Part shown: piece by piece, positions 1 to 64,000 of the stretch
Numbering within the stretch: the first letter of the stretch is position 1
How the letters are laid out: every line of letters starts with the position of its first letter
NCBI RefSeq assembly: GCF_907165195.1
Contig: NZ_OU015584.1
Coordinates: 3,668,978-3,732,977, forward strand
DNA: 64,000 bases
Reading direction: 5' to 3'
Source: Parvicella tangerina
Lineage (GTDB): Bacteria > Bacteroidota > Bacteroidia > Flavobacteriales_D > Parvicellaceae
Made by a program: the position numbers and the translations under genes
Notes under the pieces: model-generated
Seen by the model: the letters and a program-made list of their open reading frames with translations, nothing else
Database searches by the model: none
What the model was told of the DNA's origin: nothing

Positions 1-281
1 TTCAGCTGGTAGGAGCTAGCTATTATCAAGCTCTAGGAAAAGGTATTCCAGCGTTACTTCTCACCCTAACAAAGCAGGTGTTTTTCTTGCTTCCTTTTGT
101 GTTAATCTTGCCAAATTTTTACGGACTTAAAGGAATTTGGTACTCATTTACTATAGCAGACGTAGCTAGTGCTGCAGTTTGCTTCTTTTTCTTGAGGATA
201 GGCATCAATAAAATGATGAAACGTTGGGATAATCAACCTGTTGAACCTCAAATTGAATTAGAAGAAAATTTGGTGGATTAA
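1..281 (+). CDS. MATE family efflux transporter, C-terminal part (cut by window edge)
   Basis: The reading frame is open from the left edge (first full codon at base 3) to a TAA at 279-281. The translated tail contains a GASYYQALGKG stretch followed by two hydrophobic helices and a short charged tail, which is the typical end of a MATE (NorM/DinF-like) Na+- or H+-coupled drug exporter of the inner membrane. Only about 92 residues are visible, so substrate and subfamily cannot be judged. It ends six bases before the convergent gene at 288-1118. Confidence 0.75.
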   Translation, partial: QLVGASYYQALGKGIPALLLTLTKQVFFLLPFVLILPNFYGLKGIWYSFTIADVASAAVCFFFLRIGINKMMKRWDNQPVEPQIELEENLVD

Positions 282-287
282 AAGCAA

Positions 288-1118
288 TTACCAACCATAA
301 TCGAACAAGTTCTGAGAACCGTTCGGGCCAGACTTCGGTTTGTGTTTATAGTAAGCGCTGCCAGCAGCTTTTTTGCATTGGGCATCACTTTTAAGCATAG
401 CCCATTCATTGAGAATCCCCTCTAAAATAAACGCTCCAGGATAGAGCAAATTAGTGGTATGAACGAGCGGGTAGCTATTTGTTTTATCATAATACTGCTT
501 AAAGTATCCGTTTGATGCGCAACTAATGCTCACCGCATCTTTAAGTTTTGTTGTGGAACTCGCTTTCGTAAACGTGGTCTTTTCATCCATCAAACCATTG
601 TGTCCATTAAAAGCAACGAGATCAGCATTTCCATTTATCTGAACATTCCAATTGCCAACCTGCAAAGAGTCTTCCAATTGACCTGATAACGAGTTGAAAT
701 AATCATTTAAACATTCATGCATTCGATCTCCTCGGTAGGCATCTGCAATAAGAATCACAATAGCACCGTTATCGAATTCTTTCTTGAAAACAACTCTTTC
801 CAGGATATCATCTCTTACATTCTCATAGGCATTCAACATTTCCCAGTCTGGAAGATCTCGAAAAAACCTCTTCACTCCCTTACTCGTCATCCAATACAAA
901 TTATGATCAGGGTCCATTCCATTTCCTATAGAAGGAGAAGTAGGCACGATACCTTGATGCTCGTTATCACATAATGGAACTAAAACATGCGCAACCAGCG
1001 GCTCACCCCGCTCAATCTTTTGATTCAGGTAATTGACAATCGAACTTCTATTCGAAATCTTCTGGGCATTGAAAACTGACACCCCAAAAAGGGCAATCAG
1101 AAAAACTAATGATCTCAT
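288..1118 (-). CDS. secreted hypothetical protein, possible caspase-like (clan CD) fold
   Basis: A 276-residue protein with a clear Sec signal peptide (about residues 1-18, ending FNAQ). I do not recognise a named family. The pattern is suggestive of clan CD peptidases: a hydrophobic strand ending in an FNGHNGLMD motif (candidate catalytic His), then about 30 residues later a strand ending in ISCASNG (candidate catalytic Cys), preceded by an IADAYRGDRM segment. The same His-Gly/Cys order is seen in the recognisable caspase domain encoded at about 22.7-23.4 kb. Assignment to that fold is an inference from motif spacing only. The gene stands alone, convergent with the MATE gene and divergent from ribBA. 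Confidence 0.6.
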   Translation of the reverse strand: MRSLVFLIALFGVSVFNAQKISNRSSIVNYLNQKIERGEPLVAHVLVPLCDNEHQGIVPTSPSIGNGMDPDHNLYWMTSKGVKRFFRDLPDWEMLNAYENVRDDILERVVFKKEFDNGAIVILIADAYRGDRMHECLNDYFNSLSGQLEDSLQVGNWNVQINGNADLVAFNGHNGLMDEKTTFTKASSTTKLKDAVSISCASNGYFKQYYDKTNSYPLVHTTNLLYPGAFILEGILNEWAMLKSDAQCKKAAGSAYYKHKPKSGPNGSQNLFDYGW

Positions 1119-1210
1119 CCTTTACAATTTATAAATTTTAACTCATCTTTTCAAAAAGGGTACAACGCTTAATAAACGTATTAATTAGTGAGCTTTCGTG
1201 CAAAATCCGT

Positions 1211-1218
1211 TAACTTTG
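1211..1218 (+). promoter_or_regulatory. ribBA promoter -7 box
   Basis: TAACTTTG matches the Bacteroidota -7 consensus TAnnTTTG exactly. It lies inside the stretch that would be coding if the upstream GTG at 1198 were used, so the box supports translation from the ATG at 1243. Confidence 0.6.
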
Positions 1219-1242
1219 CCGCAGATTTACTTTTATCAAGAT

Positions 1243-2457
1243 ATGGAGGTGCAATTAAACACGATTGAAGAAGCAATCGAAGACATCAAAAACGGTAAGG
1301 TCGTTATTGTAGTAGATGATGAGAACCGTGAAAATGAAGGAGACTTTGTAACGGCTGCTCGTAACGTAACTCCTGAGATCATCAACTTTATGGCTACTTA
1401 CGGAAGAGGGCTGGTTTGTGCACCCATTGTTGAAGACCGTTGTGATGAACTCGGTCTTGACCTGATGGTTCAAAACAACAGTGCCCAATTCGAAACACCA
1501 TTCACTGTATCAGTTGATTTGATTGGTCATGGCACCACTACAGGAATTTCTGCCAGTGATCGTTCAAAAACGGTGAAAGCGCTTATTGACCCAACTATTG
1601 ACCCTAAAGAACTTGGGAAGCCAGGACACATCTTCCCTTTACGAGCAAAAAAAGGCGGGGTTTTGAGAAGAGCAGGACATACAGAAGCTGCTATTGACTT
1701 AGCCAGACTTGCTGGGTTTGAACCTGCAGGTGTCATCGTTGAGATCTTAAATGAAGATGGAACAATGGCAAGGCTGCCGCAGTTAGTAGAAATTGCTAAA
1801 AAGTTTGACCTTAAACTTATTTCCATCGAAGACCTTATTAACTTCAGGCTTAAGCATGAGTCACTGATTGAAAAGATCGTTGAAGTAAAGATGCCCACGA
1901 AACATGGAGACTTCAAACTGGCTGCTTTCAGACAAACCACCACAGGTGAAGAGCATCTTGCCATCTATAAAGGCGAGTGGGAAGAAAGTGAACCCGTTTT
2001 AACACGTGTTCATTCATCTTGCTTCACAGGAGACATTCTTGAGTCACTTCGTTGTGACTGTGGTCCGCAACTTACTCATGCATTGGATATGATCGAAAAA
2101 GAGGGAAAAGGTGTTGTGCTCTATATGAATCAGGAAGGTAGAGGAATCGGTTTAGTGCACAAATTACAGGCATACAAGCTACAAGAAGAAGGCTATGATA
2201 CCGTGGAAGCAAATCTGAAACTTGGCTTTCAGGCGGATCAGCGTGACTATGGTATTGGTGCGCAAATACTGAGAAGTCTAGGCGTTCGCAAAATGCGACT
2301 AATGAGTAATAATCCTAAAAAACGAACAGGTTTAATGGGATATGGGCTCGAAATTGTTGAAAATGTACCGATCGAAACAGGGTGCAATGTACATAACGAA
2401 GGATATTTAAAAACTAAAAAAGACAAAATGGGACATGAGCTGAATTTCAAGGACTGA
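1243..2457 (+). CDS. ribBA: bifunctional 3,4-dihydroxy-2-butanone 4-phosphate synthase / GTP cyclohydrolase II
   Basis: Catalyses the two committed steps feeding riboflavin synthesis: ribulose 5-phosphate to DHBP (RibB half, about residues 1-200) and GTP to the diaminopyrimidine intermediate (RibA half, about 205-400). Seen: the acidic [11 protein letters not shown] motif and a [14 protein letters not shown] segment of RibB; the zinc-binding SCFTGD...RCDCGPQL cysteines and the EGRGIGL motif of RibA. The ATG at 1243 is chosen over the in-frame GTG at 1198, because a -7 promoter box lies between them and because family members start at MEVQL or similar. It is a single-gene unit followed by a strong terminator. 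Confidence 0.96.
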
Positions 2458-2490
2458 TTTTAGCTTGTGAAATTTCATTAATTTATCTTA

Positions 2491-2525
2491 AAAAAGGTTA
2501 GAATTCTAGGATTCTGACCTTTTTG
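2491..2525 (+). terminator. Rho-independent terminator after ribBA
   Basis: A 14-bp stem (2491-2504 with 2511-2524, one G-T wobble) with a six-base loop, ending in a T-run. It lies 34 bases after the ribBA stop. Confidence 0.85.
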
Positions 2526-2569
2526 TCTTTTATTTTTTTATTTTCGCATCACTTATAATATTAGGACAA

Positions 2570-5500
2570 ATGGGCTATAAAAAAATCAACAACATACTTG
2601 GATGGGTAGTATTTGCCATCGCAACTTTTGTTTACATGGCTACGCTAGAGGAAACAACAAGTTTGTGGGATTGTGGTGAGTACATTACTACCTCGAACAA
2701 ATTAGAAGTAGGACACCCTCCGGGAGCCCCGATGTTTATGATGCTTGGGAGACTATTCTCTGCATTTGCAAGTCCTGAAAATGCTGCCTACATGGTCAAT
2801 GCCATGTCTGCAATTAGTAGTGCCTTTGCTATTCTATTCTTATTCTGGACCATCACCATGTTAGCCAGAAAAATCTCTTTGAAAAACGGAAACGCCTTAG
2901 AAGATAAAGGCACTCAAATAGCAATCTTTGGTTCTGCTGCTGTAGGTGCCCTTGCCTACACATTTACAGATACGTTCTGGTTTTCAGCCGTTGAAGGTGA
3001 AGTATATGCCATGTCTTCCTTCTTTACTGCGCTCGTTTTTTGGGCTATCTTTAAATGGGAGATCGAGGCTGAAAAGCATGACGCTGATATTTTGGCTGGC
3101 AGACCAACATCTTTCAACCCTAATAGGTGGTTGATCTTTATCGCCTATATGATCGGACTATCAATTGGAGTTCACTTATTGAACCTTTTGGCTATTCCTG
3201 CCATTGGATACGTCATCTACTTCCAAAAAACAAGACAGGTTGATCTCAAAGGATTTCTACTAACTGGCGTTATTTCGATGTTTACCTTAGGGATTGTCCA
3301 AACGGTAATTATTCCTAAAATACCTGATGTTGCAGATGTCTTTGAACGTGCCTTCACGAATAAGTTCGGAATGGGATTCAATAGTGGTTTTATCTTTTTT
3401 ATGTTATTGATCACGGGGCTATTAGTCTTTGGGATTTATTACACCTCGAAAAAAGGCAAGGCAATCTGGAATAACATTATCGTAGGTTTTACGATGCTCT
3501 TGATTGGGTATTCATCTTTTACCATGATCGTGGTTCGATCAAATGCTAATCCACCTCTCGATGAGAACAACCCAGAAACGCTTTCTTCATTGGTATCTTA
3601 CCTGAATCGTGATCAGTATGGTTCATGGCCACTGTTAAACGGCCCGTATTGGAATTCACCTGCTATGGGAGGATGTACAGAAGAATCACTTGAAGCTCCT
3701 AAGTCAAGTTTTATGAAGGCTTATGTTGCCGAGTTAGATCACACATTTAGCGGATTCACTGTCGATCAGGCAATCAAGATTCAAGAATTAGTTGGGCCAT
3801 TAGGCATCCCTCTTCAGATTCAAAAAGGAAAGAATGGAACCATTGGTGTTTCGACACCTGAGTTTAAGGACTGGGTTTATTATAACGGTGAATACGTTCA
3901 CCCCAACAATACAATAGCCGAAGAGTTAGGTGATCCATTAAGGTATGAGCTATCATTTATCAATATGTTCGAGTATGATGAATATCAAGCCGAATTAGAA
4001 GCGGTAAATGAAGAACTAGCAGCTAATAATATTGATTTTCACCTAACCCTTCTCGAAGCACAGCCTCAATATGTGAATACCATGGCAGGTAAAGCTGGTG
4101 AGCGAAAATATGACCCAGATTATACCACATTCCTGCCGAGAATGTATCGACAAGGTAAAGGATCTGAATACATGGCCTGGGTGAATTATGACGAACATGA
4201 ACATACGGTCCCACTTCCCAAAGTTCCTGGAGTACCAGGTTCGGATAGAGCTGACCAAGTCTTTCAATTAGAACAGGCCGTTAATCAAGTGCAAGACCCT
4301 GCTGCTAAGCAGCAATATACTGAGTATGCCAACATGTTGAAAGAAGACGGTGTTTACAAACCCAATTTCTGGAATGAGAATATTGCTTACATGTTCAAAT
4401 ACCAGTTAGACTGGATGTACTTTAGATACTTCATGTGGAATTTTTCAGGGAGGCAAAATGACCTGCAGGGGTATGGACTCAATGGAGGTGGAAGAGCTTT
4501 GCTAGATGGTAACTGGATCACTGGTGTTAAGTTATTAGACTCACAGCGATTAGGAAATCAGGAGAATCTACCTGCATTTATCACTGAAAACGTGGGCTAC
4601 AACCGTTATTTCATGTTGCCGCTTATCTTAGGGCTTATTGGGTTAGTATTCCACTCCGTTAAAGCACCAAAAGACATGTTTACGGTATTGTTGCTTTTCT
4701 TCTTCACTGGTCTAGCTATTGTGCTTTACCTGAATCAAAAGCCTATGGAGCCCAGAGAGCGAGATTATGCCTATGCTGCATCCTTCTACGCCTTTGCAAT
4801 TTGGATCGGTCTAGGTGTTTATGCACTCTTTGATGCTGTGAAGCAATTTGATCCTAAAAAGTTGATGCAGCTTGCTGGAATAACTATAGGGGGTAGTTTA
4901 TTCATCCTAATTGTTGAATATGCGGTAAGAGAAACTGGAACTCCAATGGGAGCATCGTTATTGTACATCAGTTTGATAGGCGTGGGTACGTATGTCCTCT
5001 TTGCTTTCTTGGGAGATAAGTTAAAAAACCCAACTATGACGAGTAGTTTGGCTACCTTACTTTGTCTGGCTGTTCCTATCATTCTGGCTGTAGAGAACTG
5101 GGATGATCACGACCGATCAAACAGAACAACTGCTAGAGATTTCGCCTATAACTACTTATTGTCCTGCAGCGAAAAGTCTGAAGGAGGGAAAGGAGCTATT
5201 CTGTTCACAAATGGAGATAATGACACGTTCCCACTTTGGTATCTACAAGAAGTTGAAGAGGAACGAACTGATGTAAGAGTGGCTAACATGAGCTTACTAG
5301 GAACCGACTGGCACATCAATCAAATGAAGCGTCAGGCCTATGATTCTGAACCGCTGGAAATATCAATGAACGAATTCAGTTACAGAAATGGTACAAGGGA
5401 CTATGTGATCATTCAGGAAAACCCTAAAAAAGCAGGGAAATATTATTCTGCGAAAGAAGCACTAGCTTTCATTTTGGATGATAATCACAAGATAGATAAT

Positions 5501-6700
5501 GACCAAACCTGTAATGCTGAAAGCTATCTTGACTTCAAAGGTATCTACATCCCTGTTGATAAAGATGCTGCCCTAAAGCATGGAATCATTACCCAGGAAC
5601 AATATGCTAAATGTGTAGATACGATCAAGTGGAAGCTTTCTGGAAACGTGCTTTACAAATCTGACCTTGCTGTACTCGACCTACTAAGTAATTACGAATG
5701 GAACAGGCCGATTTACTTCGCTAGTTTGAGCAAACAAGGACTACAAGCTAATTACGGGTTATCCAAGTATATGCAGTCTGAAGGTTTAGCGTTTAAGATC
5801 ACCCCAGTTAAATTTGGAGCAAACGGGGGAGTTAACTTTGACAAGATGTATAATCTCATGATGGACAAGGAAAATGGGTTCCAGTGGGGTAACATGAAAA
5901 CTCCTGGTGTTCTTGTGGATTACTACACTATGCGCATGGTATATAACCTACGTGTTCAAATCATGAAGTTTACCGAAGACCTCATTGCTGCTGGTAAGAA
6001 CCAAATGGCCATTGATGTGCTTGACAGAGCTTTTGAAGAGATGCCAATTGAGAACAGTCAGGTAGCTGTTGATGATATTTGTTTCTATCTGTGCGCCAAT
6101 TATTATGATGCTGGTGCCATTGAAAAAGCAGATGCGCTAGCTAAAAAGTTAGCTGCTGTTAAACTGGATGAAATTAAATACTATGTGCAACAAGATGATT
6201 TCTACTTCGGACAAATGGTGAGTGAATTTGGTAAAGCAATGCAACAAATAGAATTGCTAAGAACAGCGTCTAATGGTGATGCTATGAAAGATTATCAGGA
6301 GAATATGATGAAGTATCAAACAAAATTAGAAGCACTTCAAACAGAGTATTCTCAAAGAATGACTCAACTTCAGCAAGAAGCGATGGAAAACATGTATGAT
6401 GCTGAGACGATCAAACAGAAGCAAAAAGAGATCGAAGATGAGATTATTGCCAAGCAAACCCAAATTGAGGAGCAAGCGCAATTAGATCAAAACAGCATGA
6501 ATGCTCCGGATGAAAATGCCGTAGGTTTTGCAGAACTCGGATTCTTAGCTGACACGGAATTCTTAAGCGTAATGGGAGATGCGAAGAAGAAGTTCCTTGA
6601 CACAAGGTACGACTATTATAACTTCTATGCTCAGCAAAAGAACTTCCCAAGGTCTTTTATTAGCATTTGGGACCCCATGTTTTTTGAACAACCTGAGTAG
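2570..6700 (+). CDS. DUF2723 family giant membrane protein (GT-C-like)
   Basis: A 1376-residue inner-membrane protein. The N-terminus has a membrane helix followed by LWDCGEY and VGHPPGAP motifs, the hallmark of DUF2723, a family related to GT-C/protein O-mannosyltransferase folds and widespread in Bacteroidota. Multiple membrane helices follow in the first 330 residues and again around 680-840, with a large soluble region between and after. Near the C-terminus (about residues 1240-1310) lies a Gln/Glu/Lys-rich predicted coiled coil. A role in envelope glycosylation is inferred from the fold, not shown. The polysaccharide deacetylase gene begins 5 bases downstream, so the two are probably co-transcribed. 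Confidence 0.85.
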   Translation: MGYKKINNILGWVVFAIATFVYMATLEETTSLWDCGEYITTSNKLEVGHPPGAPMFMMLGRLFSAFASPENAAYMVNAMSAISSAFAILFLFWTITMLARKISLKNGNALEDKGTQIAIFGSAAVGALAYTFTDTFWFSAVEGEVYAMSSFFTALVFWAIFKWEIEAEKHDADILAGRPTSFNPNRWLIFIAYMIGLSIGVHLLNLLAIPAIGYVIYFQKTRQVDLKGFLLTGVISMFTLGIVQTVIIPKIPDVADVFERAFTNKFGMGFNSGFIFFMLLITGLLVFGIYYTSKKGKAIWNNIIVGFTMLLIGYSSFTMIVVRSNANPPLDENNPETLSSLVSYLNRDQYGSWPLLNGPYWNSPAMGGCTEESLEAPKSSFMKAYVAELDHTFSGFTVDQAIKIQELVGPLGIPLQIQKGKNGTIGVSTPEFKDWVYYNGEYVHPNNTIAEELGDPLRYELSFINMFEYDEYQAELEAVNEELAANNIDFHLTLLEAQPQYVNTMAGKAGERKYDPDYTTFLPRMYRQGKGSEYMAWVNYDEHEHTVPLPKVPGVPGSDRADQVFQLEQAVNQVQDPAAKQQYTEYANMLKEDGVYKPNFWNENIAYMFKYQLDWMYFRYFMWNFSGRQNDLQGYGLNGGGRALLDGNWITGVKLLDSQRLGNQENLPAFITENVGYNRYFMLPLILGLIGLVFHSVKAPKDMFTVLLLFFFTGLAIVLYLNQKPMEPRERDYAYAASFYAFAIWIGLGVYALFDAVKQFDPKKLMQLAGITIGGSLFILIVEYAVRETGTPMGASLLYISLIGVGTYVLFAFLGDKLKNPTMTSSLATLLCLAVPIILAVENWDDHDRSNRTTARDFAYNYLLSCSEKSEGGKGAILFTNGDNDTFPLWYLQEVEEERTDVRVANMSLLGTDWHINQMKRQAYDSEPLEISMNEFSYRNGTRDYVIIQENPKKAGKYYSAKEALAFILDDNHKIDNDQTCNAESYLDFKGIYIPVDKDAALKHGIITQEQYAKCVDTIKWKLSGNVLYKSDLAVLDLLSNYEWNRPIYFASLSKQGLQANYGLSKYMQSEGLAFKITPVKFGANGGVNFDKMYNLMMDKENGFQWGNMKTPGVLVDYYTMRMVYNLRVQIMKFTEDLIAAGKNQMAIDVLDRAFEEMPIENSQVAVDDICFYLCANYYDAGAIEKADALAKKLAAVKLDEIKYYVQQDDFYFGQMVSEFGKAMQQIELLRTASNGDAMKDYQENMMKYQTKLEALQTEYSQRMTQLQQEAMENMYDAETIKQKQKEIEDEIIAKQTQIEEQAQLDQNSMNAPDENAVGFAELGFLADTEFLSVMGDAKKKFLDTRYDYYNFYAQQKNFPRSFISIWDPMFFEQPE

Positions 6701-6705
6701 TTAAC

Positions 6706-7323
6706 TTGAACTATTTTGTTAAAACACCTAAACTACTGCATTCCTTATACAGGGATGCAGTTTGGTTTATACCCAATGCTGAAAACAAAATTTTCCTAAC
6801 GTTTGATGATGGACCAGTTGAAGGAATTACATCCTCTTGTTTAGATATCCTAGCAACCCATGATGTGAAGGCTACCTTCTTTTGTGTTGGGGAGAACATT
6901 ATTAACAACAAGTCAATATTTGAACGTATAAAGAAAGAAGGCCATACAGTTGGTCATCATTCTTATAATCACCTGAAAGGTTGGAAAACGCAGAATGAAG
7001 TATACTTTGAGAACGTAAAACAAGGTGCAAACCTCGTGAACACTCCGTTATTCAGACCGCCTTACGGCAAAATAAAACGTAGTCAAATCAATCATCTGAA
7101 ATCAGCTTACAAGATCATCATGTGGGATGTATTGAGTGGTGATTTTGACCCCAAAGTGTCTACAGATCAATGTGTCAAAAACGTGCTTAAACACACCGAG
7201 TCTGGCTCTATAATTGTGATGCACGACAACGAAAAATGTGGTAAAAAAATGCTATTAGCCCTACCAGAGATTATAACTAATCTAAAGTCTAGCGGCTTTC
7301 AATTTAGCACACTACCTATTTAA
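6706..7323 (+). CDS. polysaccharide deacetylase family protein (NodB homology domain)
   Basis: A 205-residue carbohydrate esterase family 4 protein, expected to deacetylate peptidoglycan or an exopolysaccharide. Seen: the metal-binding TFDDGP motif (about residues 31-36), the HHSYNH motif supplying the His ligands, the RPPYG motif, and a late IVMHD motif. No signal peptide is evident. The start is a TTG at 6706; there is no in-frame ATG or GTG before the catalytic motif, and the N-terminal YFVKTP segment is plausible for the family. The gene follows the DUF2723 gene closely and its 3' end overlaps the convergent PKD gene by 12 bases. Confidence 0.88.
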   Translation: MNYFVKTPKLLHSLYRDAVWFIPNAENKIFLTFDDGPVEGITSSCLDILATHDVKATFFCVGENIINNKSIFERIKKEGHTVGHHSYNHLKGWKTQNEVYFENVKQGANLVNTPLFRPPYGKIKRSQINHLKSAYKIIMWDVLSGDFDPKVSTDQCVKNVLKHTESGSIIVMHDNEKCGKKMLLALPEIITNLKSSGFQFSTLPI

Positions 7324-8469
7324 AGTAACCGTTCCTGAGTGTTCGTATTTCTTACCGTCTATCCCTTTAGCAGAAATAACCACAACGTAAGTGCCTGTTG
7401 GAAGTTCGTCTCCAAACTTATCTCGTCCATCCCAGCCCTCGTCCATTGAACTTGATTGGTGCAAGATTTCTCCTTTAGAATTTAAAATTGCCAGATTAAA
7501 GCTCGCAATATTCTTTCCTTCCACTTTATACACATCATTTACACCGTCAAAATTTGGTGTGAAGACATTTGGAATCTTGGTCAGCGCACTATTCGCCAGC
7601 ACTTCAATCACTCTAAAGTCTTGATATTGATTCCCACTATCATCAGTAATCGTCAACGTTACTGTGTACTTACCATACTTATCAAACGTATGCGTTGGGC
7701 TTTCCTCTTCCGTAGAAGTTCCATCTCCAAAATCCCAACTCACTTTACCTTTCTCACTGTATTGAGCAAAAGAAACCTCCAAAGGAGCATAACCACCCAC
7801 AGGAGCCGCAACAATCGATGCTATTATATCATCTTCTTCCACCTCTTCAATGGTTGGTTTTACCATATTCTCATTTTCAGTTTCCTTATTTTGATCAGAG
7901 TTGGGAGTCGTGTACGATTCATTTGGAGGGGTCATAAAATACTCTACCCAAGAATTTCCGTAATCATGTGTTGACTCCTCAACCACTACTACGGTTTTCT
8001 TAGGTTTGTCATCAGACTCGTTCTTATTCACTGGGTCTGGTGTTGCAGAAGGTTTGGTGATATCATCCACCATTTTTCTATCCTCCTGACTTGCGGGAAT
8101 TGCTGCTATAATCGTATTTTCAGTTACTTCTGTAAGGTGGGTAACATCATTACTTTCAGCAGCGGGCTGTTTAACAGTTGTTTCGACCACTTGAATGGAA
8201 TCAGTTACTAACTTATCCCCTTTCAAGTTAGTGTACAATAATGTTCCTGCAACGCTAACTACGCAGGCAACTCCCGCCAGACCCAGGTAGGTTAGTAAGC
8301 TAGAACCACCTTTTGCCGCAGCAGCTCCAGTAGAACCACCAACACCAGCGCCTGACTGATTGATTCCCTTGGAAATAGAAGACCACATGGCATCATTTAC
8401 TGGCACTTCCATGTCTTCCAATCCTGTTCGGAATAATTCCTCAATATTTTCGAAGTCTCTATGACTCAT
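7312..8469 (-). CDS. membrane anti-sigma-like protein with PKD and gliding-type C-terminal domains
   Basis: A 385-residue protein. A cytoplasmic N-terminus (about 1-55) of the kind found in anti-sigma-like partners of Bacteroidota ECF factors is followed by one membrane helix (about 58-80), a Thr/Glu-rich linker, a PKD domain (about 215-290, with WDFGDG), and a CHU_C/gliding motility-associated C-terminal domain (about 295-385, starting IPNVFTPN). Its ATG lies inside the end of the sigma factor gene (11-base overlap), indicating translational coupling. I infer that it holds the sigma factor at the membrane and senses the envelope. There is no N-terminal signal peptide, so the type B-like domain cannot work as an ordinary T9SS export tag. 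Confidence 0.75.
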   Translation of the reverse strand: MSHRDFENIEELFRTGLEDMEVPVNDAMWSSISKGINQSGAGVGGSTGAAAAKGGSSLLTYLGLAGVACVVSVAGTLLYTNLKGDKLVTDSIQVVETTVKQPAAESNDVTHLTEVTENTIIAAIPASQEDRKMVDDITKPSATPDPVNKNESDDKPKKTVVVVEESTHDYGNSWVEYFMTPPNESYTTPNSDQNKETENENMVKPTIEEVEEDDIIASIVAAPVGGYAPLEVSFAQYSEKGKVSWDFGDGTSTEEESPTHTFDKYGKYTVTLTITDDSGNQYQDFRVIEVLANSALTKIPNVFTPNFDGVNDVYKVEGKNIASFNLAILNSKGEILHQSSSMDEGWDGRDKFGDELPTGTYVVVISAKGIDGKKYEHSGTVTLNR

Positions 8470-9022
8470 ATCCTAATTTTTGTGTTCTCAAAATATCTCT
8501 CAACATTGCTTTCGCTCTGCTAAATTGAGATTTTGAGGTGCTTACAGTAATCTCTAGTTCCTCTGCAATTTCCTTGTGCGAGTAGCCTTCAATCACGTAA
8601 AGGTTAAAAACTGTTCGGTAACCTACCGGTATTTGTTGAAGTATTTTAAGAAGATCTTTTGCCGCCAGTTCACTCAACACCGTTTCATTGGTGGTTAAAG
8701 AATAGGAGTAATCATCAATGTCCACATTTCCCTGATACTTTTTTGTCCTTCTGATCTCATCAAGACAAGTGTTCACCATGACTCTTCGCATCCAACCCTC
8801 AAAGGATCCTTCACCTTTGTAGGAAACCAGTTTTTCAAAGATCTTCACAAACCCATCCTGCAACATATCCTGCGCTTCCTCTTGATTTCTCGAATAACGC
8901 ATGCAAACACCCAACAGTTTAGGTCCGAATTTCTCGAAAAGCATTTTCTGAGCACGAGAATCTCCTTTCAAACAAGCCTCCACCAATTGCTCATTGCTCA
9001 TATCACGCCTTTCTATTGTCAT
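8459..9022 (-). CDS. ECF-type RNA polymerase sigma-70 factor
   Basis: A 187-residue sigma factor with region 2 (about 10-80, including the DMLQDGFVKIF core-binding motif) and region 4 (about 125-180, helix-turn-helix with GYSHKEIAEEL). It directs RNA polymerase to a specific regulon, probably envelope-related given the coupled membrane partner downstream. A near-consensus -7 box (TATCTTTA at 9034-9027, minus strand) lies four bases before the ATG, suggesting a very short leader. An internal Met at residue 8 is an alternative start. Confidence 0.93.
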   Translation of the reverse strand: MTIERRDMSNEQLVEACLKGDSRAQKMLFEKFGPKLLGVCMRYSRNQEEAQDMLQDGFVKIFEKLVSYKGEGSFEGWMRRVMVNTCLDEIRRTKKYQGNVDIDDYSYSLTTNETVLSELAAKDLLKILQQIPVGYRTVFNLYVIEGYSHKEIAEELEITVSTSKSQFSRAKAMLRDILRTQKLGYES

Positions 9023-9124
9023 AGACTAAAGATATAAATAAAAGGTTGCACCTACTTTTCAAAAAAATGAAATCTATTGATGCATGGCTCAAACAATGTT
9101 TTTTGCATATTTGTTCTTCAAGAG

Positions 9125-9838
9125 ATGACCAAGTCACAATTACTGATCATATTATATATCCTGCTCTCTATTATTGAAATCACAGGAGACGTGCTTGACA
9201 ATCAGCTGATGGTATTTGCCACTAAGCCTCTACTAATGCCTACGCTATTAATATGGTTTTATACGGAGATTAAAAGAAAATCGAAATTTAAAAATATCAT
9301 TGCGGGATCGATCGTTGCAGCTTTCTTTGGAGATACATTTCTGATGTTTGTTCCTTACAATGATCTCTTCTTTCTTCTCGGGCTAGGCTCCTTCTTAATT
9401 GGTCAGTTACTTTATGGATGGGGATTTATTGGAAACATCAAAGATTCAAAGAAAGAAGGAAGTAAACCATTTAACCTCACCTTAACTATTGTATTCGCAG
9501 CGTTTTATGGAGGCCTAATGAGATTCTTGTATCCAAACTTAATAAAAGTTGAGGAAGGCGCTTTCCTTATTCCTGTTCTTATTTATGGCTTAGCAATTTG
9601 TTTTATGGGATTAACAGCAGGTTTTAGGTATAACAAAGTGAATCACTCCTCTTTCCTGTTTGCTTTTCTTGGGGCAATCATCTTTGTGGTCTCAGACACC
9701 TGTATTGCCCTTGATAAATTTTATTTCCCTGGGGGCTTTCCATACGCACAAGCCATCATTATGATTACCTATTGCACGGCTCAATACCTCTTGGTTAAAG
9801 GGAGTATACTACACCTTCAAAGAAACCCGAGTGCATAA
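9125..9838 (+). CDS. YhhN/TMEM86 family protein, putative lysoplasmalogenase
   Basis: A 237-residue integral membrane protein with about eight helices. The KPLLMPTLLIW segment, the acidic FFGDTFLMF motif and the LGLGSFLIGQLLY motif fit the YhhN family, whose characterised members hydrolyse the vinyl-ether bond of lysoplasmalogens. An upstream in-frame TTG at 9077 exists. The ATG at 9125 is preferred because it begins directly before the first membrane helix and a near-consensus -7 box (CATATTTG, 9106-9113) sits just upstream. Confidence 0.82.
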   Translation: MTKSQLLIILYILLSIIEITGDVLDNQLMVFATKPLLMPTLLIWFYTEIKRKSKFKNIIAGSIVAAFFGDTFLMFVPYNDLFFLLGLGSFLIGQLLYGWGFIGNIKDSKKEGSKPFNLTLTIVFAAFYGGLMRFLYPNLIKVEEGAFLIPVLIYGLAICFMGLTAGFRYNKVNHSSFLFAFLGAIIFVVSDTCIALDKFYFPGGFPYAQAIIMITYCTAQYLLVKGSILHLQRNPSA

Positions 9839-9851
9839 GGACTCCTTCAGA

Positions 9852-9883
9852 TTTGGAGAAATAACAATAAACATCTACATTTG
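9852..9883 (+). promoter_or_regulatory. hppA promoter (-33 and -7 elements)
   Basis: TTTG at 9852-9855 and a perfect TACATTTG at 9876-9883 are separated by 20 bases, the clearest full Bacteroidota-type promoter in the window. It predicts a leader of about 25 bases before the ATG at 9914. Confidence 0.7.
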
Positions 9884-9913
9884 CCCCCCTAAATTTTGAA
9901 ATTAACAACAACT

Positions 9914-12259
9914 ATGGACGAATTATTAATATGGATATTGCCTGTTTTTGGTATTATCGGTCTGGGATACATGTTATATCTAGCGAGATGGGTTAAAGCC
10001 CAAGATGCAGGTAATGACAGAATGAAGAAAATTGCTGCTTACGTGCAGGAAGGAGCTATGGCTTTCTTGAAAGCAGAGTACCGCATGCTTGCAATTTTTG
10101 TCGTAATCGCTGGTGCGGCTTTAGGGTGGATATCTTATGCAGTTGACACCACACACTGGTTGATTATTGTTGCTTTTGTGATTGGTGCTGTTTTCTCAGC
10201 CATTGCTGGAAACATTGGTATGCGCATTGCTACTGATGCAAACGTAAGAACTGCTGAAGCTGCAAGGACTAGCTTACCTAAGGCACTAAAGGTTTCATTC
10301 ACTGGAGGTACCGTTATGGGACTCGGAGTTGCTGGGTTAGCTGTTTTTGGATTAAGCATCATCTTTGCTATTCTTGCAGCATCCTGGGTGACTGAACCTT
10401 CTAATCAGTTCTATGGTCAAATGACTATGGTTTTAGAAACGCTGGCTGGGTTCTCTTTAGGAGCTGAATCCATTGCATTATTCGCAAGAGTTGGCGGAGG
10501 AATCTATACGAAAGCAGCTGATGTTGGAGCTGACCTTGTAGGAAAGGTTGAGGCAGGTATTCCTGAGGATGACCCAAGAAATCCTGCTACGATTGCTGAT
10601 AACGTAGGAGACAACGTGGGAGATGTTGCTGGTATGGGTGCTGACCTTTTTGGATCTTATGTGGCTACTATGCTTGCCGCCATGGTTCTTGGTAACTATG
10701 CAATTAATGCATACCACGTGAATAGTGACGCTGACCTAACTGCTTTTCAGGGTATGGGGCCTATCTTACTACCTGTATTAATTGCAGGATTGGGAATCAT
10801 TTTCTCTATCATAGGTACTCTTTTCATCCGAATTAAAGATAACAGTGCAAAGGAGAGACAGGTTCAGGGAGCCTTGAACATGGGGAACTGGAGCGCAATT
10901 ATCTTAACGGGAATCGCGTCATACTTTGTAATTGATTGGATGCTTCCAGAAAAGCTTTATCTGACGGCTATTGAAGTTAAACTAAACGGAATTGACTACA
11001 GCGATGTAGGAGCTAGTTTCACATCTGCTCGAGTTTTTATTGCTGTTGTTATTGGTTTAGTTGTAGGTGGATTGATCTCTTTCCTAACCGAGTACTATAC
11101 TGGTTTAGGTAAACGTCCGGTAATGAACATCATCAAGAACTCATCTACTGGTGCTGCCACAAATATCATTGCTGGACTTTCTACAGGTATGATGTCTACT
11201 TTCTTGCCTATTATTCTTTTTGCTTTAGCTATCTGGGGTGCTTATGCTGCCGCTGGTTTCTACGGGATCTCATTGGCTGCTTCCGCAATGATGGCTACTA
11301 CAGCAATGCAGTTAGCAATTGATGCTTTTGGACCAATTGCAGATAATGCAGGTGGTATTGCTGAGATGAGTGAACTTCCAAAAGAAGTAAGAGAAAGAAC
11401 AGACATTCTTGACTCAGTAGGTAATACAACTGCAGCAATTGGTAAAGGATTTGCCATTGCTTCTGCTGCACTTACAGCTTTAGCACTATTCGCTGCCTAT
11501 GTAACTTTTACGGGAATTGACGGAATTAACATATTTAAAGCTCCTGTATTGGCTATGCTTTTTATTGGAGGTATGATTCCTGTGGTTTTCTCAGCAATGG
11601 CGATGAGCTCAGTTGGTAAGGCTGCCATGGCCATGGTAAAAGAGGTAAGAAGACAGTTCAAGGAGATCAAAGGAATCATGGAAGGGAAAAATGAGCCTGA
11701 GTATGGGAAATGTGTGGAGATTTCTACTGACGCTGCATTGAGAGAAATGATGCTTCCAGGGATTTTGACTATTATTACTCCTATTATAGTTGGTTTCTTA
11801 CCTATGTTGTTTGGATATTCAGCTAAAGACTGTGCTGAAATGCTAGGTGCTTACATGGCTGGTGTTACAGTTTCTGGTGTTCTTTGGGCTATCTTCCAAA
11901 ACAACGCTGGTGGTGCTTGGGATAACGCTAAAAAATCTTTCGAAGCTGGTGTTAAAATTGATGGAAAAATGACTTACAAAGGGTCTGATGCCCACAAAGC
12001 AGCGGTAACGGGTGATACAGTTGGTGATCCTTTCAAAGACACTTCTGGACCATCTATGAACATCTTGATCAAGTTAACCTGTCTAGTTGGTCTTGTAGTC
12101 GCTCCTCTTCTTGGAGAAGGACACAGTACTGAAGAGCACGCTGAACCGGTGATTGAAGAAACTGAAGGTGGTGAGAACGAAGGTGAAGAAACTACTTCTG
12201 AAGAAGGAGAAACATCATCTGTTGAATCGGAAGAACCTACGTTTTCTTGGATCTCTTAA
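9914..12259 (+). CDS. hppA: membrane-bound ion-translocating pyrophosphatase, K+-dependent type
   Basis: A 781-residue, roughly 16-helix inner-membrane pump that hydrolyses pyrophosphate and exports Na+ and/or H+. Seen: the [20 protein letters not shown]-type substrate loop, the DNVGDNVGD motif (about residues 228-236), and [10 protein letters not shown] (about 502-511). Ala rather than Lys in the last motif is the known signature of the K+-dependent subclass. Na+ versus H+ specificity is not decided here. The last 50 or so residues form an unusual Glu/Ser-rich acidic tail after the final helix. ATG 9914 is preferred over the in-frame TTG at 9896 on codon grounds. Confidence 0.96.
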
Positions 12260-12282
12260 GTAGCTAAACGAAAATACGCTTG

Positions 12283-12314
12283 AAACCCATTGACATTTGT
12301 TGATGGGTTTTTTG
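12283..12314 (+). terminator. Rho-independent terminator after hppA
   Basis: An eight-base stem, AAACCCAT with ATGGGTTT (12283-12290 and 12303-12310), followed by a T-run. It lies between the convergent hppA and porP/sprF-like genes. Confidence 0.75.
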
Positions 12315-12318
12315 TTGA

Positions 12319-13320
12319 TCAAAACTTCGGACAAGGAACCTTTCTAAGCTGTTGGTTCAATGGAGGAGCATCTTTAGCCGCCCAGTTATAAATAATCGAT
12401 ATTTCGTGTGACCCTGTTGTATTGGAAACTAGTCTGCTTATGGTGATGTCGTAAGAATAACCCACCTTAAAACTCTTGAACTCTGCGCCCACTAACAAGG
12501 CGATTGCATCATTATTTTGGTAGCCTGGTTGATAAGCTTTTAACCCTGGGATACCTCTATACCAAACACCAAAGATCATCGGAGAACGATAATAATAGAA
12601 ACCTATATCAAACTGATCAAACTTACCTTGCGCCTTGTAGTTGAAAGCAAAGTTCAATTCGTCTGAGGCGGAAGCTGTCCTGACAATCTCATTGACATAA
12701 ACTTTATATCCTCCATGTACAGAAAACTTCATGGGTAAAGGTGCCTCATACCCTAATAAAGATTCATTGGGTTTGTTGAGGTGATGAACTGAAAACCCAA
12801 CCCATTTGGTCGGTGAATAAAACAAAAACCCGGCTCCAAAATCAAAGTTTGTTATCGGTTGATACGTATTTTGTTCAATTGTGGTAGCCGCACCATTTCT
12901 GACCAATTGATCACCAAAAGTTAAGTCTGCAAAGTCTATTCGTTTATGGACTACACCATATTGAATGGCAGGTCGGATGTATAAATTTCGCTTTAACTTG
13001 AATTGATGTGCCACTTGTAGGGCAAAATTAGTTGTCTTCAAGCCTCCTGTACCCGCATTATCGTTGTAAAGATTCACACCCAGGCCAGTGTTTATCCGAT
13101 TAAAATTCATATCCACAGCCGCATTGAAACTATTGAACGCCTTTGGAACACCAGGCCATTGATTTCTATAAGTGAGTGCTGCCCTGTTCTGAAATGTAGC
13201 CCCGGCAAAAGCAGGATTCAAATAACCCGCTGCGGCAAAAAACTGGGTAAACTGAGGATCCTGACCATAAACAATGGACAAGTTTAAGAATAGTAATATG
13301 TAAATTGTTTTACGGAGCAT
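12319..13320 (-). CDS. PorP/SprF family type IX secretion membrane protein
   Basis: A 333-residue predicted outer-membrane beta-barrel with a signal peptide (about 1-20) and the typical DPQFTQFFAAAGYLNPAFAGA opening motif of PorP/SprF proteins. In Flavobacterium johnsoniae, SprF is needed for surface delivery of the type B cargo SprB, and PorP/SprF genes typically sit beside type B cargo genes. Here it is the last gene of a three-gene operon, overlapping the PD40 gene by 11 bases, and the operon's first gene encodes a 1517-residue type B cargo. A dedicated partner role for that cargo is therefore a strong inference. Confidence 0.92.
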   Translation of the reverse strand: MLRKTIYILLFLNLSIVYGQDPQFTQFFAAAGYLNPAFAGATFQNRAALTYRNQWPGVPKAFNSFNAAVDMNFNRINTGLGVNLYNDNAGTGGLKTTNFALQVAHQFKLKRNLYIRPAIQYGVVHKRIDFADLTFGDQLVRNGAATTIEQNTYQPITNFDFGAGFLFYSPTKWVGFSVHHLNKPNESLLGYEAPLPMKFSVHGGYKVYVNEIVRTASASDELNFAFNYKAQGKFDQFDIGFYYYRSPMIFGVWYRGIPGLKAYQPGYQNNDAIALLVGAEFKSFKVGYSYDITISRLVSNTTGSHEISIIYNWAAKDAPPLNQQLRKVPCPKF

Positions 13321-14878
13321 CAGCTGGTAGCATTTTTAGTACGATGGATAACCTTCCTTCTTCTGTGAGTTCTTCGAATGACTTGCTAAGTGTTATACTC
13401 TCATGACCTTTAGCCTCAATGATCATTTGATAGCGCTCCATCGGCATAGAAAGTATAATGAAATTTCCCTGTCCGTTGGTACGATAAATTCCGTTCAAGT
13501 TCTTATCCTCTTCATTGATGATCGTGATCTTTGCATTTAGCGGTTTGCCCTGCTCATCAGAAATGTTGCCCTTGATCACTGTTTTAAAACTTTCATGATC
13601 GTAAATATTAACCAAATAAATATCATCATCACCAAAGCCTCCCTCTCGGTCTGACGAAAAAAAGGCTTGTTGAGAATTTGGAGAAACTCTATAATAGAGA
13701 TCATGACCCAATGAATTTATAGGATATCCAATATTCTCTGGCAGTGACCAGGTTCCATCATCAGAGAGTTTCATCGAGTAGATATCAAACCCTCCTATTC
13801 CAATTCTTCCGTCTGATGAAAAGTAAAGCGTACGATCATCTGCATGCAAGAAAGGAGCATCTTCATTACCATCTGTATTGACCAAGGCTCCCATATTGAT
13901 TTCTCTCCCCCATGCTCCCGTTGGTAACCTCTTCGCGTAATACAAATCAAAACCTCCGTATCCACCAGGTCGATTTGAACTAAAAATGATCATATTACCA
14001 TCCGTTGACAAACATGCACTGGACTCAATACTCTTACTGTTAATACCTTCTGGCAAGATTTTTCCGTTGCTCAAATTACCTGTTGAATCACAATCCGCTT
14101 CATACAAATCTCCTTGAACAATATTCTCAGGATTGGTCTTAAAATACAGAAACTTCCTACCATCATAGCTAATCGAAACGGCAGCATCGTGTAGTTTAGA
14201 ATTGATCTCACTGCAGTTTCTTGGCTCCTCCCACGATCCATTCTTCATTGGCGAAAAGAAAACATCTTGGAAAAAATTCCCTAGATGATCCTTTTGCTGA
14301 GAAGTATTGTTTGACCTTCTACTTGTGTAGAACATCCCTGATTTATCCGGCATAAGCACGGGAACTGATTCTTGACTCTCTGTGTTTATCGTTCCTCCCA
14401 AATTATTAATCTCCACTTTTCGCTCTGCAACCATCAACTCTCTTGCCTCATAAGCAATGTTTAGGTAATTCAGAATGTCATCATCATCTACCGTTTTTTT
14501 CTTGTCTAACAATATGGTTTGCAACGCATTCACCGCATCCTCAAACCTTCCATGTATCAAATATGCTCTTCCTAAGTAATAGTAATAATTCTCTAAACTT
14601 TTTGTATTGTAAACATTCTCGATCAACTCGAGCGCTTCCCATTCGTTACTCTTTTGGTTCAATTTACAGATCGCTAATCCAAACCGAACCTCATCATCAT
14701 TAGGGTATTTCTTGTAAAGTGCCGAAAACCGTTCATTAGCATCAATGAAGTCTTCATACTCAATGGATACAAAACCTTTTTTTAGTTCTTTTTTGTCTGC
14801 TTTCTCCAATTTTTGAGCGTGAAAACTACCAAGACACATTACCATAGTCGCAATAATTATAAACCCACTTCTCATCAT
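13310..14878 (-). CDS. TPR / PD40 beta-propeller protein of a T9SS operon (PorE-like without OmpA domain)
   Basis: A 522-residue protein with a signal peptide (about 1-21), TPR-like helices (about 25-160), PD40/WD40-like propeller blades (about 170-420, repeats such as FSSNRPGGYGGFDLYYA, YFSSDGRIGIGGFDIY and FFSSDREGGFGDDDIY), and a carboxypeptidase-regulatory/CNA-B-like domain at the end. It resembles the N-terminal part of PorE, a T9SS component that links the secretion ring to peptidoglycan, but it lacks the C-terminal OmpA domain that binds peptidoglycan. It overlaps the upstream cargo gene by four bases and the downstream PorP/SprF gene by 11. Confidence 0.82.
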   Translation of the reverse strand: MMRSGFIIIATMVMCLGSFHAQKLEKADKKELKKGFVSIEYEDFIDANERFSALYKKYPNDDEVRFGLAICKLNQKSNEWEALELIENVYNTKSLENYYYYLGRAYLIHGRFEDAVNALQTILLDKKKTVDDDDILNYLNIAYEARELMVAERKVEINNLGGTINTESQESVPVLMPDKSGMFYTSRRSNNTSQQKDHLGNFFQDVFFSPMKNGSWEEPRNCSEINSKLHDAAVSISYDGRKFLYFKTNPENIVQGDLYEADCDSTGNLSNGKILPEGINSKSIESSACLSTDGNMIIFSSNRPGGYGGFDLYYAKRLPTGAWGREINMGALVNTDGNEDAPFLHADDRTLYFSSDGRIGIGGFDIYSMKLSDDGTWSLPENIGYPINSLGHDLYYRVSPNSQQAFFSSDREGGFGDDDIYLVNIYDHESFKTVIKGNISDEQGKPLNAKITIINEEDKNLNGIYRTNGQGNFIILSMPMERYQMIIEAKGHESITLSKSFEELTEEGRLSIVLKMLPADAP

Positions 14879-17800
14879 CTTAATAAATGTATTTCACCAA
14901 CATAAGTTTCTTCATTTCCGTTAGTGTATTTAACTCGTGCTTTCCAAATATATACATCTTGTTGACACAGCTGCTCTCGGTAGTATCCGTCCCATCCAAC
15001 TGCAACATCGAAACTTTCAAAGATCAACTCTCCCCAGCGATTGAAAATTGACAAATGATAGTCCTCCACTCCTTTAAACACTGGAAAGAAAACGTCATTG
15101 TCGACTGAACTTGGATCATACGAGCCTCCGGTTGGTCCACTCGTATTGGGTGTAAATGCATTTGGAAACTCAATTTCACCACCCGTCTCAGCTAATACCG
15201 CCTGCTCAAACGTTACGGTATCTGGACAGTTATTGGCATTGTTTGCGATCAACGTGATATCATATAAACCTTCATTTGCATAAAAATGCTCTGGATGCTC
15301 ATCTGTAGTGGTATTACCATCGCCAAAATCCCAAATATAATCATCAGAATAACTTGAAAGGTTATAAAATTGAACTGGCTCATCTGGTACATAAACTTCT
15401 GACGGAGCATATTGGAAAAATGCAACGGCATACTCGTAAACGTGAACTGAATCCATCATTACAAAGGTCTCAACCCCTCCCGGACCCGTGAGGGTTACCG
15501 TAACCGTATAGTCTCCAGCTTGATGATAAGTGTAATATGGGTTTTGTAAAGTCGAGAACCCACCATCACCAAAATCCCAGTAATAACTATCCACATAAAG
15601 TGAGCTGTCGTAAAATTGTATGGTAACAGGTCTACATCCTTCTCCTGATCCATAAATATGCGGTTCAGGCAAAGGAGGAATAATAGTAATCGTTTGGGTG
15701 CTGGTATCGCTACAAAAATCACTAGCAACAATCAATTCAATTTCGAAATCACCCCAGGTTGGATAAACATGGTCTGCGGGAGTAAACCCTATAGCCGTAT
15801 CTCCATCGCCAAAGTTCCAATAATACTCCCAGGAACCTGTTGTACTTGCATTATTGAAACTAACTGTTGTTGAAGGGTAGGTTTGCGTAAAAGGGGATGG
15901 TGTGAATAATGAATTTGGAACCGGGAAAACCAGAATATCCTGATAGGCCGTATCCTTACATCCCTCGGCAGATGTAGCGATTAACTGAACGGTATAAATC
16001 GAATCGGTAGTACCAGGGTTAAATAAGAACTCGTTAGGGTTTTGTTGTGTGTCCATGAAGCCATTATCAAAATCCCATAACCATTGCGCTGCATTTGTAG
16101 ATTGATCGTTGAAGATGGCATGAAATGGTGTACATCCCGCTGTATCCACAGTAAAATCAGCTGTTATTTCTGGATGAACCGTGATCGCCATCGTTGCCGT
16201 ATCCGCACACCCATTTGGAGAAGAAACGACCAAAGTTGGGTTATAAATGATGTCTGAACTTGTTTGATTTTCATAGAAATACGGGAAGTTCGTTAATGTT
16301 GAGGTTGAAGTATTGCCGTCATCAAAATCCCAGTCGTAAAAAGTTCCGTCTATTGAGTTATTTTGGAAGGCGAAATTCAACGGAGCACAACCTACAGACA
16401 CAGAAGGTAAAAACTGCGCAATAGGTGTCGGATAAATAAGCATCTCCTGATAAGCCGTATCTCGACAGCCATTCACCGAAGAAGCTATCATTTCTACGGT
16501 GTAAATGACATCCGTTGAAGTTGGGTTGTTGAATGTCTGCGTTGGGTTTTGCAAAATACTGGAGAAACCATTTCCAAAATCCCATGACCATTGATCTGCA
16601 TTTTGGGACTGATCAGTAAAGTCCCCAATAAAAGGTTCACAACCTACGGTATCAACGGTGAAATCAGCAATGACTTCTGGGTATACCGTCACAGCAAGAG
16701 TTGAAGTATCCCTACAGCCATCATCAGTGATTGCAATTAATGAAGGCTCCAAAACTAAATTTGAATTTGATGGGTTAGCGTACGTATAATTATGAGATGC
16801 GAGGGTAGTAGCAGAAGTATTTCCATCATCATAATCCCACTGAAAGGAAGTAGCTCCGATCGAAGTATTCTCAAACGTAACCGTGAACGGGCCACAACCA
16901 TCCGTCACAGGTGCAGTGAACTGAGATGTTGGATTGGGAAACACTTTTACTTGTCCATAATTCGTGTCCTGACAGCCAAATGGAGAAGTAGCAATCAACT
17001 CTACTATGTAGGTGACATCATTGGTAGTTGCATTCGTGTAAACATGACTCGGTGAAACTCCCATCGCTGAATTACCATCGCCAAAATCCCATTCATACGT
17101 CACGGCACCAACCACGGTTGGAAAATTAACCGTCAACGGACTACAGCCTGAATCTGGAACACTAGAAAAATCAAAATCGGGCAACGGGTAGACGGTGACA
17201 TCTTGCGTGCTGGTATCTGTACAGCCATTTGGTGAGGTCACCACAAGTTCTACGTTGTAAACATCTATAAACTGAGTGGTGTTAATGTATTGATGAGTTG
17301 TACTGTATGCTACGTCCGTATTTCCATCACCAAAATCCCACTCGTATGTTTGACCAACAGTACTTAGATTGGTAAACACTACATCAAGTGGTGCACAACC
17401 AGGGAAACCGTTATGAGAAAAAGCAGAATTGACACCATAGTACACATCAACGGAAGCATACGCAGTATCGGTACACCCAAATGTAGTGCTGGCTATCATT
17501 TCAATTTGATAGGTTGTATCTGAAGCAAATGTATTTTGAAATACGTGTAATGGATCCAAATTGGTTGAGCCTCCGCCATCTCCAAAGTTCCACTGGTACC
17601 CAGTAGCTCCCGTACTTTGGTTAGTAAATTGAACTGGTAGAGACGGACACCCTGAATTGATATTCTGCGTAAAAGCTGCCGAAGGTATGGGCTCTACAGT
17701 AACTGAAATGGTATCCGTATTACTGCAGTGTGCGGTGGCCACTTCCAAAATAATGTCATAAGAACCATTGGCAAGGTAAGTGGTTGTTGGGTTCTGTTGG

Positions 17801-19428
17801 GTAGAATTGTCCCCATTTCCAAAATCCCAGTCCCAGGCTACAATTGGATCTCCTGGCGAAGAGGTAGACTGATCCGTAAAAATCGCATCTGCATTCTGAC
17901 AAACACTTTGGGGCAGAAAATCAACCACTGGGGATTGATAAACATTAATGGTTCCGGTAGCTACGTCTGTGCATCCATTAAGCGCAGTAACAGTTAAGGT
18001 AGGTTGATACGTTCCTGATGCTGTATAATTCTGGCTGGGAGGAACTAGTCCGTTGAACGTATTTCCGTTATCAAAGTTCCAGTCCCAATCTATCGCATCT
18101 AGTGAAGCATCTGTAAAATTGACGGTAAGTTGATCACAGCCTTCGTTGTTGTCTAACACAAAGTTTGCAGACGGTATTGGTAATACATGAATATCCAATG
18201 AGGAGGTATCCGTACAACCATTTGCACCACCAATACTTGCAGCCAATTGTATCGTATAATCCCCTGGAGCTACATAAGCATGAGCGGGGTTAGCACCAAG
18301 CGTTTGCCAACCACTTCCGTCTCCAAAATTCCAACTTAGTGTGTTCGCTCCTCCAGTTGAAGCATCCGATGCAGTGATGTTTGTATTGGCGCAAGTAGTG
18401 TCCGTTGACAGCGTAAAGGCCGAGGTGGGAGGGGGTACAATTTGAATGGTGATATATGCCGTATCCTGCCCACAAAAATTACTGTCAATCATCATTACAT
18501 CGTAGGTGCCTAGTCCAGGATAATCAATTACATGTGGAAAAGTAGGTGGCCATGGTGTCCAGTCAACAATACTATCATAACCCAATCCCCAATAGTCACC
18601 AAAATTCCAATATTCTTGTCGTTGAAATGTATTACCTTGTGCCAAACAGTTTCGCTGGGTGGTATTTTCAAAAGAAACAGTTGTCTCTGGAAAGCAAAGT
18701 AGCACATCAGAAGCAGTAATGGCGGCCTGGTCAAGATCCCAGATTCGAATCGGATTGAAAGTAGCCTGACTAAATCCACCTTGAGCTATATTACATTGGT
18801 TCTCTGCAACCAGAGAAACCTGAGTCTCACAATCAACTGTTCCTTGCAGATAATCATGAATAACTGTATCTCCCGAATTGGTGTAATCTAAAACAACAGC
18901 AGGAGAGCCGTCACCAAAATCCCAGGTAAAAACTGTGGTAGGTGAAACATTTGTACTCGAATTAATAAATGACAATGGAGCTGGCGCACACGTTTGGGTA
19001 ACTCCCCCAAATGGAATTTGTATTGATGCCGTTGTAGGCTCCTCCATAATCACGGTACCAGTGATCACACATGCCGATGATGTTTCGGTAAAAGTAACCG
19101 TGTAAGAACCCACGGTAGCAGCATAAGTGTGAGATAAAACCTGTGGAGGCGCAAAGGACGCTCCTGACTCGATCGGACTTCCATCTCCCCAATCAATGGT
19201 GTAAGCTCCAAAAGTCGTAGTCGACTGAAAATTCAACGTGTAATCCGTTCCAAAACAACTTAACCAGGTTGGATTTGGAGTCAACACACCATCTCCATCA
19301 TAGGCCTCACACTGTCCATACGAATCCACTGCCCCACCCAAGAAAATGAGACCACAAAAAGTTAAGGAAACCCTGAATTTATTTAAGAAACCTACACACA
19401 CCTTATAAAAATAAGACATTAATCTCAT
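14875..19428 (-). CDS. giant PKD-repeat surface protein with T9SS type B sorting domain
   Basis: A 1517-residue secreted protein with an N-terminal signal region, about 16 tandem PKD-like domains (each marked by a variant of WDFGDGN; I count them from about residue 55 to 1400), and a C-terminal gliding motility-associated (CHU_C) domain beginning FPNAFTPNTSG and ending WGELIFESF...GEIHLLR. This is the architecture of SprB-like adhesins exported by T9SS. The downstream genes encode a PorE-like propeller protein and PorP/SprF. The protein may be displayed on the cell surface for adhesion or gliding; which one is not shown. A second Met at residue 4 is an alternative start. Confidence 0.92.
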   Translation of the reverse strand: MRLMSYFYKVCVGFLNKFRVSLTFCGLIFLGGAVDSYGQCEAYDGDGVLTPNPTWLSCFGTDYTLNFQSTTTFGAYTIDWGDGSPIESGASFAPPQVLSHTYAATVGSYTVTFTETSSACVITGTVIMEEPTTASIQIPFGGVTQTCAPAPLSFINSSTNVSPTTVFTWDFGDGSPAVVLDYTNSGDTVIHDYLQGTVDCETQVSLVAENQCNIAQGGFSQATFNPIRIWDLDQAAITASDVLLCFPETTVSFENTTQRNCLAQGNTFQRQEYWNFGDYWGLGYDSIVDWTPWPPTFPHVIDYPGLGTYDVMMIDSNFCGQDTAYITIQIVPPPTSAFTLSTDTTCANTNITASDASTGGANTLSWNFGDGSGWQTLGANPAHAYVAPGDYTIQLAASIGGANGCTDTSSLDIHVLPIPSANFVLDNNEGCDQLTVNFTDASLDAIDWDWNFDNGNTFNGLVPPSQNYTASGTYQPTLTVTALNGCTDVATGTINVYQSPVVDFLPQSVCQNADAIFTDQSTSSPGDPIVAWDWDFGNGDNSTQQNPTTTYLANGSYDIILEVATAHCSNTDTISVTVEPIPSAAFTQNINSGCPSLPVQFTNQSTGATGYQWNFGDGGGSTNLDPLHVFQNTFASDTTYQIEMIASTTFGCTDTAYASVDVYYGVNSAFSHNGFPGCAPLDVVFTNLSTVGQTYEWDFGDGNTDVAYSTTHQYINTTQFIDVYNVELVVTSPNGCTDTSTQDVTVYPLPDFDFSSVPDSGCSPLTVNFPTVVGAVTYEWDFGDGNSAMGVSPSHVYTNATTNDVTYIVELIATSPFGCQDTNYGQVKVFPNPTSQFTAPVTDGCGPFTVTFENTSIGATSFQWDYDDGNTSATTLASHNYTYANPSNSNLVLEPSLIAITDDGCRDTSTLAVTVYPEVIADFTVDTVGCEPFIGDFTDQSQNADQWSWDFGNGFSSILQNPTQTFNNPTSTDVIYTVEMIASSVNGCRDTAYQEMLIYPTPIAQFLPSVSVGCAPLNFAFQNNSIDGTFYDWDFDDGNTSTSTLTNFPYFYENQTSSDIIYNPTLVVSSPNGCADTATMAITVHPEITADFTVDTAGCTPFHAIFNDQSTNAAQWLWDFDNGFMDTQQNPNEFLFNPGTTDSIYTVQLIATSAEGCKDTAYQDILVFPVPNSLFTPSPFTQTYPSTTVSFNNASTTGSWEYYWNFGDGDTAIGFTPADHVYPTWGDFEIELIVASDFCSDTSTQTITIIPPLPEPHIYGSGEGCRPVTIQFYDSSLYVDSYYWDFGDGGFSTLQNPYYTYHQAGDYTVTVTLTGPGGVETFVMMDSVHVYEYAVAFFQYAPSEVYVPDEPVQFYNLSSYSDDYIWDFGDGNTTTDEHPEHFYANEGLYDITLIANNANNCPDTVTFEQAVLAETGGEIEFPNAFTPNTSGPTGGSYDPSSVDNDVFFPVFKGVEDYHLSIFNRWGELIFESFDVAVGWDGYYREQLCQQDVYIWKARVKYTNGNEETYVGEIHLLR

Positions 19429-19498
19429 TCTTCAAGGGCTCAACCAGCATAAATGACAAAATCATTTGTGAAAATTACGAGAGAAAGACAATTCAGGA

Positions 19499-20026
19499 TT
19501 AATAAGCATACATCACGTAATTAATCACGGTAGAAGACTTACTAGACACCTCACTTGGAATATCTTCCCCAGGAAAGATGTCTATGTTCCACTCATCAGT
19601 TGGTTCATACGTCATACCGTCAATATAGTAATCATCACCATAGTCACCACTGCAATCACCGTAACACTCAGGGTATAAATACAAATCTTCACCACTTAAA
19701 TTGAGCACTCCACACCCAAAGCCAACGGGATCGACCTCTATTTCGTCTCCATCTTCTGTTTCATGCGTATAGCTAAAGAAAACTACCTGAGTTCTATACG
19801 TTAACTCTCCATCTTCCTCGTATACCACATAGACCCTTGGAGCCCAAATACCTAGGACTATTGCACCAATTACAATGATCAGAGAAATCACTCCTGGAAT
19901 AATTTCGTTGTCGGGAAACTTCTTTTTGAAAACGGCTGCCATCAAACCCATTAAAACAATTGGCATGACAATGATTAAGATGATAAATAAAGTAAAGCTC
20001 ATAGTTAGCATGTTTTTGTTAAACAT
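19499..20026 (-). CDS. hypothetical membrane protein with acidic C-terminal region
   Basis: A 175-residue protein that I do not recognise. Two hydrophobic helices (about residues 8-32 and 43-63) are separated by a basic AVFKKKFPDNE loop. The remaining 110 residues are acidic, Tyr- and Asp-rich and contain three Cys. Met 6 or Met 9 are alternative starts. It lies between the T9SS operon and the WD40-caspase gene, transcribed away from the latter. Confidence 0.6.
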   Translation of the reverse strand: MFNKNMLTMSFTLFIILIIVMPIVLMGLMAAVFKKKFPDNEIIPGVISLIIVIGAIVLGIWAPRVYVVYEEDGELTYRTQVVFFSYTHETEDGDEIEVDPVGFGCGVLNLSGEDLYLYPECYGDCSGDYGDDYYIDGMTYEPTDEWNIDIFPGEDIPSEVSSKSSTVINYVMYAY

Positions 20027-20092
20027 AACAAAAAGTCACGATCGAATAACATCAATAATACAAGCGATAGTCATAACATGACGATTGATGCT

Positions 20093-20100
20093 TACTTTTG
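20093..20100 (+). promoter_or_regulatory. -7 box of the WD40-caspase gene
   Basis: TACTTTTG matches TAnnTTTG exactly and ends five bases before an ATG at 20106. That places the likely transcript start at or next to the ATG and supports 20106, not 20182, as the true start. Confidence 0.6.
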
Positions 20101-20105
20101 TTTGA

Positions 20106-23100
20106 ATGAAAACGATTATATCCCTTACTACTTACTCTTTTCATCTCTCAGGGAATAGCTCAAGAAAACTATTCTATTGAGATGCAAAACGGTCACACTC
20201 TTCCCGTTTCATGTGTTGCTGTTCATCCTAAACTTCCCATCGTTGCAACAGGAAGTCAAGATCATTCGGTCATACTTTGGAACATAGAAACCCAAAAACA
20301 ATTGGGCTCGCTTCATCTAGCTACTTCACCTATATCAAGTATTCGCTTTAATGGATCGGGGTCTCTGTTATTGATGCTAATCAACAATGGAGAAGTAATT
20401 CTTTATGATCGGGAAGAAGCCAAAATTCTGGCAAGGAGAACCTTCTCCTCAGAACTCGGTTATATCAAATCTGTGGCATTGACAGGCGATAATCGCAGCA
20501 TTATTGTGGGGTCTAACCGTGATGAATTATTTATTTGGAATATAGCAACCAATCAAACGTATAACCTCACTAAAGGGTTTGACACCCGGGTTAACAAAAC
20601 TATCACTGACCAAACAAGCACTTACCTCATTGATTTCAATGGAGCCAACGGTTTTGCGCTTATCAATACGCTATCCAACGACACTGTTTTGATTCCATTC
20701 GACAAACCTCAAAACTATGCATTCAACCCTCAAGATGACCTATTAGCTGTGGGGTCTAGAAAATTATTTGCTAAGGTTTACCAACCTTCAACCGGAAAGT
20801 TAATAGCCACCTTAGCGCCAAACGCTGAAAATAAGTGTGACGGATGTAATACGTATGTATTTTGGAGTCACAACGGGAAACAGTTAGCAACTTATGATAA
20901 TAAGAACGGACTTTATATTTGGGAAAAGCCATTTAAAAAGCCCTTGTTTCATGTCGAACTTTCAGAGCGGATTAATTTTTACAGCTATTCGAAAAACAAT
21001 CGGTATATTCTACTCTCTAATGACAAAACAGTGTGGCTCATTGATTCTGAAACTGGGAAGATAAAGCTGACACACAATAGTCACTACCTTACTGACTTTC
21101 AACCTGTACTAGAGCATGAAGCCAAGTCTTTTTTCCTACCAGGAGAATCTTTCACCTTACAGAAAATCAGTTTGAACGGCAAGATTTTGGCTTCTTATAA
21201 AGGGGCGAATAATCAGACTTCCAATCAGCTCCCTTTTGACTATTTAGATTGGTATCAATCAGGAAGTTTAAAGCACTTTAAACAACAAATGCCTATGGTG
21301 GTCTCCCGCGAAAAGGACTACCTTGTTTTAGGAAGAATAGGCCAAGAAGTTCAAAAACTTGATCTCAAAAGCGGACATATTTCTTCACTTTTTAGCAGTA
21401 ATAAAGTGTTCACCGCATTAGCCTTGTCTAAAAACGATAGCCTTTTGGCAGCTGGTGATGCAGATGGGAACTTGATCATCTATGACTTGACTCAACGAAT
21501 AATCGTCAAAGAACTAGAAGTACACAGCAATATGATCTTTGACCTTTCCTTTGATAAGGCCAACGACAAGGTAATTTCGAGCGGTTGGGAAGGGCGAACT
21601 TATGAAATTGATCTACATACTGGAGAAAAGAAATTTATTCAAGAAAGCCCTTATGCGCACAATCAGATTGAAACAGACGGAAAGAACCTATACTACTTCA
21701 AGACAAGTTTAGATAACACCATAACCATGTATGAAAGGGATAGCCATCAAGAAGTTAGAACGTTTCTTGGTCATACCGGCAAGATCAACAGCCTCTATTA
21801 TGACGCGTCAAACCAACTATTGTATAGCAGCTCACAAGACGGATCCGTAAGGATTTGGGACATCAAGTCTGGACTACTAACTAACAAGTTTTTTCTCAGG
21901 AACAAAACGGCCGCATTGAGTATTTGCAAACATCCAGACTCTCCAAAATTGTTTGTTGGCGGAATGGATAGAAAGCTATACATCATTGACTTGGAAGAAG
22001 CAACTCTGAGTACTACTGAAGTAAATCATACCAGTGGAATTGCAAACATTCAATTCATTCAGAACGACCTGATAGCCCTTAGAGGTCTTGATGGTGTGGT
22101 GCAGTTTGTACATTTACAAAATCCTAAACACTCCGTCTCCCTTTTTGCATATCCAAGTGGTGACTGGTTGGCTTTAGAACCCTCGTCTATGCAGTTTGAT
22201 GGCACCAAAACAGCAATGAAACATATTCATCTCGTAAAAGGCGAGAAGACAAAAGAAATTGGGAATCTATTCAACCAATACTACTCACCCGGAATTATTG
22301 AGCGATTTCTAAAAGGTGACACTATCAATCAGGAAGAGGGACGGAATATTGAAGAAATTTTGGATAACAGCATTGACTTTCAACTTACCCTAAAAGACAA
22401 GTATGGAGCACTTGTGTTGCCCACACCAGACTCAATGTACAGGGCGCATAGTCAAAAAATCACTCTCCAAGTGGATTTTCAGCAGCGGAAGAAGTATCAA
22501 GACATTCTCGTTTACAACAATCAGAAACTGGTATTAACGGAATCATCAGACGAAGAAGTAGCCTTTCGTGGCACAAATCAGCGTGTTATCATTGAGGTTC
22601 CTTTGGCTCCTCAGAAAAATGAAATTGAAGTTAAAGTTATTGACCAGCAAAACATTGAACATATTCACGATCCATTAATCATTAACTATGATACCGTAGC
22701 TGCTAAAATGGATCTTTTCATTATTTCTCTTGGCATTAATAAATATGAGAATAAAAGCTACGATTTACGCTATGCAAAAAACGATGCTTCAGCCTTTCTC
22801 GAGTCACTTTCCACCATCTCTAACCCACTTTATGAGGAGGTTTACACCTATTCATTAACCGATAAAAAAGTAACTAAATCAAATGTACTGAAAACAATTG
22901 ATGAGATTTCAAAAAAGATTGGTCCAGAAGATGTCTTTGTATTCTACTATGCTGGTCACGGGGTGATGTATGGTAACGATAAAGCAACCGAAGATTTTTT
23001 TCTCGTCATGAGCGATGTCACCAATTTATATGGTGGTATTGAAGTACTCTCTGAAAAAGGATTGTCCTCAGAAGAGATTTTATCAATTTCCAAGAATATC

Positions 23101-23487
23101 CCTGCTCAAAAACAAGTCTTTTTCTTGGACGCATGTCAGTCTGGAGGTGCTTTGAATGTCCTTTCCACGCGTGGTGTTTCAAGAGAAAAAACAATTGCAC
23201 AGCTTGCAAGGAGTTCTGGCACATATTTCATAACAGCGAGCCAGGATGTAGAATACGCGAATGAATCAAGTAGCCTAGAGCATGGTTTATTCACCTACGC
23301 TGTTCTAGAGATCCTGACTGGAAATGCAACTATTACAGATGACAGAATTGTGTCTATAGGAGAACTCAAAAGCTATGTAGAGACACGTGTACCTGAACTA
23401 TCGGAACAGTTTAAAACAAGCCCACAATACCCAACGGGTTATGCTTTCGGCAATGATTTTCCAATAGGTGTTTTAGATACCGAATAG
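20106..23487 (+). CDS. exported WD40-repeat / caspase (peptidase C14) protein, apparent +1 frameshift near start
   Basis: The uninterrupted frame runs from 20182 (1101 residues): WD40-like blades (about 1-650) followed by a caspase domain (about 845-1095) with catalytic His in YYAGHG (about 925) and catalytic Cys in DACQSGG (about 984). Upstream of 20182 the same frame stays open back to 20110 and encodes KRLYPLLLTLFISQGIAQ, a textbook signal peptide, but has no start codon. The ATG at 20106 is one base out of frame because of four As at 20109-20112; with three As the protein would start MKRLYPLLL. The protein is thus probably exported. Family members of this architecture cut after Lys/Arg or Asp or serve in signalling; the substrate is unknown. 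Its 3' end overlaps the next gene by 15 bases. Confidence 0.85.
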
Positions 23488-26136
23488 GAGGTCAATTGAA
23501 TAGCAGACCACCTCTTTGCCGTTGACAATTGTAATAAACTCCATTTTACCATCCTTGTTAAGATCTCCCATGCAACTCTTGATTGATCCAGGCTGCGGGA
23601 AGTCAGGAACCGGCTTAAACTGGTAGGTGTACAGATGAACGACTTGTGATTTTTCGTTGGAAATTAATGTGTATTTATTTGGGTACCCAACTGTTTTAAA
23701 GTTGTTATGTATATCAAAATCAAATATTTCTGAAAAGAACATTTTCTTATCCGGTCCATAAACTGATAATTTATTACCAAATGAGATTAAAAAGTCAGGT
23801 AGTTTGTCATTTTCCAAATCTACTACTTGGTGTTTGTATTGATGCATTGTGCTATCCAAGACGAATGCATCTAACTTACCGTCAAGCGGCAGTTCAGCAA
23901 TTTGGCCTAATGAGTCCTTAAATATGAATTTCGTTGTACCAAGAGACGTTCCAACCTGTAGATAAACATTCTCTTTTTCTGAGGTTTGAATCAAACTGGA
24001 TAGCGTTGTGTTTGTTCGGGGCTCTCCTTTTCTGTTGAATAGGTAGACTTTTCCACTTATGTCATGCACAGCTATGTAATCTAACCCCGACAAGATGAAA
24101 TGCTCAACTTTGTTCAAGACAATCTGATCGGTCGTGTTTACAACCCATCCCTGTACTTGCTTCCCGTCCTTACTATAGTTGAGCAACTTTTTATCCATCG
24201 TATTGATCAAAAAGCGATAATTACCATCGTTCTCATAATCGAAAACTGCCACTTCATTAGTTGCTTGCGCAGGTAAATTGATTGGGAACCCTGTTACTTC
24301 ATTACCGTTGATATCGAGTAGATGGATTTTGGTAGCCGTGTTAAATAACATCTGAAACTTGCCGTTTTGATAGACATCAATTTGTTTTATCTCTCCGATG
24401 ATCTTCTCGTTAATCGGCTTTGACCATTTATGCTTACCTGTTGCACTTAACAAGATGATGTTATTGTTCTCGTCCTGAACAACTACTTCGTTCGTTCCTG
24501 TTTGATGGTTTTTCATGACTTGAGGAGGCGTTGAGGCATTGTGCTGTAAATTAAAACTCCATAGCTTTTGAACTACACCTTCTTGTTCATTCGCCTGATT
24601 CGTATTAATGGCAACAGAATGATAGATGAATCCGTCACTCGTATAACTACCTTGCCAAATCAAGCCATTCAGATCACTTATCTTTTGCTTTATTGCAAAA
24701 ATTTGAGACTGATATTCTTCTTTAAAGTATCTGGAGGCATTGTCTAGCAATGAATTCCATGCATAATACACATCTACGGAAGAATAGTTGGCCATTAATT
24801 GCTTCGCAAAATTGATGAACCTATTATTCGGAATACTAGACTGACTTGCCTTATACTGATAAGCTAACTTTGATATCCCCTTATACGTTGAAACAACAGC
24901 ATAGTCATGCATTCTTGAAAAGTATAGAGGCTGAGAGGTAGTATCCTCAAGACCTAAAAGTGACAGAAAGTTCTTATCTTCAATTGCATAAAGATCAGCA
25001 TCATAAACCGTTTTAAATAGCGTGTCAGCCACACCAAAAGCAGATAATACCCCTACCATGTTTGGCGTTCCTTCACAACCAATAAAGTAGGCATTATCTT
25101 TATTTTCTTCATTGCCGAACTGAATTGAGATCACCTCTCCCGTGATCCAGTTTGAAAAGGTGGTTTTGGGCTCGCAACCACATGATACCGCAATGTCATC
25201 CAATAAATAGTTTTCCGTATTGTCTAAAAATAGCGTTGCATCACTTATGGAACTTCGTTTTAAACTGAGCAAATCGGTTGGCAAAAGAACGAGAGACTTC
25301 GAATTCTGAGCTTGCTGTGTTTTGATGTTTGTAAACCACTTATTATTGGCATCATTTGAACTTAATCCATTAATGATGATCGTGTTTGATTTCTCATTCA
25401 CATCCAAGGCGACCCATGAAGGTAGAACATTTCCATTTGACCAACTTTCTAACACGCCTTTATTCAAATAAGGAGTTAACATAGACCCCGTTCGCTTCCC
25501 GTTCATGTATAGGCTTAACCCTAAATTACTGGAGGTTGAATTGCGCAATTTTACAAAGGTAGAATCATCCAATAGACTCTTGTGTTCAATGCGTGACTGT
25601 ATGCTCGACTTGATCAAGTTAGCGTCCGTGCTGAAAAGTACAAACGGAGCATCGTAAGACAGAAAGTAGTCCTCTTGATCTAACTTGAGCTCATATAATT
25701 GATTAGACAAAGATGTTAGCTGATAATTTTTGGATAGTTGGTTTTTTAATGTCTCAAAACTTTTTTCCGTGCAGCTGGTAGAAACGAACAATTGAATACT
25801 CCCATCACCAGAATGCAAAGAAATCACTGCAGGTTTTTGACCTAGTAAAGTACTGGTGTTCGGATCCAAACTCAGCAATGAATCCACTTTTTTCAGTGTT
25901 TTATCAAAATACTTTACCTCATCTATAGAAAGCAGCGAAGAATACACCAAATTCGTCTCAGAAATCCTAAACCATGACTTACTGAGGTTATTCGACTCAA
26001 TGATCACCGCTGCATCCATCGGAACAGACTCAATAGGATCTTTTGCAAGTTCCGCTTCTGACTTCAAAAACTGGAAGGCAAAATACGTACTCACAAGCGT
26101 AAGAAGAACAATTAATATGATGACAACTTTTTTCAC
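23473..26136 (-). CDS. envelope-anchored protein with C-terminal FG-GAP/quinoprotein-like propeller
   Basis: An 887-residue protein with one N-terminal membrane helix (about 2-22) that anchors it or acts as a signal. Residues about 35-480 resemble DUF3352-type proteins (PMDAAVIIESNN opening). Residues about 510-885 contain repeated blade-like motifs such as VFDYENDGNYRFLINT, VDLENDKLPDFLISFG and GDLNKDGKMEFITIV, typical of FG-GAP/VCBS-like beta-propellers. Function unknown; an envelope location is likely. It stands alone, convergent with the WD40-caspase gene (15-base overlap). Confidence 0.65.
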   Translation of the reverse strand: MKKVVIILIVLLTLVSTYFAFQFLKSEAELAKDPIESVPMDAAVIIESNNLSKSWFRISETNLVYSSLLSIDEVKYFDKTLKKVDSLLSLDPNTSTLLGQKPAVISLHSGDGSIQLFVSTSCTEKSFETLKNQLSKNYQLTSLSNQLYELKLDQEDYFLSYDAPFVLFSTDANLIKSSIQSRIEHKSLLDDSTFVKLRNSTSSNLGLSLYMNGKRTGSMLTPYLNKGVLESWSNGNVLPSWVALDVNEKSNTIIINGLSSNDANNKWFTNIKTQQAQNSKSLVLLPTDLLSLKRSSISDATLFLDNTENYLLDDIAVSCGCEPKTTFSNWITGEVISIQFGNEENKDNAYFIGCEGTPNMVGVLSAFGVADTLFKTVYDADLYAIEDKNFLSLLGLEDTTSQPLYFSRMHDYAVVSTYKGISKLAYQYKASQSSIPNNRFINFAKQLMANYSSVDVYYAWNSLLDNASRYFKEEYQSQIFAIKQKISDLNGLIWQGSYTSDGFIYHSVAINTNQANEQEGVVQKLWSFNLQHNASTPPQVMKNHQTGTNEVVVQDENNNIILLSATGKHKWSKPINEKIIGEIKQIDVYQNGKFQMLFNTATKIHLLDINGNEVTGFPINLPAQATNEVAVFDYENDGNYRFLINTMDKKLLNYSKDGKQVQGWVVNTTDQIVLNKVEHFILSGLDYIAVHDISGKVYLFNRKGEPRTNTTLSSLIQTSEKENVYLQVGTSLGTTKFIFKDSLGQIAELPLDGKLDAFVLDSTMHQYKHQVVDLENDKLPDFLISFGNKLSVYGPDKKMFFSEIFDFDIHNNFKTVGYPNKYTLISNEKSQVVHLYTYQFKPVPDFPQPGSIKSCMGDLNKDGKMEFITIVNGKEVVCYSIDLLFGI

Positions 26137-26220
26137 CGTCTCTTTTAGGGTTCAGGTAAAGGTACAGTCAATCCAGGGTCATCTTGTTGCTACTTTTGAT
26201 TTGTATAAACACAAAAACGT

Positions 26221-26270
26221 GAAAAAGCCGCAATCACCATAGATTTAGATGTTTCATGGTGAGTGCGGCT
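26221..26270 (-). terminator. Rho-independent terminator for the SPOR-like gene
   Basis: On the minus strand, AGCCGCACTCACCAT pairs with ATGGTGATTGCGGCT (one mismatch, 15-base arms) and is followed by a T-run. It lies 12 bases after the stop of the gene at 26282. Confidence 0.85.
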
Positions 26271-26281
26271 TAAGTTCCTCA

Positions 26282-26977
26282 TTATTTTGAATACACTTCA
26301 GCAATGGATTCTTCAAGCAATCTCTCTTCCTTTTCCATAGCTGCCGTGATCGGTATTCTTTGTAACTCATCAAACGCAACTATGAATGCGGTTTCAAAAT
26401 AATTCTCCTGAAGCATCACAAGTGCATCTTTGGCATCTTGCAGCGTGTAGAATTTACCGTAGGTATATCGATAATACCCTTTTGAAGTAATGGTTTCATC
26501 CACCTTTTTAGGAAAATCAAAGAATTTATTTACAGCTTCCTCACTGAAGACACCAATCTGAATACTGTAATAGAATTCTTCGTTTTGAACCATCTTTAAG
26601 GCCAGCTCCATTTCAGTTTCAGACATGGGTGAGATCATTTGTTCGTCCTGCTCATTCCTGTTGTCTAACATCACATAGGCATCCTCCAAAGGAATCTCCA
26701 CAAAGTTGAAGTAAGCAACTAACTCTGTATTGGAGAACCCTAAGTCCTCAAGATCATATTGAAACTTCATTGCCTGTAGGTAGTTTTGAAACTCTCCTAC
26801 TTCAATCGTTTTGTCAAATTGATACACTTGGTAGGAGGCTTTTAGTTCATCAGTAATTTTAGACTGATCAGCCTCTTGAGTTCTTACTCTGAACTGAAGC
26901 CCTTGCGCTAGTATGGATAAGGAAAATAAACTTATAATAACAAGGATAATAACGGATTTTAGGTTAATTGTTTTCAT
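26282..26977 (-). CDS. secreted SPOR-like protein
   Basis: A 231-residue protein with a signal peptide (about 1-24, ending SILAQG). Two segments resemble SPOR-type folds: one near residues 40-100 and a clearer one at about 145-215 (YYSIQIGVF, then YRYTYGKFYTLQDAKDAL). SPOR domains usually bind denuded peptidoglycan glycans. The ATG at 26977 is preferred over an upstream in-frame start at 27019 because it directly precedes the signal peptide. The gene is a single-gene unit bounded by a strong terminator. Confidence 0.65.
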   Translation of the reverse strand: MKTINLKSVIILVIISLFSLSILAQGLQFRVRTQEADQSKITDELKASYQVYQFDKTIEVGEFQNYLQAMKFQYDLEDLGFSNTELVAYFNFVEIPLEDAYVMLDNRNEQDEQMISPMSETEMELALKMVQNEEFYYSIQIGVFSEEAVNKFFDFPKKVDETITSKGYYRYTYGKFYTLQDAKDALVMLQENYFETAFIVAFDELQRIPITAAMEKEERLLEESIAEVYSK

Positions 26978-27320
26978 GGCTAAAAGGTTTAAAAGGTTAG
27001 GTAATAGGTTCTTCTTCACTGGTTAGCGAAAAAGGTGGCGCCAAAAAAACTCTGAATTCGGAGTGAGTGTAGGTTGCACTCGTATAATGTTACAGAATAG
27101 CAACGTAAAAAGTTACATTAAACAACTGATTAAAAGCGTATTACCTGTTGAAAAAACGATGAAATTATCTGAAAAAAGGCGAAACCCAAAGACTAAGCGT
27201 TTGTTGTCCAATGGACTAACTGACTAGCAACAAGAAAACACGTTTGGGTGTAATTGTTGATAAAAAGAAATAATATTCTAATTAAACTGAAATAAGGCTA
27301 TTAAAACAAAATAATATTCT
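26978..27320 (-). other. 343-bp intergenic region without a gene
   Basis: No convincing ORF or RNA was seen. On the minus strand it holds TAACTTTT, a near-consensus -7 box, about 130 bases before the SPOR-like gene. A 12-base direct repeat (AAATAATATTCT at 27268-27279 and 27309-27320) follows the purF stop. Nothing else stands out. Confidence 0.4.
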
Positions 27321-29222
27321 TTAGTACGCTCTTTCGTTTTTACCTTCTATGTAGTTAATATAAGCTTTATTTACAACCTTATTTCCTCCTGGAGTTGGAT
27401 AGTTCCCACTAAAATACCAGTCTCCCTTGTTACCTGGACATGCCTGATGAAGTCCACTAATGCTTTGGTAGATAATTTTCACCTCTGCATTCACATCGCT
27501 GTGTTTTAATAACTGCGCAATTCTTTCGGATATTTCATCTTCGGTAAAAGGCTCATAGATTTCTTTGACACAGTTTACCATTTGGTCATTTGGCAATTCC
27601 ATTTGCTTCAGACACTTTTGATATACTTCATCCAGTAATTTTTCCATTCCTCTTTCCTTAATCAAGCTAACGGCCGCCTGAAATGCTATAAAATCTCCCA
27701 TTTTAGCCATGTCGATTCCATAACAATCCGGGTACCTAATTTGTGGAGCACTGGAAACGACAACAATCATCTTCGGTTCTAACCTATCCAAAATTCTCAA
27801 CACACTTTGCCGCAATGTAGTCCCTCGCACTATAGAATCATCGAGCACCACAATATTATCCTCATTTCTTTTGATAGATCCATAGGTAATGTCGTACACA
27901 TGCGCAACCATATCATCTCTCGCATCATCCTGTGTTATAAACGTTCTGAGCTTTGCATCTTTGACCATGATCTTATCAACACGAGTTCGCATGGCCAAAA
28001 TATCTTTTATCTCCTGGTCATCAGCCCCAGGATTAAGCGCTTTCAACTTCTTTACTTTAACCGTGTCCAGATAGTCTTCGGTAGCTTTCAACATTCCATA
28101 ATATGCCATTTCTGCCGTGTTCGGAATGAATGAAAAGACTGTATTCTTCATGTCATAATCAATCGCTTCCAGCACTTTAGGCGTGACTAAACGACCTAAC
28201 TCTAATCGTTCTTGATAGATGTCTTTATCTGTTCCTCTCGAGAAATAAATCCGTTCAAATGAACACTGGGCCTCAGGTAATGGCTCTCTAACCAGTACTT
28301 CACTAGACTCACCCACTTTAGGAATTATAAGTGCATGGCCAGGTTTCACCTCTTGTATATCCTCCCATTTTAAATTAAAAGCGGTTTGAATCACAGGTCT
28401 TTCTGAAGCAACCACAGCATATTCATCATTTTCAAACCAAAATGCCGGACGAATACCCGATGGATCTCTCAGCACAAATGCGTCTCCATGACCAATCATT
28501 CCAGCCATTGCGTAACCACCATCCCAATCAACAGCTGAATTCTTAAGAATGTTTTGGATATTCATGTTCTTTGCGATCTGCTCAGAAATCTCTTGATAGG
28601 AGTACCCTAACGACTTATACTTTTCGAATAATCGCTGATTCTCTTCATCCAAATAATGGCCTATCTTTTCCAAGATCGTGACCGTATCAGACTTTTCCTT
28701 GGGATGCTGACCAATGTCAACCAAAAGACCAAACAACTGATCTACGTTAGTCATGTTGAAGTTTCCAGCTAGGACTAAGTTACGGGTCATCCAGTTATTT
28801 TGTCTCAAAAAAGGGTGACAATTCTCCACCTTATTCTTCCCGTAGGTACCATATCTTAGATGACCTAAAAAGACCTCACCAGTAAATGCCTCATTTTGCT
28901 TGAGCCAAGCCGTATCCTTAAGCTTTTCAGGGCTTTCTTCCTCAAGAATCTTAAACCGATTATTCACATAAGAGAAAAGATCTTGAATAGGCTTTTGATC
29001 CACACTTCTATGACGACTGATATACCTTGTCCCTGGAGGCATATCCAATTTAATATTGGCCAACCCTGCACCATCTTGCCCCCTATTGTGTTGCTTCTCC
29101 ATGAGGAGATACATTTTAGTGAGGGCCCAAAAAGGTGTGCCGTATTTTTCAAGGTAGAAATCTAGCGGTTTCTTCAATTTTAGAAGAGCGATACCGCATT
29201 CGTGTTGGAGAAAATCACTCAT
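27321..29222 (-). CDS. purF: amidophosphoribosyltransferase, long Bacteroidota type
   Basis: A 633-residue class II glutamine amidotransferase/phosphoribosyltransferase for the first step of purine synthesis (PRPP + Gln to phosphoribosylamine). The nucleophile Cys is residue 9 in HECGIALL, so an eight-residue propeptide must be removed, as in Bacillus-type PurF. The PRPP motif is VVLDDSIVRGTT. The protein is about 130-160 residues longer than typical PurF, with an insert before the PRPP site and a C-terminal extension (YQSISGLHQACPG...). Bacteroidota often carry this long paralog beside a standard PurF; whether it is the only PurF of this genome cannot be seen. A perfect -7 box lies six bases upstream. 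Confidence 0.88.
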   Translation of the reverse strand: MSDFLQHECGIALLKLKKPLDFYLEKYGTPFWALTKMYLLMEKQHNRGQDGAGLANIKLDMPPGTRYISRHRSVDQKPIQDLFSYVNNRFKILEEESPEKLKDTAWLKQNEAFTGEVFLGHLRYGTYGKNKVENCHPFLRQNNWMTRNLVLAGNFNMTNVDQLFGLLVDIGQHPKEKSDTVTILEKIGHYLDEENQRLFEKYKSLGYSYQEISEQIAKNMNIQNILKNSAVDWDGGYAMAGMIGHGDAFVLRDPSGIRPAFWFENDEYAVVASERPVIQTAFNLKWEDIQEVKPGHALIIPKVGESSEVLVREPLPEAQCSFERIYFSRGTDKDIYQERLELGRLVTPKVLEAIDYDMKNTVFSFIPNTAEMAYYGMLKATEDYLDTVKVKKLKALNPGADDQEIKDILAMRTRVDKIMVKDAKLRTFITQDDARDDMVAHVYDITYGSIKRNEDNIVVLDDSIVRGTTLRQSVLRILDRLEPKMIVVVSSAPQIRYPDCYGIDMAKMGDFIAFQAAVSLIKERGMEKLLDEVYQKCLKQMELPNDQMVNCVKEIYEPFTEDEISERIAQLLKHSDVNAEVKIIYQSISGLHQACPGNKGDWYFSGNYPTPGGNKVVNKAYINYIEGKNERAY

Positions 29223-29227
29223 GGATG

Positions 29228-29235
29228 CAAAGGTA
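29228..29235 (-). promoter_or_regulatory. purF promoter -7 box
   Basis: TACCTTTG on the minus strand, an exact TAnnTTTG match, ending five bases before the purF ATG (29222). Implies a leaderless or near-leaderless transcript. Confidence 0.6.
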
Positions 29236-29295
29236 GAAATTATGTTTTTGTTAAGGTGTGATTTGTGTTACAAGAATATTCCATTCTTGCACTTC

Positions 29296-29787
29296 CTAAA
29301 CACTTTTCACTCCATGCAACTTACAAAGCCAACCTAGATGACCAGTATGAATACTCTCATGCCTGATTGCATGAATAATTACATCCCTAACCGTTTTAAT
29401 GTCGGCAACATTAAATTCTTTTTTGGTAGGTTTATCAAGGTCTTGGTCTGTTAATGAGTTTATATGTTCTATCGTGGAGTTATGAATTTGCTTGAATGAA
29501 TTAAGCACTTCTTTGAAGTCAGGATACTCTTCAGTCACCTTATTATCTCCTCCCATCGCGAACTGCTTAAACCAATCTTCCTTAGTGGCTGGACCGTAAG
29601 TAAGATAATTTACCAGAAAATTCTCAGACATAGCTAAATGTCCAACTTCCCAGATGACGGAATTGAATCGTTTACCATCAAATTCAAATGTTTTGTATGG
29701 ATCGCACGTTTTCATCAAAGAAAGGTACCACCTTGTTAATTCTCTAGCTTTATCCAGTTGTCTGGAAAGTATTTGTGCTTCTGTCAT
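29296..29787 (-). CDS. DinB family protein
   Basis: A 163-residue four-helix-bundle protein of the DinB superfamily, with His residues in the positions of the metal triad (GHLAMSE near residue 50, then HAIRHESIHTGH near 140-150). Family members are metal-dependent thiol transferases or of unknown function; no substrate is evident. ATG 29787 is preferred over a GTG at 29796. It lies two bases after the ung stop, so the two are co-translated from one mRNA. Confidence 0.82.
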   Translation of the reverse strand: MTEAQILSRQLDKARELTRWYLSLMKTCDPYKTFEFDGKRFNSVIWEVGHLAMSENFLVNYLTYGPATKEDWFKQFAMGGDNKVTEEYPDFKEVLNSFKQIHNSTIEHINSLTDQDLDKPTKKEFNVADIKTVRDVIIHAIRHESIHTGHLGWLCKLHGVKSV

Positions 29788-29789
29788 GA

Positions 29790-30455
29790 TCACCACTTTA
29801 TTAATTCTTTATCAACTTTTTTCAGATACTCATTCGCCTTTGCAAAATGCTTATTACCAAACCAATATCCGCGATTAGCACTCAGTGGAGACGGATGTCC
29901 GGACTTCAGGATCAAGTGTTTGTTTCTGTCAATCAACTTTTCCTTTTTCTTGGCAAAACCTCCCCAGAGCATAAACACTACGTTTTCACATTCTTTAGAA
30001 ATTGTTCTTATCACCTCATCGGTAAATTGCTCCCACCCTTGGCCTTGATGCGACCCAGCTTGATGCGCTCTTACGGTAAGGGTAGCATTTAACAAAAATA
30101 CTCCTTGATCCGCCCATCTTTCCAAGTTACCTGATTCAGGAATGGGTTGGCCAGTGTTTTCACTTACTTCCTTGAAAATATTGACTAGTGAAGGTGGGTG
30201 AGGAACTCCGTCCGCAACAGAGAAGCAAAGTCCATTTGCTTGTCCAGGCCCATGATAGGGATCCTGACCAATGATGACCACCTTAACCTTATCGATAGGA
30301 CAATGATCAAAAGCAGCAAAAATTTGACCCCCGGGAGGATAACACCTTCCGCTCGTATATTCATTTTTAACAAAAGTCTGTAAATTTTTGAAGTAGTCCT
30401 TATTAAACTCTTCTTCCAGATAACTATGCCATGCTTCGTTGATCTTTACTCCCAT
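29790..30455 (-). CDS. ung: uracil-DNA glycosylase, family 1
   Basis: A 221-residue base-excision repair enzyme that removes uracil from DNA. Seen: the catalytic GQDPYHG motif (Asp65), and the HPSPLSANRG DNA-intercalation/catalytic His motif near residue 187. Full length for the family. It sits in a compact minus-strand run with an YjbR/MmcQ-type gene four bases upstream and a DinB gene two bases downstream. Confidence 0.97.
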   Translation of the reverse strand: MGVKINEAWHSYLEEEFNKDYFKNLQTFVKNEYTSGRCYPPGGQIFAAFDHCPIDKVKVVIIGQDPYHGPGQANGLCFSVADGVPHPPSLVNIFKEVSENTGQPIPESGNLERWADQGVFLLNATLTVRAHQAGSHQGQGWEQFTDEVIRTISKECENVVFMLWGGFAKKKEKLIDRNKHLILKSGHPSPLSANRGYWFGNKHFAKANEYLKKVDKELIKW

Positions 30456-30458
30456 CTT

Positions 30459-30809
30459 CTACAATCCTAATTCTCCTCGTAGTTTTTTTGTTAACGATTG
30501 AACTACGAGATCATAGGAATCTTTGATCCATTCTCGGATGAGTTCATCGCTTACGCCTCCATTAACTTCAACCGTGTTCCAATGTTTTTTGCTCATGTGA
30601 TAGCCAGCCGTCACAGCTGGAAATTGTTCTCGAAGTTGAATTGCTTCTTCAGGATCGCACTTTAGATTGACCCTGCCAAATTCTTCAACGTCCGTTAAAG
30701 CAAACATTTTTCCTGCAACTTTAAACACTAGCGTCTTTTCATCAAAGGGAAATTCCTCTGAGGTATGCGGAAAAGACAGACAATAATCTCGATACTCTTC
30801 AATGTGCAT
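30459..30809 (-). CDS. MmcQ/YjbR family protein
   Basis: A 116-residue protein of the MmcQ/YjbR (CyaY-like, double-wing DNA-binding fold) family. Seen: FPFDEKTLVFKVAGKMFAL, then NLKCDPEEA and the GYHMSKKHWNTV motif. Full length. Function is not established for the family; DNA binding has been proposed. It lies two bases after the Lrp-type regulator gene and just before ung, so it is part of the same transcription unit. Confidence 0.9.
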   Translation of the reverse strand: MHIEEYRDYCLSFPHTSEEFPFDEKTLVFKVAGKMFALTDVEEFGRVNLKCDPEEAIQLREQFPAVTAGYHMSKKHWNTVEVNGGVSDELIREWIKDSYDLVVQSLTKKLRGELGL

Positions 30810-30811
30810 TT

Positions 30812-31300
30812 TTACTCATTAACCTTCATCGGCTTGTTGTAGTCTATTGGTAAGATAGGTGAAGATTTCACTGTTGATAAAACCACCATTGTCTGCATCT
30901 GTCTTATCTCTTCAATTTTGCTCAGATTTTCTGTAATGAGCTTGTCGAAAGCAGGGATGTCTGGGACAACTACTTTCAATTGATAGTCAAAATTTCCCGT
31001 TAGCTGATAACACTCCACCACGCTGTCTAATTCATTGATTTGAGCAATAAAGTTCTGCATGGCATTAGAAATCTGTCGGGTTAATGAAACCTGAATCAAC
31101 GCACTGAAGCCAAGCCCTAACATTTCCTTATTTACCTGAGCATGATAGCTTTGAAGGAGGCCAGCCTTTTCCAGTTTTTGAACTCTACCAAGCGTTGGCG
31201 CAGCCGATAACCCAACTTTCTTACTAAGTTCAATGTTCGTTATTTTTGAGTTCTCCTGCAATTCGCGGAGAATCTTGAGATCAATTTTGTCAATTTTCAT
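30812..31300 (-). CDS. Lrp/AsnC family transcriptional regulator
   Basis: A 162-residue regulator: N-terminal winged helix-turn-helix (about 5-60, LREL...ITNIELSKKVGLS) and C-terminal RAM ligand-binding domain (about 70-150, ECYQLTGNFDYQLKV). These proteins bind amino acids and form octamers. The ATG at 31300 is chosen because a perfect -7 box (31331-31324) overlaps the longer in-frame starts at 31375 and 31321. It is divergent from an alpha/beta hydrolase gene, with promoters about 33 bases apart, so it may regulate both itself and that operon. Confidence 0.93.
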   Translation of the reverse strand: MKIDKIDLKILRELQENSKITNIELSKKVGLSAAPTLGRVQKLEKAGLLQSYHAQVNKEMLGLGFSALIQVSLTRQISNAMQNFIAQINELDSVVECYQLTGNFDYQLKVVVPDIPAFDKLITENLSKIEEIRQMQTMVVLSTVKSSPILPIDYNKPMKVNE

Positions 31301-31323
31301 AAGCCAGGTTTTATAGTGCATCT

Positions 31324-31331
31324 CAAATATA
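31324..31331 (-). promoter_or_regulatory. -7 box of the Lrp-type regulator gene
   Basis: TATATTTG on the minus strand, an exact TAnnTTTG match, 23 bases before ATG 31300. Confidence 0.55.
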
Positions 31332-31363
31332 AGAAAAAGATACAGGATGTCAGTACAAAGTTT

Positions 31364-31371
31364 TACTTTTG
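31364..31371 (+). promoter_or_regulatory. -7 box of the alpha/beta hydrolase-phosphatase operon
   Basis: TACTTTTG, an exact TAnnTTTG match, 19 bases before ATG 31391. Back-to-back with the Lrp-gene promoter. Confidence 0.55.
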
Positions 31372-31390
31372 ACACAGAATTGACACATTC

Positions 31391-32191
31391 ATGAAAGAAT
31401 CTAACAAATCGACCAACAATACTTTAAAATTTGACCACAAAATGGTCGACAAGAATCATGAAAAAACAATCCTTTTGCTCCATGGTTTTTTAGGCAGTCA
31501 ATTGATTTGGGAAGCAATAATTCCTGAGTTGAGTGCTTCTTTCAATGTTATAACAATGGACCTTCCTGGACATGGGGCATCATCTGTGAAAGGAGAGGTA
31601 CATACCATGGAAGCGATGGCAAAAGTAGTCATTGACCAACTGAATAACCTTGGCGTTTCACAAGTGCATCTGGTGGGTCACTCCATGGGAGGCTATGTTG
31701 GATTAGAAATACTGAAGCAGCAACCTGAGTTGTTGGATAGTTTAACGCTTTTGAACAGCACGGCCAAAAGTGATTCCTTGCAGAAAAGACAAGACCGTTT
31801 AAGAGCGGTAAAAGTATTCGACCTCAGCCCAAAAGTTTATATTCGAGAGGCGCTCAACAATCTTTTCTATCCACCTAATTTAGACCGATGTCAATCAGAA
31901 GTTGAACGACTACAAGAAATTGCTCTTTTAACATCCCCGGCAGGAGCTCAAGCTTGTTTAAGAGGTATGCGTATTCGAGCAGATCATGTTGAACTTATCA
32001 ATACAACCACAGTACCTGTACAATATATAGCAGGGATGCAAGACACTACGGTAACGTATGACAGCATCCGTGAACAGATTAAATCGAGTACAATTAAACT
32101 GGTAGCTTTTGAGCAGTCTGGGCACATGTCATTTGCCGAAGAAAAGGAGAAATGCACAAATGCAATTATTAACTTTGTAAGCACATTATGA
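31391..32191 (+). CDS. alpha/beta hydrolase
   Basis: A 266-residue serine hydrolase fold. Seen: oxyanion segment LLHGFLGS (about 32-39), nucleophile elbow GHSMGG (Ser about 100), acid region AGMQD (about 219), and a late SGHMSF His. Similar to MenH/esterase-type enzymes, but the substrate is not predictable. No signal peptide, so cytoplasmic. Its last four bases overlap the phosphatase gene that follows, indicating an operon. Confidence 0.88.
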   Translation: MKESNKSTNNTLKFDHKMVDKNHEKTILLLHGFLGSQLIWEAIIPELSASFNVITMDLPGHGASSVKGEVHTMEAMAKVVIDQLNNLGVSQVHLVGHSMGGYVGLEILKQQPELLDSLTLLNSTAKSDSLQKRQDRLRAVKVFDLSPKVYIREALNNLFYPPNLDRCQSEVERLQEIALLTSPAGAQACLRGMRIRADHVELINTTTVPVQYIAGMQDTTVTYDSIREQIKSSTIKLVAFEQSGHMSFAEEKEKCTNAIINFVSTL

Positions 32192-32673
32192 AAAAGTTAT
32201 TTATCATCAGGCACGGCAAATCTGACTGGAATCAGGGAGTAAAAGATTTTGACAGACCATTAAACCCGAGAGGGAAAGATGATGCTCCCAAAATGGGCAA
32301 ATACCTTCTTCAGAACTATGAGACCCCTGATAGAGTCTTAAGCAGCTCAGCTAATCGCGCGATCTCAACTGCTCGATTACTTCTCAATGCTATGAATTTT
32401 GACCTCGCTAAAATTGACAAAGTTGATGAACTCTATCATGCTCCAACAAGTCAGCTTTTGTTGCATTTATCTGAACTTCCTAACTCCTGTCAAACCGCCT
32501 TTATTTTTGGTCACAACCCAGGTTTGAGTGACCTGACTACTTACCTTACTAGTGAACCCATAGAGTTAAAGACATGTTGCGTTGCTGTCTTGGAACTTCA
32601 GGTTGAAGAATGGAGTGAACTAAGCAGAGAAACCTGTACTCTTGAGCGTTATCTTTCTCCAAAAACAATTTGA
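32188..32673 (+). CDS. SixA-type histidine phosphatase
   Basis: A 161-residue member of the phosphoglycerate mutase-like histidine phosphatase superfamily. Seen: the RHGKSDW motif (His9) and a second catalytic FGHNPGL motif near residue 112. In Escherichia coli, SixA removes phosphate from histidine-phosphotransfer domains, so a role in phosphorelay or small-molecule dephosphorylation is possible. Its ATG overlaps the stop of the hydrolase gene (ATGA). Confidence 0.9.
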   Translation: MKKLFIIRHGKSDWNQGVKDFDRPLNPRGKDDAPKMGKYLLQNYETPDRVLSSSANRAISTARLLLNAMNFDLAKIDKVDELYHAPTSQLLLHLSELPNSCQTAFIFGHNPGLSDLTTYLTSEPIELKTCCVAVLELQVEEWSELSRETCTLERYLSPKTI

Positions 32674-32818
32674 TCTCCGTTTACTTACGCTAATAGTCCG
32701 AATACGAACTGAGAGCAACCGAACACCAATAACAGACTGAAATACTGCAACTTACAACACTTTTGTTCGTACATTTATCCATAGCAACGATGCTAAAAAC
32801 CCTTAAAATTTACGTGTT

Positions 32819-33523
32819 ATGGAAAATAAGAAATCACCTAAAGCAGATCTTGAACGAAAGCGAGGATCAATTTTATTATTAGGATTGGTTTGTGCTACTT
32901 CAACCGTATTGATGTCATTCGAATATGCCAAGTTTGAGTTGAATAATAGCGAAGATTTGATGAGCTCAGTATCTGATGACGAAGTAGTGTGGGAATTACC
33001 AGAGCCCAAAATTGAATATACCTCAGTTAAACAACCTGAGCCACCAAAAGAAATGGACCTGGTAGTTCCTGATCCAGAACCAGATCCAGACCCCATGCCA
33101 GAACCAGACCCTGATCCAACTCCTGAACCAGATCCAGGACCTATTGCACCAGGACCTCCAGGGCCTCCGCTTCCTCCTCAGCCAGAACCAGAGCCTGTAC
33201 TACCAGATATTGCTTATGAAGTGGTAGAGGAAATGCCTGAATTCCCAGGAGGATTTGAGGAGATGTATAAATTTCTATCTAACAATATTAAGTACCCACA
33301 AATGTGTGTAGACAATAACGTTCAAGGAAAGTCTTACATCAAGTTTACCGTTGAAAAGGATGGCTCAATTACTAATCTGGAAGTGGTAAAAAGCGCTCAC
33401 AAATTATTAGATGAAGAAGCTAAACGAGTGATCAGTACCATGCCAAACTGGAAGCCAGGAAGGCAATTGAACAAAGTAGTTCGTGTGAACTACACCTTGC
33501 CCATCAATTTTATTCTTGACTAA
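32819..33523 (+). CDS. TonB-family energy transducer (copy 1)
   Basis: A 234-residue protein with a cytoplasmic basic N-terminus, one membrane helix (about 18-36), a long Pro/Glu/Asp linker (about 60-130, repeats of PDPEPDP type) that can span the periplasm, and a C-terminal TonB domain (about 145-234, with FPGGFEEMYKFL, GKSYIKFTVEKDGSI, and PNWKPG). It would pass proton-motive energy to TonB-dependent outer-membrane receptors or another partner. No exbB/exbD is adjacent. The next gene, 11 bases downstream, is a paralog. Confidence 0.92.
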   Translation: MENKKSPKADLERKRGSILLLGLVCATSTVLMSFEYAKFELNNSEDLMSSVSDDEVVWELPEPKIEYTSVKQPEPPKEMDLVVPDPEPDPDPMPEPDPDPTPEPDPGPIAPGPPGPPLPPQPEPEPVLPDIAYEVVEEMPEFPGGFEEMYKFLSNNIKYPQMCVDNNVQGKSYIKFTVEKDGSITNLEVVKSAHKLLDEEAKRVISTMPNWKPGRQLNKVVRVNYTLPINFILD

Positions 33524-33534
33524 AACTTAACGAC

Positions 33535-34248
33535 ATGGACAAAAAGAAATCATCTAAAGCAGATCTCGAACAAAAAAGAAGTTCGATCTTATTGCTCGGT
33601 TTAGTTTGTGCAACCTCATTGACACTTATGTCTTTTGAGTATACACGTTTTGAGTTAAACAACTCCAATGACCTCATGAGCTCAGTTTCTCGTGATGAAC
33701 CAGACTGGGTGATGAATGATTTAGAAGTATATAAACCTGCGGCTCCTGTTCAACAACAAGAGATCAGTCATTCAGCAGTAGTTACTCCAGCACCTGAGAT
33801 TAATGAGATTGAAGAAGTAGAAAACGAGGAAACGGAAGAAAGTGAATTTGACTTCAGTTCGATTCCAGATGTTCCTGAGGTGTTTGGCCAAAAAGAAGAA
33901 ACCACTGTTCTTCCTCCTATTAGCCCGATGAGCCCTGTTCTGCCTGCAGCTGATGTTATGCCAGAGTTCCCAGGTGGTAATGAGGAAATGTATCGATTCA
34001 TCCATCAACACATTGAGTATCCTGAAATCTGCAGAGATTTGGGAATTGGAGGGAAAACTTATGTACAGTTCACGGTTTGGAAAGACGGCTCTATTCGAGA
34101 CATTTCTGTTGGTGAAGCAAAGCATAAGCTATTAGAAAAAGAAGCTGCTCGCATCATCGAGATTATGCCTAAATGGATACCAGGCAAAGTGAACGGGCAA
34201 GATGTAAGTGTACGTTTTGCGCTTCCAGTGAATTTTATTGTTGAATAG
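33535..34248 (+). CDS. TonB-family energy transducer (copy 2, tandem paralog)
   Basis: A 237-residue paralog of the preceding gene. The first 50 or so residues are nearly the same (KADLEQKRSSILLLGLVCAT), including the membrane helix. The linker is different: less Pro-rich, with a Glu-rich stretch EEVENEETEESE. The C-terminal TonB domain (about 150-237) keeps FPGGNEEMYRFI, GKTYVQFTVWKDGSI and PKWIPG. A tandem duplication with linker divergence suggests different periplasmic reach or partners. Confidence 0.92.
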   Translation: MDKKKSSKADLEQKRSSILLLGLVCATSLTLMSFEYTRFELNNSNDLMSSVSRDEPDWVMNDLEVYKPAAPVQQQEISHSAVVTPAPEINEIEEVENEETEESEFDFSSIPDVPEVFGQKEETTVLPPISPMSPVLPAADVMPEFPGGNEEMYRFIHQHIEYPEICRDLGIGGKTYVQFTVWKDGSIRDISVGEAKHKLLEKEAARIIEIMPKWIPGKVNGQDVSVRFALPVNFIVE

Positions 34249-34318
34249 AAGAAAGAACTATTAAAATACCGTTAAGAAGGGCATCGTCACAAGGGATTTG
34301 GGCGGTGCTTCTTTATTA

Positions 34319-35440
34319 CTACCCTTTCGTTTCATCTGAAACGATATGCAAGTCTCTTTGTGGGAAAGGTATTTTGACATTATTCTCTCTGAACACCCTG
34401 TCTATTTCAAACCTTAAATCACTTTTAATCGTCAGAATATCCCATGACCTTCTAGCCCAAAAATATAGCTGAAACTCCAGACCGTTATCTCCAAAGTGGT
34501 TAAACAGCACTAGTATTTGTCTGTCTTTTTCTACCATAGGGTGTTGCAGTGCTACTCGATATAATAAGTCTTTCACTAATGAAGTATCAGTTCCGTAAGC
34601 CACTGAAACATCAACATGGAAACGGGTTATCTTATCACTTACACTCCAATTGGTTAAGTACTCTTCAGTAAACTTCGAATTGGGTACAATAATGATCTTT
34701 CCTTCGGTAGTCCTAACGTGCGAGGTTCTGATATTGATCTTTTCGATCTTAGCAATATGTCCTTCCAATTCAACAATATCACCCACTTGAATACTACCAT
34801 CATTCAAAAGAATGAATCCAGCTACCACATCCGTAAAAAACTCCTGAAGACCAAGACCAATCCCCACAAACAACGCACTAGCTCCGATTAAAATACTTGA
34901 GATATTGCCAAATAAAATCTTTAATATCAGAATGATACATATCGTATAAAGCACATACTTAGACATTTGTACGATCGTATAGCTTCTCCCCTCATCAATC
35001 CAGTCTTTATTTTTCAATGCCCTGTGAAGGAAAAAACGAATAATGTTGACCGCCACTTTCGCGAAAAAGATCACTGCCACAATCCCCACTATATTGCCAA
35101 GTGTTATGACATGTCTAACGGCAAGCCCTTTATCATCAACGCCTTTTTTGAATGAAAAAAGCTCAAATTCAAATAGTTTACTCAATGAAAACAGATCATT
35201 TCCATAAGCAAAAGCGCCATAAAGAAATACAACAGTAAATACCCACATGACTTGGTTAAGAAGCTTTCTGATGTTAAACTCCTTACCTTTGATCTTCACT
35301 CCTTTGTCAGAGATAACCTCCTTCCATTTGTTATCAATCCATTTTCTACCGTAGTAAAATCCTGCGATCACCACAGCAAAAAGTATGATATTGATCAACC
35401 TCAAAGTATAATTATCCGATATTTCCCAAATGTCAATCAT
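34319..35440 (-). CDS. mechanosensitive ion channel, MscS family
   Basis: A 373-residue inner-membrane channel: about four to five helices in the first 200 residues, the glycine/alanine-rich pore helix (LIGASALFVGIGLGLQEF), then the MscS beta domain (QVGDIVELEGHIAKIEKINIR and IIVPNSKFTEEYLTNWS). It opens on membrane tension to release solutes during osmotic downshock. Its ATG overlaps the dnaG stop by four bases, so it is translated with dnaG. Confidence 0.93.
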   Translation of the reverse strand: MIDIWEISDNYTLRLINIILFAVVIAGFYYGRKWIDNKWKEVISDKGVKIKGKEFNIRKLLNQVMWVFTVVFLYGAFAYGNDLFSLSKLFEFELFSFKKGVDDKGLAVRHVITLGNIVGIVAVIFFAKVAVNIIRFFLHRALKNKDWIDEGRSYTIVQMSKYVLYTICIILILKILFGNISSILIGASALFVGIGLGLQEFFTDVVAGFILLNDGSIQVGDIVELEGHIAKIEKINIRTSHVRTTEGKIIIVPNSKFTEEYLTNWSVSDKITRFHVDVSVAYGTDTSLVKDLLYRVALQHPMVEKDRQILVLFNHFGDNGLEFQLYFWARRSWDILTIKSDLRFEIDRVFRENNVKIPFPQRDLHIVSDETKG

Positions 35441-37393
35441 CTTGTAACTACAATTCCCAATTTAGCTGCAAAAATATTCCTTGTCTCGGTTAAATCCCTG
35501 ATTTTTGTCAATAGATTATCCATCTCAATGGATTCCATTGATTGTTTGAGTCTTTCCTGATTATCAACGATCATATTCTCCAGAACTCTAAGTTTAAACA
35601 TAGCCACTGACTGCTGAGCAGCTTCTTTCATTCTATGAATCTCGAGGTTGGGTAAAATTCGGTGTTTTTTCTCCCAGTTTTCACTCACCACATCTTTAGG
35701 AGTGGATATATCAATCACAATTTGACTCAAGTCGGCATCATGGTGTTGAATAAAGTGTTTATCACTTACCACCAAACCTTTTTCCAATCCGTCCAGGAAT
35801 TCATCAAAAATTCGCTGATAAGCAGGATTATTCACTTGCAACTCGTCATTCAGCAACTCCTCCACGATATATTGACTCAGGTAATAAGCTACTTCTTCCT
35901 CTTCGTTACTCTCATTACGTACTTTTACTGGAATTTCCTGAGCGCCATACTGTACCATCAATCGAACCAGGTCACGTTCTTGAATTTCAAGAGAGTGCTT
36001 GCCTTTGTCGTCTTGTTTTTTAGTTAATGACAACTCCGTAGAAGCTTCTTGCTCTTCTTCTTTTGCAGCTTTCGTTTGCTCTTTCTGAAGTCCTTTTCTG
36101 AGCAATTTATTTACCTCGTTGTGAAGTGCTTGTTCAGCAATCTCAAAAAGATGGGACGTTTCTCTTATGTAAACAGACCTAGTAATCTGATCAGGTATAA
36201 CAGAAATTGACTTTACAATATCCTTGATGGTTTCCGCCCTTTTAAGCGGATCATTCTCTGAGTCCTTAAGGAGAACATTGGCTTTGAAGTGTAAAAAGTC
36301 CTGTTGTTTCTCTCCAATATACTCCAGCAGTTCTGAGTGACTAACCTTTTGAGAATAACTATCAGGATCCTCCCCGTCAGGGAATAAGACCACCTTAACA
36401 TTCATCCCCTGCTCCAGGATTAGATCAATACCTCTAAACGAAGCTTTGATTCCAGCAGCATCGCCATCGTACAAGATAGTGATGTTATTCGTATATCTCT
36501 TAACCAGTCTTATCTGCCCCTCCGTAAGTGCCGTACCACTGGATGCAACAACATTCTCAACACCCGACTGATGCATACTGATCACATCGGTATATCCCTC
36601 TACCAAAAGACATTCATCGTTCTTGATGATCTCATTCTTCGACTGAAAAAGACCGTACAGTATTTTACTCTTATTGTAGATCTCACTCTCGGGAGAGTTG
36701 AAGTACTTGGCAATTTTCTTATCTGTCTTTAGGGTTCTGCCCCCAAAACCAAGCACGCGACCTGTAATATTCTGTATAGGAAAGATGACTCTCCCTCTGA
36801 AAAAATCATAACTACCCTTTTCATTGGTCTTACTTAAGCCTGTTTTTTCAAGGTAATCCAGTTTATAGCCTTTTTCAAGAGCAGCTTTAGTCAGTGCATC
36901 TCCTTGCTCAGGAGAATAACCCAAATTAAATTTTTTGATGGTTTCCTCTGTGAACCCTCTTTCTCTGAAATAGCTGAGACCTACTGCTTTTCCTTCCTGC
37001 GTTTTATGCAGTTGATCCTCAAAGAATTCTTTTGCAAAATCGTTAACTAGATAAAGGCTTTCGCGTTCACCTTGTGCTGCAATTTCTTCTGGCGTCCGCT
37101 CCTTTTCTTCAATTTCAATCCCATACTTATTCGCCAACCACTTAAGGGCCTCAACATAAGTAAAGTGCTCATGCTCCATTAAAAAGCTTACCACATTCCC
37201 CCCTTTACCGGAAGAGAAGTCTTTAAAAATGCCTTTTGCCGGAGAAACCATGAATGATGGCGTTTTTTTCGTTTACAAAAGGACTTAACCCTTTGTAACT
37301 ACTTCCAGCTTTTTTGAGCACCACAAAGTCACCTACCACCTCAACAATGTCGGCAGTTTCAAATATTTTCTCAACGGTCTCCTTTGGAATCAT
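35437..37393 (-). CDS. dnaG: DNA primase, with an apparent +1 frameshift in an A7 run near the 5' end
   Basis: Makes RNA primers for replication. The frame from ATG 37393 gives 43 residues of a normal DnaG N-terminus (MIPKETVEKIFETADIVEVV ... SYKGLSPFVNEK) and then runs into seven As (37269-37263, minus). With six As the frame would continue KTPSFMVSPAKG into the long 604-residue frame (from 37251), giving about 651 residues. The Toprim motifs LLVEGYTDV and ILYDGDAAG are intact. The zinc-ribbon ligands are absent: SPFV in place of CPFH and KDFSSG in place of KCFGCG, as I recall for flavobacterial DnaG. A near-consensus -7 box (GACTTTTG, 37405-37398) sits four bases before ATG 37393, which supports that start. 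Confidence 0.9.
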
Positions 37394-37544
37394 ACAACAA
37401 AAGTCGAAAATTCAGTCGAATTTATAAGTATTTAAGAATGTTTATTCTAATTCCTTTGAACAATAGTCGGCTTGAAGTGTTATTTTTTCTTAAAAACATG
37501 GCACAAGCCAAGTTTTTCAGGTAATTTTTCAAAAACGAAATGAT

Positions 37545-38180
37545 ATGAAATCCTTTACAAAGATTTTCTTTTCAGGACTTCTTGTGATTTACTCGTTCAC
37601 CCTCTTTGGCAATGAGCGTGTAGCCAAAACCGATATCTTTCCCACCAATCAAGACACCGCTACCTTTGCCGCAGGCTGTTTTTGGTGTATTGAAGAACAG
37701 TTTCGCCATTTAGCGGGTGTTGAAAAAGTGATATCTGGATACACAGGAGGAAAGACGAAGAATCCGACATACAAACAAGTCTGTAGTGGAACAACGGGAC
37801 ATGCGGAAGCTTGCCAAATCATTTACGATCCATCGGTCATCACTTATGATGAATTACTAGCAGCATTTTTTGTAGCGCATGACCCCACTCAACTCAACAA
37901 ACAAGGAAATGATGTGGGCACACAATATCGATCTGCGATCTTTTTTCATAACCACCGACAAAAAGAGCTTGCTAATCAATATATCAATGCGTTAAACGAA
38001 GAAGAGGCTTACCCTAAACCAATCGTGACTGAAGTATCTGCTCTAAAAACCTTCTATGTTGCCGAAGATTATCATCAAGATTATTTTGAAAATCATCAAG
38101 ACCAACCCTATTGCAAGTTTGTTATACAACCGAAAACAGAAAAGTTCCAAAAAGTATTCAAGGATAAGTTAAAACACTAA
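37545..38180 (+). CDS. msrA: exported peptide-methionine (S)-S-oxide reductase
   Basis: A 211-residue MsrA with an N-terminal signal peptide (about 1-22), so it acts in the periplasm or envelope. Seen: the catalytic GCFWC motif (Cys45), the SGYTGG segment, and the GHAEAC motif. It reduces the S-epimer of methionine sulfoxide in oxidised proteins. The msrB gene follows after three bases, forming a two-gene envelope repair operon. Confidence 0.96.
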   Translation: MKSFTKIFFSGLLVIYSFTLFGNERVAKTDIFPTNQDTATFAAGCFWCIEEQFRHLAGVEKVISGYTGGKTKNPTYKQVCSGTTGHAEACQIIYDPSVITYDELLAAFFVAHDPTQLNKQGNDVGTQYRSAIFFHNHRQKELANQYINALNEEEAYPKPIVTEVSALKTFYVAEDYHQDYFENHQDQPYCKFVIQPKTEKFQKVFKDKLKH

Positions 38181-38183
38181 ACC

Positions 38184-38699
38184 ATGCGCAAATCGATTTT
38201 TTATTTCGTCCTATTTTCCAGTGTTCTGTTCTTATCTATGAACTGTGACCAGAACCAGCAATCTCAGCAAAAAACTGATAATCCTTATTATTCAAGAACA
38301 GACACTACCCGTTTAAACGTTAGCGATGAGGAGTGGAAGGAAATTTTGCCACCAGATTTATATGCCGTAGCGAGAGAAGACAGCACAGAGCATGCTTTTA
38401 GCGGCAAATATTATGAAACAGATACGAAAGGCACCTATTACTGTGCCGTGTGCGGTAATCAACTATTTCGTTCTGAAGCGAAGTTTGCCAGTTCGTGCGG
38501 GTGGCCAAGTTTCTTCGAACCGAGCCGAAAAAATGCAGTGATCTACAAAGAAGACCACTCTTTTGGAATGGAACGTATTGAAGTGGAGTGTGGAAGATGC
38601 GACTCTCATCTCGGCCACATCTTTAATGATGGTCCAGCACCAACATATAAACGTTTTTGTATGAATTCAATTTCACTCGATTTTGAGCCAGACAACTAA
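38184..38699 (+). CDS. msrB: lipoprotein peptide-methionine (R)-S-oxide reductase
   Basis: A 171-residue MsrB with a lipoprotein signal (LSMNC, lipid-anchor Cys21). Seen: zinc-binding CAVC and CGRC pairs, the SCGWPSFF motif, GRCDSHLGH, and the catalytic RFCMNS motif (Cys159). It repairs the R-epimer of methionine sulfoxide and complements MsrA encoded just upstream. The lipid anchor places it in the envelope. Confidence 0.96.
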   Translation: MRKSIFYFVLFSSVLFLSMNCDQNQQSQQKTDNPYYSRTDTTRLNVSDEEWKEILPPDLYAVAREDSTEHAFSGKYYETDTKGTYYCAVCGNQLFRSEAKFASSCGWPSFFEPSRKNAVIYKEDHSFGMERIEVECGRCDSHLGHIFNDGPAPTYKRFCMNSISLDFEPDN

Positions 38700-38701
38700 T
38701 T

Positions 38702-39442
38702 CTAAAAAGTATTAATGCGATCTAGAAAATCGGTCATTTTTCTTCTGGCTACTGGCACCATCTTACCATTATCTAGTACAGCCATATTCCCTTCTTTTCG
38801 GCTAAACTCTTTTAAGTGATGTTCAACATTCACGATATACGACTTATGAGTTCTGTAGAATACATTCGCATTTAGCTTCTCCTCATATACTTTGATGTTT
38901 TTACTACTCAAATGTCTTGAACCATCAGACATGTAGATCATTGTGTAATTATCGCTTGCCTCTAAATAGGTAATCTCTTCGTTTTTGATAATGATGAACC
39001 CATCTCTAGTTGGCACACTAATTCGATCATTATCTTGGTCAGCTGCCATTTTTTCCTCTAGCTCACTCTCATCCATAATTGTATGGATGCGCATAATCTT
39101 TTCAACGGCCTTTTGAAGGTCCTCGATACTGATCGGTTTTTCCAGGTAATCAATAGCATCAGCTTTAAAAGCTTTTAGTGCATACTCGTTATAAGCTGTA
39201 GTAAAAATCACAGAAAAATCACGATTTTCGTAACTTTCTAAAAGCGAAAAGCCATCCTCATTAGGCATCGCAATGTCCAGAAAAACCACTTCTGGATCTT
39301 CTTCGTCAATTAACTTTCTTGCTTCTGCCACAGAAGCTGCTAAACCCACCACTTCAAGTTCTGGACAAAACTCATCTACCAAAATCTTCAAATTCTCACG
39401 AGCATTCATCTCGTCATCAACTATAATTGTTTTCAGTGCCAT
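38702..39442 (-). CDS. LytTR-type response regulator
   Basis: A 246-residue two-component regulator. The receiver domain (about 3-120) has VDDE at the N-terminus, phospho-acceptor Asp56 in VVFLDIAMP and Lys in the YLEKPIS motif. The C-terminal LytTR DNA-binding domain (about 145-240) has YLEASDNYTMIY and the HKSYIVN motif. ATG 39442 is chosen because the longer in-frame TTG at 39469 falls inside a perfect -7 box. No sensor kinase gene is adjacent. LytTR proteins bind pairs of direct repeats; such a pair occurs at 49930-49963. Confidence 0.93.
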   Translation of the reverse strand: MALKTIIVDDEMNARENLKILVDEFCPELEVVGLAASVAEARKLIDEEDPEVVFLDIAMPNEDGFSLLESYENRDFSVIFTTAYNEYALKAFKADAIDYLEKPISIEDLQKAVEKIMRIHTIMDESELEEKMAADQDNDRISVPTRDGFIIIKNEEITYLEASDNYTMIYMSDGSRHLSSKNIKVYEEKLNANVFYRTHKSYIVNVEHHLKEFSRKEGNMAVLDNGKMVPVARRKMTDFLDRINTF

Positions 39443-39466
39443 AACAGTTAGTTTTAAAGGTTTAAC

Positions 39467-39474
39467 CAAAACTA
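39467..39474 (-). promoter_or_regulatory. -7 box of the LytTR regulator gene
   Basis: TAGTTTTG on the minus strand, an exact TAnnTTTG match, 24 bases before ATG 39442. Confidence 0.55.
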
Positions 39475-39616
39475 TGTTAAATAAATATAAATCACAGGAC
39501 CTATTGAGTAACTCGACCTTCTCATTGAGTAACTGACATTTATTTTAAGATAACCGGTAAACACAGAAGTGTTGATATATTGACTACTCCTATCGATAAC
39601 CCATTCTTTTTCCAAT

Positions 39617-39624
39617 TAATTTTG
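39617..39624 (+). promoter_or_regulatory. -7 box of the CvpA-family gene
   Basis: TAATTTTG, an exact TAnnTTTG match, ending five bases before ATG 39630. Confidence 0.55.
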
Positions 39625-39629
39625 ATGCA

Positions 39630-40172
39630 ATGAGCTATGTTGACATCATTATATTGATCCCATTATTGTGGGCCGGTTATAGAGGATTTACAAAAGGTGT
39701 GATCATCGAAGTTGTTAGCATTCTCGCTTTTGTTCTGGGTGTATGGGGAGCAATCCACTTTTCAGACTATATTGCTGGTTACGTGCGAGACCATATCAAT
39801 GCAGAATACGAACCTGTCATTTCCTTCTCGCTACTTTTTATTGGAATTGTAATCCTCGTTTTTGTTATTGGTAAATTACTCGAAAGACTGGTTAATCTTG
39901 CTCAACTAAAGTTGGCTAACAAAGTGGCCGGAGCTGTATTTGGGGTTGGAAAAATCGTGCTCATCCTAAGTTTTCTAGTCATTATTGTTAATCAATATGA
40001 TGCCAAATTCAAGTTTATTCCAAAAGAAGTAAAAGAAGACTCGTTACTTTACGATCCATTAATCGATCTATCAAAAAAGGTAGTCCCAGCGGTTGAAGGA
40101 AGCGACACTTTTAAAGAAGGAAATAGTTTTAAAGACCTCTTCTCAGGAGAGAAGTTATTCGCAAGAAACTAA
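39630..40172 (+). CDS. CvpA family membrane protein
   Basis: A 180-residue protein with four membrane helices. The opening YVDIIILIPLLWAGYRGFTKG is typical of the CvpA/colicin V production family. The soluble C-terminal 40 residues are polar. The family affects envelope homeostasis and purine-linked phenotypes in Escherichia coli, but its biochemical role is not settled. It has its own promoter with an extremely short leader. Confidence 0.88.
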   Translation: MSYVDIIILIPLLWAGYRGFTKGVIIEVVSILAFVLGVWGAIHFSDYIAGYVRDHINAEYEPVISFSLLFIGIVILVFVIGKLLERLVNLAQLKLANKVAGAVFGVGKIVLILSFLVIIVNQYDAKFKFIPKEVKEDSLLYDPLIDLSKKVVPAVEGSDTFKEGNSFKDLFSGEKLFARN

Positions 40173-40192
40173 TTCATGCGCTCTCAAATCCG

Positions 40193-40200
40193 TAACTTTG
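40193..40200 (+). promoter_or_regulatory. -7 box of the DUF72 gene
   Basis: TAACTTTG, an exact TAnnTTTG match, 16 bases before ATG 40217. Confidence 0.55.
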
Positions 40201-40216
40201 GGACAAACTCTAGGTT

Positions 40217-41095
40217 ATGAAGTTCGGAAAAGTAGAAAGCGTAAAGGGCATAGACCTATCCCTTCCAGCAGACCATCCAGATACAAAGAAAGTTTTTGAA
40301 GCTGCTAAGCCAGATCGAGCTAGCGGTCTTCCTCCCATTTATGTGGGCTGTGCAAAGTGGAATCGTCAAGAACTTAAAGGGTTCTACCCAAGAGGAACAA
40401 AAGATGAATTGACCTATTATTCCACACAATTTAACTCCATTGAGCTCAACGCTAGTTTTTATCGAATTTTTCCTCCAGAGCAATTCGAAAAGTGGAAAGA
40501 CAAAACTCCAGACGGCTTTAAGTTCTTTCCTAAACTCCCTCAAGAGATCTCTCACTTTAAGCAATTAAATGATGTGGGGGAAGTAGTAGACCGCTATTTG
40601 AACTCAGCAATACGCCTTGAAGAAAAGCTAGGGACTATGTTTCTTCAATTGCATGAAAGGTTTGCCCCTAACAGGTTTGACAAGCTTTCAAACTTCATAG
40701 AATTATGGCCCAAAGAACTCCCATTGACTGTTGAAGTGCGGCACACCGATTGGTTTAATGAAACTGCTGTTTTTGATGAGTTATTCGCTCTATTGAACTC
40801 AAATGGTATCACCTGCACTTTAGTTGACACCGCAGGAAGAAGAGACCTGATTCATATGCGAATGACCACTCCAAAACCTTTTGTGCGATATGTCGGTGCC
40901 AACGACCCTTCAGACTATGATCGTTTAACCGAATGGGTAGATCGTATTGGAGTATGGATCGAGCAAGGCATGACAGAATTAGACTTTTTCATTCATCAGA
41001 ACATCGAAGAAGCCTCACCGCTTCTAGCCGCTCATTTTGTAACGTTACTCAATTCAAGATTCGGCTATGACCTTCATGTACCCGTAATGCCCTGA
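40217..41095 (+). CDS. DUF72 domain protein
   Basis: A 292-residue protein of the DUF72 (YecE-like) TIM-barrel family. Seen: YVGCAKWNRQELKGFYP near residue 47, FNSIELNASFYR near residue 75, and the EVRHTDWF motif near residue 175. The first 40 residues form an N-terminal extension beyond the core. No reaction is established for the family. It stands alone, with its own promoter. Confidence 0.92.
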   Translation: MKFGKVESVKGIDLSLPADHPDTKKVFEAAKPDRASGLPPIYVGCAKWNRQELKGFYPRGTKDELTYYSTQFNSIELNASFYRIFPPEQFEKWKDKTPDGFKFFPKLPQEISHFKQLNDVGEVVDRYLNSAIRLEEKLGTMFLQLHERFAPNRFDKLSNFIELWPKELPLTVEVRHTDWFNETAVFDELFALLNSNGITCTLVDTAGRRDLIHMRMTTPKPFVRYVGANDPSDYDRLTEWVDRIGVWIEQGMTELDFFIHQNIEEASPLLAAHFVTLLNSRFGYDLHVPVMP

Positions 41096-41159
41096 AGTCA
41101 GAAGAAAAAGAAGAAAGAAACAAAAACACTGTTTGACTAATTCTTTTGTGCTGAGTAAT

Positions 41160-41167
41160 TATCTTTG
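41160..41167 (+). promoter_or_regulatory. -7 box of holB
   Basis: TATCTTTG, an exact TAnnTTTG match, ending four bases before ATG 41172. Confidence 0.55.
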
Positions 41168-41171
41168 AGGC

Positions 41172-42296
41172 ATGTTGTTCAAAGACGTCATAGGAAGAGA
41201 AGACCTTAAAGAGCACCTGAAGCATACGGTTCAGAACAAAAGGATTAGTCATGCCCAAATGTTCTTGGGTAAAGAAGGCTCCGGAGGAATTCCCATGGCA
41301 CTAGCCTATACCAGGTATATTCTGTGTGAAAACAGGTCTGAGCAAGACGCTTGTGGAAGCTGTAGAAACTGTATTCGCATGGATAAATTAGAGCATCCGG
41401 ATGTTCATTTTTCGTATCCTGTGCAATTGGTTTCTAAAAAAGTAGATTGTAGTGATGATGTGCTGACTCAATGGCGAGAGTTGATTTCAGAAAATCCTTA
41501 TTTCTCCTCGAGTGACTGGTACGACAAACAACTCGGAAACAAAAAACAAGGAACTATAGGAACAAAGGAGGCTGAAAGTATTGTCAAAAAGCTATCCTTA
41601 AAATCATTTGAAGGAAACTATAAAGTGCTTATCATGTGGCTTCCTGAACTCATGAACATCTCTGCATCTAATAAATTGTTGAAGATCATTGAGGAACCTC
41701 CCGCAAATACGCTTTTTATTCTAGTTTCCGAAAATGCGGATCGTATCATTTCGACCATCTTATCCAGAACACAGTTGGTAAAAGTATTGCCTCCCAAAGA
41801 GGATGAAATCGCCCAATATCTGGCCGATCATTACGAGCTTTCATTTGAAGAAGGGAAAAACTTTGCACATTTGGCCGAACGTAACGTTGCTGAAGCCATC
41901 CATCTGATCAAGCACTCTGAGTCATCTAGCTTTAATATTGAGAACTTCATTCAGTGGATGCGTATCTGCTACAAGAGAGATGTTGCTGAAACCATCAACT
42001 GGGTAGACCAGATCGCTAAAGCAGGGAGAGAAGATCAGAAATCCTTTTTGAAATACTGTTTGCAAATGTTTAGAAACGCCATCGTAGGTCATTACACGGG
42101 TGGTGAAACAGTGACACTAACGAAAGAACAAGAAGGCTTCTTAAAAAAATTCGCTCCGTTTATCAATCACAATAACATTGTACCCTTGACAGAGTCGATT
42201 GAAGAAGCGCACTACCACATTGAGCGGAATGCCAACCCAAAGATTCTCTTCATGGATGTTTCTTTAAAGATTTTCTTACAGCTCAAGAAAGCATAA
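41172..42296 (+). CDS. holB: DNA polymerase III delta' subunit (clamp loader)
   Basis: A 374-residue AAA+ clamp-loader subunit. Seen: the HAQMFLGKEGSGG segment in place of a full Walker A, four Cys of the zinc module (ENRSEQDACGSCRNC), an internal NKLLKIIEEPPANTLFILV motif, and LSRTQ at the SRC position. It helps load the sliding clamp at the fork, together with primase (dnaG is 4 kb away). Its stop is one base from a remnant of the M23 peptidase 3' end, which indicates the ancestral neighbour on the other strand. Confidence 0.93.
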   Translation: MLFKDVIGREDLKEHLKHTVQNKRISHAQMFLGKEGSGGIPMALAYTRYILCENRSEQDACGSCRNCIRMDKLEHPDVHFSYPVQLVSKKVDCSDDVLTQWRELISENPYFSSSDWYDKQLGNKKQGTIGTKEAESIVKKLSLKSFEGNYKVLIMWLPELMNISASNKLLKIIEEPPANTLFILVSENADRIISTILSRTQLVKVLPPKEDEIAQYLADHYELSFEEGKNFAHLAERNVAEAIHLIKHSESSSFNIENFIQWMRICYKRDVAETINWVDQIAKAGREDQKSFLKYCLQMFRNAIVGHYTGGETVTLTKEQEGFLKKFAPFINHNNIVPLTESIEEAHYHIERNANPKILFMDVSLKIFLQLKKA

Positions 42297-42297
42297 T

Positions 42298-42330
42298 TCA
42301 CATAGACTGCGTAGGTTGAGATGAAATCTT
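42298..42330 (-). pseudogene. detached 3' end of the M23 peptidase gene (remnant)
   Basis: On the minus strand these 33 bases encode KISSQPTQSM and a TGA stop, identical in protein sequence to the last ten codons and stop of the intact M23 gene at 49982-50014. About 26 of 33 bases match, and every difference is at a third codon position. There is no start codon, and a TAG lies in frame two codons upstream, so it is not a gene by itself. It lies between the holB stop and the last lipoprotein gene and marks the distal junction of the accessory cluster. Confidence 0.8.
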
Positions 42331-42345
42331 CCGTTGCTAAAGTCG

Positions 42346-43152
42346 TTATAGTTTCCTACCTAGATATTGTCTTTCAACATAATTGGGATCATTCGGGTTA
42401 AAAAATGTAAAGTCCATTTCTACTATTCCATCCATCCTGATATGTACATCACCCTGCATCGCATCACACTGCATGGTACTTACCCCATAAAATCCGAACA
42501 TTTGACGATAATTAGAACCAGTTGGTCTCGCCTGTTGAATACAGTTGCTTCCCAAACCATCATAATTCTCTATATTAAAATAGACATCCCCAACTTGATA
42601 AGTAACATCTATATGAATGTCAAAACTATCCGGCAAATGAGCTGATTTTACTCTAAAATCACCTTCCACAGGACCTAAAATAGCATCTGGACTATTGTAT
42701 ATAGGCAAATTGGAAACGTGGAGTGTTTTTGAAATAGAGTCATACCCATCATCATTGGGTAAACAATTTGTATTCGGTGTTTTTTGCACTGCCAAAGAGA
42801 TAGTGTGGTTTGTCCCAGCTAGTACATCATCAAAATATCGAGTTATTTGCTGATCTGTCACTACCTCTGCCCCCAAATACCAGGTATACTCTGCATTCTC
42901 TTCCAATGCCGTAAAACGAACATTCTTCCCTTTAAAAATAGTATCCGTCTCGGTATATTTGGTTAGGCTAGGTATGGGGGTTGTCAGTTCCTCCATTAAA
43001 AACTCCGCACTCACTTCTGTAGCACAATCACAGGGTTCTTCTGCCTCTTCCATCACTGGAGGTTGCTCCTTTCCGCAACTTGATAGCACCAACAAGATAG
43101 TCAAGAGCATCACTATCCAAGTACTTTTCTTGATCTCCATTAAAAAAGTCAT
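42346..43152 (-). CDS. mosaic lipoprotein paralog D
   Basis: A 268-residue lipoprotein (LVLSSC, lipid Cys26; Met5 is an alternative start). After the Cys comes the block GKEQPPVMEEAEEPCDC shared by all four paralogs, then a PKD/Ig-like domain (about 60-150, with EYTWYLGAEVV and CLPNDDGYDSISK), then a C-terminal domain ending YLGRKL. Its mature region is closest to paralog A (48192-49031), while its signal peptide is closest to paralog C. Function unknown. Last gene of a minus-strand cluster, three bases after paralog C. Confidence 0.8.
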   Translation of the reverse strand: MTFLMEIKKSTWIVMLLTILLVLSSCGKEQPPVMEEAEEPCDCATEVSAEFLMEELTTPIPSLTKYTETDTIFKGKNVRFTALEENAEYTWYLGAEVVTDQQITRYFDDVLAGTNHTISLAVQKTPNTNCLPNDDGYDSISKTLHVSNLPIYNSPDAILGPVEGDFRVKSAHLPDSFDIHIDVTYQVGDVYFNIENYDGLGSNCIQQARPTGSNYRQMFGFYGVSTMQCDAMQGDVHIRMDGIVEMDFTFFNPNDPNYVERQYLGRKL

Positions 43153-43155
43153 TTC

Positions 43156-43980
43156 TTATAGTTTTCTTCCGTGATATATTTCTGGGAAAGGATCCTGTTG
43201 TGAATTGAATACTGGGTTTCCACGAGATATGTACAGATGAAACTCATTATTAAAATCGATCTCCGCTTCATAGTAAAAGCTGTTATAAGGATTAATCGCA
43301 ACTATACCGTCCATTTTAACATAGCGGTAATTTCTCCACAAATAATCTCCCGCTACATAATGATCCAGCGTATCCCCAAGTCCATTATAATTATATATAT
43401 CCACAAAATGACAGTTACCTGCTGATGGGCCTACTTTACGTAAACGTATATCAAACCCAATATCCAGAGAATCAGCAGAACCCTCTGGTGCTACTCTAAA
43501 CCATCCTTCCATCAATGCACTATCACATTTATACATAACTTCAAATGTCTTACTGATAGAATCATAGCCATCATCGTTTGGAAAACAATTAATATTTGGC
43601 TCACTTCTAACGGCTAGAGATACTGTTATCTGTTGACCCACCTGTGCATCATCAAAATATCTGATCACTGATCGTGTATCCAAAACTTCCGTGCCTATAT
43701 ACCAAGTGTAATGGTCAGCATTTTCCATCTTTGCTTTGAATTCTACATTTTTTTGAGATAGAATGACATCCGTTGAAGTACGAATATCAGATTCCCAATT
43801 TCCAAAGGGAGCTAAAATCTCCAAAATCTCAAACTCCGCACTCACCTCCGTAGCACAATCACAAGGATCCTCAGCCTCTTCCATCACTGGAGGTTGTTCC
43901 TTTCCGCAGCTTGATAGCACCAACAAGATAGTTAAGAGCGTCAGTATCCAAGTACTTTTATGAACCCCAATCAAACACAT
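43156..43980 (-). CDS. mosaic lipoprotein paralog C
   Basis: A 274-residue lipoprotein (LVLSSC, lipid Cys25). The mature protein has the shared acidic/Cys block (VMEEAEDPCDCATEVSA), a PKD/Ig-like domain (HYTWYIGTEVLDTRSVIRYF, CFPNDDGYDSISK) and a C-terminal domain ending YHGRKL. Its mature region is close to paralog B (43985-44818), but its signal peptide STWILTLLTILLVLSSC matches paralog D. It shares a 74-bp identical DNA block with paralog A. No known function; an outer-membrane or surface location is inferred from the lipid anchor. Confidence 0.8.
   Translation of the reverse strand: MCLIGVHKSTWILTLLTILLVLSSCGKEQPPVMEEAEDPCDCATEVSAEFEILEILAPFGNWESDIRTSTDVILSQKNVEFKAKMENADHYTWYIGTEVLDTRSVIRYFDDAQVGQQITVSLAVRSEPNINCFPNDDGYDSISKTFEVMYKCDSALMEGWFRVAPEGSADSLDIGFDIRLRKVGPSAGNCHFVDIYNYNGLGDTLDHYVAGDYLWRNYRYVKMDGIVAINPYNSFYYEAEIDFNNEFHLYISRGNPVFNSQQDPFPEIYHGRKL
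43838..43911 (-). repeat. 74-bp block identical to 48880-48953
   Basis: Encodes the conserved segment just after the lipid Cys of paralog C. All 74 bases match the copy in paralog A five kilobases away. Related but diverged copies lie at 43007-43080 (paralog D) and about 44667-44737 (paralog B). Confidence 0.9.
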
Positions 43981-43984
43981 CTCT

Positions 43985-44818
43985 TTATAATTTTCTTCCG
44001 TGATAAATTTCTGGGAAAGGATCCGATTTTGGATTAAAATTGGGATTACCTCTAGAAATATACAAATGGTAAGTATTACTTAAATCCATTTCAGCTTGAC
44101 AATAAAAACTGTTGTATGGATTGATCGGCAGTAAATTCTCCATCGTTATAAATCTATAATTTCTCCATAACCTAAGTTGAGCATGATATCTTTCAATTGT
44201 ATCTCCTTGTAAATTGTAGTTAAAAACATCAGAATAAACACAATTATCTCCAATCGTAGATGATGTTTCCAACCCAATATCAAATCCAATATCAACACTG
44301 TCAGTCGAACCTTCCAAGGCAACTCTAAACCACCCCTCAATCAATGCACTATCGCATTTATACACTACTTCAAATGTCTTACTGATCGAATCATAGCCAT
44401 CATCATTCGGAAAACAATTTGTATTGGGTTCACTCCTTACCGCTAATGAAATGGTTATGGGTTGTCCCACCTGTGCATCATCAAAATATCTGATCACCGA
44501 TCTGGTATCTAAAACTTCTGTGCCTATATACCAAGTGTATTTGTCAGCATTTTCCATTTTTGCTTTGAACTCCACATTTTTTTGTGACAATACTATATCT
44601 GTTGGGGTTTTGATATCCTTCACCCAATAGTTTAGATTAGTCATCAATTCTAAAATCTCAAACTCCGCACTCACTTCTGTAGCACAATCACAAGGTTCTT
44701 CTGCCTCTTCCATCACTGGAGGTTGTTCCTCCTTACTGCATGAAAAAAACAAGATCACTAGCGTAATAAATGCTCTAGTGGTTAAATAATTAACTATATG
44801 TCTCAATGAGTATTTCAT
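43985..44818 (-). CDS. mosaic lipoprotein paralog B
   Basis: A 277-residue lipoprotein. The anchor is FFSC (Cys27), and the signal peptide is unrelated to those of paralogs C and D. The mature part is a near copy of paralog C: KYTWYIGTEVLDTRSVIRYF, CFPNDDGYDSISKTFEV, YKCDSALIEGWFRVA, and the end YHGRKL. Four bases separate it from paralog C downstream. Function unknown. Confidence 0.8.
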   Translation of the reverse strand: MKYSLRHIVNYLTTRAFITLVILFFSCSKEEQPPVMEEAEEPCDCATEVSAEFEILELMTNLNYWVKDIKTPTDIVLSQKNVEFKAKMENADKYTWYIGTEVLDTRSVIRYFDDAQVGQPITISLAVRSEPNTNCFPNDDGYDSISKTFEVVYKCDSALIEGWFRVALEGSTDSVDIGFDIGLETSSTIGDNCVYSDVFNYNLQGDTIERYHAQLRLWRNYRFITMENLLPINPYNSFYCQAEMDLSNTYHLYISRGNPNFNPKSDPFPEIYHGRKL

Positions 44819-44855
44819 TCAGGCATCTTCATTTTATGTTATAGAAAGGACGCTG

Positions 44856-45329
44856 TTATTCTTTCCTAGTCAACACCAGTTTTACAGTACTTCCCTCATA
44901 CCCCACCGTGGTATTGCTCTCAAAGCTCATTTCCTTTTTCTTAGCCTTGATCACCTCATAGTTACCGGAGTAATTGTAACACTGGATCTCTGAAATATCA
45001 GTAATGAAATCACAACAGTCTGCCCCATCTCTTCGATACAAAACAAACTCCTTTCCTTTGTCTTGAAACTGCCAGATAAAATCAGCCGAATTATCTCCAG
45101 TGATCCATTGACCCGTACATGTATCTGCGTAGATATCACAGTCGTCAATCCTCAAGGTGGGTATCACTGTCTCACTTACGCCATCCACAGTTATTTCCGA
45201 AACTTGCCATTCTCCAGACATCACTTCCTTTTGCATCCATCTTTTTGAATAGCGTTCTTCTTTATTGCAGGAGCTTAACAATGAAACGCCCACAAAAAGA
45301 AGCAAAAAATATTTGATCATTTTTATCAT
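44856..45329 (-). CDS. small lipoprotein, lipocalin-like
   Basis: A 157-residue lipoprotein (LLSSC, lipid Cys21). The segment after the anchor (SGEWQVSEITVDG) and the predicted all-beta remainder resemble lipocalin-like lipoproteins of Bacteroidota; eight Cys or so in the middle (DDCDIYADTC, DCC) are unusual. It is unrelated to the A-D paralogs. It overlaps the upstream 953-residue gene by four bases, so the two are translationally coupled and may act together. Confidence 0.75.
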   Translation of the reverse strand: MIKMIKYFLLLFVGVSLLSSCNKEERYSKRWMQKEVMSGEWQVSEITVDGVSETVIPTLRIDDCDIYADTCTGQWITGDNSADFIWQFQDKGKEFVLYRRDGADCCDFITDISEIQCYNYSGNYEVIKAKKKEMSFESNTTVGYEGSTVKLVLTRKE

Positions 45330-48187
45330 TTCTGTATTACCAATTTTTCTGTTTTAGTTAGATTGCCAGATTTTAGTACGACAAAGTAATAACCTGAAGA
45401 CAAGTCCATAAGGTCTAACTCATTTACATTCACCCCTTCAGTTAAATACGCTGCCGATATCTGTTTTGTTGACAATGTTTTACCGGTCATATCTAGTAAG
45501 CTAATATGCAGATCTTCACCTGTTGAACACACAAATCCAATAGCCACAGAACTAGAAGTTGGGTTAGGATATAAATTAAAAGCTAAATATTCTGGTTGGT
45601 CAATTGGCAAGGTATCTTCTTCATCATTGACACGATCAAAATGATTCTTACTTAAGTTCGCTTGATAAGCTGTCCCATTCGGACTATTACCTGCACAGAA
45701 GCTTTCTACATAGGATGTCGTAGCCTCAGGAGTTGGTGATGAATAATCAAGTATGGGTTGAATATCAACGACTACTTCTGGCGCCACTTGAGAATTGTTT
45801 ACTTGGTAAACTTCATTACCAGCCAACATGAAGACATTATATCCATTTGCTACTGTGATATCTCCATCAATGGTCAAATTATTCCAACATTGACAGGTAT
45901 AGGTGGAACCGTTCAGTACACATCCATCTATCGCAGAACCATCAAAATAAGTATCTGTAAATGTTAAATTCTCAGGTGATGCATCAATATCAGAACTAGA
46001 TCCTCCAATATCGGGTACGATCTCAGTATCATTAAGATAAGCTATGTCGTTGGGATCAACTGGATAAGTAAATACATAGGTACCTTCATTCTTATATCCA
46101 TCAGTATCATAAGACTCATAAACAATATGAAGTTGCACTTTTAATTCAACTGCTTGCAGCGTATACTGTAATCCATCAACAGCTGGAACAGAAGGATCCG
46201 CATAAGATGAACTATTGTAATAGGCGTACTGTGTTTCAACTCCCATACTAGGAACCAGCGTATTGAATGCATCAACAGGCACAGATAAACTATTAAATAC
46301 GATCACACAATCTCTATCCAGAATAGGTTCACCAGCCTTCCATAAAGCTTGTTCTGCTGCAGAAAATGGAGTGGATGAAGTGATCATGTGTCTATCAATA
46401 ATATCATAGGCACTGGTTCCCATACTATCTGAAACCACATTTGCCGTTGCCCCTACATGGTTGAAGGCTTGTATGTATTGTCTGTAATGCGCACTATAAA
46501 CAAATGGGTTAGCCGCATCAATATAGGCATCACTCCACTCCATAGCGTCTAAGATGGAATTTCGCTTTACGGTTATTCTATAAGAACACTCCATCGTATA
46601 ACTTTCAATATCCAATGCAGGGTTTAATGTATATTTCAGAGGTTCCGATAATTTCATCTGATACGTCCTTAAATCTTCATTAAAATAGATCGTACCATTC
46701 GGGTTGGAAGGATAACTAATCTGATTGATCAATTCGGGAGAACTCGATGAAAAATCTACTTTTGGACTTTCAAGTAATGCAAAAACTCCTACTCCTGAAT
46801 TATATACTGGATATCCATGAGGAGCATTTTGTAAATCATTCAGCGTATTGTTAGGGTCATCATTATTCATAAATGAACCCGGTGTAAAAAAGGTTGGTCC
46901 ATTCACAGGAGTATAATCTGACATCGTTCCTGAAAATTGCATTTCAGTAAATGAGGCAGTTGGCATACTTGGTTTTGTTGGCTCTTTTTTTGTTTTAAAT
47001 TTATTGATAAAAGTAGTCGCCTCCTTGGATATGGCTTCTTTAGCCTGCTCAACTAATGGATCTAAATCGATGGAATCTTTACCAATTACCTCACCGGCAA
47101 ATTGCTCCAAGGCACCAAACCAAGGCATACCAGTTGCAGCCGTTAAGGCGGCACTTGTCCCATTAACCACAAGATCTTTAAAGGCTTTTAGAATGACTAG
47201 CTTCTTTTCTAAGTCTTCATTATACTGATTTACAGCATCAAGCTCATCTTTATAGGCTTGGTAGGAACTTATGTAGTCATCTACTAGGTCTCCCATTGTT
47301 TTATACATCACATACCCACCATCCATATCTGAACCGTTGGACACATCAATACCACTTAGGAAATCAGCATTCACAACATTTCCATTGGCATCAATAAGAT
47401 CTTGCTCTATCGAAATAGAACGACCATATAATTTAAAATCAGTGACTGAGAAAAATTCAAAGTCTATTGACAATTGCGATGGATAATAACAAACACAGGG
47501 ATCGTAAGTCAACTGAAAATCAACGCTTTTCCAGAAATTAATTTGTCCTGCTGGTGGAGCAACTGCAAACAACTTAGTTGCAACAGTTCCTTTATCCAGT
47601 GTTCTATCGGTTCCTTTAGCTAATCTTAAGATCCCTGATGCAGAAGAAGACTTATACTCAAGTACCACTTTCACACCATCCACAGCATCAACAGGAGGTT
47701 CGTTGTAGCCATACTGGAAAAACAGTCTAAAAACACCTGTATAACGGTTGTAGAAACCTAAATACGGTATTGAAGTTAAATCTACATTGTTATGAATGGT
47801 AACGTTATCCGGATATCGTCCTAAGTTCGCTAACATTAATTCCCACCCGTTATCTGGATGAACATATTCACCTCCAAGATCCTTTCGAAGATATTGATAA
47901 TCAGATATGTTCTGGTTATACGACTGGATATTACTCATCGTTGTGTACGGCTGAGTTGGATTATACATCATGTTATCCAATGAATAACTATTTGGTGTCC
48001 ACCAATCTAACCCATTTAAGTAACGTTGATCTTGTGAATAGGGAGGTCCTGACGTTTGTAAATCAGGTAATTGATCATTATGTGAATTGTTCGGATCGGT
48101 CGACACGTCATGTTCACATTGTGCGTGTGATATTACACCATAGCCTACCAAAAAGCATAGTGTAATTAGTTTATGTAAAGTTTTCAT
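45326..48187 (-). CDS. large secreted protein with T9SS type A sorting domain
   Basis: A 953-residue protein with a signal peptide (about 1-22, SHAQ) and a C-terminal type A sorting domain (about 875-953: AFNLYPNPTSSSVAIGF ... GYYFVVLKSGNLTKTEKLVI). Between them is a large unrecognised region with a short coiled coil and helical stretch (about 300-405, SYQAYKDELDAVNQYNEDLEKK), flanked by beta-rich segments. Exported through the outer membrane by T9SS and probably displayed at the surface. It sits between lipoprotein paralog A (4 bases upstream) and the small lipoprotein. Confidence 0.88.
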   Translation of the reverse strand: MKTLHKLITLCFLVGYGVISHAQCEHDVSTDPNNSHNDQLPDLQTSGPPYSQDQRYLNGLDWWTPNSYSLDNMMYNPTQPYTTMSNIQSYNQNISDYQYLRKDLGGEYVHPDNGWELMLANLGRYPDNVTIHNNVDLTSIPYLGFYNRYTGVFRLFFQYGYNEPPVDAVDGVKVVLEYKSSSASGILRLAKGTDRTLDKGTVATKLFAVAPPAGQINFWKSVDFQLTYDPCVCYYPSQLSIDFEFFSVTDFKLYGRSISIEQDLIDANGNVVNADFLSGIDVSNGSDMDGGYVMYKTMGDLVDDYISSYQAYKDELDAVNQYNEDLEKKLVILKAFKDLVVNGTSAALTAATGMPWFGALEQFAGEVIGKDSIDLDPLVEQAKEAISKEATTFINKFKTKKEPTKPSMPTASFTEMQFSGTMSDYTPVNGPTFFTPGSFMNNDDPNNTLNDLQNAPHGYPVYNSGVGVFALLESPKVDFSSSSPELINQISYPSNPNGTIYFNEDLRTYQMKLSEPLKYTLNPALDIESYTMECSYRITVKRNSILDAMEWSDAYIDAANPFVYSAHYRQYIQAFNHVGATANVVSDSMGTSAYDIIDRHMITSSTPFSAAEQALWKAGEPILDRDCVIVFNSLSVPVDAFNTLVPSMGVETQYAYYNSSSYADPSVPAVDGLQYTLQAVELKVQLHIVYESYDTDGYKNEGTYVFTYPVDPNDIAYLNDTEIVPDIGGSSSDIDASPENLTFTDTYFDGSAIDGCVLNGSTYTCQCWNNLTIDGDITVANGYNVFMLAGNEVYQVNNSQVAPEVVVDIQPILDYSSPTPEATTSYVESFCAGNSPNGTAYQANLSKNHFDRVNDEEDTLPIDQPEYLAFNLYPNPTSSSVAIGFVCSTGEDLHISLLDMTGKTLSTKQISAAYLTEGVNVNELDLMDLSSGYYFVVLKSGNLTKTEKLVIQK

Positions 48188-48191
48188 TTAT

Positions 48192-49031
48192 TTAAATTTT
48201 TCTACCAGAATAAATTGTTTCGTAATAATCTGGACTATTGGGGTTACTAGAACCAAAAGACAAGTGCATTTCTACTTTCATATTGGGTGAAAGGTAAATA
48301 TCGCCTCCTAAATAATTGTACTCCGTAATGGTAGGTTCAACCCAAAGTTGTCTGTAGTTGATTCCTTCCAAACTCAATCCTGTAGCCAATGTAGATCCTG
48401 AGGTATAAACAGCATTGGAACCGACTCCATCGTAATTATAAAAATTCAACGTAGGAGCTCCAAAATGACCTGCAACGATATCTAAAGTAATATCCGCACT
48501 ATCACTAATTGCAGGGATATACACTCGATAAGTCCCTTCTATACTTCCGTATTCCAAGTCGCTACCATTATCTATAGGGTAACTGGATATATTTAAAGGT
48601 CGAGAAATAGAATCATACCCGTCATCATCAGGAAAACAATTCGTGTTGGGCGTCTTGTTTACCACCAAAGAAATCGTTTGATTAATTCCAGCTAACCCAT
48701 CACTAAAATAGCGGATCACTTGTTGATCATTGACGACTTCTGTCCCCAAATACCAGGTGTATTCCGCATCCTGCTCCAATGCTGTAAAACGAACATTCTT
48801 GTTTTTAAGAATGGTATCGGTATCAGTATAGAGTGCGAAGTTGGTATTTCCTGTTGTCATTTCTTCAATCAAGAAATTGGCACTCACCTCCGTAGCACAA
48901 TCACAAGGATCCTCAGCCTCTTCCATCACTGGAGGTTGTTCCTTTCCGCAGCTAGTGGATAACGTGAGCACCCATCCAGCTATCACAGGTAAGATGAGCT
49001 TATTCTTCTGTTTCTTCAACGCTTTCTTCAT
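48192..49031 (-). CDS. mosaic lipoprotein paralog A
   Basis: A 279-residue lipoprotein (LSTSC, lipid Cys28). Shared block GKEQPPVMEEAEDPCDC, then the PKD/Ig-like domain (EYTWYLGTEVVNDQQVIRYF, CFPDDDGYDSISR) and a C-terminal domain ending YSGRKI. It groups with paralog D in the mature region but shares a 74-bp identical DNA block with paralog C. Its start overlaps the end of the tail-fibre-like gene by 32 bases. Confidence 0.8.
   Translation of the reverse strand: MKKALKKQKNKLILPVIAGWVLTLSTSCGKEQPPVMEEAEDPCDCATEVSANFLIEEMTTGNTNFALYTDTDTILKNKNVRFTALEQDAEYTWYLGTEVVNDQQVIRYFSDGLAGINQTISLVVNKTPNTNCFPDDDGYDSISRPLNISSYPIDNGSDLEYGSIEGTYRVYIPAISDSADITLDIVAGHFGAPTLNFYNYDGVGSNAVYTSGSTLATGLSLEGINYRQLWVEPTITEYNYLGGDIYLSPNMKVEMHLSFGSSNPNSPDYYETIYSGRKI
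48880..48953 (-). repeat. 74-bp block identical to 43838-43911
   Basis: The second copy of the identical block, encoding the post-anchor segment of paralog A. Perfect identity over 74 bases between otherwise diverged genes suggests recent gene conversion. Confidence 0.9.
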
Positions 49032-49857
49032 TCTTTAAAACTTCTATCTCTTCTTTCAATTGTAGAATATATAACGTTAATTCTTCTACTTTCTCCAAAA
49101 GAACTCTGTTCATTTCTCCTAAATCTACTCCTTCTGATTCGTATTCGCATGCTGAAGGAACGTTTGGTAAGTGCTCCTCGGTTTCTATGTAGTTTTGAAG
49201 ACTATCTAACGACATCAATTCATACTCTTCATCAAACACATAATCAGGAATATTATTTAAAGTAGTTGTATACTTTCTGGCAAAGACCTCCCCTTCTCTA
49301 GTTACCGTAAATGACTTATCATTTTCTGTAGTTCCGTTCATTACCTCAATGGCATTAGAATTTTCTCTTACATAGACTCTTATTCCGTATTTACCAGCAG
49401 TAACATTCTTTACGTACAACGTATTATCACCACTTGCTAAATAGTTGATTTTAGCATAAGTTGTTACTACACCAGGGTTCATTCCGATTCCCATTCTATT
49501 ATTGGCTCCATACATGTTGATCCCAATACCACCAGTGCTTATGGACATATTGCCCCCTTCTTGGTTGCTGATCACACTATTCGTCTCACTCATTCTGATT
49601 AACAGTCCGTCTGTAGATTGATCACCCACACTACTATTCGTTAATAACAATCTTGAAGTCTTACCGTGATTAATTGTAAATCTCTGCGCTACTCCACCTG
49701 TTGAATAATCTGTTGTGCCATGTATTTGTAAATTAGCGTTGGGAGAAGTTATTCCTATCCCTGTATTTCCACTCGGAGTAGGAAAAACATTATTTTGTCC
49801 AAAGGACAGCGTAAAAAATGCAAATGATGAGATTGTTAACCAGACTTTATTTTTCAC
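49000..49857 (-). CDS. secreted tail-fibre-like protein with C-terminal coiled coil
   Basis: A 285-residue protein if started at the GTG at 49857, which gives a clean signal peptide (KNKVWLTISSFAFFTLSFGQ); the frame itself is open to 49950. The N-terminal half has the GNTGIGITSPNANLQIHG pattern of Bacteroidota phage-tail-like/S74-related surface proteins. The C-terminal part has NIPDYVFDEEYELMSLDSL, LPNVPSA and a coiled coil (LLEKVEELTLYILQLKEEI), a common trimerisation-type ending. It is the first gene of the accessory cluster. A pair of 13-bp direct repeats lies upstream. It is not evidence of a prophage by itself. Confidence 0.78.
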   Translation of the reverse strand: MKNKVWLTISSFAFFTLSFGQNNVFPTPSGNTGIGITSPNANLQIHGTTDYSTGGVAQRFTINHGKTSRLLLTNSSVGDQSTDGLLIRMSETNSVISNQEGGNMSISTGGIGINMYGANNRMGIGMNPGVVTTYAKINYLASGDNTLYVKNVTAGKYGIRVYVRENSNAIEVMNGTTENDKSFTVTREGEVFARKYTTTLNNIPDYVFDEEYELMSLDSLQNYIETEEHLPNVPSACEYESEGVDLGEMNRVLLEKVEELTLYILQLKEEIEVLKNEESVEETEE

Positions 49858-49929
49858 TTCTAAAAGTTTTATTTGGTACAAATAATGACAATTGATAAAC
49901 AAAAAACAAATAGTTATGCCGCAAAACAG

Positions 49930-49963
49930 GTATAAACACCTAAAAAACACGTATAAATACCTA
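49930..49963 (-). promoter_or_regulatory. paired direct repeats with 21-bp period upstream of the accessory cluster
   Basis: GTATAAACACCTA (49930-49942) and GTATAAATACCTA (49951-49963), plus-strand reading, differ at one base and start 21 bases apart, two helical turns. They lie about 75-105 bases before the GTG start of the first cluster gene, between it and the M23 stop. The geometry is that of LytTR-type operator pairs; the identity of any binding protein is inference. Confidence 0.45.
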
Positions 49964-49981
49964 CGTCTGAAAAATAAAAAA

Positions 49982-50950
49982 TCACATCGACTGTGTTGGC
50001 TGAGAGGAGATTTTCACGACCTCATCAAACTCTTCTGGAGAAAGATCATTAAAGAAGTAATTTACTGGGTTTACAAGATTTCCTTTATACATCACTTCAT
50101 AATGTAAATGAGGACCCACAGAGGCTCCTGTATTCCCGACAAGAGCAATAATATCACCACGTTTTACTTTATCTCCTTTCTTGCACTTGTACTCACTACA
50201 ATGCGCATAGCGTGTTTTATAGCCAAAGCCATGATCTAAGATTACAATTTGGCCATAACCGCTCATTACTTTACACTCTTCAACTACGGCATCTCCAGTA
50301 GCAAAAATCGGAGTTCCTATATCAGCGGTAAAATCAAGCCCCGTGTGCATCTTTAGGATTTTATAGATGGGGTGCATCCGCATACCAAAACCTGATGCAA
50401 TATGCGTTAAATCTTCATTGTGAATAGGTTGAATAGAAGGAACGGATTGCAGTAAATCTTCTTTTTGCTTTGCCATAGCAATGACCGAATCAAAACTTAT
50501 GCTTTGTGCGTACAGTTTTTTCTCTACAATGGCAATCTGTTGTGACACTTCAAATAACAGGTCTCCATGCTCAAGGTCTTTGTACTTGTCTTTGACATTC
50601 GGGTTACCACCTACACCCAACTCTCTTTTATATTGAGGATATGGATCTGCCCCAAAAATAACTCGATAAATATTATCATCTTTTTGTTGCAAATCAGAAC
50701 TGATTTCCTTCAAGTTGTTGACCTGTTCTTTGAGTTCAGCAATTTCTGCCTCATGCTTTTCAATGTCATATTGCACTTCTTTCTTCCCTATATTCTTGAT
50801 GTAACCGTAAGAAAAGAAGAGAATTAAAACGGAAGCAACAAACGCTGCAATCGCATAGTAAGAGAGCCTTTTTAAGTGATCTTTCCAGGTTAATTCAACC
50901 TCATCATAACTCAGCGTCTCCGGATTATATTTATACTTGACCTTGCTCAT
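49982..50950 (-). CDS. M23 family metallopeptidase (LytM-type)
   Basis: A 322-residue inner-membrane-anchored peptidoglycan endopeptidase or division regulator: cytoplasmic N-terminus, one membrane helix (about 32-52), a coiled coil (about 58-90), and the M23 domain (about 195-300) with zinc ligands in HTGLDF and HLHYEV and the YGQIVILDHG/RYAHC motifs. The last ten residues, KISSQPTQSM, are repeated at 42298-42330 next to holB. The catalytic domain is complete. Confidence 0.95.
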   Translation of the reverse strand: MSKVKYKYNPETLSYDEVELTWKDHLKRLSYYAIAAFVASVLILFFSYGYIKNIGKKEVQYDIEKHEAEIAELKEQVNNLKEISSDLQQKDDNIYRVIFGADPYPQYKRELGVGGNPNVKDKYKDLEHGDLLFEVSQQIAIVEKKLYAQSISFDSVIAMAKQKEDLLQSVPSIQPIHNEDLTHIASGFGMRMHPIYKILKMHTGLDFTADIGTPIFATGDAVVEECKVMSGYGQIVILDHGFGYKTRYAHCSEYKCKKGDKVKRGDIIALVGNTGASVGPHLHYEVMYKGNLVNPVNYFFNDLSPEEFDEVVKISSQPTQSM

Positions 50951-51027
50951 GATTTGTGCGAAGGATTGCTAAAATACAGTAACTTCTAGTAAAACGCAAA
51001 ACCCCCAACACCTTTAACATAAATTAA

Positions 51028-51035
51028 TACATTTG
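51028..51035 (+). promoter_or_regulatory. -7 box of the T9SS type A gene
   Basis: TACATTTG, an exact TAnnTTTG match, seven bases before ATG 51043. Confidence 0.55.
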
Positions 51036-51042
51036 TTATACG

Positions 51043-51927
51043 ATGAAAAAGCACTTCTATTTTTTGATCTCTTGTATACTTATATTGCAGAGTATACAAT
51101 GCTCCTCGCAAACCTATTTACCTTTGATTGGACAAACCAACAGATGGAGTGTAACCAACTGTTTTAATGGCTGTTTGACCGATACTTATTTTTTAGATGG
51201 AGATACCACCATCAATGGTAAAGGTTATCGGGTGCTAAATGGTTATCATTTTATTTCGGGCTCCTTCTTGATTCGTGAAGAAGTTGCTTCAAAGAAAGTT
51301 TTCATTGGCATAATCAACGGCAATAAGCTGGATGAGTACCTTGTTTATGACTTCGGTATTCAGGTTGGAGATTCCGTTCAGGTTTTTAACCCAATTAGTC
51401 CGCTGCCAACAAACGTTGGCAAGTTGTATCTGGACTCCACCTCAACACAAGTACTTGATGACGGTATCTTTCATAATGTTTTCTATCTATCCACAGTTAA
51501 TAATCAGTATCGTCCTGTTTGGATAGAGGGGGTTGGCTCTTTAACCCTGATTAATACACCATGTGCCACGCCTGATGTAAATAGTGTTGGACACTTGAGT
51601 TGTTATACGCGCAATGATATTTTTACTTATAGCAATCTTGACTCTATAGAAAGTTGCTCCTCACATATTGCCTTATCTTCTGATTCTTTCTCTGAATCCA
51701 AAAAAACTATTTCAATCACAAATACGAATACCCTGGTAAAAATTGAAAATCTACCTTCTTATTGTCAAATTGGTATCTACAGTATGAATGGTCTTCTTCT
51801 TCACCAAGAAAACTTAGGAGAAGCAGCAACTCCAGAAATTGACATCAATCATTTGGCAAAAGGCATCTACCTCATTACTGTTACTTCATCAAATGAGTTT
51901 TGGTCCAAGAAATTCATCAAGCTTTAA
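51043..51927 (+). CDS. secreted protein with T9SS type A sorting domain
   Basis: A 294-residue protein with a signal peptide (about 1-23) and a C-terminal Por-type sorting domain (about 220-294: SITNTNTLVKIENL ... GIYSMNGLLLHQENL ... KGIYLITVTSSNEFWSKKFI). The central part (about 25-210) is not recognised and holds several Cys. Exported by T9SS. Its end overlaps the convergent methyltransferase gene by 11 bases. Confidence 0.85.
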   Translation: MKKHFYFLISCILILQSIQCSSQTYLPLIGQTNRWSVTNCFNGCLTDTYFLDGDTTINGKGYRVLNGYHFISGSFLIREEVASKKVFIGIINGNKLDEYLVYDFGIQVGDSVQVFNPISPLPTNVGKLYLDSTSTQVLDDGIFHNVFYLSTVNNQYRPVWIEGVGSLTLINTPCATPDVNSVGHLSCYTRNDIFTYSNLDSIESCSSHIALSSDSFSESKKTISITNTNTLVKIENLPSYCQIGIYSMNGLLLHQENLGEAATPEIDINHLAKGIYLITVTSSNEFWSKKFIKL

Positions 51928-52453
51928 GGCACATCTTTTTCGTCACTTCCCAAAGTACAGCTCCACCACAAACAGAGACATTTAATGAATGTTTGGTACC
52001 AAACTGGGGTATTTCCACAACTTCATCACACGCTGCAATTACTTCATCCTGAACTCCCTCAACCTCATTTCCAAATATCAAGGCTACTCCATTTTCCTCA
52101 ATTTGTAAATCTTGCAATAAAGTAGTTTTTACCGCTTGTTCAACGGCACAAGTTTTATACCCTTTCGCTTTCAAAGCAGCTACAACTTCAACTGTGTTTT
52201 CAACATATTCCCAATCTACGGCCTCCGTAGCACCCAACGCTGTTTTTCTGATTTCCCGATGAGGAGGACAAGCTGTGATTCCACAGAGATAGATCTTTTC
52301 GATATTGAAAGCATCTCCTGTTCTAAAAAAAGAGCCCACATTATTCAAGCTTCTAATGTTGTCTAATACTACCACAATGGGATGTTTGGACTTTTGTTTA
52401 AAGGCCTCTACACTATCTCTTTTCAGTTCGTCAAGCTTCAACTTTCTGTTCAT
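51917..52453 (-). CDS. SpoU/TrmH family RNA 2'-O-methyltransferase
   Basis: A 178-residue SPOUT methyltransferase. Seen: motif 1 LDNIRSLNNVGSFFRTGDAF (RNA-binding Asn and Arg), motif 2 ALIFGNEVEGV, and motif 3 IPQFGTKHSLNVSVCGGAVLWE, forming the SAM-binding knot. It lacks the N-terminal RNA-recognition domain of the longer RlmB type, so the target (tRNA or rRNA) is uncertain. Confidence 0.93.
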   Translation of the reverse strand: MNRKLKLDELKRDSVEAFKQKSKHPIVVVLDNIRSLNNVGSFFRTGDAFNIEKIYLCGITACPPHREIRKTALGATEAVDWEYVENTVEVVAALKAKGYKTCAVEQAVKTTLLQDLQIEENGVALIFGNEVEGVQDEVIAACDEVVEIPQFGTKHSLNVSVCGGAVLWEVTKKMCLKA

Positions 52454-52528
52454 AACTATTGATAATTGGGGTAAAACTAAAAAATCATTTGCAAAGCCTT
52501 TTTTATCTTCGTGTGAAAGTGATCGAAA

Positions 52529-55156
52529 GTGGCAAAGAAAAAATCATCAACTACATCGAAAAAAGCAAAGGAAACCCCTTTGATGCAACAATATAATAAG
52601 ATTAAGGCCAAATACCCTGAAGCCCTCTTGCTTTTTCGCGTTGGAGATTTTTACGAAACATTTGGTCAAGATGCCATCACCGCAGCTAATATTCTAGGGA
52701 TTGTACTCACTGCCCGAAATAATGGTTCTTCGAAACTAGAGCTTGCTGGTTTTCCTCATCATTCACTTGAAACTTACTTACCTAAATTGGTTCGTGCAGG
52801 GCAGCGGGTTGCTATCTGTGATCAATTGGAAGACCCAAAGAAAACCAAGAAAATCGTAAAACGTGGGGTTACTGAACTGGTAACACCTGGTGTGGCGTTT
52901 AATGAGCAAGTCCTCGACCAAAAAAAGAACAACTTTTTAGCAAGTATCCATTTTGGTAAGAATAAAGCAGGCGTGGCCTTTCTGGATGTTTCAACTGGAG
53001 AATTCTTATTGGCCGAAGGGAATTTTGAATATATCGAAAAGCTATTTCAGGGCTTCATGCCATCGGAAGTTTTATTTCAGCGAAACAAGGACAAAGTATT
53101 TATAGAGAACTTCGGTGACAAACATTACACTTTCAGACTAGACGACTGGGTTTTTACTGAAGATTTTGCCTACGAAAAGTTGCTGCGGCATTTTGGGACA
53201 AAAAGTCTAAAAGGGTTTGGCGTAGAAGATCATCCATTAGGAGTTATTGCAGCCGGAGCGATTCTTCATTACCTCTCGGAGACACAGCATAATAAAGTGG
53301 CTCACATATCGAGTATTTCGCGAATTGAAGAAGATCAATACGTTTGGCTAGACAAGTTTACGATTCGTAATCTGGAGATCATTCACTCTCCCAACGAAGA
53401 TGCCACAACGCTAATCCAGGTTATTGACAAGACGGTGTCTCCTATGGGAGGACGGCTGCTTAAACGATGGGTGGTGCTGCCGTTAAAAGACACGAATCGA
53501 ATTAACTCCAGATTGGAAATTGTTGAATTTTTTGTCAACAACCAATCCTTCTCACAAGAGCTTAATCAACAGTTGAATAACATCGGTGATTTAGAGCGTT
53601 TGATCTCCAAAGTTGCTGCCTTGAGGATTTCTCCAAGAGAAACCGTACAGCTCAAATATGCTTTAAAGACACTGGCCCCGATAAAGAAATTATGTGAAGC
53701 TGCTTCGCTTGAAGCTCTACAGAATATAGGTCAGCAAATCAACCTTTGTGAAGCTATTGCCTCCCGTTTAGAAAAAGAAATTAAAGATGACGCTCCTGTT
53801 GTATTGAGCAAAGGAGGTGTTATCGCCAGCGGAGTTAATCAGGAATTGGATGACCTGAGAGCTATTTCATTTTCTGGTAAAGACTATTTACTTCAAATGC
53901 AACAGCGCTTGTGCGAAGAAACAGGTATCCCCTCTCTGAAGATTGCGTTCAACAACGTCTTTGGTTATTATATTGAAGTCAGGAATACACATAAGGATAA
54001 AGTCCCTGAAAATTGGGTCCGTAAGCAAACCCTAACGCAGGCTGAAAGATATATAACCGAAGAACTCAAGGAATACGAGTCTAAAATTCTTGGGGCCGAA
54101 GAAAAAATACAGGTATTAGAAGCTCAACTTTTTGAAGAATTGGTGTTTGCTCTTTCAGAATTCCTTCAGCCTATTCAATATAATGCCTCGCTAATTGCGC
54201 AGTTAGATTGTCTGCTGTCTTTTGCAAAACTTGCTGTTGAGAATAGCTATACCAAGCCGGTTATTACAAACAGTAAAATCATCGATATTAAGGAGGGTAG
54301 ACATCCAGTTATTGAACAGAACCTTCCAATTGGAGAGGAATACATTGCCAATGATGTCTATCTGGACGAAGAAAACCAACAAATCATCATGATCACTGGG
54401 CCCAACATGAGTGGTAAATCTGCACTTCTCCGACAAACAGCATTAATCATCTTAATGGCTCAAATGGGTAGTTTTGTCCCGGCAAAATCAGCAACTTTTG
54501 GATATGTGGATAAGGTATTTACACGAGTTGGTGCAAGTGATAATATCTCTAGCGGAGAATCTACCTTCATGGTAGAGATGAATGAGACGGCTAGTATTCT
54601 CAACAACATCTCAGATAGAAGCTTGATCCTACTTGATGAAATTGGAAGAGGCACCAGTACTTATGATGGTATTTCAATTGCCTGGTCCATCGCAGAATAT
54701 TTGCATCAGCACCCGAAATACAAAGCAAAGACACTTTTCGCCACCCACTACCATGAGCTCAATGAGATGACAACTTCTTTTCCGAGGATTAAAAACTTTA
54801 ACGTTTCCGTAAAAGAACTCAATAAGCGCATTATTTTTCTTAGAAAACTAGTTGAAGGAGGTAGTGAGCACAGTTTTGGAATCCATGTCGCAAAAGTCGC
54901 TGGAATGCCTAACGAAGTGGTGAATAGAGCGAACAAGATCCTGGAACGACTGGAAAAATCTCATAGTTCTGATGAACTATCTGAAAAAGCAAAAGAACTT
55001 GCCGCTGATGCCAGTATGCAATTGAGCTTCTTCCAACTTGATGATCCCGTGCTATCTCAGGTTAAAGATGAAATAAAGAATCTTGACATCAACACGCTAA
55101 CACCTGTGGAGGCACTCATGAAGTTAAATGAAATCAAAAAGCTTGTTGGAGGATAA
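52529..55156 (+). CDS. mutS: DNA mismatch repair protein MutS
   Basis: An 875-residue mismatch sensor ATPase. The N-terminal mismatch-binding domain has the GDFYETF Phe-X-Glu motif (about residues 45-51); the Walker A motif [11 protein letters not shown] lies near 622-632 and the Walker B motif [14 protein letters not shown] near 699-712. Full length. The start is the GTG at 52529 (GTGGCAAAG), matching the usual MAKK opening; a near-consensus -7 box (TATCTTCG, 52504-52511) lies 17 bases upstream. mutL is not in the window. Confidence 0.98.
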
Positions 55157-55186
55157 AAAAAAGCCTCCCAAAACTGGAAGGCTTTC
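55157..55186 (-). terminator. Rho-independent terminator of the universal stress protein gene
   Basis: On the minus strand AAAGCCTTCC pairs with GGAGGCTTT (one bulge) and is followed by eight Ts that reach the mutS stop. On the plus strand the same hairpin has a shorter T-run, so it may act in both directions. Confidence 0.75.
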
Positions 55187-55209
55187 TAACATTTCTTTTT
55201 TCGTACCAC

Positions 55210-56049
55210 TTAGATTGTGTTTCCAAACACACTTCCAGTTGCAGATGTTGTTTCTCTAGGGTTTACACAAAGTACAGGAATCTGATCTTCATTTGTGATG
55301 ATCTGTTGCTCATATCTTGCTCCCAACATACCCATCAATGAATTTCTTTGGAGGTTCATGATCGTAATTAAGTCTGCACCAATCTCTCCAGCAAGATCAA
55401 GCAATTGATCTACAAAATCACCAGACTTATCCGCTATGTGAGCAGCACACTTTACATGCTTATCAGCAAGATATTTCTTGGCATAAGCAATGTTTCCATT
55501 CAACTTATTTCTCAAGAACTCATCAGATTCTTTTGGTGTAACAATATGCACTTCTGAGTCAAAGTATTTAGCCATGTCGGCAACAATCTCTAATTTTTGT
55601 TTCGTTTCATTATGCAAGTCTAATGGAACAAGGATCTTATCGTACCCACTTTTCTTTTCTGTTCCTTTTTGCGTAACGATAAATGGCACCTTTGAATTGG
55701 TAATTACCTTCATGGCGTAGCTTCCGGTAACTTTTTGCCAACCGCTTGCTCCATGGGTACCCATAATAATCAGCCCAGCATCTATCTCAGCAGCAACATC
55801 ACCGATGTCTTCAAAAATGTTTCCTACTCTCGTAATGGATTTAACGTTAACATCTTCATCATACCTTCTCAAGAACTCTATTTCTTCCTCAAGTTTCTTA
55901 TTTGCCTTATCTAAGTCGTCTTTACTTTCTACGATATTCAAAAGATAAAGCTCTGCCTCTACAGATTTTGCTAAATCAGCTGCATGAATCATTGCTGTGT
56001 GTGCTACCTCAGTAAAATCAGTTGGCACTAAGAATTTTTTAATAATCAT
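55210..56049 (-). CDS. universal stress protein, two UspA domains
   Basis: A 279-residue protein with two tandem Usp domains (about 1-145 and 150-275). Seen: FLVPTDFTEVAHTAMIHA and KILVPLDLHNETKQKLEIV at the domain starts, and IIMGTHGASGWQKVTGSYA, a version of the ATP-binding G-X2-G-X9-G motif, in domain 1. Domain 2 has a degenerate version. Likely an ATP-binding stress-survival protein of the cytoplasm. A near-consensus -7 box (TAATTTTA, 56064-56057) and a 12-bp palindrome lie upstream. Confidence 0.92.
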   Translation of the reverse strand: MIIKKFLVPTDFTEVAHTAMIHAADLAKSVEAELYLLNIVESKDDLDKANKKLEEEIEFLRRYDEDVNVKSITRVGNIFEDIGDVAAEIDAGLIIMGTHGASGWQKVTGSYAMKVITNSKVPFIVTQKGTEKKSGYDKILVPLDLHNETKQKLEIVADMAKYFDSEVHIVTPKESDEFLRNKLNGNIAYAKKYLADKHVKCAAHIADKSGDFVDQLLDLAGEIGADLITIMNLQRNSLMGMLGARYEQQIITNEDQIPVLCVNPRETTSATGSVFGNTI

Positions 56050-56088
56050 GGGATTCTAAAATTATAATTTCAATGTTAAAATTCAGAA

Positions 56089-56100
56089 CGTAATATTACG
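56089..56100. promoter_or_regulatory. 12-bp perfect palindrome upstream of the universal stress gene
   Basis: CGTAATATTACG, centred about 34 bases upstream of the candidate -7 box of the universal stress protein gene. It could be an operator; it could also be chance in AT-rich DNA. Confidence 0.25.
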
Positions 56101-56174
56101 AATTTCTTTCTTCGTGACAATGGTTCACTAAAAATTTTAGAAAAACCATCCTTGTTGACGGGGACTAAATCAGT

Positions 56175-56351
56175 TCATTCATCCTGATCATCATCTTTCA
56201 TATCCGCATTGATCCGCCACGACATGGCTCCTGCTGCCAAGGGGAATGCAATTGTAAAGAAAGGAAACTTGATCTTCATGTTCTTGTCAACCAGATAACC
56301 TCCAGCCAGTGCTCCAAAAACAAGCAGTATGATTCTAATTTTATTCTTCAA
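56175..56351 (-). CDS. small membrane protein downstream of bactofilin
   Basis: A 58-residue protein with two short hydrophobic helices (IRIILLVFGALAGGYLV at about 5-21 and FPFFTIAFPLAAGAMSW at about 29-45) and an acidic tail (DMKDDDQDE). It starts at a TTG six bases after the bactofilin stop, with no ATG option at the N-terminus. In related genomes a small AtpZ/AtpI-like gene often follows bactofilin ahead of the ATP synthase genes; this protein could be a short version, but no signature is clear and no atp gene follows. Confidence 0.6.
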   Translation of the reverse strand: MKNKIRIILLVFGALAGGYLVDKNMKIKFPFFTIAFPLAAGAMSWRINADMKDDDQDE

Positions 56352-56357
56352 TGGTTT

Positions 56358-56810
56358 TTAAGCGTGCTCTTCCAGGATTTCTTCAACCGTCACTCCAGCT
56401 TTAGAAGAAGACCCGTCACTTCGAGATGTGTCTCCACCCATATCACAAGTACCTGTAAATTCAGCACCAGATTCAATTGCTAGCTTGCGCGTAACAATCT
56501 TTCCAGTCAATTTAGCGGTAGATTTCAAGGATAGTAATTCCTCTACTTTAATAGTCCCTAGAATTTCTCCTTCAACATCAGCATTCTGGCAAATAATATC
56601 GCCATCAACCTTTCCATTCGTACCGATTACAAGCCTACCTTTTGTTTGTACAACACCTTTTACAAACCCATCTATCCTTAGGTTACTATCGGCCTTTATT
56701 TCTCCTTCTATACTCGTTCCTTCCACAATTCGATTCAAGCGATCAGGAGCATTCATGCTCACTGTTTTTCCTGAACCACTTGTACTTCCTTTAAACATTG
56801 TCTTTGCCAT
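56358..56810 (-). CDS. bactofilin (polymer-forming cytoskeletal protein)
   Basis: A 150-residue bactofilin. A disordered N-terminus (1-25) is followed by the right-handed beta-helix core (about 27-120) with typical repeats: GTSIEGEIKADSNLRIDG, KGRLVIGTNGKVDGDI, NADVEGEILGTIKV. The tail is Ser/Asp-rich. These proteins polymerise without nucleotide and organise cell-shape or peptidoglycan enzymes. It lies three bases after the oligopeptide-binding lipoprotein gene and six before a small membrane-protein gene. Confidence 0.93.
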   Translation of the reverse strand: MAKTMFKGSTSGSGKTVSMNAPDRLNRIVEGTSIEGEIKADSNLRIDGFVKGVVQTKGRLVIGTNGKVDGDIICQNADVEGEILGTIKVEELLSLKSTAKLTGKIVTRKLAIESGAEFTGTCDMGGDTSRSDGSSSKAGVTVEEILEEHA

Positions 56811-56813
56811 AAC

Positions 56814-58598
56814 TTAGTAATTTGACTTGTTCATTTTTTCAATTTCTTCAATCTCCTCAGCAGTCATTTCTTTGAAGAAGACACGAGAGAAATCGGCCAG
56901 TGCCAATCCATTATTGTAAAACCCTCTCACATCAGAATGATACATCGTATAGTTTTCCGTATACCAAAGCACCATTATCGGAGCGTCCTCCATCATGATC
57001 TTCTCGGCTTCAGCGAAGTAGTTGTTGCGTTCAATATCATCTACGGTCACTTTTCCTAAATTATACAACGAATCAAATTTAGCATTCGTATATCTCATAA
57101 CATTAGGATAAGAAGGCTCACTCATAGAAGTTGGCACTTCACCACCGTAGAAAATAGATAAAAAGCTCTCAGGTGAAGGAAAGTCCGCAACCCAAGCAGA
57201 TCGATAGATTTCAGATTTTCCAAGTTTTGAATTTTCCATTTTTGTTTTGAAGGAAACCTGATCAATGGAGATGGTAATTCCCAGGTTCTCTTTGATTTGT
57301 CTCTCGATATCTGTGGACACCAATTTGTGTACATTTCCTCCCAGGTTTATTTCCAATGTAATCTCCGGAAATCCTTCTCCATTAGGATACCCAGCTTCAG
57401 CCAAAAGTTGTTTTGCCAACTCAGGATTATAATCATACCCCTTTATTCGGCTAAAGTCATACGTGTTAAAAGCAGGAATCTTTGGTGTAATACCATACAT
57501 TCCAGGTGTCCCCTGTCCATTAAGCACCTCATTTAAAAGAGAGTTCCTATCGATAGCATAGTTGAATGCTTTCCTTACTCTAACATCATCAAACGGAGGT
57601 TGTGTGCAGATGAAAGCATAATACTCCGTACTCAAATCTGGTTGCCTGTCTAAAATTGTTTTTGGAGGGTTATTCTTAAAATTCTCGATATTCTCAGAAA
57701 CCACCTGAGCGATCTTTGCTGATGGCAAACCTTGAATAAGTGAAAGTTTATGCTCGTTGAACATTTCTAGTTGTTCAAGCTTACTCGGAACAAATGCAAA
57801 ATGAATAGAATCTAAGTAGGGCAATGCGTTTCCATTTTCGTCTCTACCATAGTACTTTGGATTATAAACCAGGTCAATGGCTTTAGTCATATCCTTAGGC
57901 TTAGTGTACATAAAAGGGCCGCATCCAACCGTCATTTCCTTTCCATATTTCTCAAAAGCCTCTTTTGGAATAATACTCGTATTGGGCATTGCAAGAATAT
58001 AAATAAAGGATGAAGACGGTTCATTCAACGTAAATTTGACCGTGTGATCATCGACAATTTCAAGACCTTCGATGTGATCAGCGGTTCCATTAAAAAAGGC
58101 TTCAGCACCCTTCAGATAAGGCTTCAGAAATGAGGAATACGAATATTCACACTCTTTTGAACAAAGCAACTCAAAAGTATATTTTACGTCCTCAGCAGAA
58201 AGCACTCTTCCAACGCCTCCTTCAAAGCATTCATCATCATGGAAGCGAACATTATCTCGCAAATGAAAAGTGTATTCAGTTTTCGCATCATTAACCGTCC
58301 AATCATCTGCAACAGCAGGTCTTATACTGTAATCTCTTGGATCGTACTCTACCAGCCCATCATGAATTTGTGAAACTACTTTAGACGAAGTAACATCGAG
58401 CACTTCTAGTGGGAAGATAGAAGAATAGGTTTCATCTTCACTAACCGACAAAGTACCTCCATAAAAAACGGTTTTTCCGTCTGATTCTCGTTTATTCACC
58501 TCTCCACCATCAACTTCATCTCCTTCTGTTTCACAAGAACTGAGCGCAAACAGCGCAAAACCAACTAAAAATAAGTGTTGTAACTTCATATGTTTCAC
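56814..58598 (-). CDS. ABC transporter substrate-binding lipoprotein, oligopeptide type
   Basis: A 594-residue family 5 extracellular solute-binding protein with a lipoprotein signal (ALSSC, lipid Cys22; Met4 is an alternative start). Seen: VYDPRDYSIRPAVADDWTV-type opening (LVEYDPRDYSIRPAVADDW), TFHLRDNVRFHD, and the RKAFNYAIDRNSLL motif typical of OppA/DppA. It would capture peptides for import; no permease or ATPase gene is nearby. Bactofilin follows after three bases. Confidence 0.92.
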   Translation of the reverse strand: MKHMKLQHLFLVGFALFALSSCETEGDEVDGGEVNKRESDGKTVFYGGTLSVSEDETYSSIFPLEVLDVTSSKVVSQIHDGLVEYDPRDYSIRPAVADDWTVNDAKTEYTFHLRDNVRFHDDECFEGGVGRVLSAEDVKYTFELLCSKECEYSYSSFLKPYLKGAEAFFNGTADHIEGLEIVDDHTVKFTLNEPSSSFIYILAMPNTSIIPKEAFEKYGKEMTVGCGPFMYTKPKDMTKAIDLVYNPKYYGRDENGNALPYLDSIHFAFVPSKLEQLEMFNEHKLSLIQGLPSAKIAQVVSENIENFKNNPPKTILDRQPDLSTEYYAFICTQPPFDDVRVRKAFNYAIDRNSLLNEVLNGQGTPGMYGITPKIPAFNTYDFSRIKGYDYNPELAKQLLAEAGYPNGEGFPEITLEINLGGNVHKLVSTDIERQIKENLGITISIDQVSFKTKMENSKLGKSEIYRSAWVADFPSPESFLSIFYGGEVPTSMSEPSYPNVMRYTNAKFDSLYNLGKVTVDDIERNNYFAEAEKIMMEDAPIMVLWYTENYTMYHSDVRGFYNNGLALADFSRVFFKEMTAEEIEEIEKMNKSNY

Positions 58599-58764
58599 AT
58601 AAATTTAACACTCAAAGATAGAAAAACCATTTCACATAACCGCAACGATTGTGCAACTTCATTACTTTTAGGTATATTTATTGGAAGAAAGAAGATATCC
58701 ATCTGCTGTTTAAATATGTTTATCGAATTTAAATACGGTCTGGAAAAGTGAAAAATTGATGGAA

Positions 58765-58772
58765 TAACTTTG
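58765..58772 (+). promoter_or_regulatory. -7 box upstream of the secreted protein gene
   Basis: TAACTTTG, an exact TAnnTTTG match, 69 bases before ATG 58842. Confidence 0.5.
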
Positions 58773-58841
58773 AAATTTGAAAAAATGAACTTAATATTGC
58801 CCATTGAAAAGGCTATCAACACATTGAAGATTTATACAGAA

Positions 58842-59639
58842 ATGAAAAAATTACTTGCAATAGTTGCTTTATTAAGCTTTGGTTTTGGGTTCGCTCAAAA
58901 CGAGGCGAGTATTGTGCATGAAGGACATTACCAAGGAAAGAACTTGTACGTTCAAAATCCGTTTGCCGGAAGTGGTGTTGGATTTTGTGTGATCAAAGTG
59001 ACTGTTAACGGAGACGTAACTACCGATCAAATTTCTTCGAGTGCATTCGAAATTGACTTTGGAAATCTTAACCTTCAACTTGGAGATCCAGTTGTGGTAA
59101 AGATCGTTCACAAAACAGATTGCCTTCCTAAAGTGTTGAACCCTGAAGTGTTGAAGCCTAAATCTACTTTTGAAACTACAAGCATTGCTGTTGAAGGCGG
59201 AAAAACGTTGAAGTGGAGTACTACTGGCGAGCAAGGTAAGTTGACTTACATTGTTGAACAGTACAGATGGAACAAGTGGATTAAGGTAGGTGAAGTTGAC
59301 GGGATAGGAACACCAGGAGCCAACAATTATGAATTCCAGGTTGAACTTCATTCTGGTACAAACAAGTTTAGAGTGAAGCAGATTGATTATAGTGGTAAAC
59401 CTAATATCTCACCTGCAGCTAAGGTTGACTCTGATGCACCTAAGTTGGAGTTGGTTAGTGATAAATCCAGAGATGTTGAGTTCACAGGAAGTACGCTTTA
59501 CGAGATTTTCGACACTTATGGGAATATGGTAAAGAAAGGTTATGGACAAAAAATCGATTGTTCAAACTTGGAAAAAGGTCTTTACTATGTGAATTACGAC
59601 AACACCACGGGTGACGTTTGGAATAAGAACAAGAAATAA
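58842..59639 (+). CDS. secreted protein with short T9SS type A-like tail
   Basis: A 265-residue protein with a signal peptide (about 1-18, GFGFAQ). ATG 58842 is chosen because it directly precedes the signal peptide; in-frame starts at 58770 and 58785 would bury it. A fibronectin-like segment (about 120-195, TTGEQGKLTYIVEQYRWNKW) is followed by a sorting-domain-like end (FDTYGNMVKKGYGQKIDCSN, then EKGLYYVNYDN). Similar proteins often precede T9SS-dependent secretion, but this tail is short and ends in Lys-rich residues, so export by T9SS is not certain. Confidence 0.75.
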   Translation: MKKLLAIVALLSFGFGFAQNEASIVHEGHYQGKNLYVQNPFAGSGVGFCVIKVTVNGDVTTDQISSSAFEIDFGNLNLQLGDPVVVKIVHKTDCLPKVLNPEVLKPKSTFETTSIAVEGGKTLKWSTTGEQGKLTYIVEQYRWNKWIKVGEVDGIGTPGANNYEFQVELHSGTNKFRVKQIDYSGKPNISPAAKVDSDAPKLELVSDKSRDVEFTGSTLYEIFDTYGNMVKKGYGQKIDCSNLEKGLYYVNYDNTTGDVWNKNKK

Positions 59640-59659
59640 TTCACAGAATAATATTAAGA

Positions 59660-59693
59660 ATCCAGACACTCATTGAGGTCTGGATTTTTTTTG
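59660..59693 (+). terminator. Rho-independent terminator after the secreted protein gene
   Basis: ATCCAGAC (59661-59668) pairs with GTCTGGAT (59679-59686), followed by eight Ts. It overlaps a possible upstream start of the next gene at 59673, arguing for ATG 59709. Confidence 0.85.
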
Positions 59694-59708
59694 CTCAATA
59701 CTTTAGAG

Positions 59709-60113
59709 ATGAAAAAAATAGAACACCTTGGAATTGCAGTCAAAGATCTGAAGAAATCGAATGAAATATTTTCTAAACTCTTGAACACTGCCCCATACAA
59801 AGAGGAAGCTGTTGAAAGTGAGGGAGTAACAACTTCATTCTTTCAGGTTGGTGATAGCAAGATTGAACTATTACAAGCTACCCGATCAGACAGTCCAATT
59901 GCAAAGTTTATTGAGAAAAAAGGCGAAGGCATTCATCACGTGGCCTTCAATGTTGAGGATATTGAGAAAGAGATCGAACGATTACAAGAAGAAGGGTTTG
60001 AATTGATTCACAAGCAGGCCAAACCAGGAGCGGATAACATGCTGATTGCCTTTTTGCACCCAAAATCTACAAACGGGATGCTTGTGGAAATCTGTCAGCA
60101 AATAGTTGACTGA
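59709..60113 (+). CDS. mce: methylmalonyl-CoA epimerase
   Basis: A 134-residue glyoxalase/VOC-fold enzyme converting (S)- to (R)-methylmalonyl-CoA in the propionate/succinyl-CoA pathway. Seen: the metal-binding HLGIAVKDL, the IHHVAFNVEDI segment, and a late MLVEICQ. Full length for the family. The start is ATG 59709, preceded by a near-consensus -7 box (TACTTTAG). The 3' end overlaps the convergent HAD gene by 47 bases. The mutase subunits are not in the window. Confidence 0.93.
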   Translation: MKKIEHLGIAVKDLKKSNEIFSKLLNTAPYKEEAVESEGVTTSFFQVGDSKIELLQATRSDSPIAKFIEKKGEGIHHVAFNVEDIEKEIERLQEEGFELIHKQAKPGADNMLIAFLHPKSTNGMLVEICQQIVD

Positions 60114-60720
60114 CATCCACATGTCGCTCCAAATGAACCGCTGTAATTCCAGCGGACTGCGCGCCTTCTATATGCTGAATAGAGTCATCAATAAAAATGG
60201 TCTTCTCAGCTGCTAGACCATTTTCATCCAATACCAGTTGAAAACATTCACGATCAGGTTTTCGAAAGCCTATTCTATGCGATAAGTAAACTCTCTCGAA
60301 TGAATTGTATAACACGTTCTCTGGATAATTTTGATCAATTATTTTTAGAAATGCCGCTTCGTGAATTTCGTTGGTATTACTCAATAGAAATATCCTAAAG
60401 GCTTTGCCAAGCTCCATCAGGAGTTCTATTCGGTGTTGCGGAAGGTCAAGCAGCATTGCGTTCCAGGCAGCAATTACATCTTCCTCTGAAGCCTCGGGAA
60501 TAACTTCAGTAAGTTCACTTAGAAAGGTTTTCTTCGTAATTTTTCCTTTTTCAAACTGATCAAACAACCCTGTTTGGCGTTTTTGAGAGTATAAATCATC
60601 AAAACTACTTAAGCCCAATTTTTTAAACGCCTTTGCCGTAAGTTCATAATCAATGTTAAGCAATACCCCACCAAGGTCAAAAATGATATTTTCTTTGTCG
60701 TTCAAGTCAAGCATTTCCAT
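60067..60720 (-). CDS. HAD-IA family phosphatase
   Basis: A 217-residue haloacid dehalogenase-superfamily hydrolase. Seen: nucleophile Asp15 in IFDLGGVLLNID (the second acidic residue is replaced by Gly, as in the YihX-type branch), motif 2 LLSNTNE, motif 3 Lys in RKPDRE, and motif 4 FIDDS. Likely a small-molecule phosphatase such as a sugar-phosphate phosphatase. The last 15 codons are antisense to the mce 3' end. A near-consensus -7 box (CATATTTG) lies upstream. Confidence 0.92.
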   Translation of the reverse strand: MEMLDLNDKENIIFDLGGVLLNIDYELTAKAFKKLGLSSFDDLYSQKRQTGLFDQFEKGKITKKTFLSELTEVIPEASEEDVIAAWNAMLLDLPQHRIELLMELGKAFRIFLLSNTNEIHEAAFLKIIDQNYPENVLYNSFERVYLSHRIGFRKPDRECFQLVLDENGLAAEKTIFIDDSIQHIEGAQSAGITAVHLERHVDVSQLFADRFPQASRL

Positions 60721-60766
60721 TTTTTATTGCGTAAGTCAGCGCAAATATGTAAAATTGCAACCTCTT

Positions 60767-60786
60767 TTTCAAGAATATTCTTGAAA
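60767..60786. promoter_or_regulatory. 20-bp perfect palindrome between HAD gene and tRNA
   Basis: TTTCAAGAAT followed by ATTCTTGAAA, perfectly symmetric, in the spacer between the divergent HAD gene and tRNA gene. It could be an operator for either; no T-run, so it is not a terminator. Confidence 0.4.
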
Positions 60787-60828
60787 GGGCTCTAAATCCC
60801 AAACAAATCGGGATGGTTAGAGTGAAGA

Positions 60829-60905
60829 GGGCTCTTAGCTCAGCTGGTTAGAGCACCTGACTCATAATCAGGGGGTCCACGGTTCGAGCCCGTGAGAGCC
60901 CACCA
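60829..60905 (+). tRNA. tRNA with CAT anticodon (elongator Met or Ile2)
   Basis: A complete cloverleaf with encoded CCA (77 bases): acceptor GGGCTCT/AGAGCCC, D-arm GCTC/GAGC, anticodon stem CCTGA/TCAGG with loop CTCATAA, T-arm CACGG/CCGTG with TTCGAGC. The anticodon is CAT. G1-C72 pairing excludes an initiator tRNA. Whether C34 becomes lysidine (Ile2) or the tRNA is elongator Met cannot be settled by eye. Confidence 0.95.
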
Positions 60906-60950
60906 AAAGGCAGTCCTATTTCGCTAGATGTAGTGATCGGCTGCCTTTTT
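60906..60950 (+). terminator. terminator after the tRNA
   Basis: AAAGGCAG pairs with CTGCCTTT around a 29-base loop and is followed by a T-rich tail. Confidence 0.65.
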
Positions 60951-60998
60951 AATTTTTATTCATTTCACACGTAGTTTTACGATATCTTTGATATTCAC

Positions 60999-61006
60999 TA
61001 CATTTG
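60999..61006 (+). promoter_or_regulatory. -7 box of the DUF4290 gene
   Basis: TACATTTG, an exact TAnnTTTG match, 18 bases before ATG 61025. A second perfect box, TATCTTTG, lies 16 bases further up (60983-60990). Confidence 0.55.
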
Positions 61007-61024
61007 CCAATAGATATTGATTTT

Positions 61025-61657
61025 ATGAATTCATCCAGTTTAAGCTACAATACCGAAAGGGACGACATGGTTATTCCCGAGTACGGAAGAAACGTACAGA
61101 ACATGATCGCTGTAGCAAAAAGTATTGACGACAAAGAAGAAAGAAACCGTTGTGCTCAGGCCATCATTAAAGTAATGGGTCAATTAAACCCTCACCTACG
61201 TGATGTAGAGGACTTCAACCATAAACTTTGGGCTCATTTATTCATCATGTCTAACTTTGAACTTGACGTAGATTCACCATACCCAATTCCAAGCAAGGAA
61301 AGCTTTACATCAAAACCAGCATTGATGGACTACCCTCAAAGAAGAATTAAATACGGCCATTACGGTAAAATTGCTGAAGATTGGATTAAAGCAGCTTCTG
61401 AGATGAAAGATGGTGAAGAGAAAGACGCATTGGTCTTACGCTTAGCCAACATGTTAAAAGCCTCCTATTTAATCTGGAACAAAGATGCTGTGGAGAATAG
61501 CGTTATCGTTAAAAATCTTCAAGAAATGTCTAACGGATCTCTGACCATTTCTGAAGAGAAGTTAGCAGAAACTTCCGATCTTCTAAAGAACTTTAAACGA
61601 TCATCTAAAGGAGGAAACAATAATAAACGAAAAAATAAGCGTAGAAAGAGTAAATAA
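61025..61657 (+). CDS. DUF4290 family protein
   Basis: A 210-residue protein recognised as DUF4290 from YNTERDDMVIPEYGRNVQNM at the N-terminus and the HKLWAHLFIMSNFELDVDSP and YPQRRIKYGHYG motifs. Mostly helical, cytoplasmic, with a Lys/Arg/Asn-rich tail that may bind nucleic acid or membrane. The family is restricted to Bacteroidota and of unknown function. ATG 61025 is preferred to the TTG at 61004, which overlaps the -7 box. It lies upstream of murA, the usual neighbour in this phylum. Confidence 0.92.
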   Translation: MNSSSLSYNTERDDMVIPEYGRNVQNMIAVAKSIDDKEERNRCAQAIIKVMGQLNPHLRDVEDFNHKLWAHLFIMSNFELDVDSPYPIPSKESFTSKPALMDYPQRRIKYGHYGKIAEDWIKAASEMKDGEEKDALVLRLANMLKASYLIWNKDAVENSVIVKNLQEMSNGSLTISEEKLAETSDLLKNFKRSSKGGNNNKRKNKRRKSK

Positions 61658-61782
61658 CTCCCACTTCTCCTGGTTACAAACATTCTACCCTTAATAGAAA
61701 ATAATTTGTTAAAAAAGGGAGCCTGTTATATTCTATAACTTAACACTCGATAAGATTCGTTAATTTATAAATCAACATATAA

Positions 61783-63093
61783 ATGGGTTCATTCGAAGTA
61801 TTTGGGGGTAACAAATTAAAAGGTGAGTTAACTCCTCAAGGAGCAAAAAATGAGGCGCTTCAAGTATTAAACACCGTTCTGCTTACTGATCAGGAAGTTA
61901 TCATTTCAAACATTCCTGATATTGTCGATGTAAACAAACTAATCAACCTACTTCAAGCTTTGGGGGTTAAAGTTCAAAAGCTAGACAAAGGAAAATATAG
62001 CTTTTTAGCAGACGATATTGATGTAGACTATATGCTTACTGACGAGTTTAAGCAGAAAGGTGCTAGTCTACGAGGTTCAATTATGATCGTAGGACCTTTA
62101 TTGGCGAGATTTGGGAAAGGGTATATTCCAAAACCAGGTGGAGACAAAATTGGAAGAAGAAGGCTAGACACACATTTTATTGGTTTTGAGAAGTTAGGTG
62201 CTGGGTTTAAATATGATGCGGCTACCAACTTCTTTAAAGCAGAAGCTCCAGGGAACCGGCTAAAGGGAACTTATATGTTGCTCGATGAGGCATCAGTTAC
62301 GGGAACAGCCAACATCGTTATGGCAGCGGTTCTAGCTGAAGGGAAAACGACCATCTATAACGCTGCGTGCGAACCCTACTTGCAACAACTTTGTAAGATG
62401 CTGAACAGTATGGGCGCAAAGATTTCTGGTGTAGGATCTAATCTATTGACTATAGAAGGCGTTGAGAAACTAGGCGGTTGTGAACATCGCATCTTGCCAG
62501 ATATGATTGAGATTGGTAGTTTTATAGGGCTTGCGGCAATGACCCAATCTGACATCACAATTAAAAATGTTTCCTACGAAAACCTTGGTATTATTCCTGA
62601 TGTTTTCAAACGTTTGGGGATAAAAATGGAATTGATAGGTGATGACCTCCGAATTCCAGAACAAGAACTCTACGAAATTGAGACGTTTATTGACGGTTCA
62701 ATCATGACCATTTCAGACGCTCCATGGCCAGGGTTTACACCAGATTTATTAAGTATTATTCTCGTAACAGCCACACAAGCCAGAGGAAGCGTGTTAGTTC
62801 ATCAAAAAATGTTTGAAAGCCGCCTGTTCTTTGTAGATAAACTCATTGATATGGGAGCACAGATAATTCTTTGTGATCCACATCGTGCAACAGTTATTGG
62901 CCTGGAACGAAAAACGCAGTTACGTGGAATTACCATGACCTCTCCTGATATTCGTGCTGGAGTATCTCTATTGATTGCTGCTTTATCAGCCGAAGGCAGA
63001 TCTCTTATTCACAACATTGAGCAAATTGACCGGGGGTATGAAAACATTGAATTAAGACTGAATAATTTAGGTGCTGATATCCGCAGGATATAG
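61783..63093 (+). CDS. murA: UDP-N-acetylglucosamine 1-carboxyvinyltransferase, Cys-to-Asp variant
   Basis: A 436-residue enzyme that transfers enolpyruvate to UDP-GlcNAc, the first committed step of peptidoglycan synthesis. Seen: GAKNEALQVL near the N-terminus (catalytic Lys), the GSIMIVGPLLARFGKG segment, and the active loop PGGDKIGRRRLDTHF. The usual catalytic Cys (Cys115 in Escherichia coli) is Asp121 here; this change is known to make MurA insensitive to fosfomycin while keeping activity. Full length. Confidence 0.97.
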   Translation: MGSFEVFGGNKLKGELTPQGAKNEALQVLNTVLLTDQEVIISNIPDIVDVNKLINLLQALGVKVQKLDKGKYSFLADDIDVDYMLTDEFKQKGASLRGSIMIVGPLLARFGKGYIPKPGGDKIGRRRLDTHFIGFEKLGAGFKYDAATNFFKAEAPGNRLKGTYMLLDEASVTGTANIVMAAVLAEGKTTIYNAACEPYLQQLCKMLNSMGAKISGVGSNLLTIEGVEKLGGCEHRILPDMIEIGSFIGLAAMTQSDITIKNVSYENLGIIPDVFKRLGIKMELIGDDLRIPEQELYEIETFIDGSIMTISDAPWPGFTPDLLSIILVTATQARGSVLVHQKMFESRLFFVDKLIDMGAQIILCDPHRATVIGLERKTQLRGITMTSPDIRAGVSLLIAALSAEGRSLIHNIEQIDRGYENIELRLNNLGADIRRI

Positions 63094-63145
63094 ACTGTTT
63101 TATGGAACAGTTTTTGCAGCAGACAGAGCTAAATTCATTTACCAC

Positions 63146-63721
63146 ATGAGAAAGATTAAGTTATTTATTATTCCATTGTTCAGCATTTTGATTCTGACAA
63201 GTAGTTTTCATTGGCCTCCTGAAAAACAGTTCTGGTCAATAAAAGCATGGCTAAAGAGTATTCAGGGAACACAAGTTGGTATTAACGTTGGAGACATTGC
63301 GCCAGATATAAAAATGGGAGGTATTGATGGGAAGGAACTTTCCCTATACGATCTTAGGGGTAAGGTTGTTTTAATTGATTTTTGGGCAAGTTGGTGCGGT
63401 CCATGTAGGTATGAAAACCCCAATGTAGTAGAAGCATACGATAAATATCACAGTGAAAAATTTCGAAACGGGAAAGGTTTTGAAGTGTTTAGCGTATCAC
63501 TTGACGCCTATAAATCAGCATGGACAAATGCCGTCAAAAAAGATAACTTAAAATGGAAGTACCACGTTTGTGACTTTAAAAAATGGTCCAATGAAGCGGC
63601 TAAGCTTTACAAAATTAACTCGATTCCTACTAATGTGTTGGTAGATGGTAATGGAGTAATTATTGCTAAGAATCTTAGAGGAATTGAACTCCATAAGGCC
63701 CTAGATAAAATTCTAGAATAG
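63146..63721 (+). CDS. TlpA-like exported thioredoxin
   Basis: A 191-residue protein with an N-terminal signal or anchor helix (about 4-20), then a TlpA/ResA-like thioredoxin domain (about 48-190) with the redox motif FWASWCGPC (Cys84, Cys87) and the cis-Pro region NSIPTNVLVD. It probably reduces or maintains thiols in the envelope. ATG 63146 is chosen as it directly precedes the signal; an in-frame start at 63071 would overlap the murA end and hide it. Confidence 0.9.
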   Translation: MRKIKLFIIPLFSILILTSSFHWPPEKQFWSIKAWLKSIQGTQVGINVGDIAPDIKMGGIDGKELSLYDLRGKVVLIDFWASWCGPCRYENPNVVEAYDKYHSEKFRNGKGFEVFSVSLDAYKSAWTNAVKKDNLKWKYHVCDFKKWSNEAAKLYKINSIPTNVLVDGNGVIIAKNLRGIELHKALDKILE

Positions 63722-63738
63722 ACATTGTTTTGACTGCC

Positions 63739-64000
63739 ATGGATCGTTACTCGAGACAAACGAAGCTAACAAATATTAATGAAAGAGGTCAGGAACTACT
63801 CCTGACCTCTTCTGTTTTGATTATTGGGGTTGGCGGATTAGGATGCCCAGTTGCCCAATACCTTGTGGGTGCTGGAGTGGGAAGAGTTGGTCTAGTTGAT
63901 GGCGATACTGTTGATCTCTCCAACCTTCACCGACAAGTACTCTACACCGAAGAAGATTGCAGATCACCAAAAGCATCTGCTGCCATGCGTCACCTCAAGA
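63739..64000 (+). CDS. ThiF/MoeB/HesA family E1-like adenylyltransferase, N-terminal part (cut by window edge)
   Basis: The frame is open from ATG 63739 to the right edge (87 codons). It opens with DRYSRQTKL, then the ATP-binding VLIIGVGGLGCPVAQYLVGAG motif and LVDGDTVDLSNLHRQVLY, typical of MoeB/ThiF proteins that adenylate the C-terminus of a sulfur carrier for molybdopterin or thiamin synthesis. The rest, including the zinc and catalytic Cys, is outside the window, so MoeB and ThiF cannot be told apart. It follows the TlpA-like gene by 17 bases. Confidence 0.88.
   Translation, partial: MDRYSRQTKLTNINERGQELLLTSSVLIIGVGGLGCPVAQYLVGAGVGRVGLVDGDTVDLSNLHRQVLYTEEDCRSPKASAAMRHLK

Follow-up and report, generated by a model that had tools for sequence, protein, structure and literature searches.

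A WD40-caspase gene of Parvicella tangerina with a conserved leader out of frame with its probable start codon

In which compartment does a caspase-like protein work when its signal peptide and its start codon lie in different frames? The question is raised by a WD40-caspase gene in a 64,000-nucleotide stretch of the Parvicella tangerina genome (NZ_OU015584.1, positions 3,668,978 to 3,732,977; hereafter the window). The first-pass annotation had proposed that a leader, KRLYPLLLTLFISQGIAQ, lies in the coding frame of this gene with no start codon, one base out of frame with ATG 20106 at an AAAA run, and sequence and translation confirm this arrangement (Table 1). The caspase frame is closed upstream by an in-frame TGA at 20107-20109, and ATG, GTG and TTG are all absent between that stop and 20182. 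The frame opened by ATG 20106 reads MKTIISLTTYSFHLSGNSSRKLFY and is closed by TGA 20178-20180. A single base parts this stop from ATG 20182 (TGA-G-ATG), a point absent from the first-pass annotation. As written, the sequence is thus predicted to give no exported product, as had been supposed, since the leader has no in-frame start. Over 20110-20181, the hexamer score is 0.125 per codon in the caspase frame versus -0.163 in the frame of ATG 20106; 1.4% of out-of-frame stretches reach the former value, which speaks against a chance reading but is itself low for true coding sequence (7.7th percentile).

Table 1. Features of the start region and body of the WD40-caspase gene, in window coordinates
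Feature	Position	Strand	Basis
Putative -7 promoter element TACTTTTG, Bacteroidota sigma-A type	20093..20100	+	Sequence; consensus TAHHTTTG (PMC6847099, available text)
Predicted transcription start of a leaderless mRNA, from ATG 20106 or one base earlier	20105..20106	+	Box spacing
Short ORF from ATG 20106, 24 codons and TGA 20178-20180	20106..20180	+	Translation
AAAA run, parting point of the two frames	20109..20112	+	Sequence
Predicted start-less signal peptide KRLYPLLLTLFISQGIAQ, caspase frame	20110..20163	+	Translation; homolog alignment; AlphaFold helix 3-16
ENYSIE, linker between leader and first WD40 blade	20164..20181	+	Translation; alignment; low model confidence
WD40-caspase open frame of 1101 codons with WD40 propeller regions and C-terminal Peptidase_C14, His and Cys	20182..23487	+	Domain search; model

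The body of the gene encodes what its sequence identifies as a member of the Peptidase_C14 caspase family. The domain scores 60.0 bits against a Pfam cut-off of 21.4, and the catalytic motifs YYAGHG (His 950) and DACQSG (Cys 1009; numbering from 20110) are present, with both residues invariant in all 19 aligned rows. The match to NCBIfam NF047832 (caspase, EACC1-associated type) reached 78.8 bits, under the curated cut-off of 140. In sequence searches against solved structures the caspase domain found weak matches, GSU0716 (3bij, E 0.0025) and metacaspase-1 (7qp0, E 0.006). The 50 Foldseek matches listed resemble WD40 proteins, including Apaf-1, because of the propellers only. According to the available text of a survey of prokaryotic caspase homologs (metacaspases and orthocaspases, PF00656 Peptidase_C14), the most frequent partner domain is WD40 (10.9%, 73 sequences), and an N-terminal helix, possibly a signal peptide, occurs in many members (PMC3501461). 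The window gene resembles the WD40 proteins described there in its above-threshold C14 domain, its retained His and Cys, and its repeats. Unlike the homologs of that description, it has its WD40 propellers ahead of the caspase domain and a leader whose frame does not match that of the start. Close by, at 14875-19428 (-), lies a large protein with PKD repeats and a CHU_C type IX secretion domain.

What would the protein lose by starting at 20182? The AlphaFold model (mean pLDDT 78.3, pTM 0.47) places a helix at residues 3-16, within the leader. Residues 15-25 fall below pLDDT 50 and contain no strand, the first strand is at 33-38, and the Met of 20182 is residue 25. By this model, a start at 20182 would cost only the leader and ENYSIE, with no predicted strand.

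The first-pass suspicion of a conserved signal peptide was borne out by comparison with homologs. Sequence searches found 47 loci, mostly in Bacteroidota and nearest in Flavobacteriales; seven (L061, L072, L083, L085, L086, L088, L089) were dropped for a missing 5' end, a short ORF or a score under 230 bits. The remaining 40 loci gave 43 full-length ORFs with a 5' end. A leader, defined as a basic residue, a hydrophobic stretch and small residues at the cut, precedes the first WD40 blade directly in 41 of these 43; the two that fail the rule, L060 and L076, have a leader by eye. In all 43, again by eye, an upstream start codon shares its frame. The rule is permissive, being passed by 137 of 351 sampled ORFs of the host genome and by the start at 20182 as well, and therefore supports export rather than proving it. 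It replaced an automatic procedure that aligned each ORF locally with the first blade; this placed 20 of 43 leaders, most of the other 23 being missed because the alignment shifted to later blades or extended past the end. Better evidence comes from the homolog alignment itself: in 18 homologs, the leader immediately ahead of the first blade aligns with the window stretch. Leaders are also present in all seven paralogs taken from the host genome. Besides the window gene, the host chromosome (G000:C1, L093-L099) thus carries at least seven large caspase-like genes, each with a leader, and most of these end in similar C-terminal tails (PTxRxEN..D..W).

These comparisons mark the leader as the ancestral, conserved N terminus of the WD40-caspase family, as far as sequence can tell. 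In the exported Bacteroidota WD40-caspase family, a grouping made here, the window gene shares the leader ahead of the first blade and lacks the in-frame join of start and leader, with TGA at 20107-20109 and no start before 20182. The same alignment bears on a natural start at 20182, in which the protein would be cytoplasmic, the leader-like frame would be a chance resemblance and the mRNA would have a leader of about 76 nt. Such a length is within the published range (means of 52 and 65 nt). Homologs without a leader peptide that begin at 20182, the finding that the first-pass annotation had named as speaking against its proposal, did not appear: none of the 18 aligned homologs starts at that column, and a Met stands there only in L046. 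With the 18 aligned leaders, the seven paralogs and a box spacing that fits ATG 20106, a natural start at 20182 appears already contradicted, and we regard it as very improbable.

Is ATG 20106 then the native start? The available text on Flavobacterium johnsoniae describes a -7 box, TAHHTTTG, lying 4-5 nt from the transcription start (PMC6847099), so genes with such a box 4-7 nt before their ATG should be leaderless. Our count covered the window together with 20 sampled stretches (L106-L125), 464 kb and 367 ORFs in all, and took every TAHHTTTG in the 120 nt before a first ATG. Of 93 boxes, 22 sit 4-7 nt before the ATG, 15 of them at 4-5 nt; judging by the 15 boxes at 60-120 nt, about one would be expected at 4-7 nt. 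A second cluster comprises 33 boxes at 15-29 nt. For five control motifs, the count at 4-7 nt was 0 to 4. The first-pass annotation had pointed to a perfect box ahead of ATG 20106; this box, TACTTTTG, is present, lies 5 nt from the ATG and thus falls on the genome's own peak, and it is the only TAHHTTTG on the + strand of 19900-20300. The caspase gene entered the survey with ATG 20182 (81 nt) and adds nothing to that peak. What changes is the meaning of the box, which by its position reads as a -7 promoter element of the sigma-A type, serving a leaderless mRNA, and not as a ribosome signal. On this evidence ATG 20106 is very probably the native start.

The box spacing matches that of leaderless mRNAs described in the accessible text for F. 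johnsoniae, F. psychrophilum and B. thetaiotaomicron, with TAHHTTTG at -7 and 4-5 nt to the start. By sequence, the survey suggests leaderless mRNAs for about a quarter of the box-bearing genes in the host genome. In contrast, the published shares in these accounts form a small minority: about 3.7% (<10 nt), 5.5% and 13% (<=10 nt) in three Bacteroidota (PMC6847099, PMC9723704, PMC7366714). The window genes with a close box include purF-like and holB-like genes. Boxes 4-7 nt before the ATG are seen in the window at 27321-29222 (-), 39630-40172 (+), 41172-42296 (+) and 51043-51927 (+).

Judged from its sequence, the frame is broken between a likely genuine start and a genuine leader, and the displacement of the leader from its start is well supported. 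How did it arise? We favor a real and recent one-base indel in the first codons, to which we assign a probability a little above one half (about 0.56); the sequence alone does not fix its exact position within the start region. The native gene would have produced a leaderless mRNA starting at ATG 20106 and continuing directly into a Sec-type signal peptide, with an envelope-targeted product. Orthologs in the genus are consistent with this reading. The ortholog in genome G002 (L046, CAJYBK010000019.1) is intact, with the leader in frame with its ATG; it has the same architecture as the window gene, with 38% identity over the length, and, unlike the window gene, no offset between start and leader. 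The G003 ortholog (L100, 6631-10066, -) carries two frameshifts, of which one lies near GGGGGG and the other outside long runs. The G001 ortholog (L101, about 4119-7515, -) is a decayed pseudogene: 36 stops interrupt its match, and DACQSG, which holds the catalytic Cys, can no longer be read. Orthology was assessed by a tree for G002 and G003, with G001 left out; these two, the window gene and two further Flavobacteriales form a clade of five rows (support 100/100). The erosion of the gene in the genus supports a real indel, as does the quality of the host assembly, a single contig of 3,980,026 bases that is 99.83% complete.

The gene is otherwise undamaged, which counts against a real indel. 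Its 1101 codons are open, the catalytic residues are kept, the leader is undecayed, and its branch to the common node (0.76) is not accelerated relative to those of its sister genes (0.63-0.91). These features fit an error of sequencing or assembly equally well; the living strain would then have start and leader in one frame and make an ordinary exported WD40-caspase. The sampled 464 kb also contain a second offset between start and leader, at an (AT)6 run, a pattern expected of scattered indel errors. However, the single contig and its completeness speak against such errors, the run here is only four bases long, and of the 12 frame-switch candidates inspected nearly all proved to be gene junctions or noise and one may be a broken gene, although the survey is insensitive. 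We rank the indel first by judgement rather than by measurement, and hold an error to be the less probable explanation, though a serious contender.

How far can the frame-switch survey be taken? A first detector made 77 calls and found 102 of 120 test indels; a stricter one made 50 calls and recovered 34% of test indels at a gain of at least 8. Over the 464 kb, the survey is too insensitive to bound the rate of assembly error. It called position 20137 in the window at low gain (3.8). Of 14 frame-switch pairs, the three that were read out (L120, L109, L125) were set aside by eye as ordinary neighboring genes. In L109, a coding-like stretch without an early start, perhaps a broken gene, lies at 8877-9263 (-) beside a 268-codon gene at 9267-10112 (-). 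The offset at the (AT)6 run concerns L122, 1210-2406 (-) (G000:C1:3301210-3302406), a lipoprotein that by eye resembles an efflux adaptor. Its leader shares the frame of its body, and the upstream ATGAAAAAG is out of frame across the run. The offset is possibly phase variation or other true variation, or an assembly error.

If the indel is real, what would the cell make? The indel would have put the start out of frame with the leader, so that ribosomes loading at the 5' AUG would read 24 codons, stop at 20178-20180 and possibly restart one base on, at ATG 20182. The restart product would be a low level of a leader-less, cytoplasmic two-propeller WD40-caspase, and export would be lost. The arrangement of the frames, the ancestral leader, the box spacing and the stop-to-start geometry are observed; real indel, restart and cytoplasmic product are all steps that we infer. 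Stop-to-ATG distances of -4 to +3 occur in 56 of 130 same-strand neighbors in the host genome, exactly +1 in seven of them, and so a restart at 20182 is plausible. Counting against it, the -3 position of ATG 20182 is G and not A, the base described as a positive determinant in the available text on F. johnsoniae (PMC6847099).

The arrangement could also be programmed, with ribosome or RNA polymerase slippage on AAAA giving two localization forms from one gene. Within the run, pairing at the lysine AAA codon could be re-established one base on, and the geometry offers a second route at 20182. However, four A are few for slippage, and we know of no stop or rare codon that would stall the ribosome there. 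Conserved offsets are absent from the 43 full-length homologous ORFs, in none of which the start is out of frame with the leader by eye. We consider programmed recoding the least probable of the explanations weighed here. Scarcely more probable is a localization switch, in which a cytoplasmic caspase would come from the stop-restart at 20182 and an exported one from slippage on AAAA or from reversible mutation. If it did occur, a family otherwise confined to the envelope would gain a form inside the cell. Our literature search for a frameshifted or phase-variable leader, or for a bacterial WD40-caspase in defense, found nothing on these subjects.

Does the protein take part in intracellular defense, as the first-pass annotation had raised? 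PADLOC matched none of the eight neighboring proteins, and it matched the caspase itself only through one caspase model and one repeat model. Since the family appears exported and PADLOC finds no defense neighbors, the link to intracellular defense is unsupported.

What does the offset mean for the organism and the family? Most likely, an exported enzyme is lost or misplaced; should the base be an error, there would be no consequence at all. If the recent one-base indel is real, the gene would be a natural experiment in which a caspase of an exported family stays in the cytoplasm, its body intact and its geometry perhaps permitting expression, in a genus that is losing the gene. In the case of an error, the gene illustrates how one wrong base can assign an enzyme to the wrong compartment in annotation: gene callers would place the start at 20182, and the protein would be taken for cytoplasmic. 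In both cases the family as a whole seems to work outside the cytoplasm, an argument against interpreting such WD40-caspases as intracellular defense.

Follow-up and report, generated by a model that had tools for sequence, protein, structure and literature searches.

The window, by which we mean the whole 64-kb stretch of Parvicella tangerina DNA analysed here (genome G000), carries an island of about 7.7 kb with seven accessory genes between the gene for an M23 family peptidase and holB. We consider it about an even chance (probability near 0.5) that this cassette was gained recently, together with an M23 allele or the 3′ part of one from a related species, by recombination that was homologous on one side and illegitimate on the other. 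The observations behind this reading are a remnant of an M23 gene beside holB, the synonymous-only divergence of this remnant from the intact gene end, an island-free locus in a close relative, further copies of the cassette in other genomes of the order, and the finding that no tyrosine recombinase lies nearby.

The convergent flank of the island is holB (41172-42296, plus strand), which codes for the delta' subunit of DNA polymerase III (Pfam DNA_pol3_delta2, 1.5e-41) and ends with a stop codon at 42294-42296. A single base (42297) separates it from the stop codon of an orphan M23 3′ end on the minus strand (42298-42330; AAGATTTCATCTCAACCTACGCAGTCTATGTGA), which encodes the residues KISSQPTQSM. 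The intact M23 gene (49982-50950, minus strand; Peptidase_M23, 1.9e-31) terminates with the same ten residues and a stop (49982-50014; AAAATCTCCTCTCAGCCAACACAGTCGATGTGA). The two ends are identical at 26/33 bases, their longest common run is 6 bp, and all seven differences are synonymous changes at codon position 3. This repeat was described in the preliminary description, on the same strand and 1 bp from the holB stop, and every detail proved exact. The accompanying claim that the repeat is a homologous M23 end, not a chance match, also holds: the next best ungapped match in the window reaches 20/33, and a degenerate pattern searched with up to three mismatches against the 3.98-Mb single-contig genome finds these two sites and no third copy. 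The reversed pattern, used as a control in the same search, gave 0 sites. Upstream of the lysine codon of the orphan, the frame is closed by a stop (it reads RL, stop, QRKISSQPTQSM, stop), so that homology to M23 is limited to 33-34 bp. The orphan is joined to the stop codon of the first lipoprotein gene by 15 bp (42331-42345); these might have been the leftover of another lipoprotein gene start, but the similarity to such starts is not significant. Next to the stop of the intact M23 gene, a degenerate copy of the holB end was also considered; it reached its score in 12/1000 shuffles, yet ranked only 5360th of 127,940 positions, and was dropped.

Seven of the nine silently variable, and hence informative, codons differ between the orphan and the intact end. 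Over the whole M23 gene, a fraction of 0.55-0.56 of the codons for identical residues differ between G000 and other species of the genus (0.56 for G002, the closest relative compared, with an M23 that is 70% identical). When a neutrally evolving orphan was simulated against a constrained copy, at least seven differences with an unchanged peptide had a probability of about 5e-5 or lower at every depth tried, which led us to reject an old neutral leftover; when both lineages were constrained, the probability of the observed pattern reached up to 0.42. The silent-only divergence and the simulations thus favour a divergence of the two ends within two functional genes, of the kind seen between species, with one end orphaned recently. 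Judged from sequence, the conclusion that one of the two ends must be either an allele of foreign origin or what was once a paralogue is thereby supported and sharpened. M23 ends differing at the species level could also result from an assembly that is a chimaera of two strains. We regard this as extremely improbable, given a single-contig genome that is 99.8% complete and 0.19% contaminated, and a join that lies between intact cassette genes and holB within one conserved flank order.

The silent divergence of the ends is at a between-species level, yet the M23 tree follows the species tree. Both the M23 and the holB tree place G000 outside G001 and G002, and the gene as a whole is not marked as foreign beyond the G000 branch; a transfer of the whole M23 gene from outside the clade is unsupported by the tree. 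Along M23, identity does not change clearly at any one point. In GC content and GC3, M23 and the cassette do not stand out strikingly from the neighbouring genes, and they give no clear signal of a foreign base composition. An alignment of both 33-bp ends to the M23 genes of relatives, proposed earlier as a way to recognise the native end, was carried out. Orphan and intact end match the genes of G002 and G001 about equally, G003 alone leans towards the orphan (26 vs. 21 of 33 bases), and 33 bp cannot decide which end is native. This would allow for an orphan that arrived with the cassette, as a truncated M23 end already adjoining it in the donor, and for an intact M23 that is native. The orphan, however, is 1 bp away from holB, a gene found near M23 in G002, and the simplest reading is that it is the resident end; its arrival with the cassette is very unlikely.

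In G002 (locus L116), the genes for CvpA, holB, a J-domain protein, M23, TrmH, mutS and usp (a universal-stress gene) are arranged in this order on one contig, and the island is lacking. holB and M23 are convergent, and the gap between them is filled by the single J-domain gene (177 aa, L116:9459-9992), with spacers of 3 and 8 bp. Only weak relatives of this gene (best 40% identity) are encoded in G000. The gene order in the window corresponds to that of G002, except that the island replaces the J-domain gene and that an extra gene for a T9SS protein (51043-51927, plus strand), overlapping the TrmH end, is found between M23 and TrmH. This extra gene is missing from the G002 locus, so both sides of M23 have changed; it may have been inserted separately or have arrived in the same import. 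The earlier proposal that M23 and holB were once adjacent is thus supported as a close neighbourhood in convergent orientation, with the J-domain gene between them in G002. The further proposal that the island entered later between the two genes is supported by the island-free, convergent arrangement in G002 and also by the lack of the cassette in 38 other genomes of the family. In G001, which the trees of both M23 and holB group with G002, holB directly precedes the stress gene, and M23, TrmH and mutS are found elsewhere (G001-G003 are draft genomes, in which absences are soft). Because G000 branches outside G001 and G002 and G001 lacks M23, TrmH and mutS at this position, the M23-holB neighbourhood is, by parsimony, older than the split between G000 and G002 and was lost in G001. 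M23 and holB were not found near each other in the remaining relatives.

As an alternative, an older tandem duplication of M23 followed by a deletion had been suggested. Two functional tandem M23 paralogues before holB would have accumulated silent differences, and on arrival of the cassette the copy nearer to holB would have lost its body. This explains the synonymous-only divergence without a donor. That remnants of paralogue ends can occur is illustrated by a SpoIIE/PP2C-type gene of the same genome (3535831-3537963), a member of a family with tandem paralogues that has an orphan end 40 bp downstream. Against this stands the copy number of the M23 subfamily: among the 57 relatives with matches at E ≤ 1e-60, none has more than one, and G000 has no second close paralogue of this M23. 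A long coexistence of the paralogues would be required as well, followed by two separate events. With a single copy in every matching relative, tandem duplication is disfavoured and we consider it rather unlikely.

Between the two M23 ends, all seven annotated genes are accessory, in agreement with the gene list given earlier, and all are on the minus strand. The first cassette gene codes for a tail-fibre-like protein (49000-49857) with a probable GTG start, the longest ORF reaching 49950; its homologues accompany or head other cassettes. It is followed by lipD (48192-49031), by a gene for a T9SS type A secreted protein of 953 aa (45326-48187), by slip (44856-45329), which codes for a small, weakly lipocalin-like lipoprotein (Lipocalin_4, below the curated cut-off), and by three further lipoprotein genes: lipC (43985-44818), lipB (43156-43980) and lipA (42346-43152). 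The four lip genes code for cassette lipoproteins; slip and the T9SS gene are conserved cassette members. The T9SS protein carries a C-terminal Por_Secre_tail sorting domain (1.7e-12; 47.9 bits vs. a cut-off of 27 in Pfam, 42.6 vs. 23 for TIGR04183); its AlphaFold model (pLDDT 44) was too poor for use. Between the M23 stop and the tail-fibre-like gene are two copies of a 21-bp direct repeat (AAAACACGTATAAACACCTAA; 49923-49963), which are two helical turns apart and represent a candidate operator. The repeat recurs once elsewhere (G000:C1:2557598-2557630; L230:1501-1533), close to a small zinc-ribbon-like ORF that is oriented the other way.

The lipD product has a signal peptide, a PKD-like domain and a C-terminal beta domain in its predicted structure (AlphaFold, pLDDT 85). 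Residues 46-150 of the lip family are modelled as a PKD fold (Z 9.6 to 1l0q; PKD domains of ColG also match), and a Pfam search by sequence gave no match. For the C-terminal domain, fold matches were middling at best (3rwx, Z 7.5), and we claim no family for it. From the lipoprotein signals, the T9SS sorting domain and the predicted PKD fold, the cassette products may act at the cell surface as binding or adhesion proteins. Surface glycan-binding lipoproteins of Bacteroides (SGBP-B, 7kv7) resemble the lip family in having a signal peptide, a PKD/Ig-like domain and a beta-rich domain; however, only the PKD-like part aligns well, and the seven cargo genes include none for polysaccharide utilisation. 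Tandem lipoprotein paralogues in variable number are also found in another accessory locus, the vSa-alpha lpl islands of S. aureus, as outlined in PMC4470592. The sequences are unrelated as far as known, and in the cassette the lipoproteins are joined by T9SS and tail-fibre-like proteins.

The cassette is rare in the family and patchy in the order. Relatives of the T9SS protein were not found in the 38 other family genomes, and for the lipoprotein, the matches listed include no family genome besides G000 itself. Within the order, the lipoprotein is present in 19/298 other genomes. Where the surroundings were read, it co-occurs with a tail-fibre-like gene, one to several lipoprotein genes, the T9SS protein and a small lipocalin-like lipoprotein, although membership varies and some copies do not have all members. 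The flanks are unrelated between genera; one site is common to three species of one genus (L217, L219, L224), near rod-shape genes. At this site the T9SS protein is present or absent and the number of lipoproteins varies, which suggests turnover within the cassette. On sequence grounds, we regard the set as a recurring, patchily distributed surface-protein cassette that occupies several unrelated sites in the order; a prior description of a cassette combining tail-fibre-like, PKD lipoprotein, T9SS and lipocalin-like proteins was not found. A phage or plasmid derivation was rejected: comparison of the lipoprotein with plasmids, of the tail-fibre-like protein with phages and of the lipoprotein alignment with viral contigs gave 0 matches. 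PADLOC gave no match on the cassette, and PHROG gave a single weak match of the small lipoprotein to a family without an assigned function.

In bacteriophage 21 and the element e14, which integrate at icd, the end of the target gene is duplicated, with the functional and the old end at opposite sides and silent differences between them. The M23 island has the same layout, with a restored gene, the old end at the far side and both on the same strand. This had led to an analogy with integrative elements, in which the island would be a mobile element, perhaps decayed, that entered by site-specific recombination at the M23 3′ end and carried a replacement end, comparable to icd and tRNA elements. 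A second island in the genome, between duplicated nth 3′ ends with an identical run of 55 bp, is in line with this. Such elements require an identical crossover core, however, and the M23 ends (26/33) share no identical core of 7 bp or more. The previously noted absence of a visible integrase is confirmed by Pfam for site-specific recombinases in the seven cargo genes and for PF00589 (Phage_integrase), the nearest match being about 78 kb away; the tyrosine recombinase family is the only one searched genome-wide. Elsewhere, the cassette is not tied to gene ends: the other copies have no common attachment gene, their flanks are unrelated except at the site in the three congeneric species, and flanking duplication is above background in 0/8 other cassettes. 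The cassette also has no detected phage or plasmid relatives. The analogy thus does not hold up well, and we consider an integrative element unlikely.

Other orphan 3′ ends were searched in 1.65 Mb of the genome (1372 ORFs, copies within 25 kb); a tblastn scan at E ≤ 0.2 is too insensitive for ten-residue ends and missed M23 itself. Three orphan 3′ ends were found downstream of the intact gene on the same strand (M23, nth and the SpoIIE-type gene), and no convincing orphan 5′ start. At G000:C1:115575-117605 (L279:15575-17605), one gene for an AAA_14/DUF4143 ATPase is located between the intact nth 3′ end and its orphan copy (129 bp, about 90% identical, with a 1-bp deletion), a clear case; in 13 relatives, the 1.5 kb around nth contained no such ATPase gene. 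The orphan end at the SpoIIE/PP2C-type gene (G000:C1:3535755-3537963; NVCVIGVRI and a stop) is mostly silently diverged, and with tandem paralogues elsewhere in the genome it may be a deleted tandem paralogue. Two further candidates were discarded. The match at 3234215 is a short paralogue, and at 3782767 a PorP-type orphan end seems to have been left by a 3.3-kb tandem duplication (G000:C1:3779454-3783338), in which two duplicated gene ends (PTVRTPRFL, RRTEFKVKKK) have a common spacing of 3313 bp. One could imagine that accessory genes in this lineage have landed repeatedly at the 3′ ends of conserved genes, being added downstream with duplication of the end and without a recombinase of their own (M23, nth and possibly the SpoIIE-type gene). 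If true, Bacteroidetes would have a way of gaining genes that involves no recombinase and has so far gone unrecognised. Two or three cases are too few to establish a mechanism, and selection would also favour joins at 3′ ends since the gene is kept working; we find this generalisation decidedly doubtful.

We thus return to an import from a related species. The incoming DNA would have comprised the cassette and an M23 allele or its 3′ part. On one side it would have recombined by homology in or near M23; on the other, the join would have been non-homologous and would have fallen within the last eleven codons of the resident M23. The cell would have been left with one working M23, the gained cassette and the last 33 bp of the old M23 beside holB. 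Such an event accounts for the silent divergence, the intact M23, the orphan abutting holB and the absence of a recombinase, and the nth island, with different cargo, is a second case in the same genome. Homology is available on the M23 side, and the far side has the 33-bp M23 end and no long homology. We infer an imported origin for the intact M23 end, a sister species as the probable donor and an illegitimate join on one side only; a donor genome was not found among the genomes searched. A process of this kind, with homology on one side and an illegitimate far end, has been described (PMC3240628). Homology-facilitated illegitimate recombination, which would account for a foreign segment with homology at one gene and a non-homologous join at the other side, is known from experiments with short linear DNA, whereas here it would apply to a natural event of 7.7 kb.

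The orphan end may be viewed as a dated footprint. Its peptide is unchanged although 7/9 informative codons differ, which points to a recent acquisition and means that both ends must have belonged to working genes while they diverged. The locus shows how accessory genes for surface proteins can be gained between housekeeping genes with no integrase in evidence.
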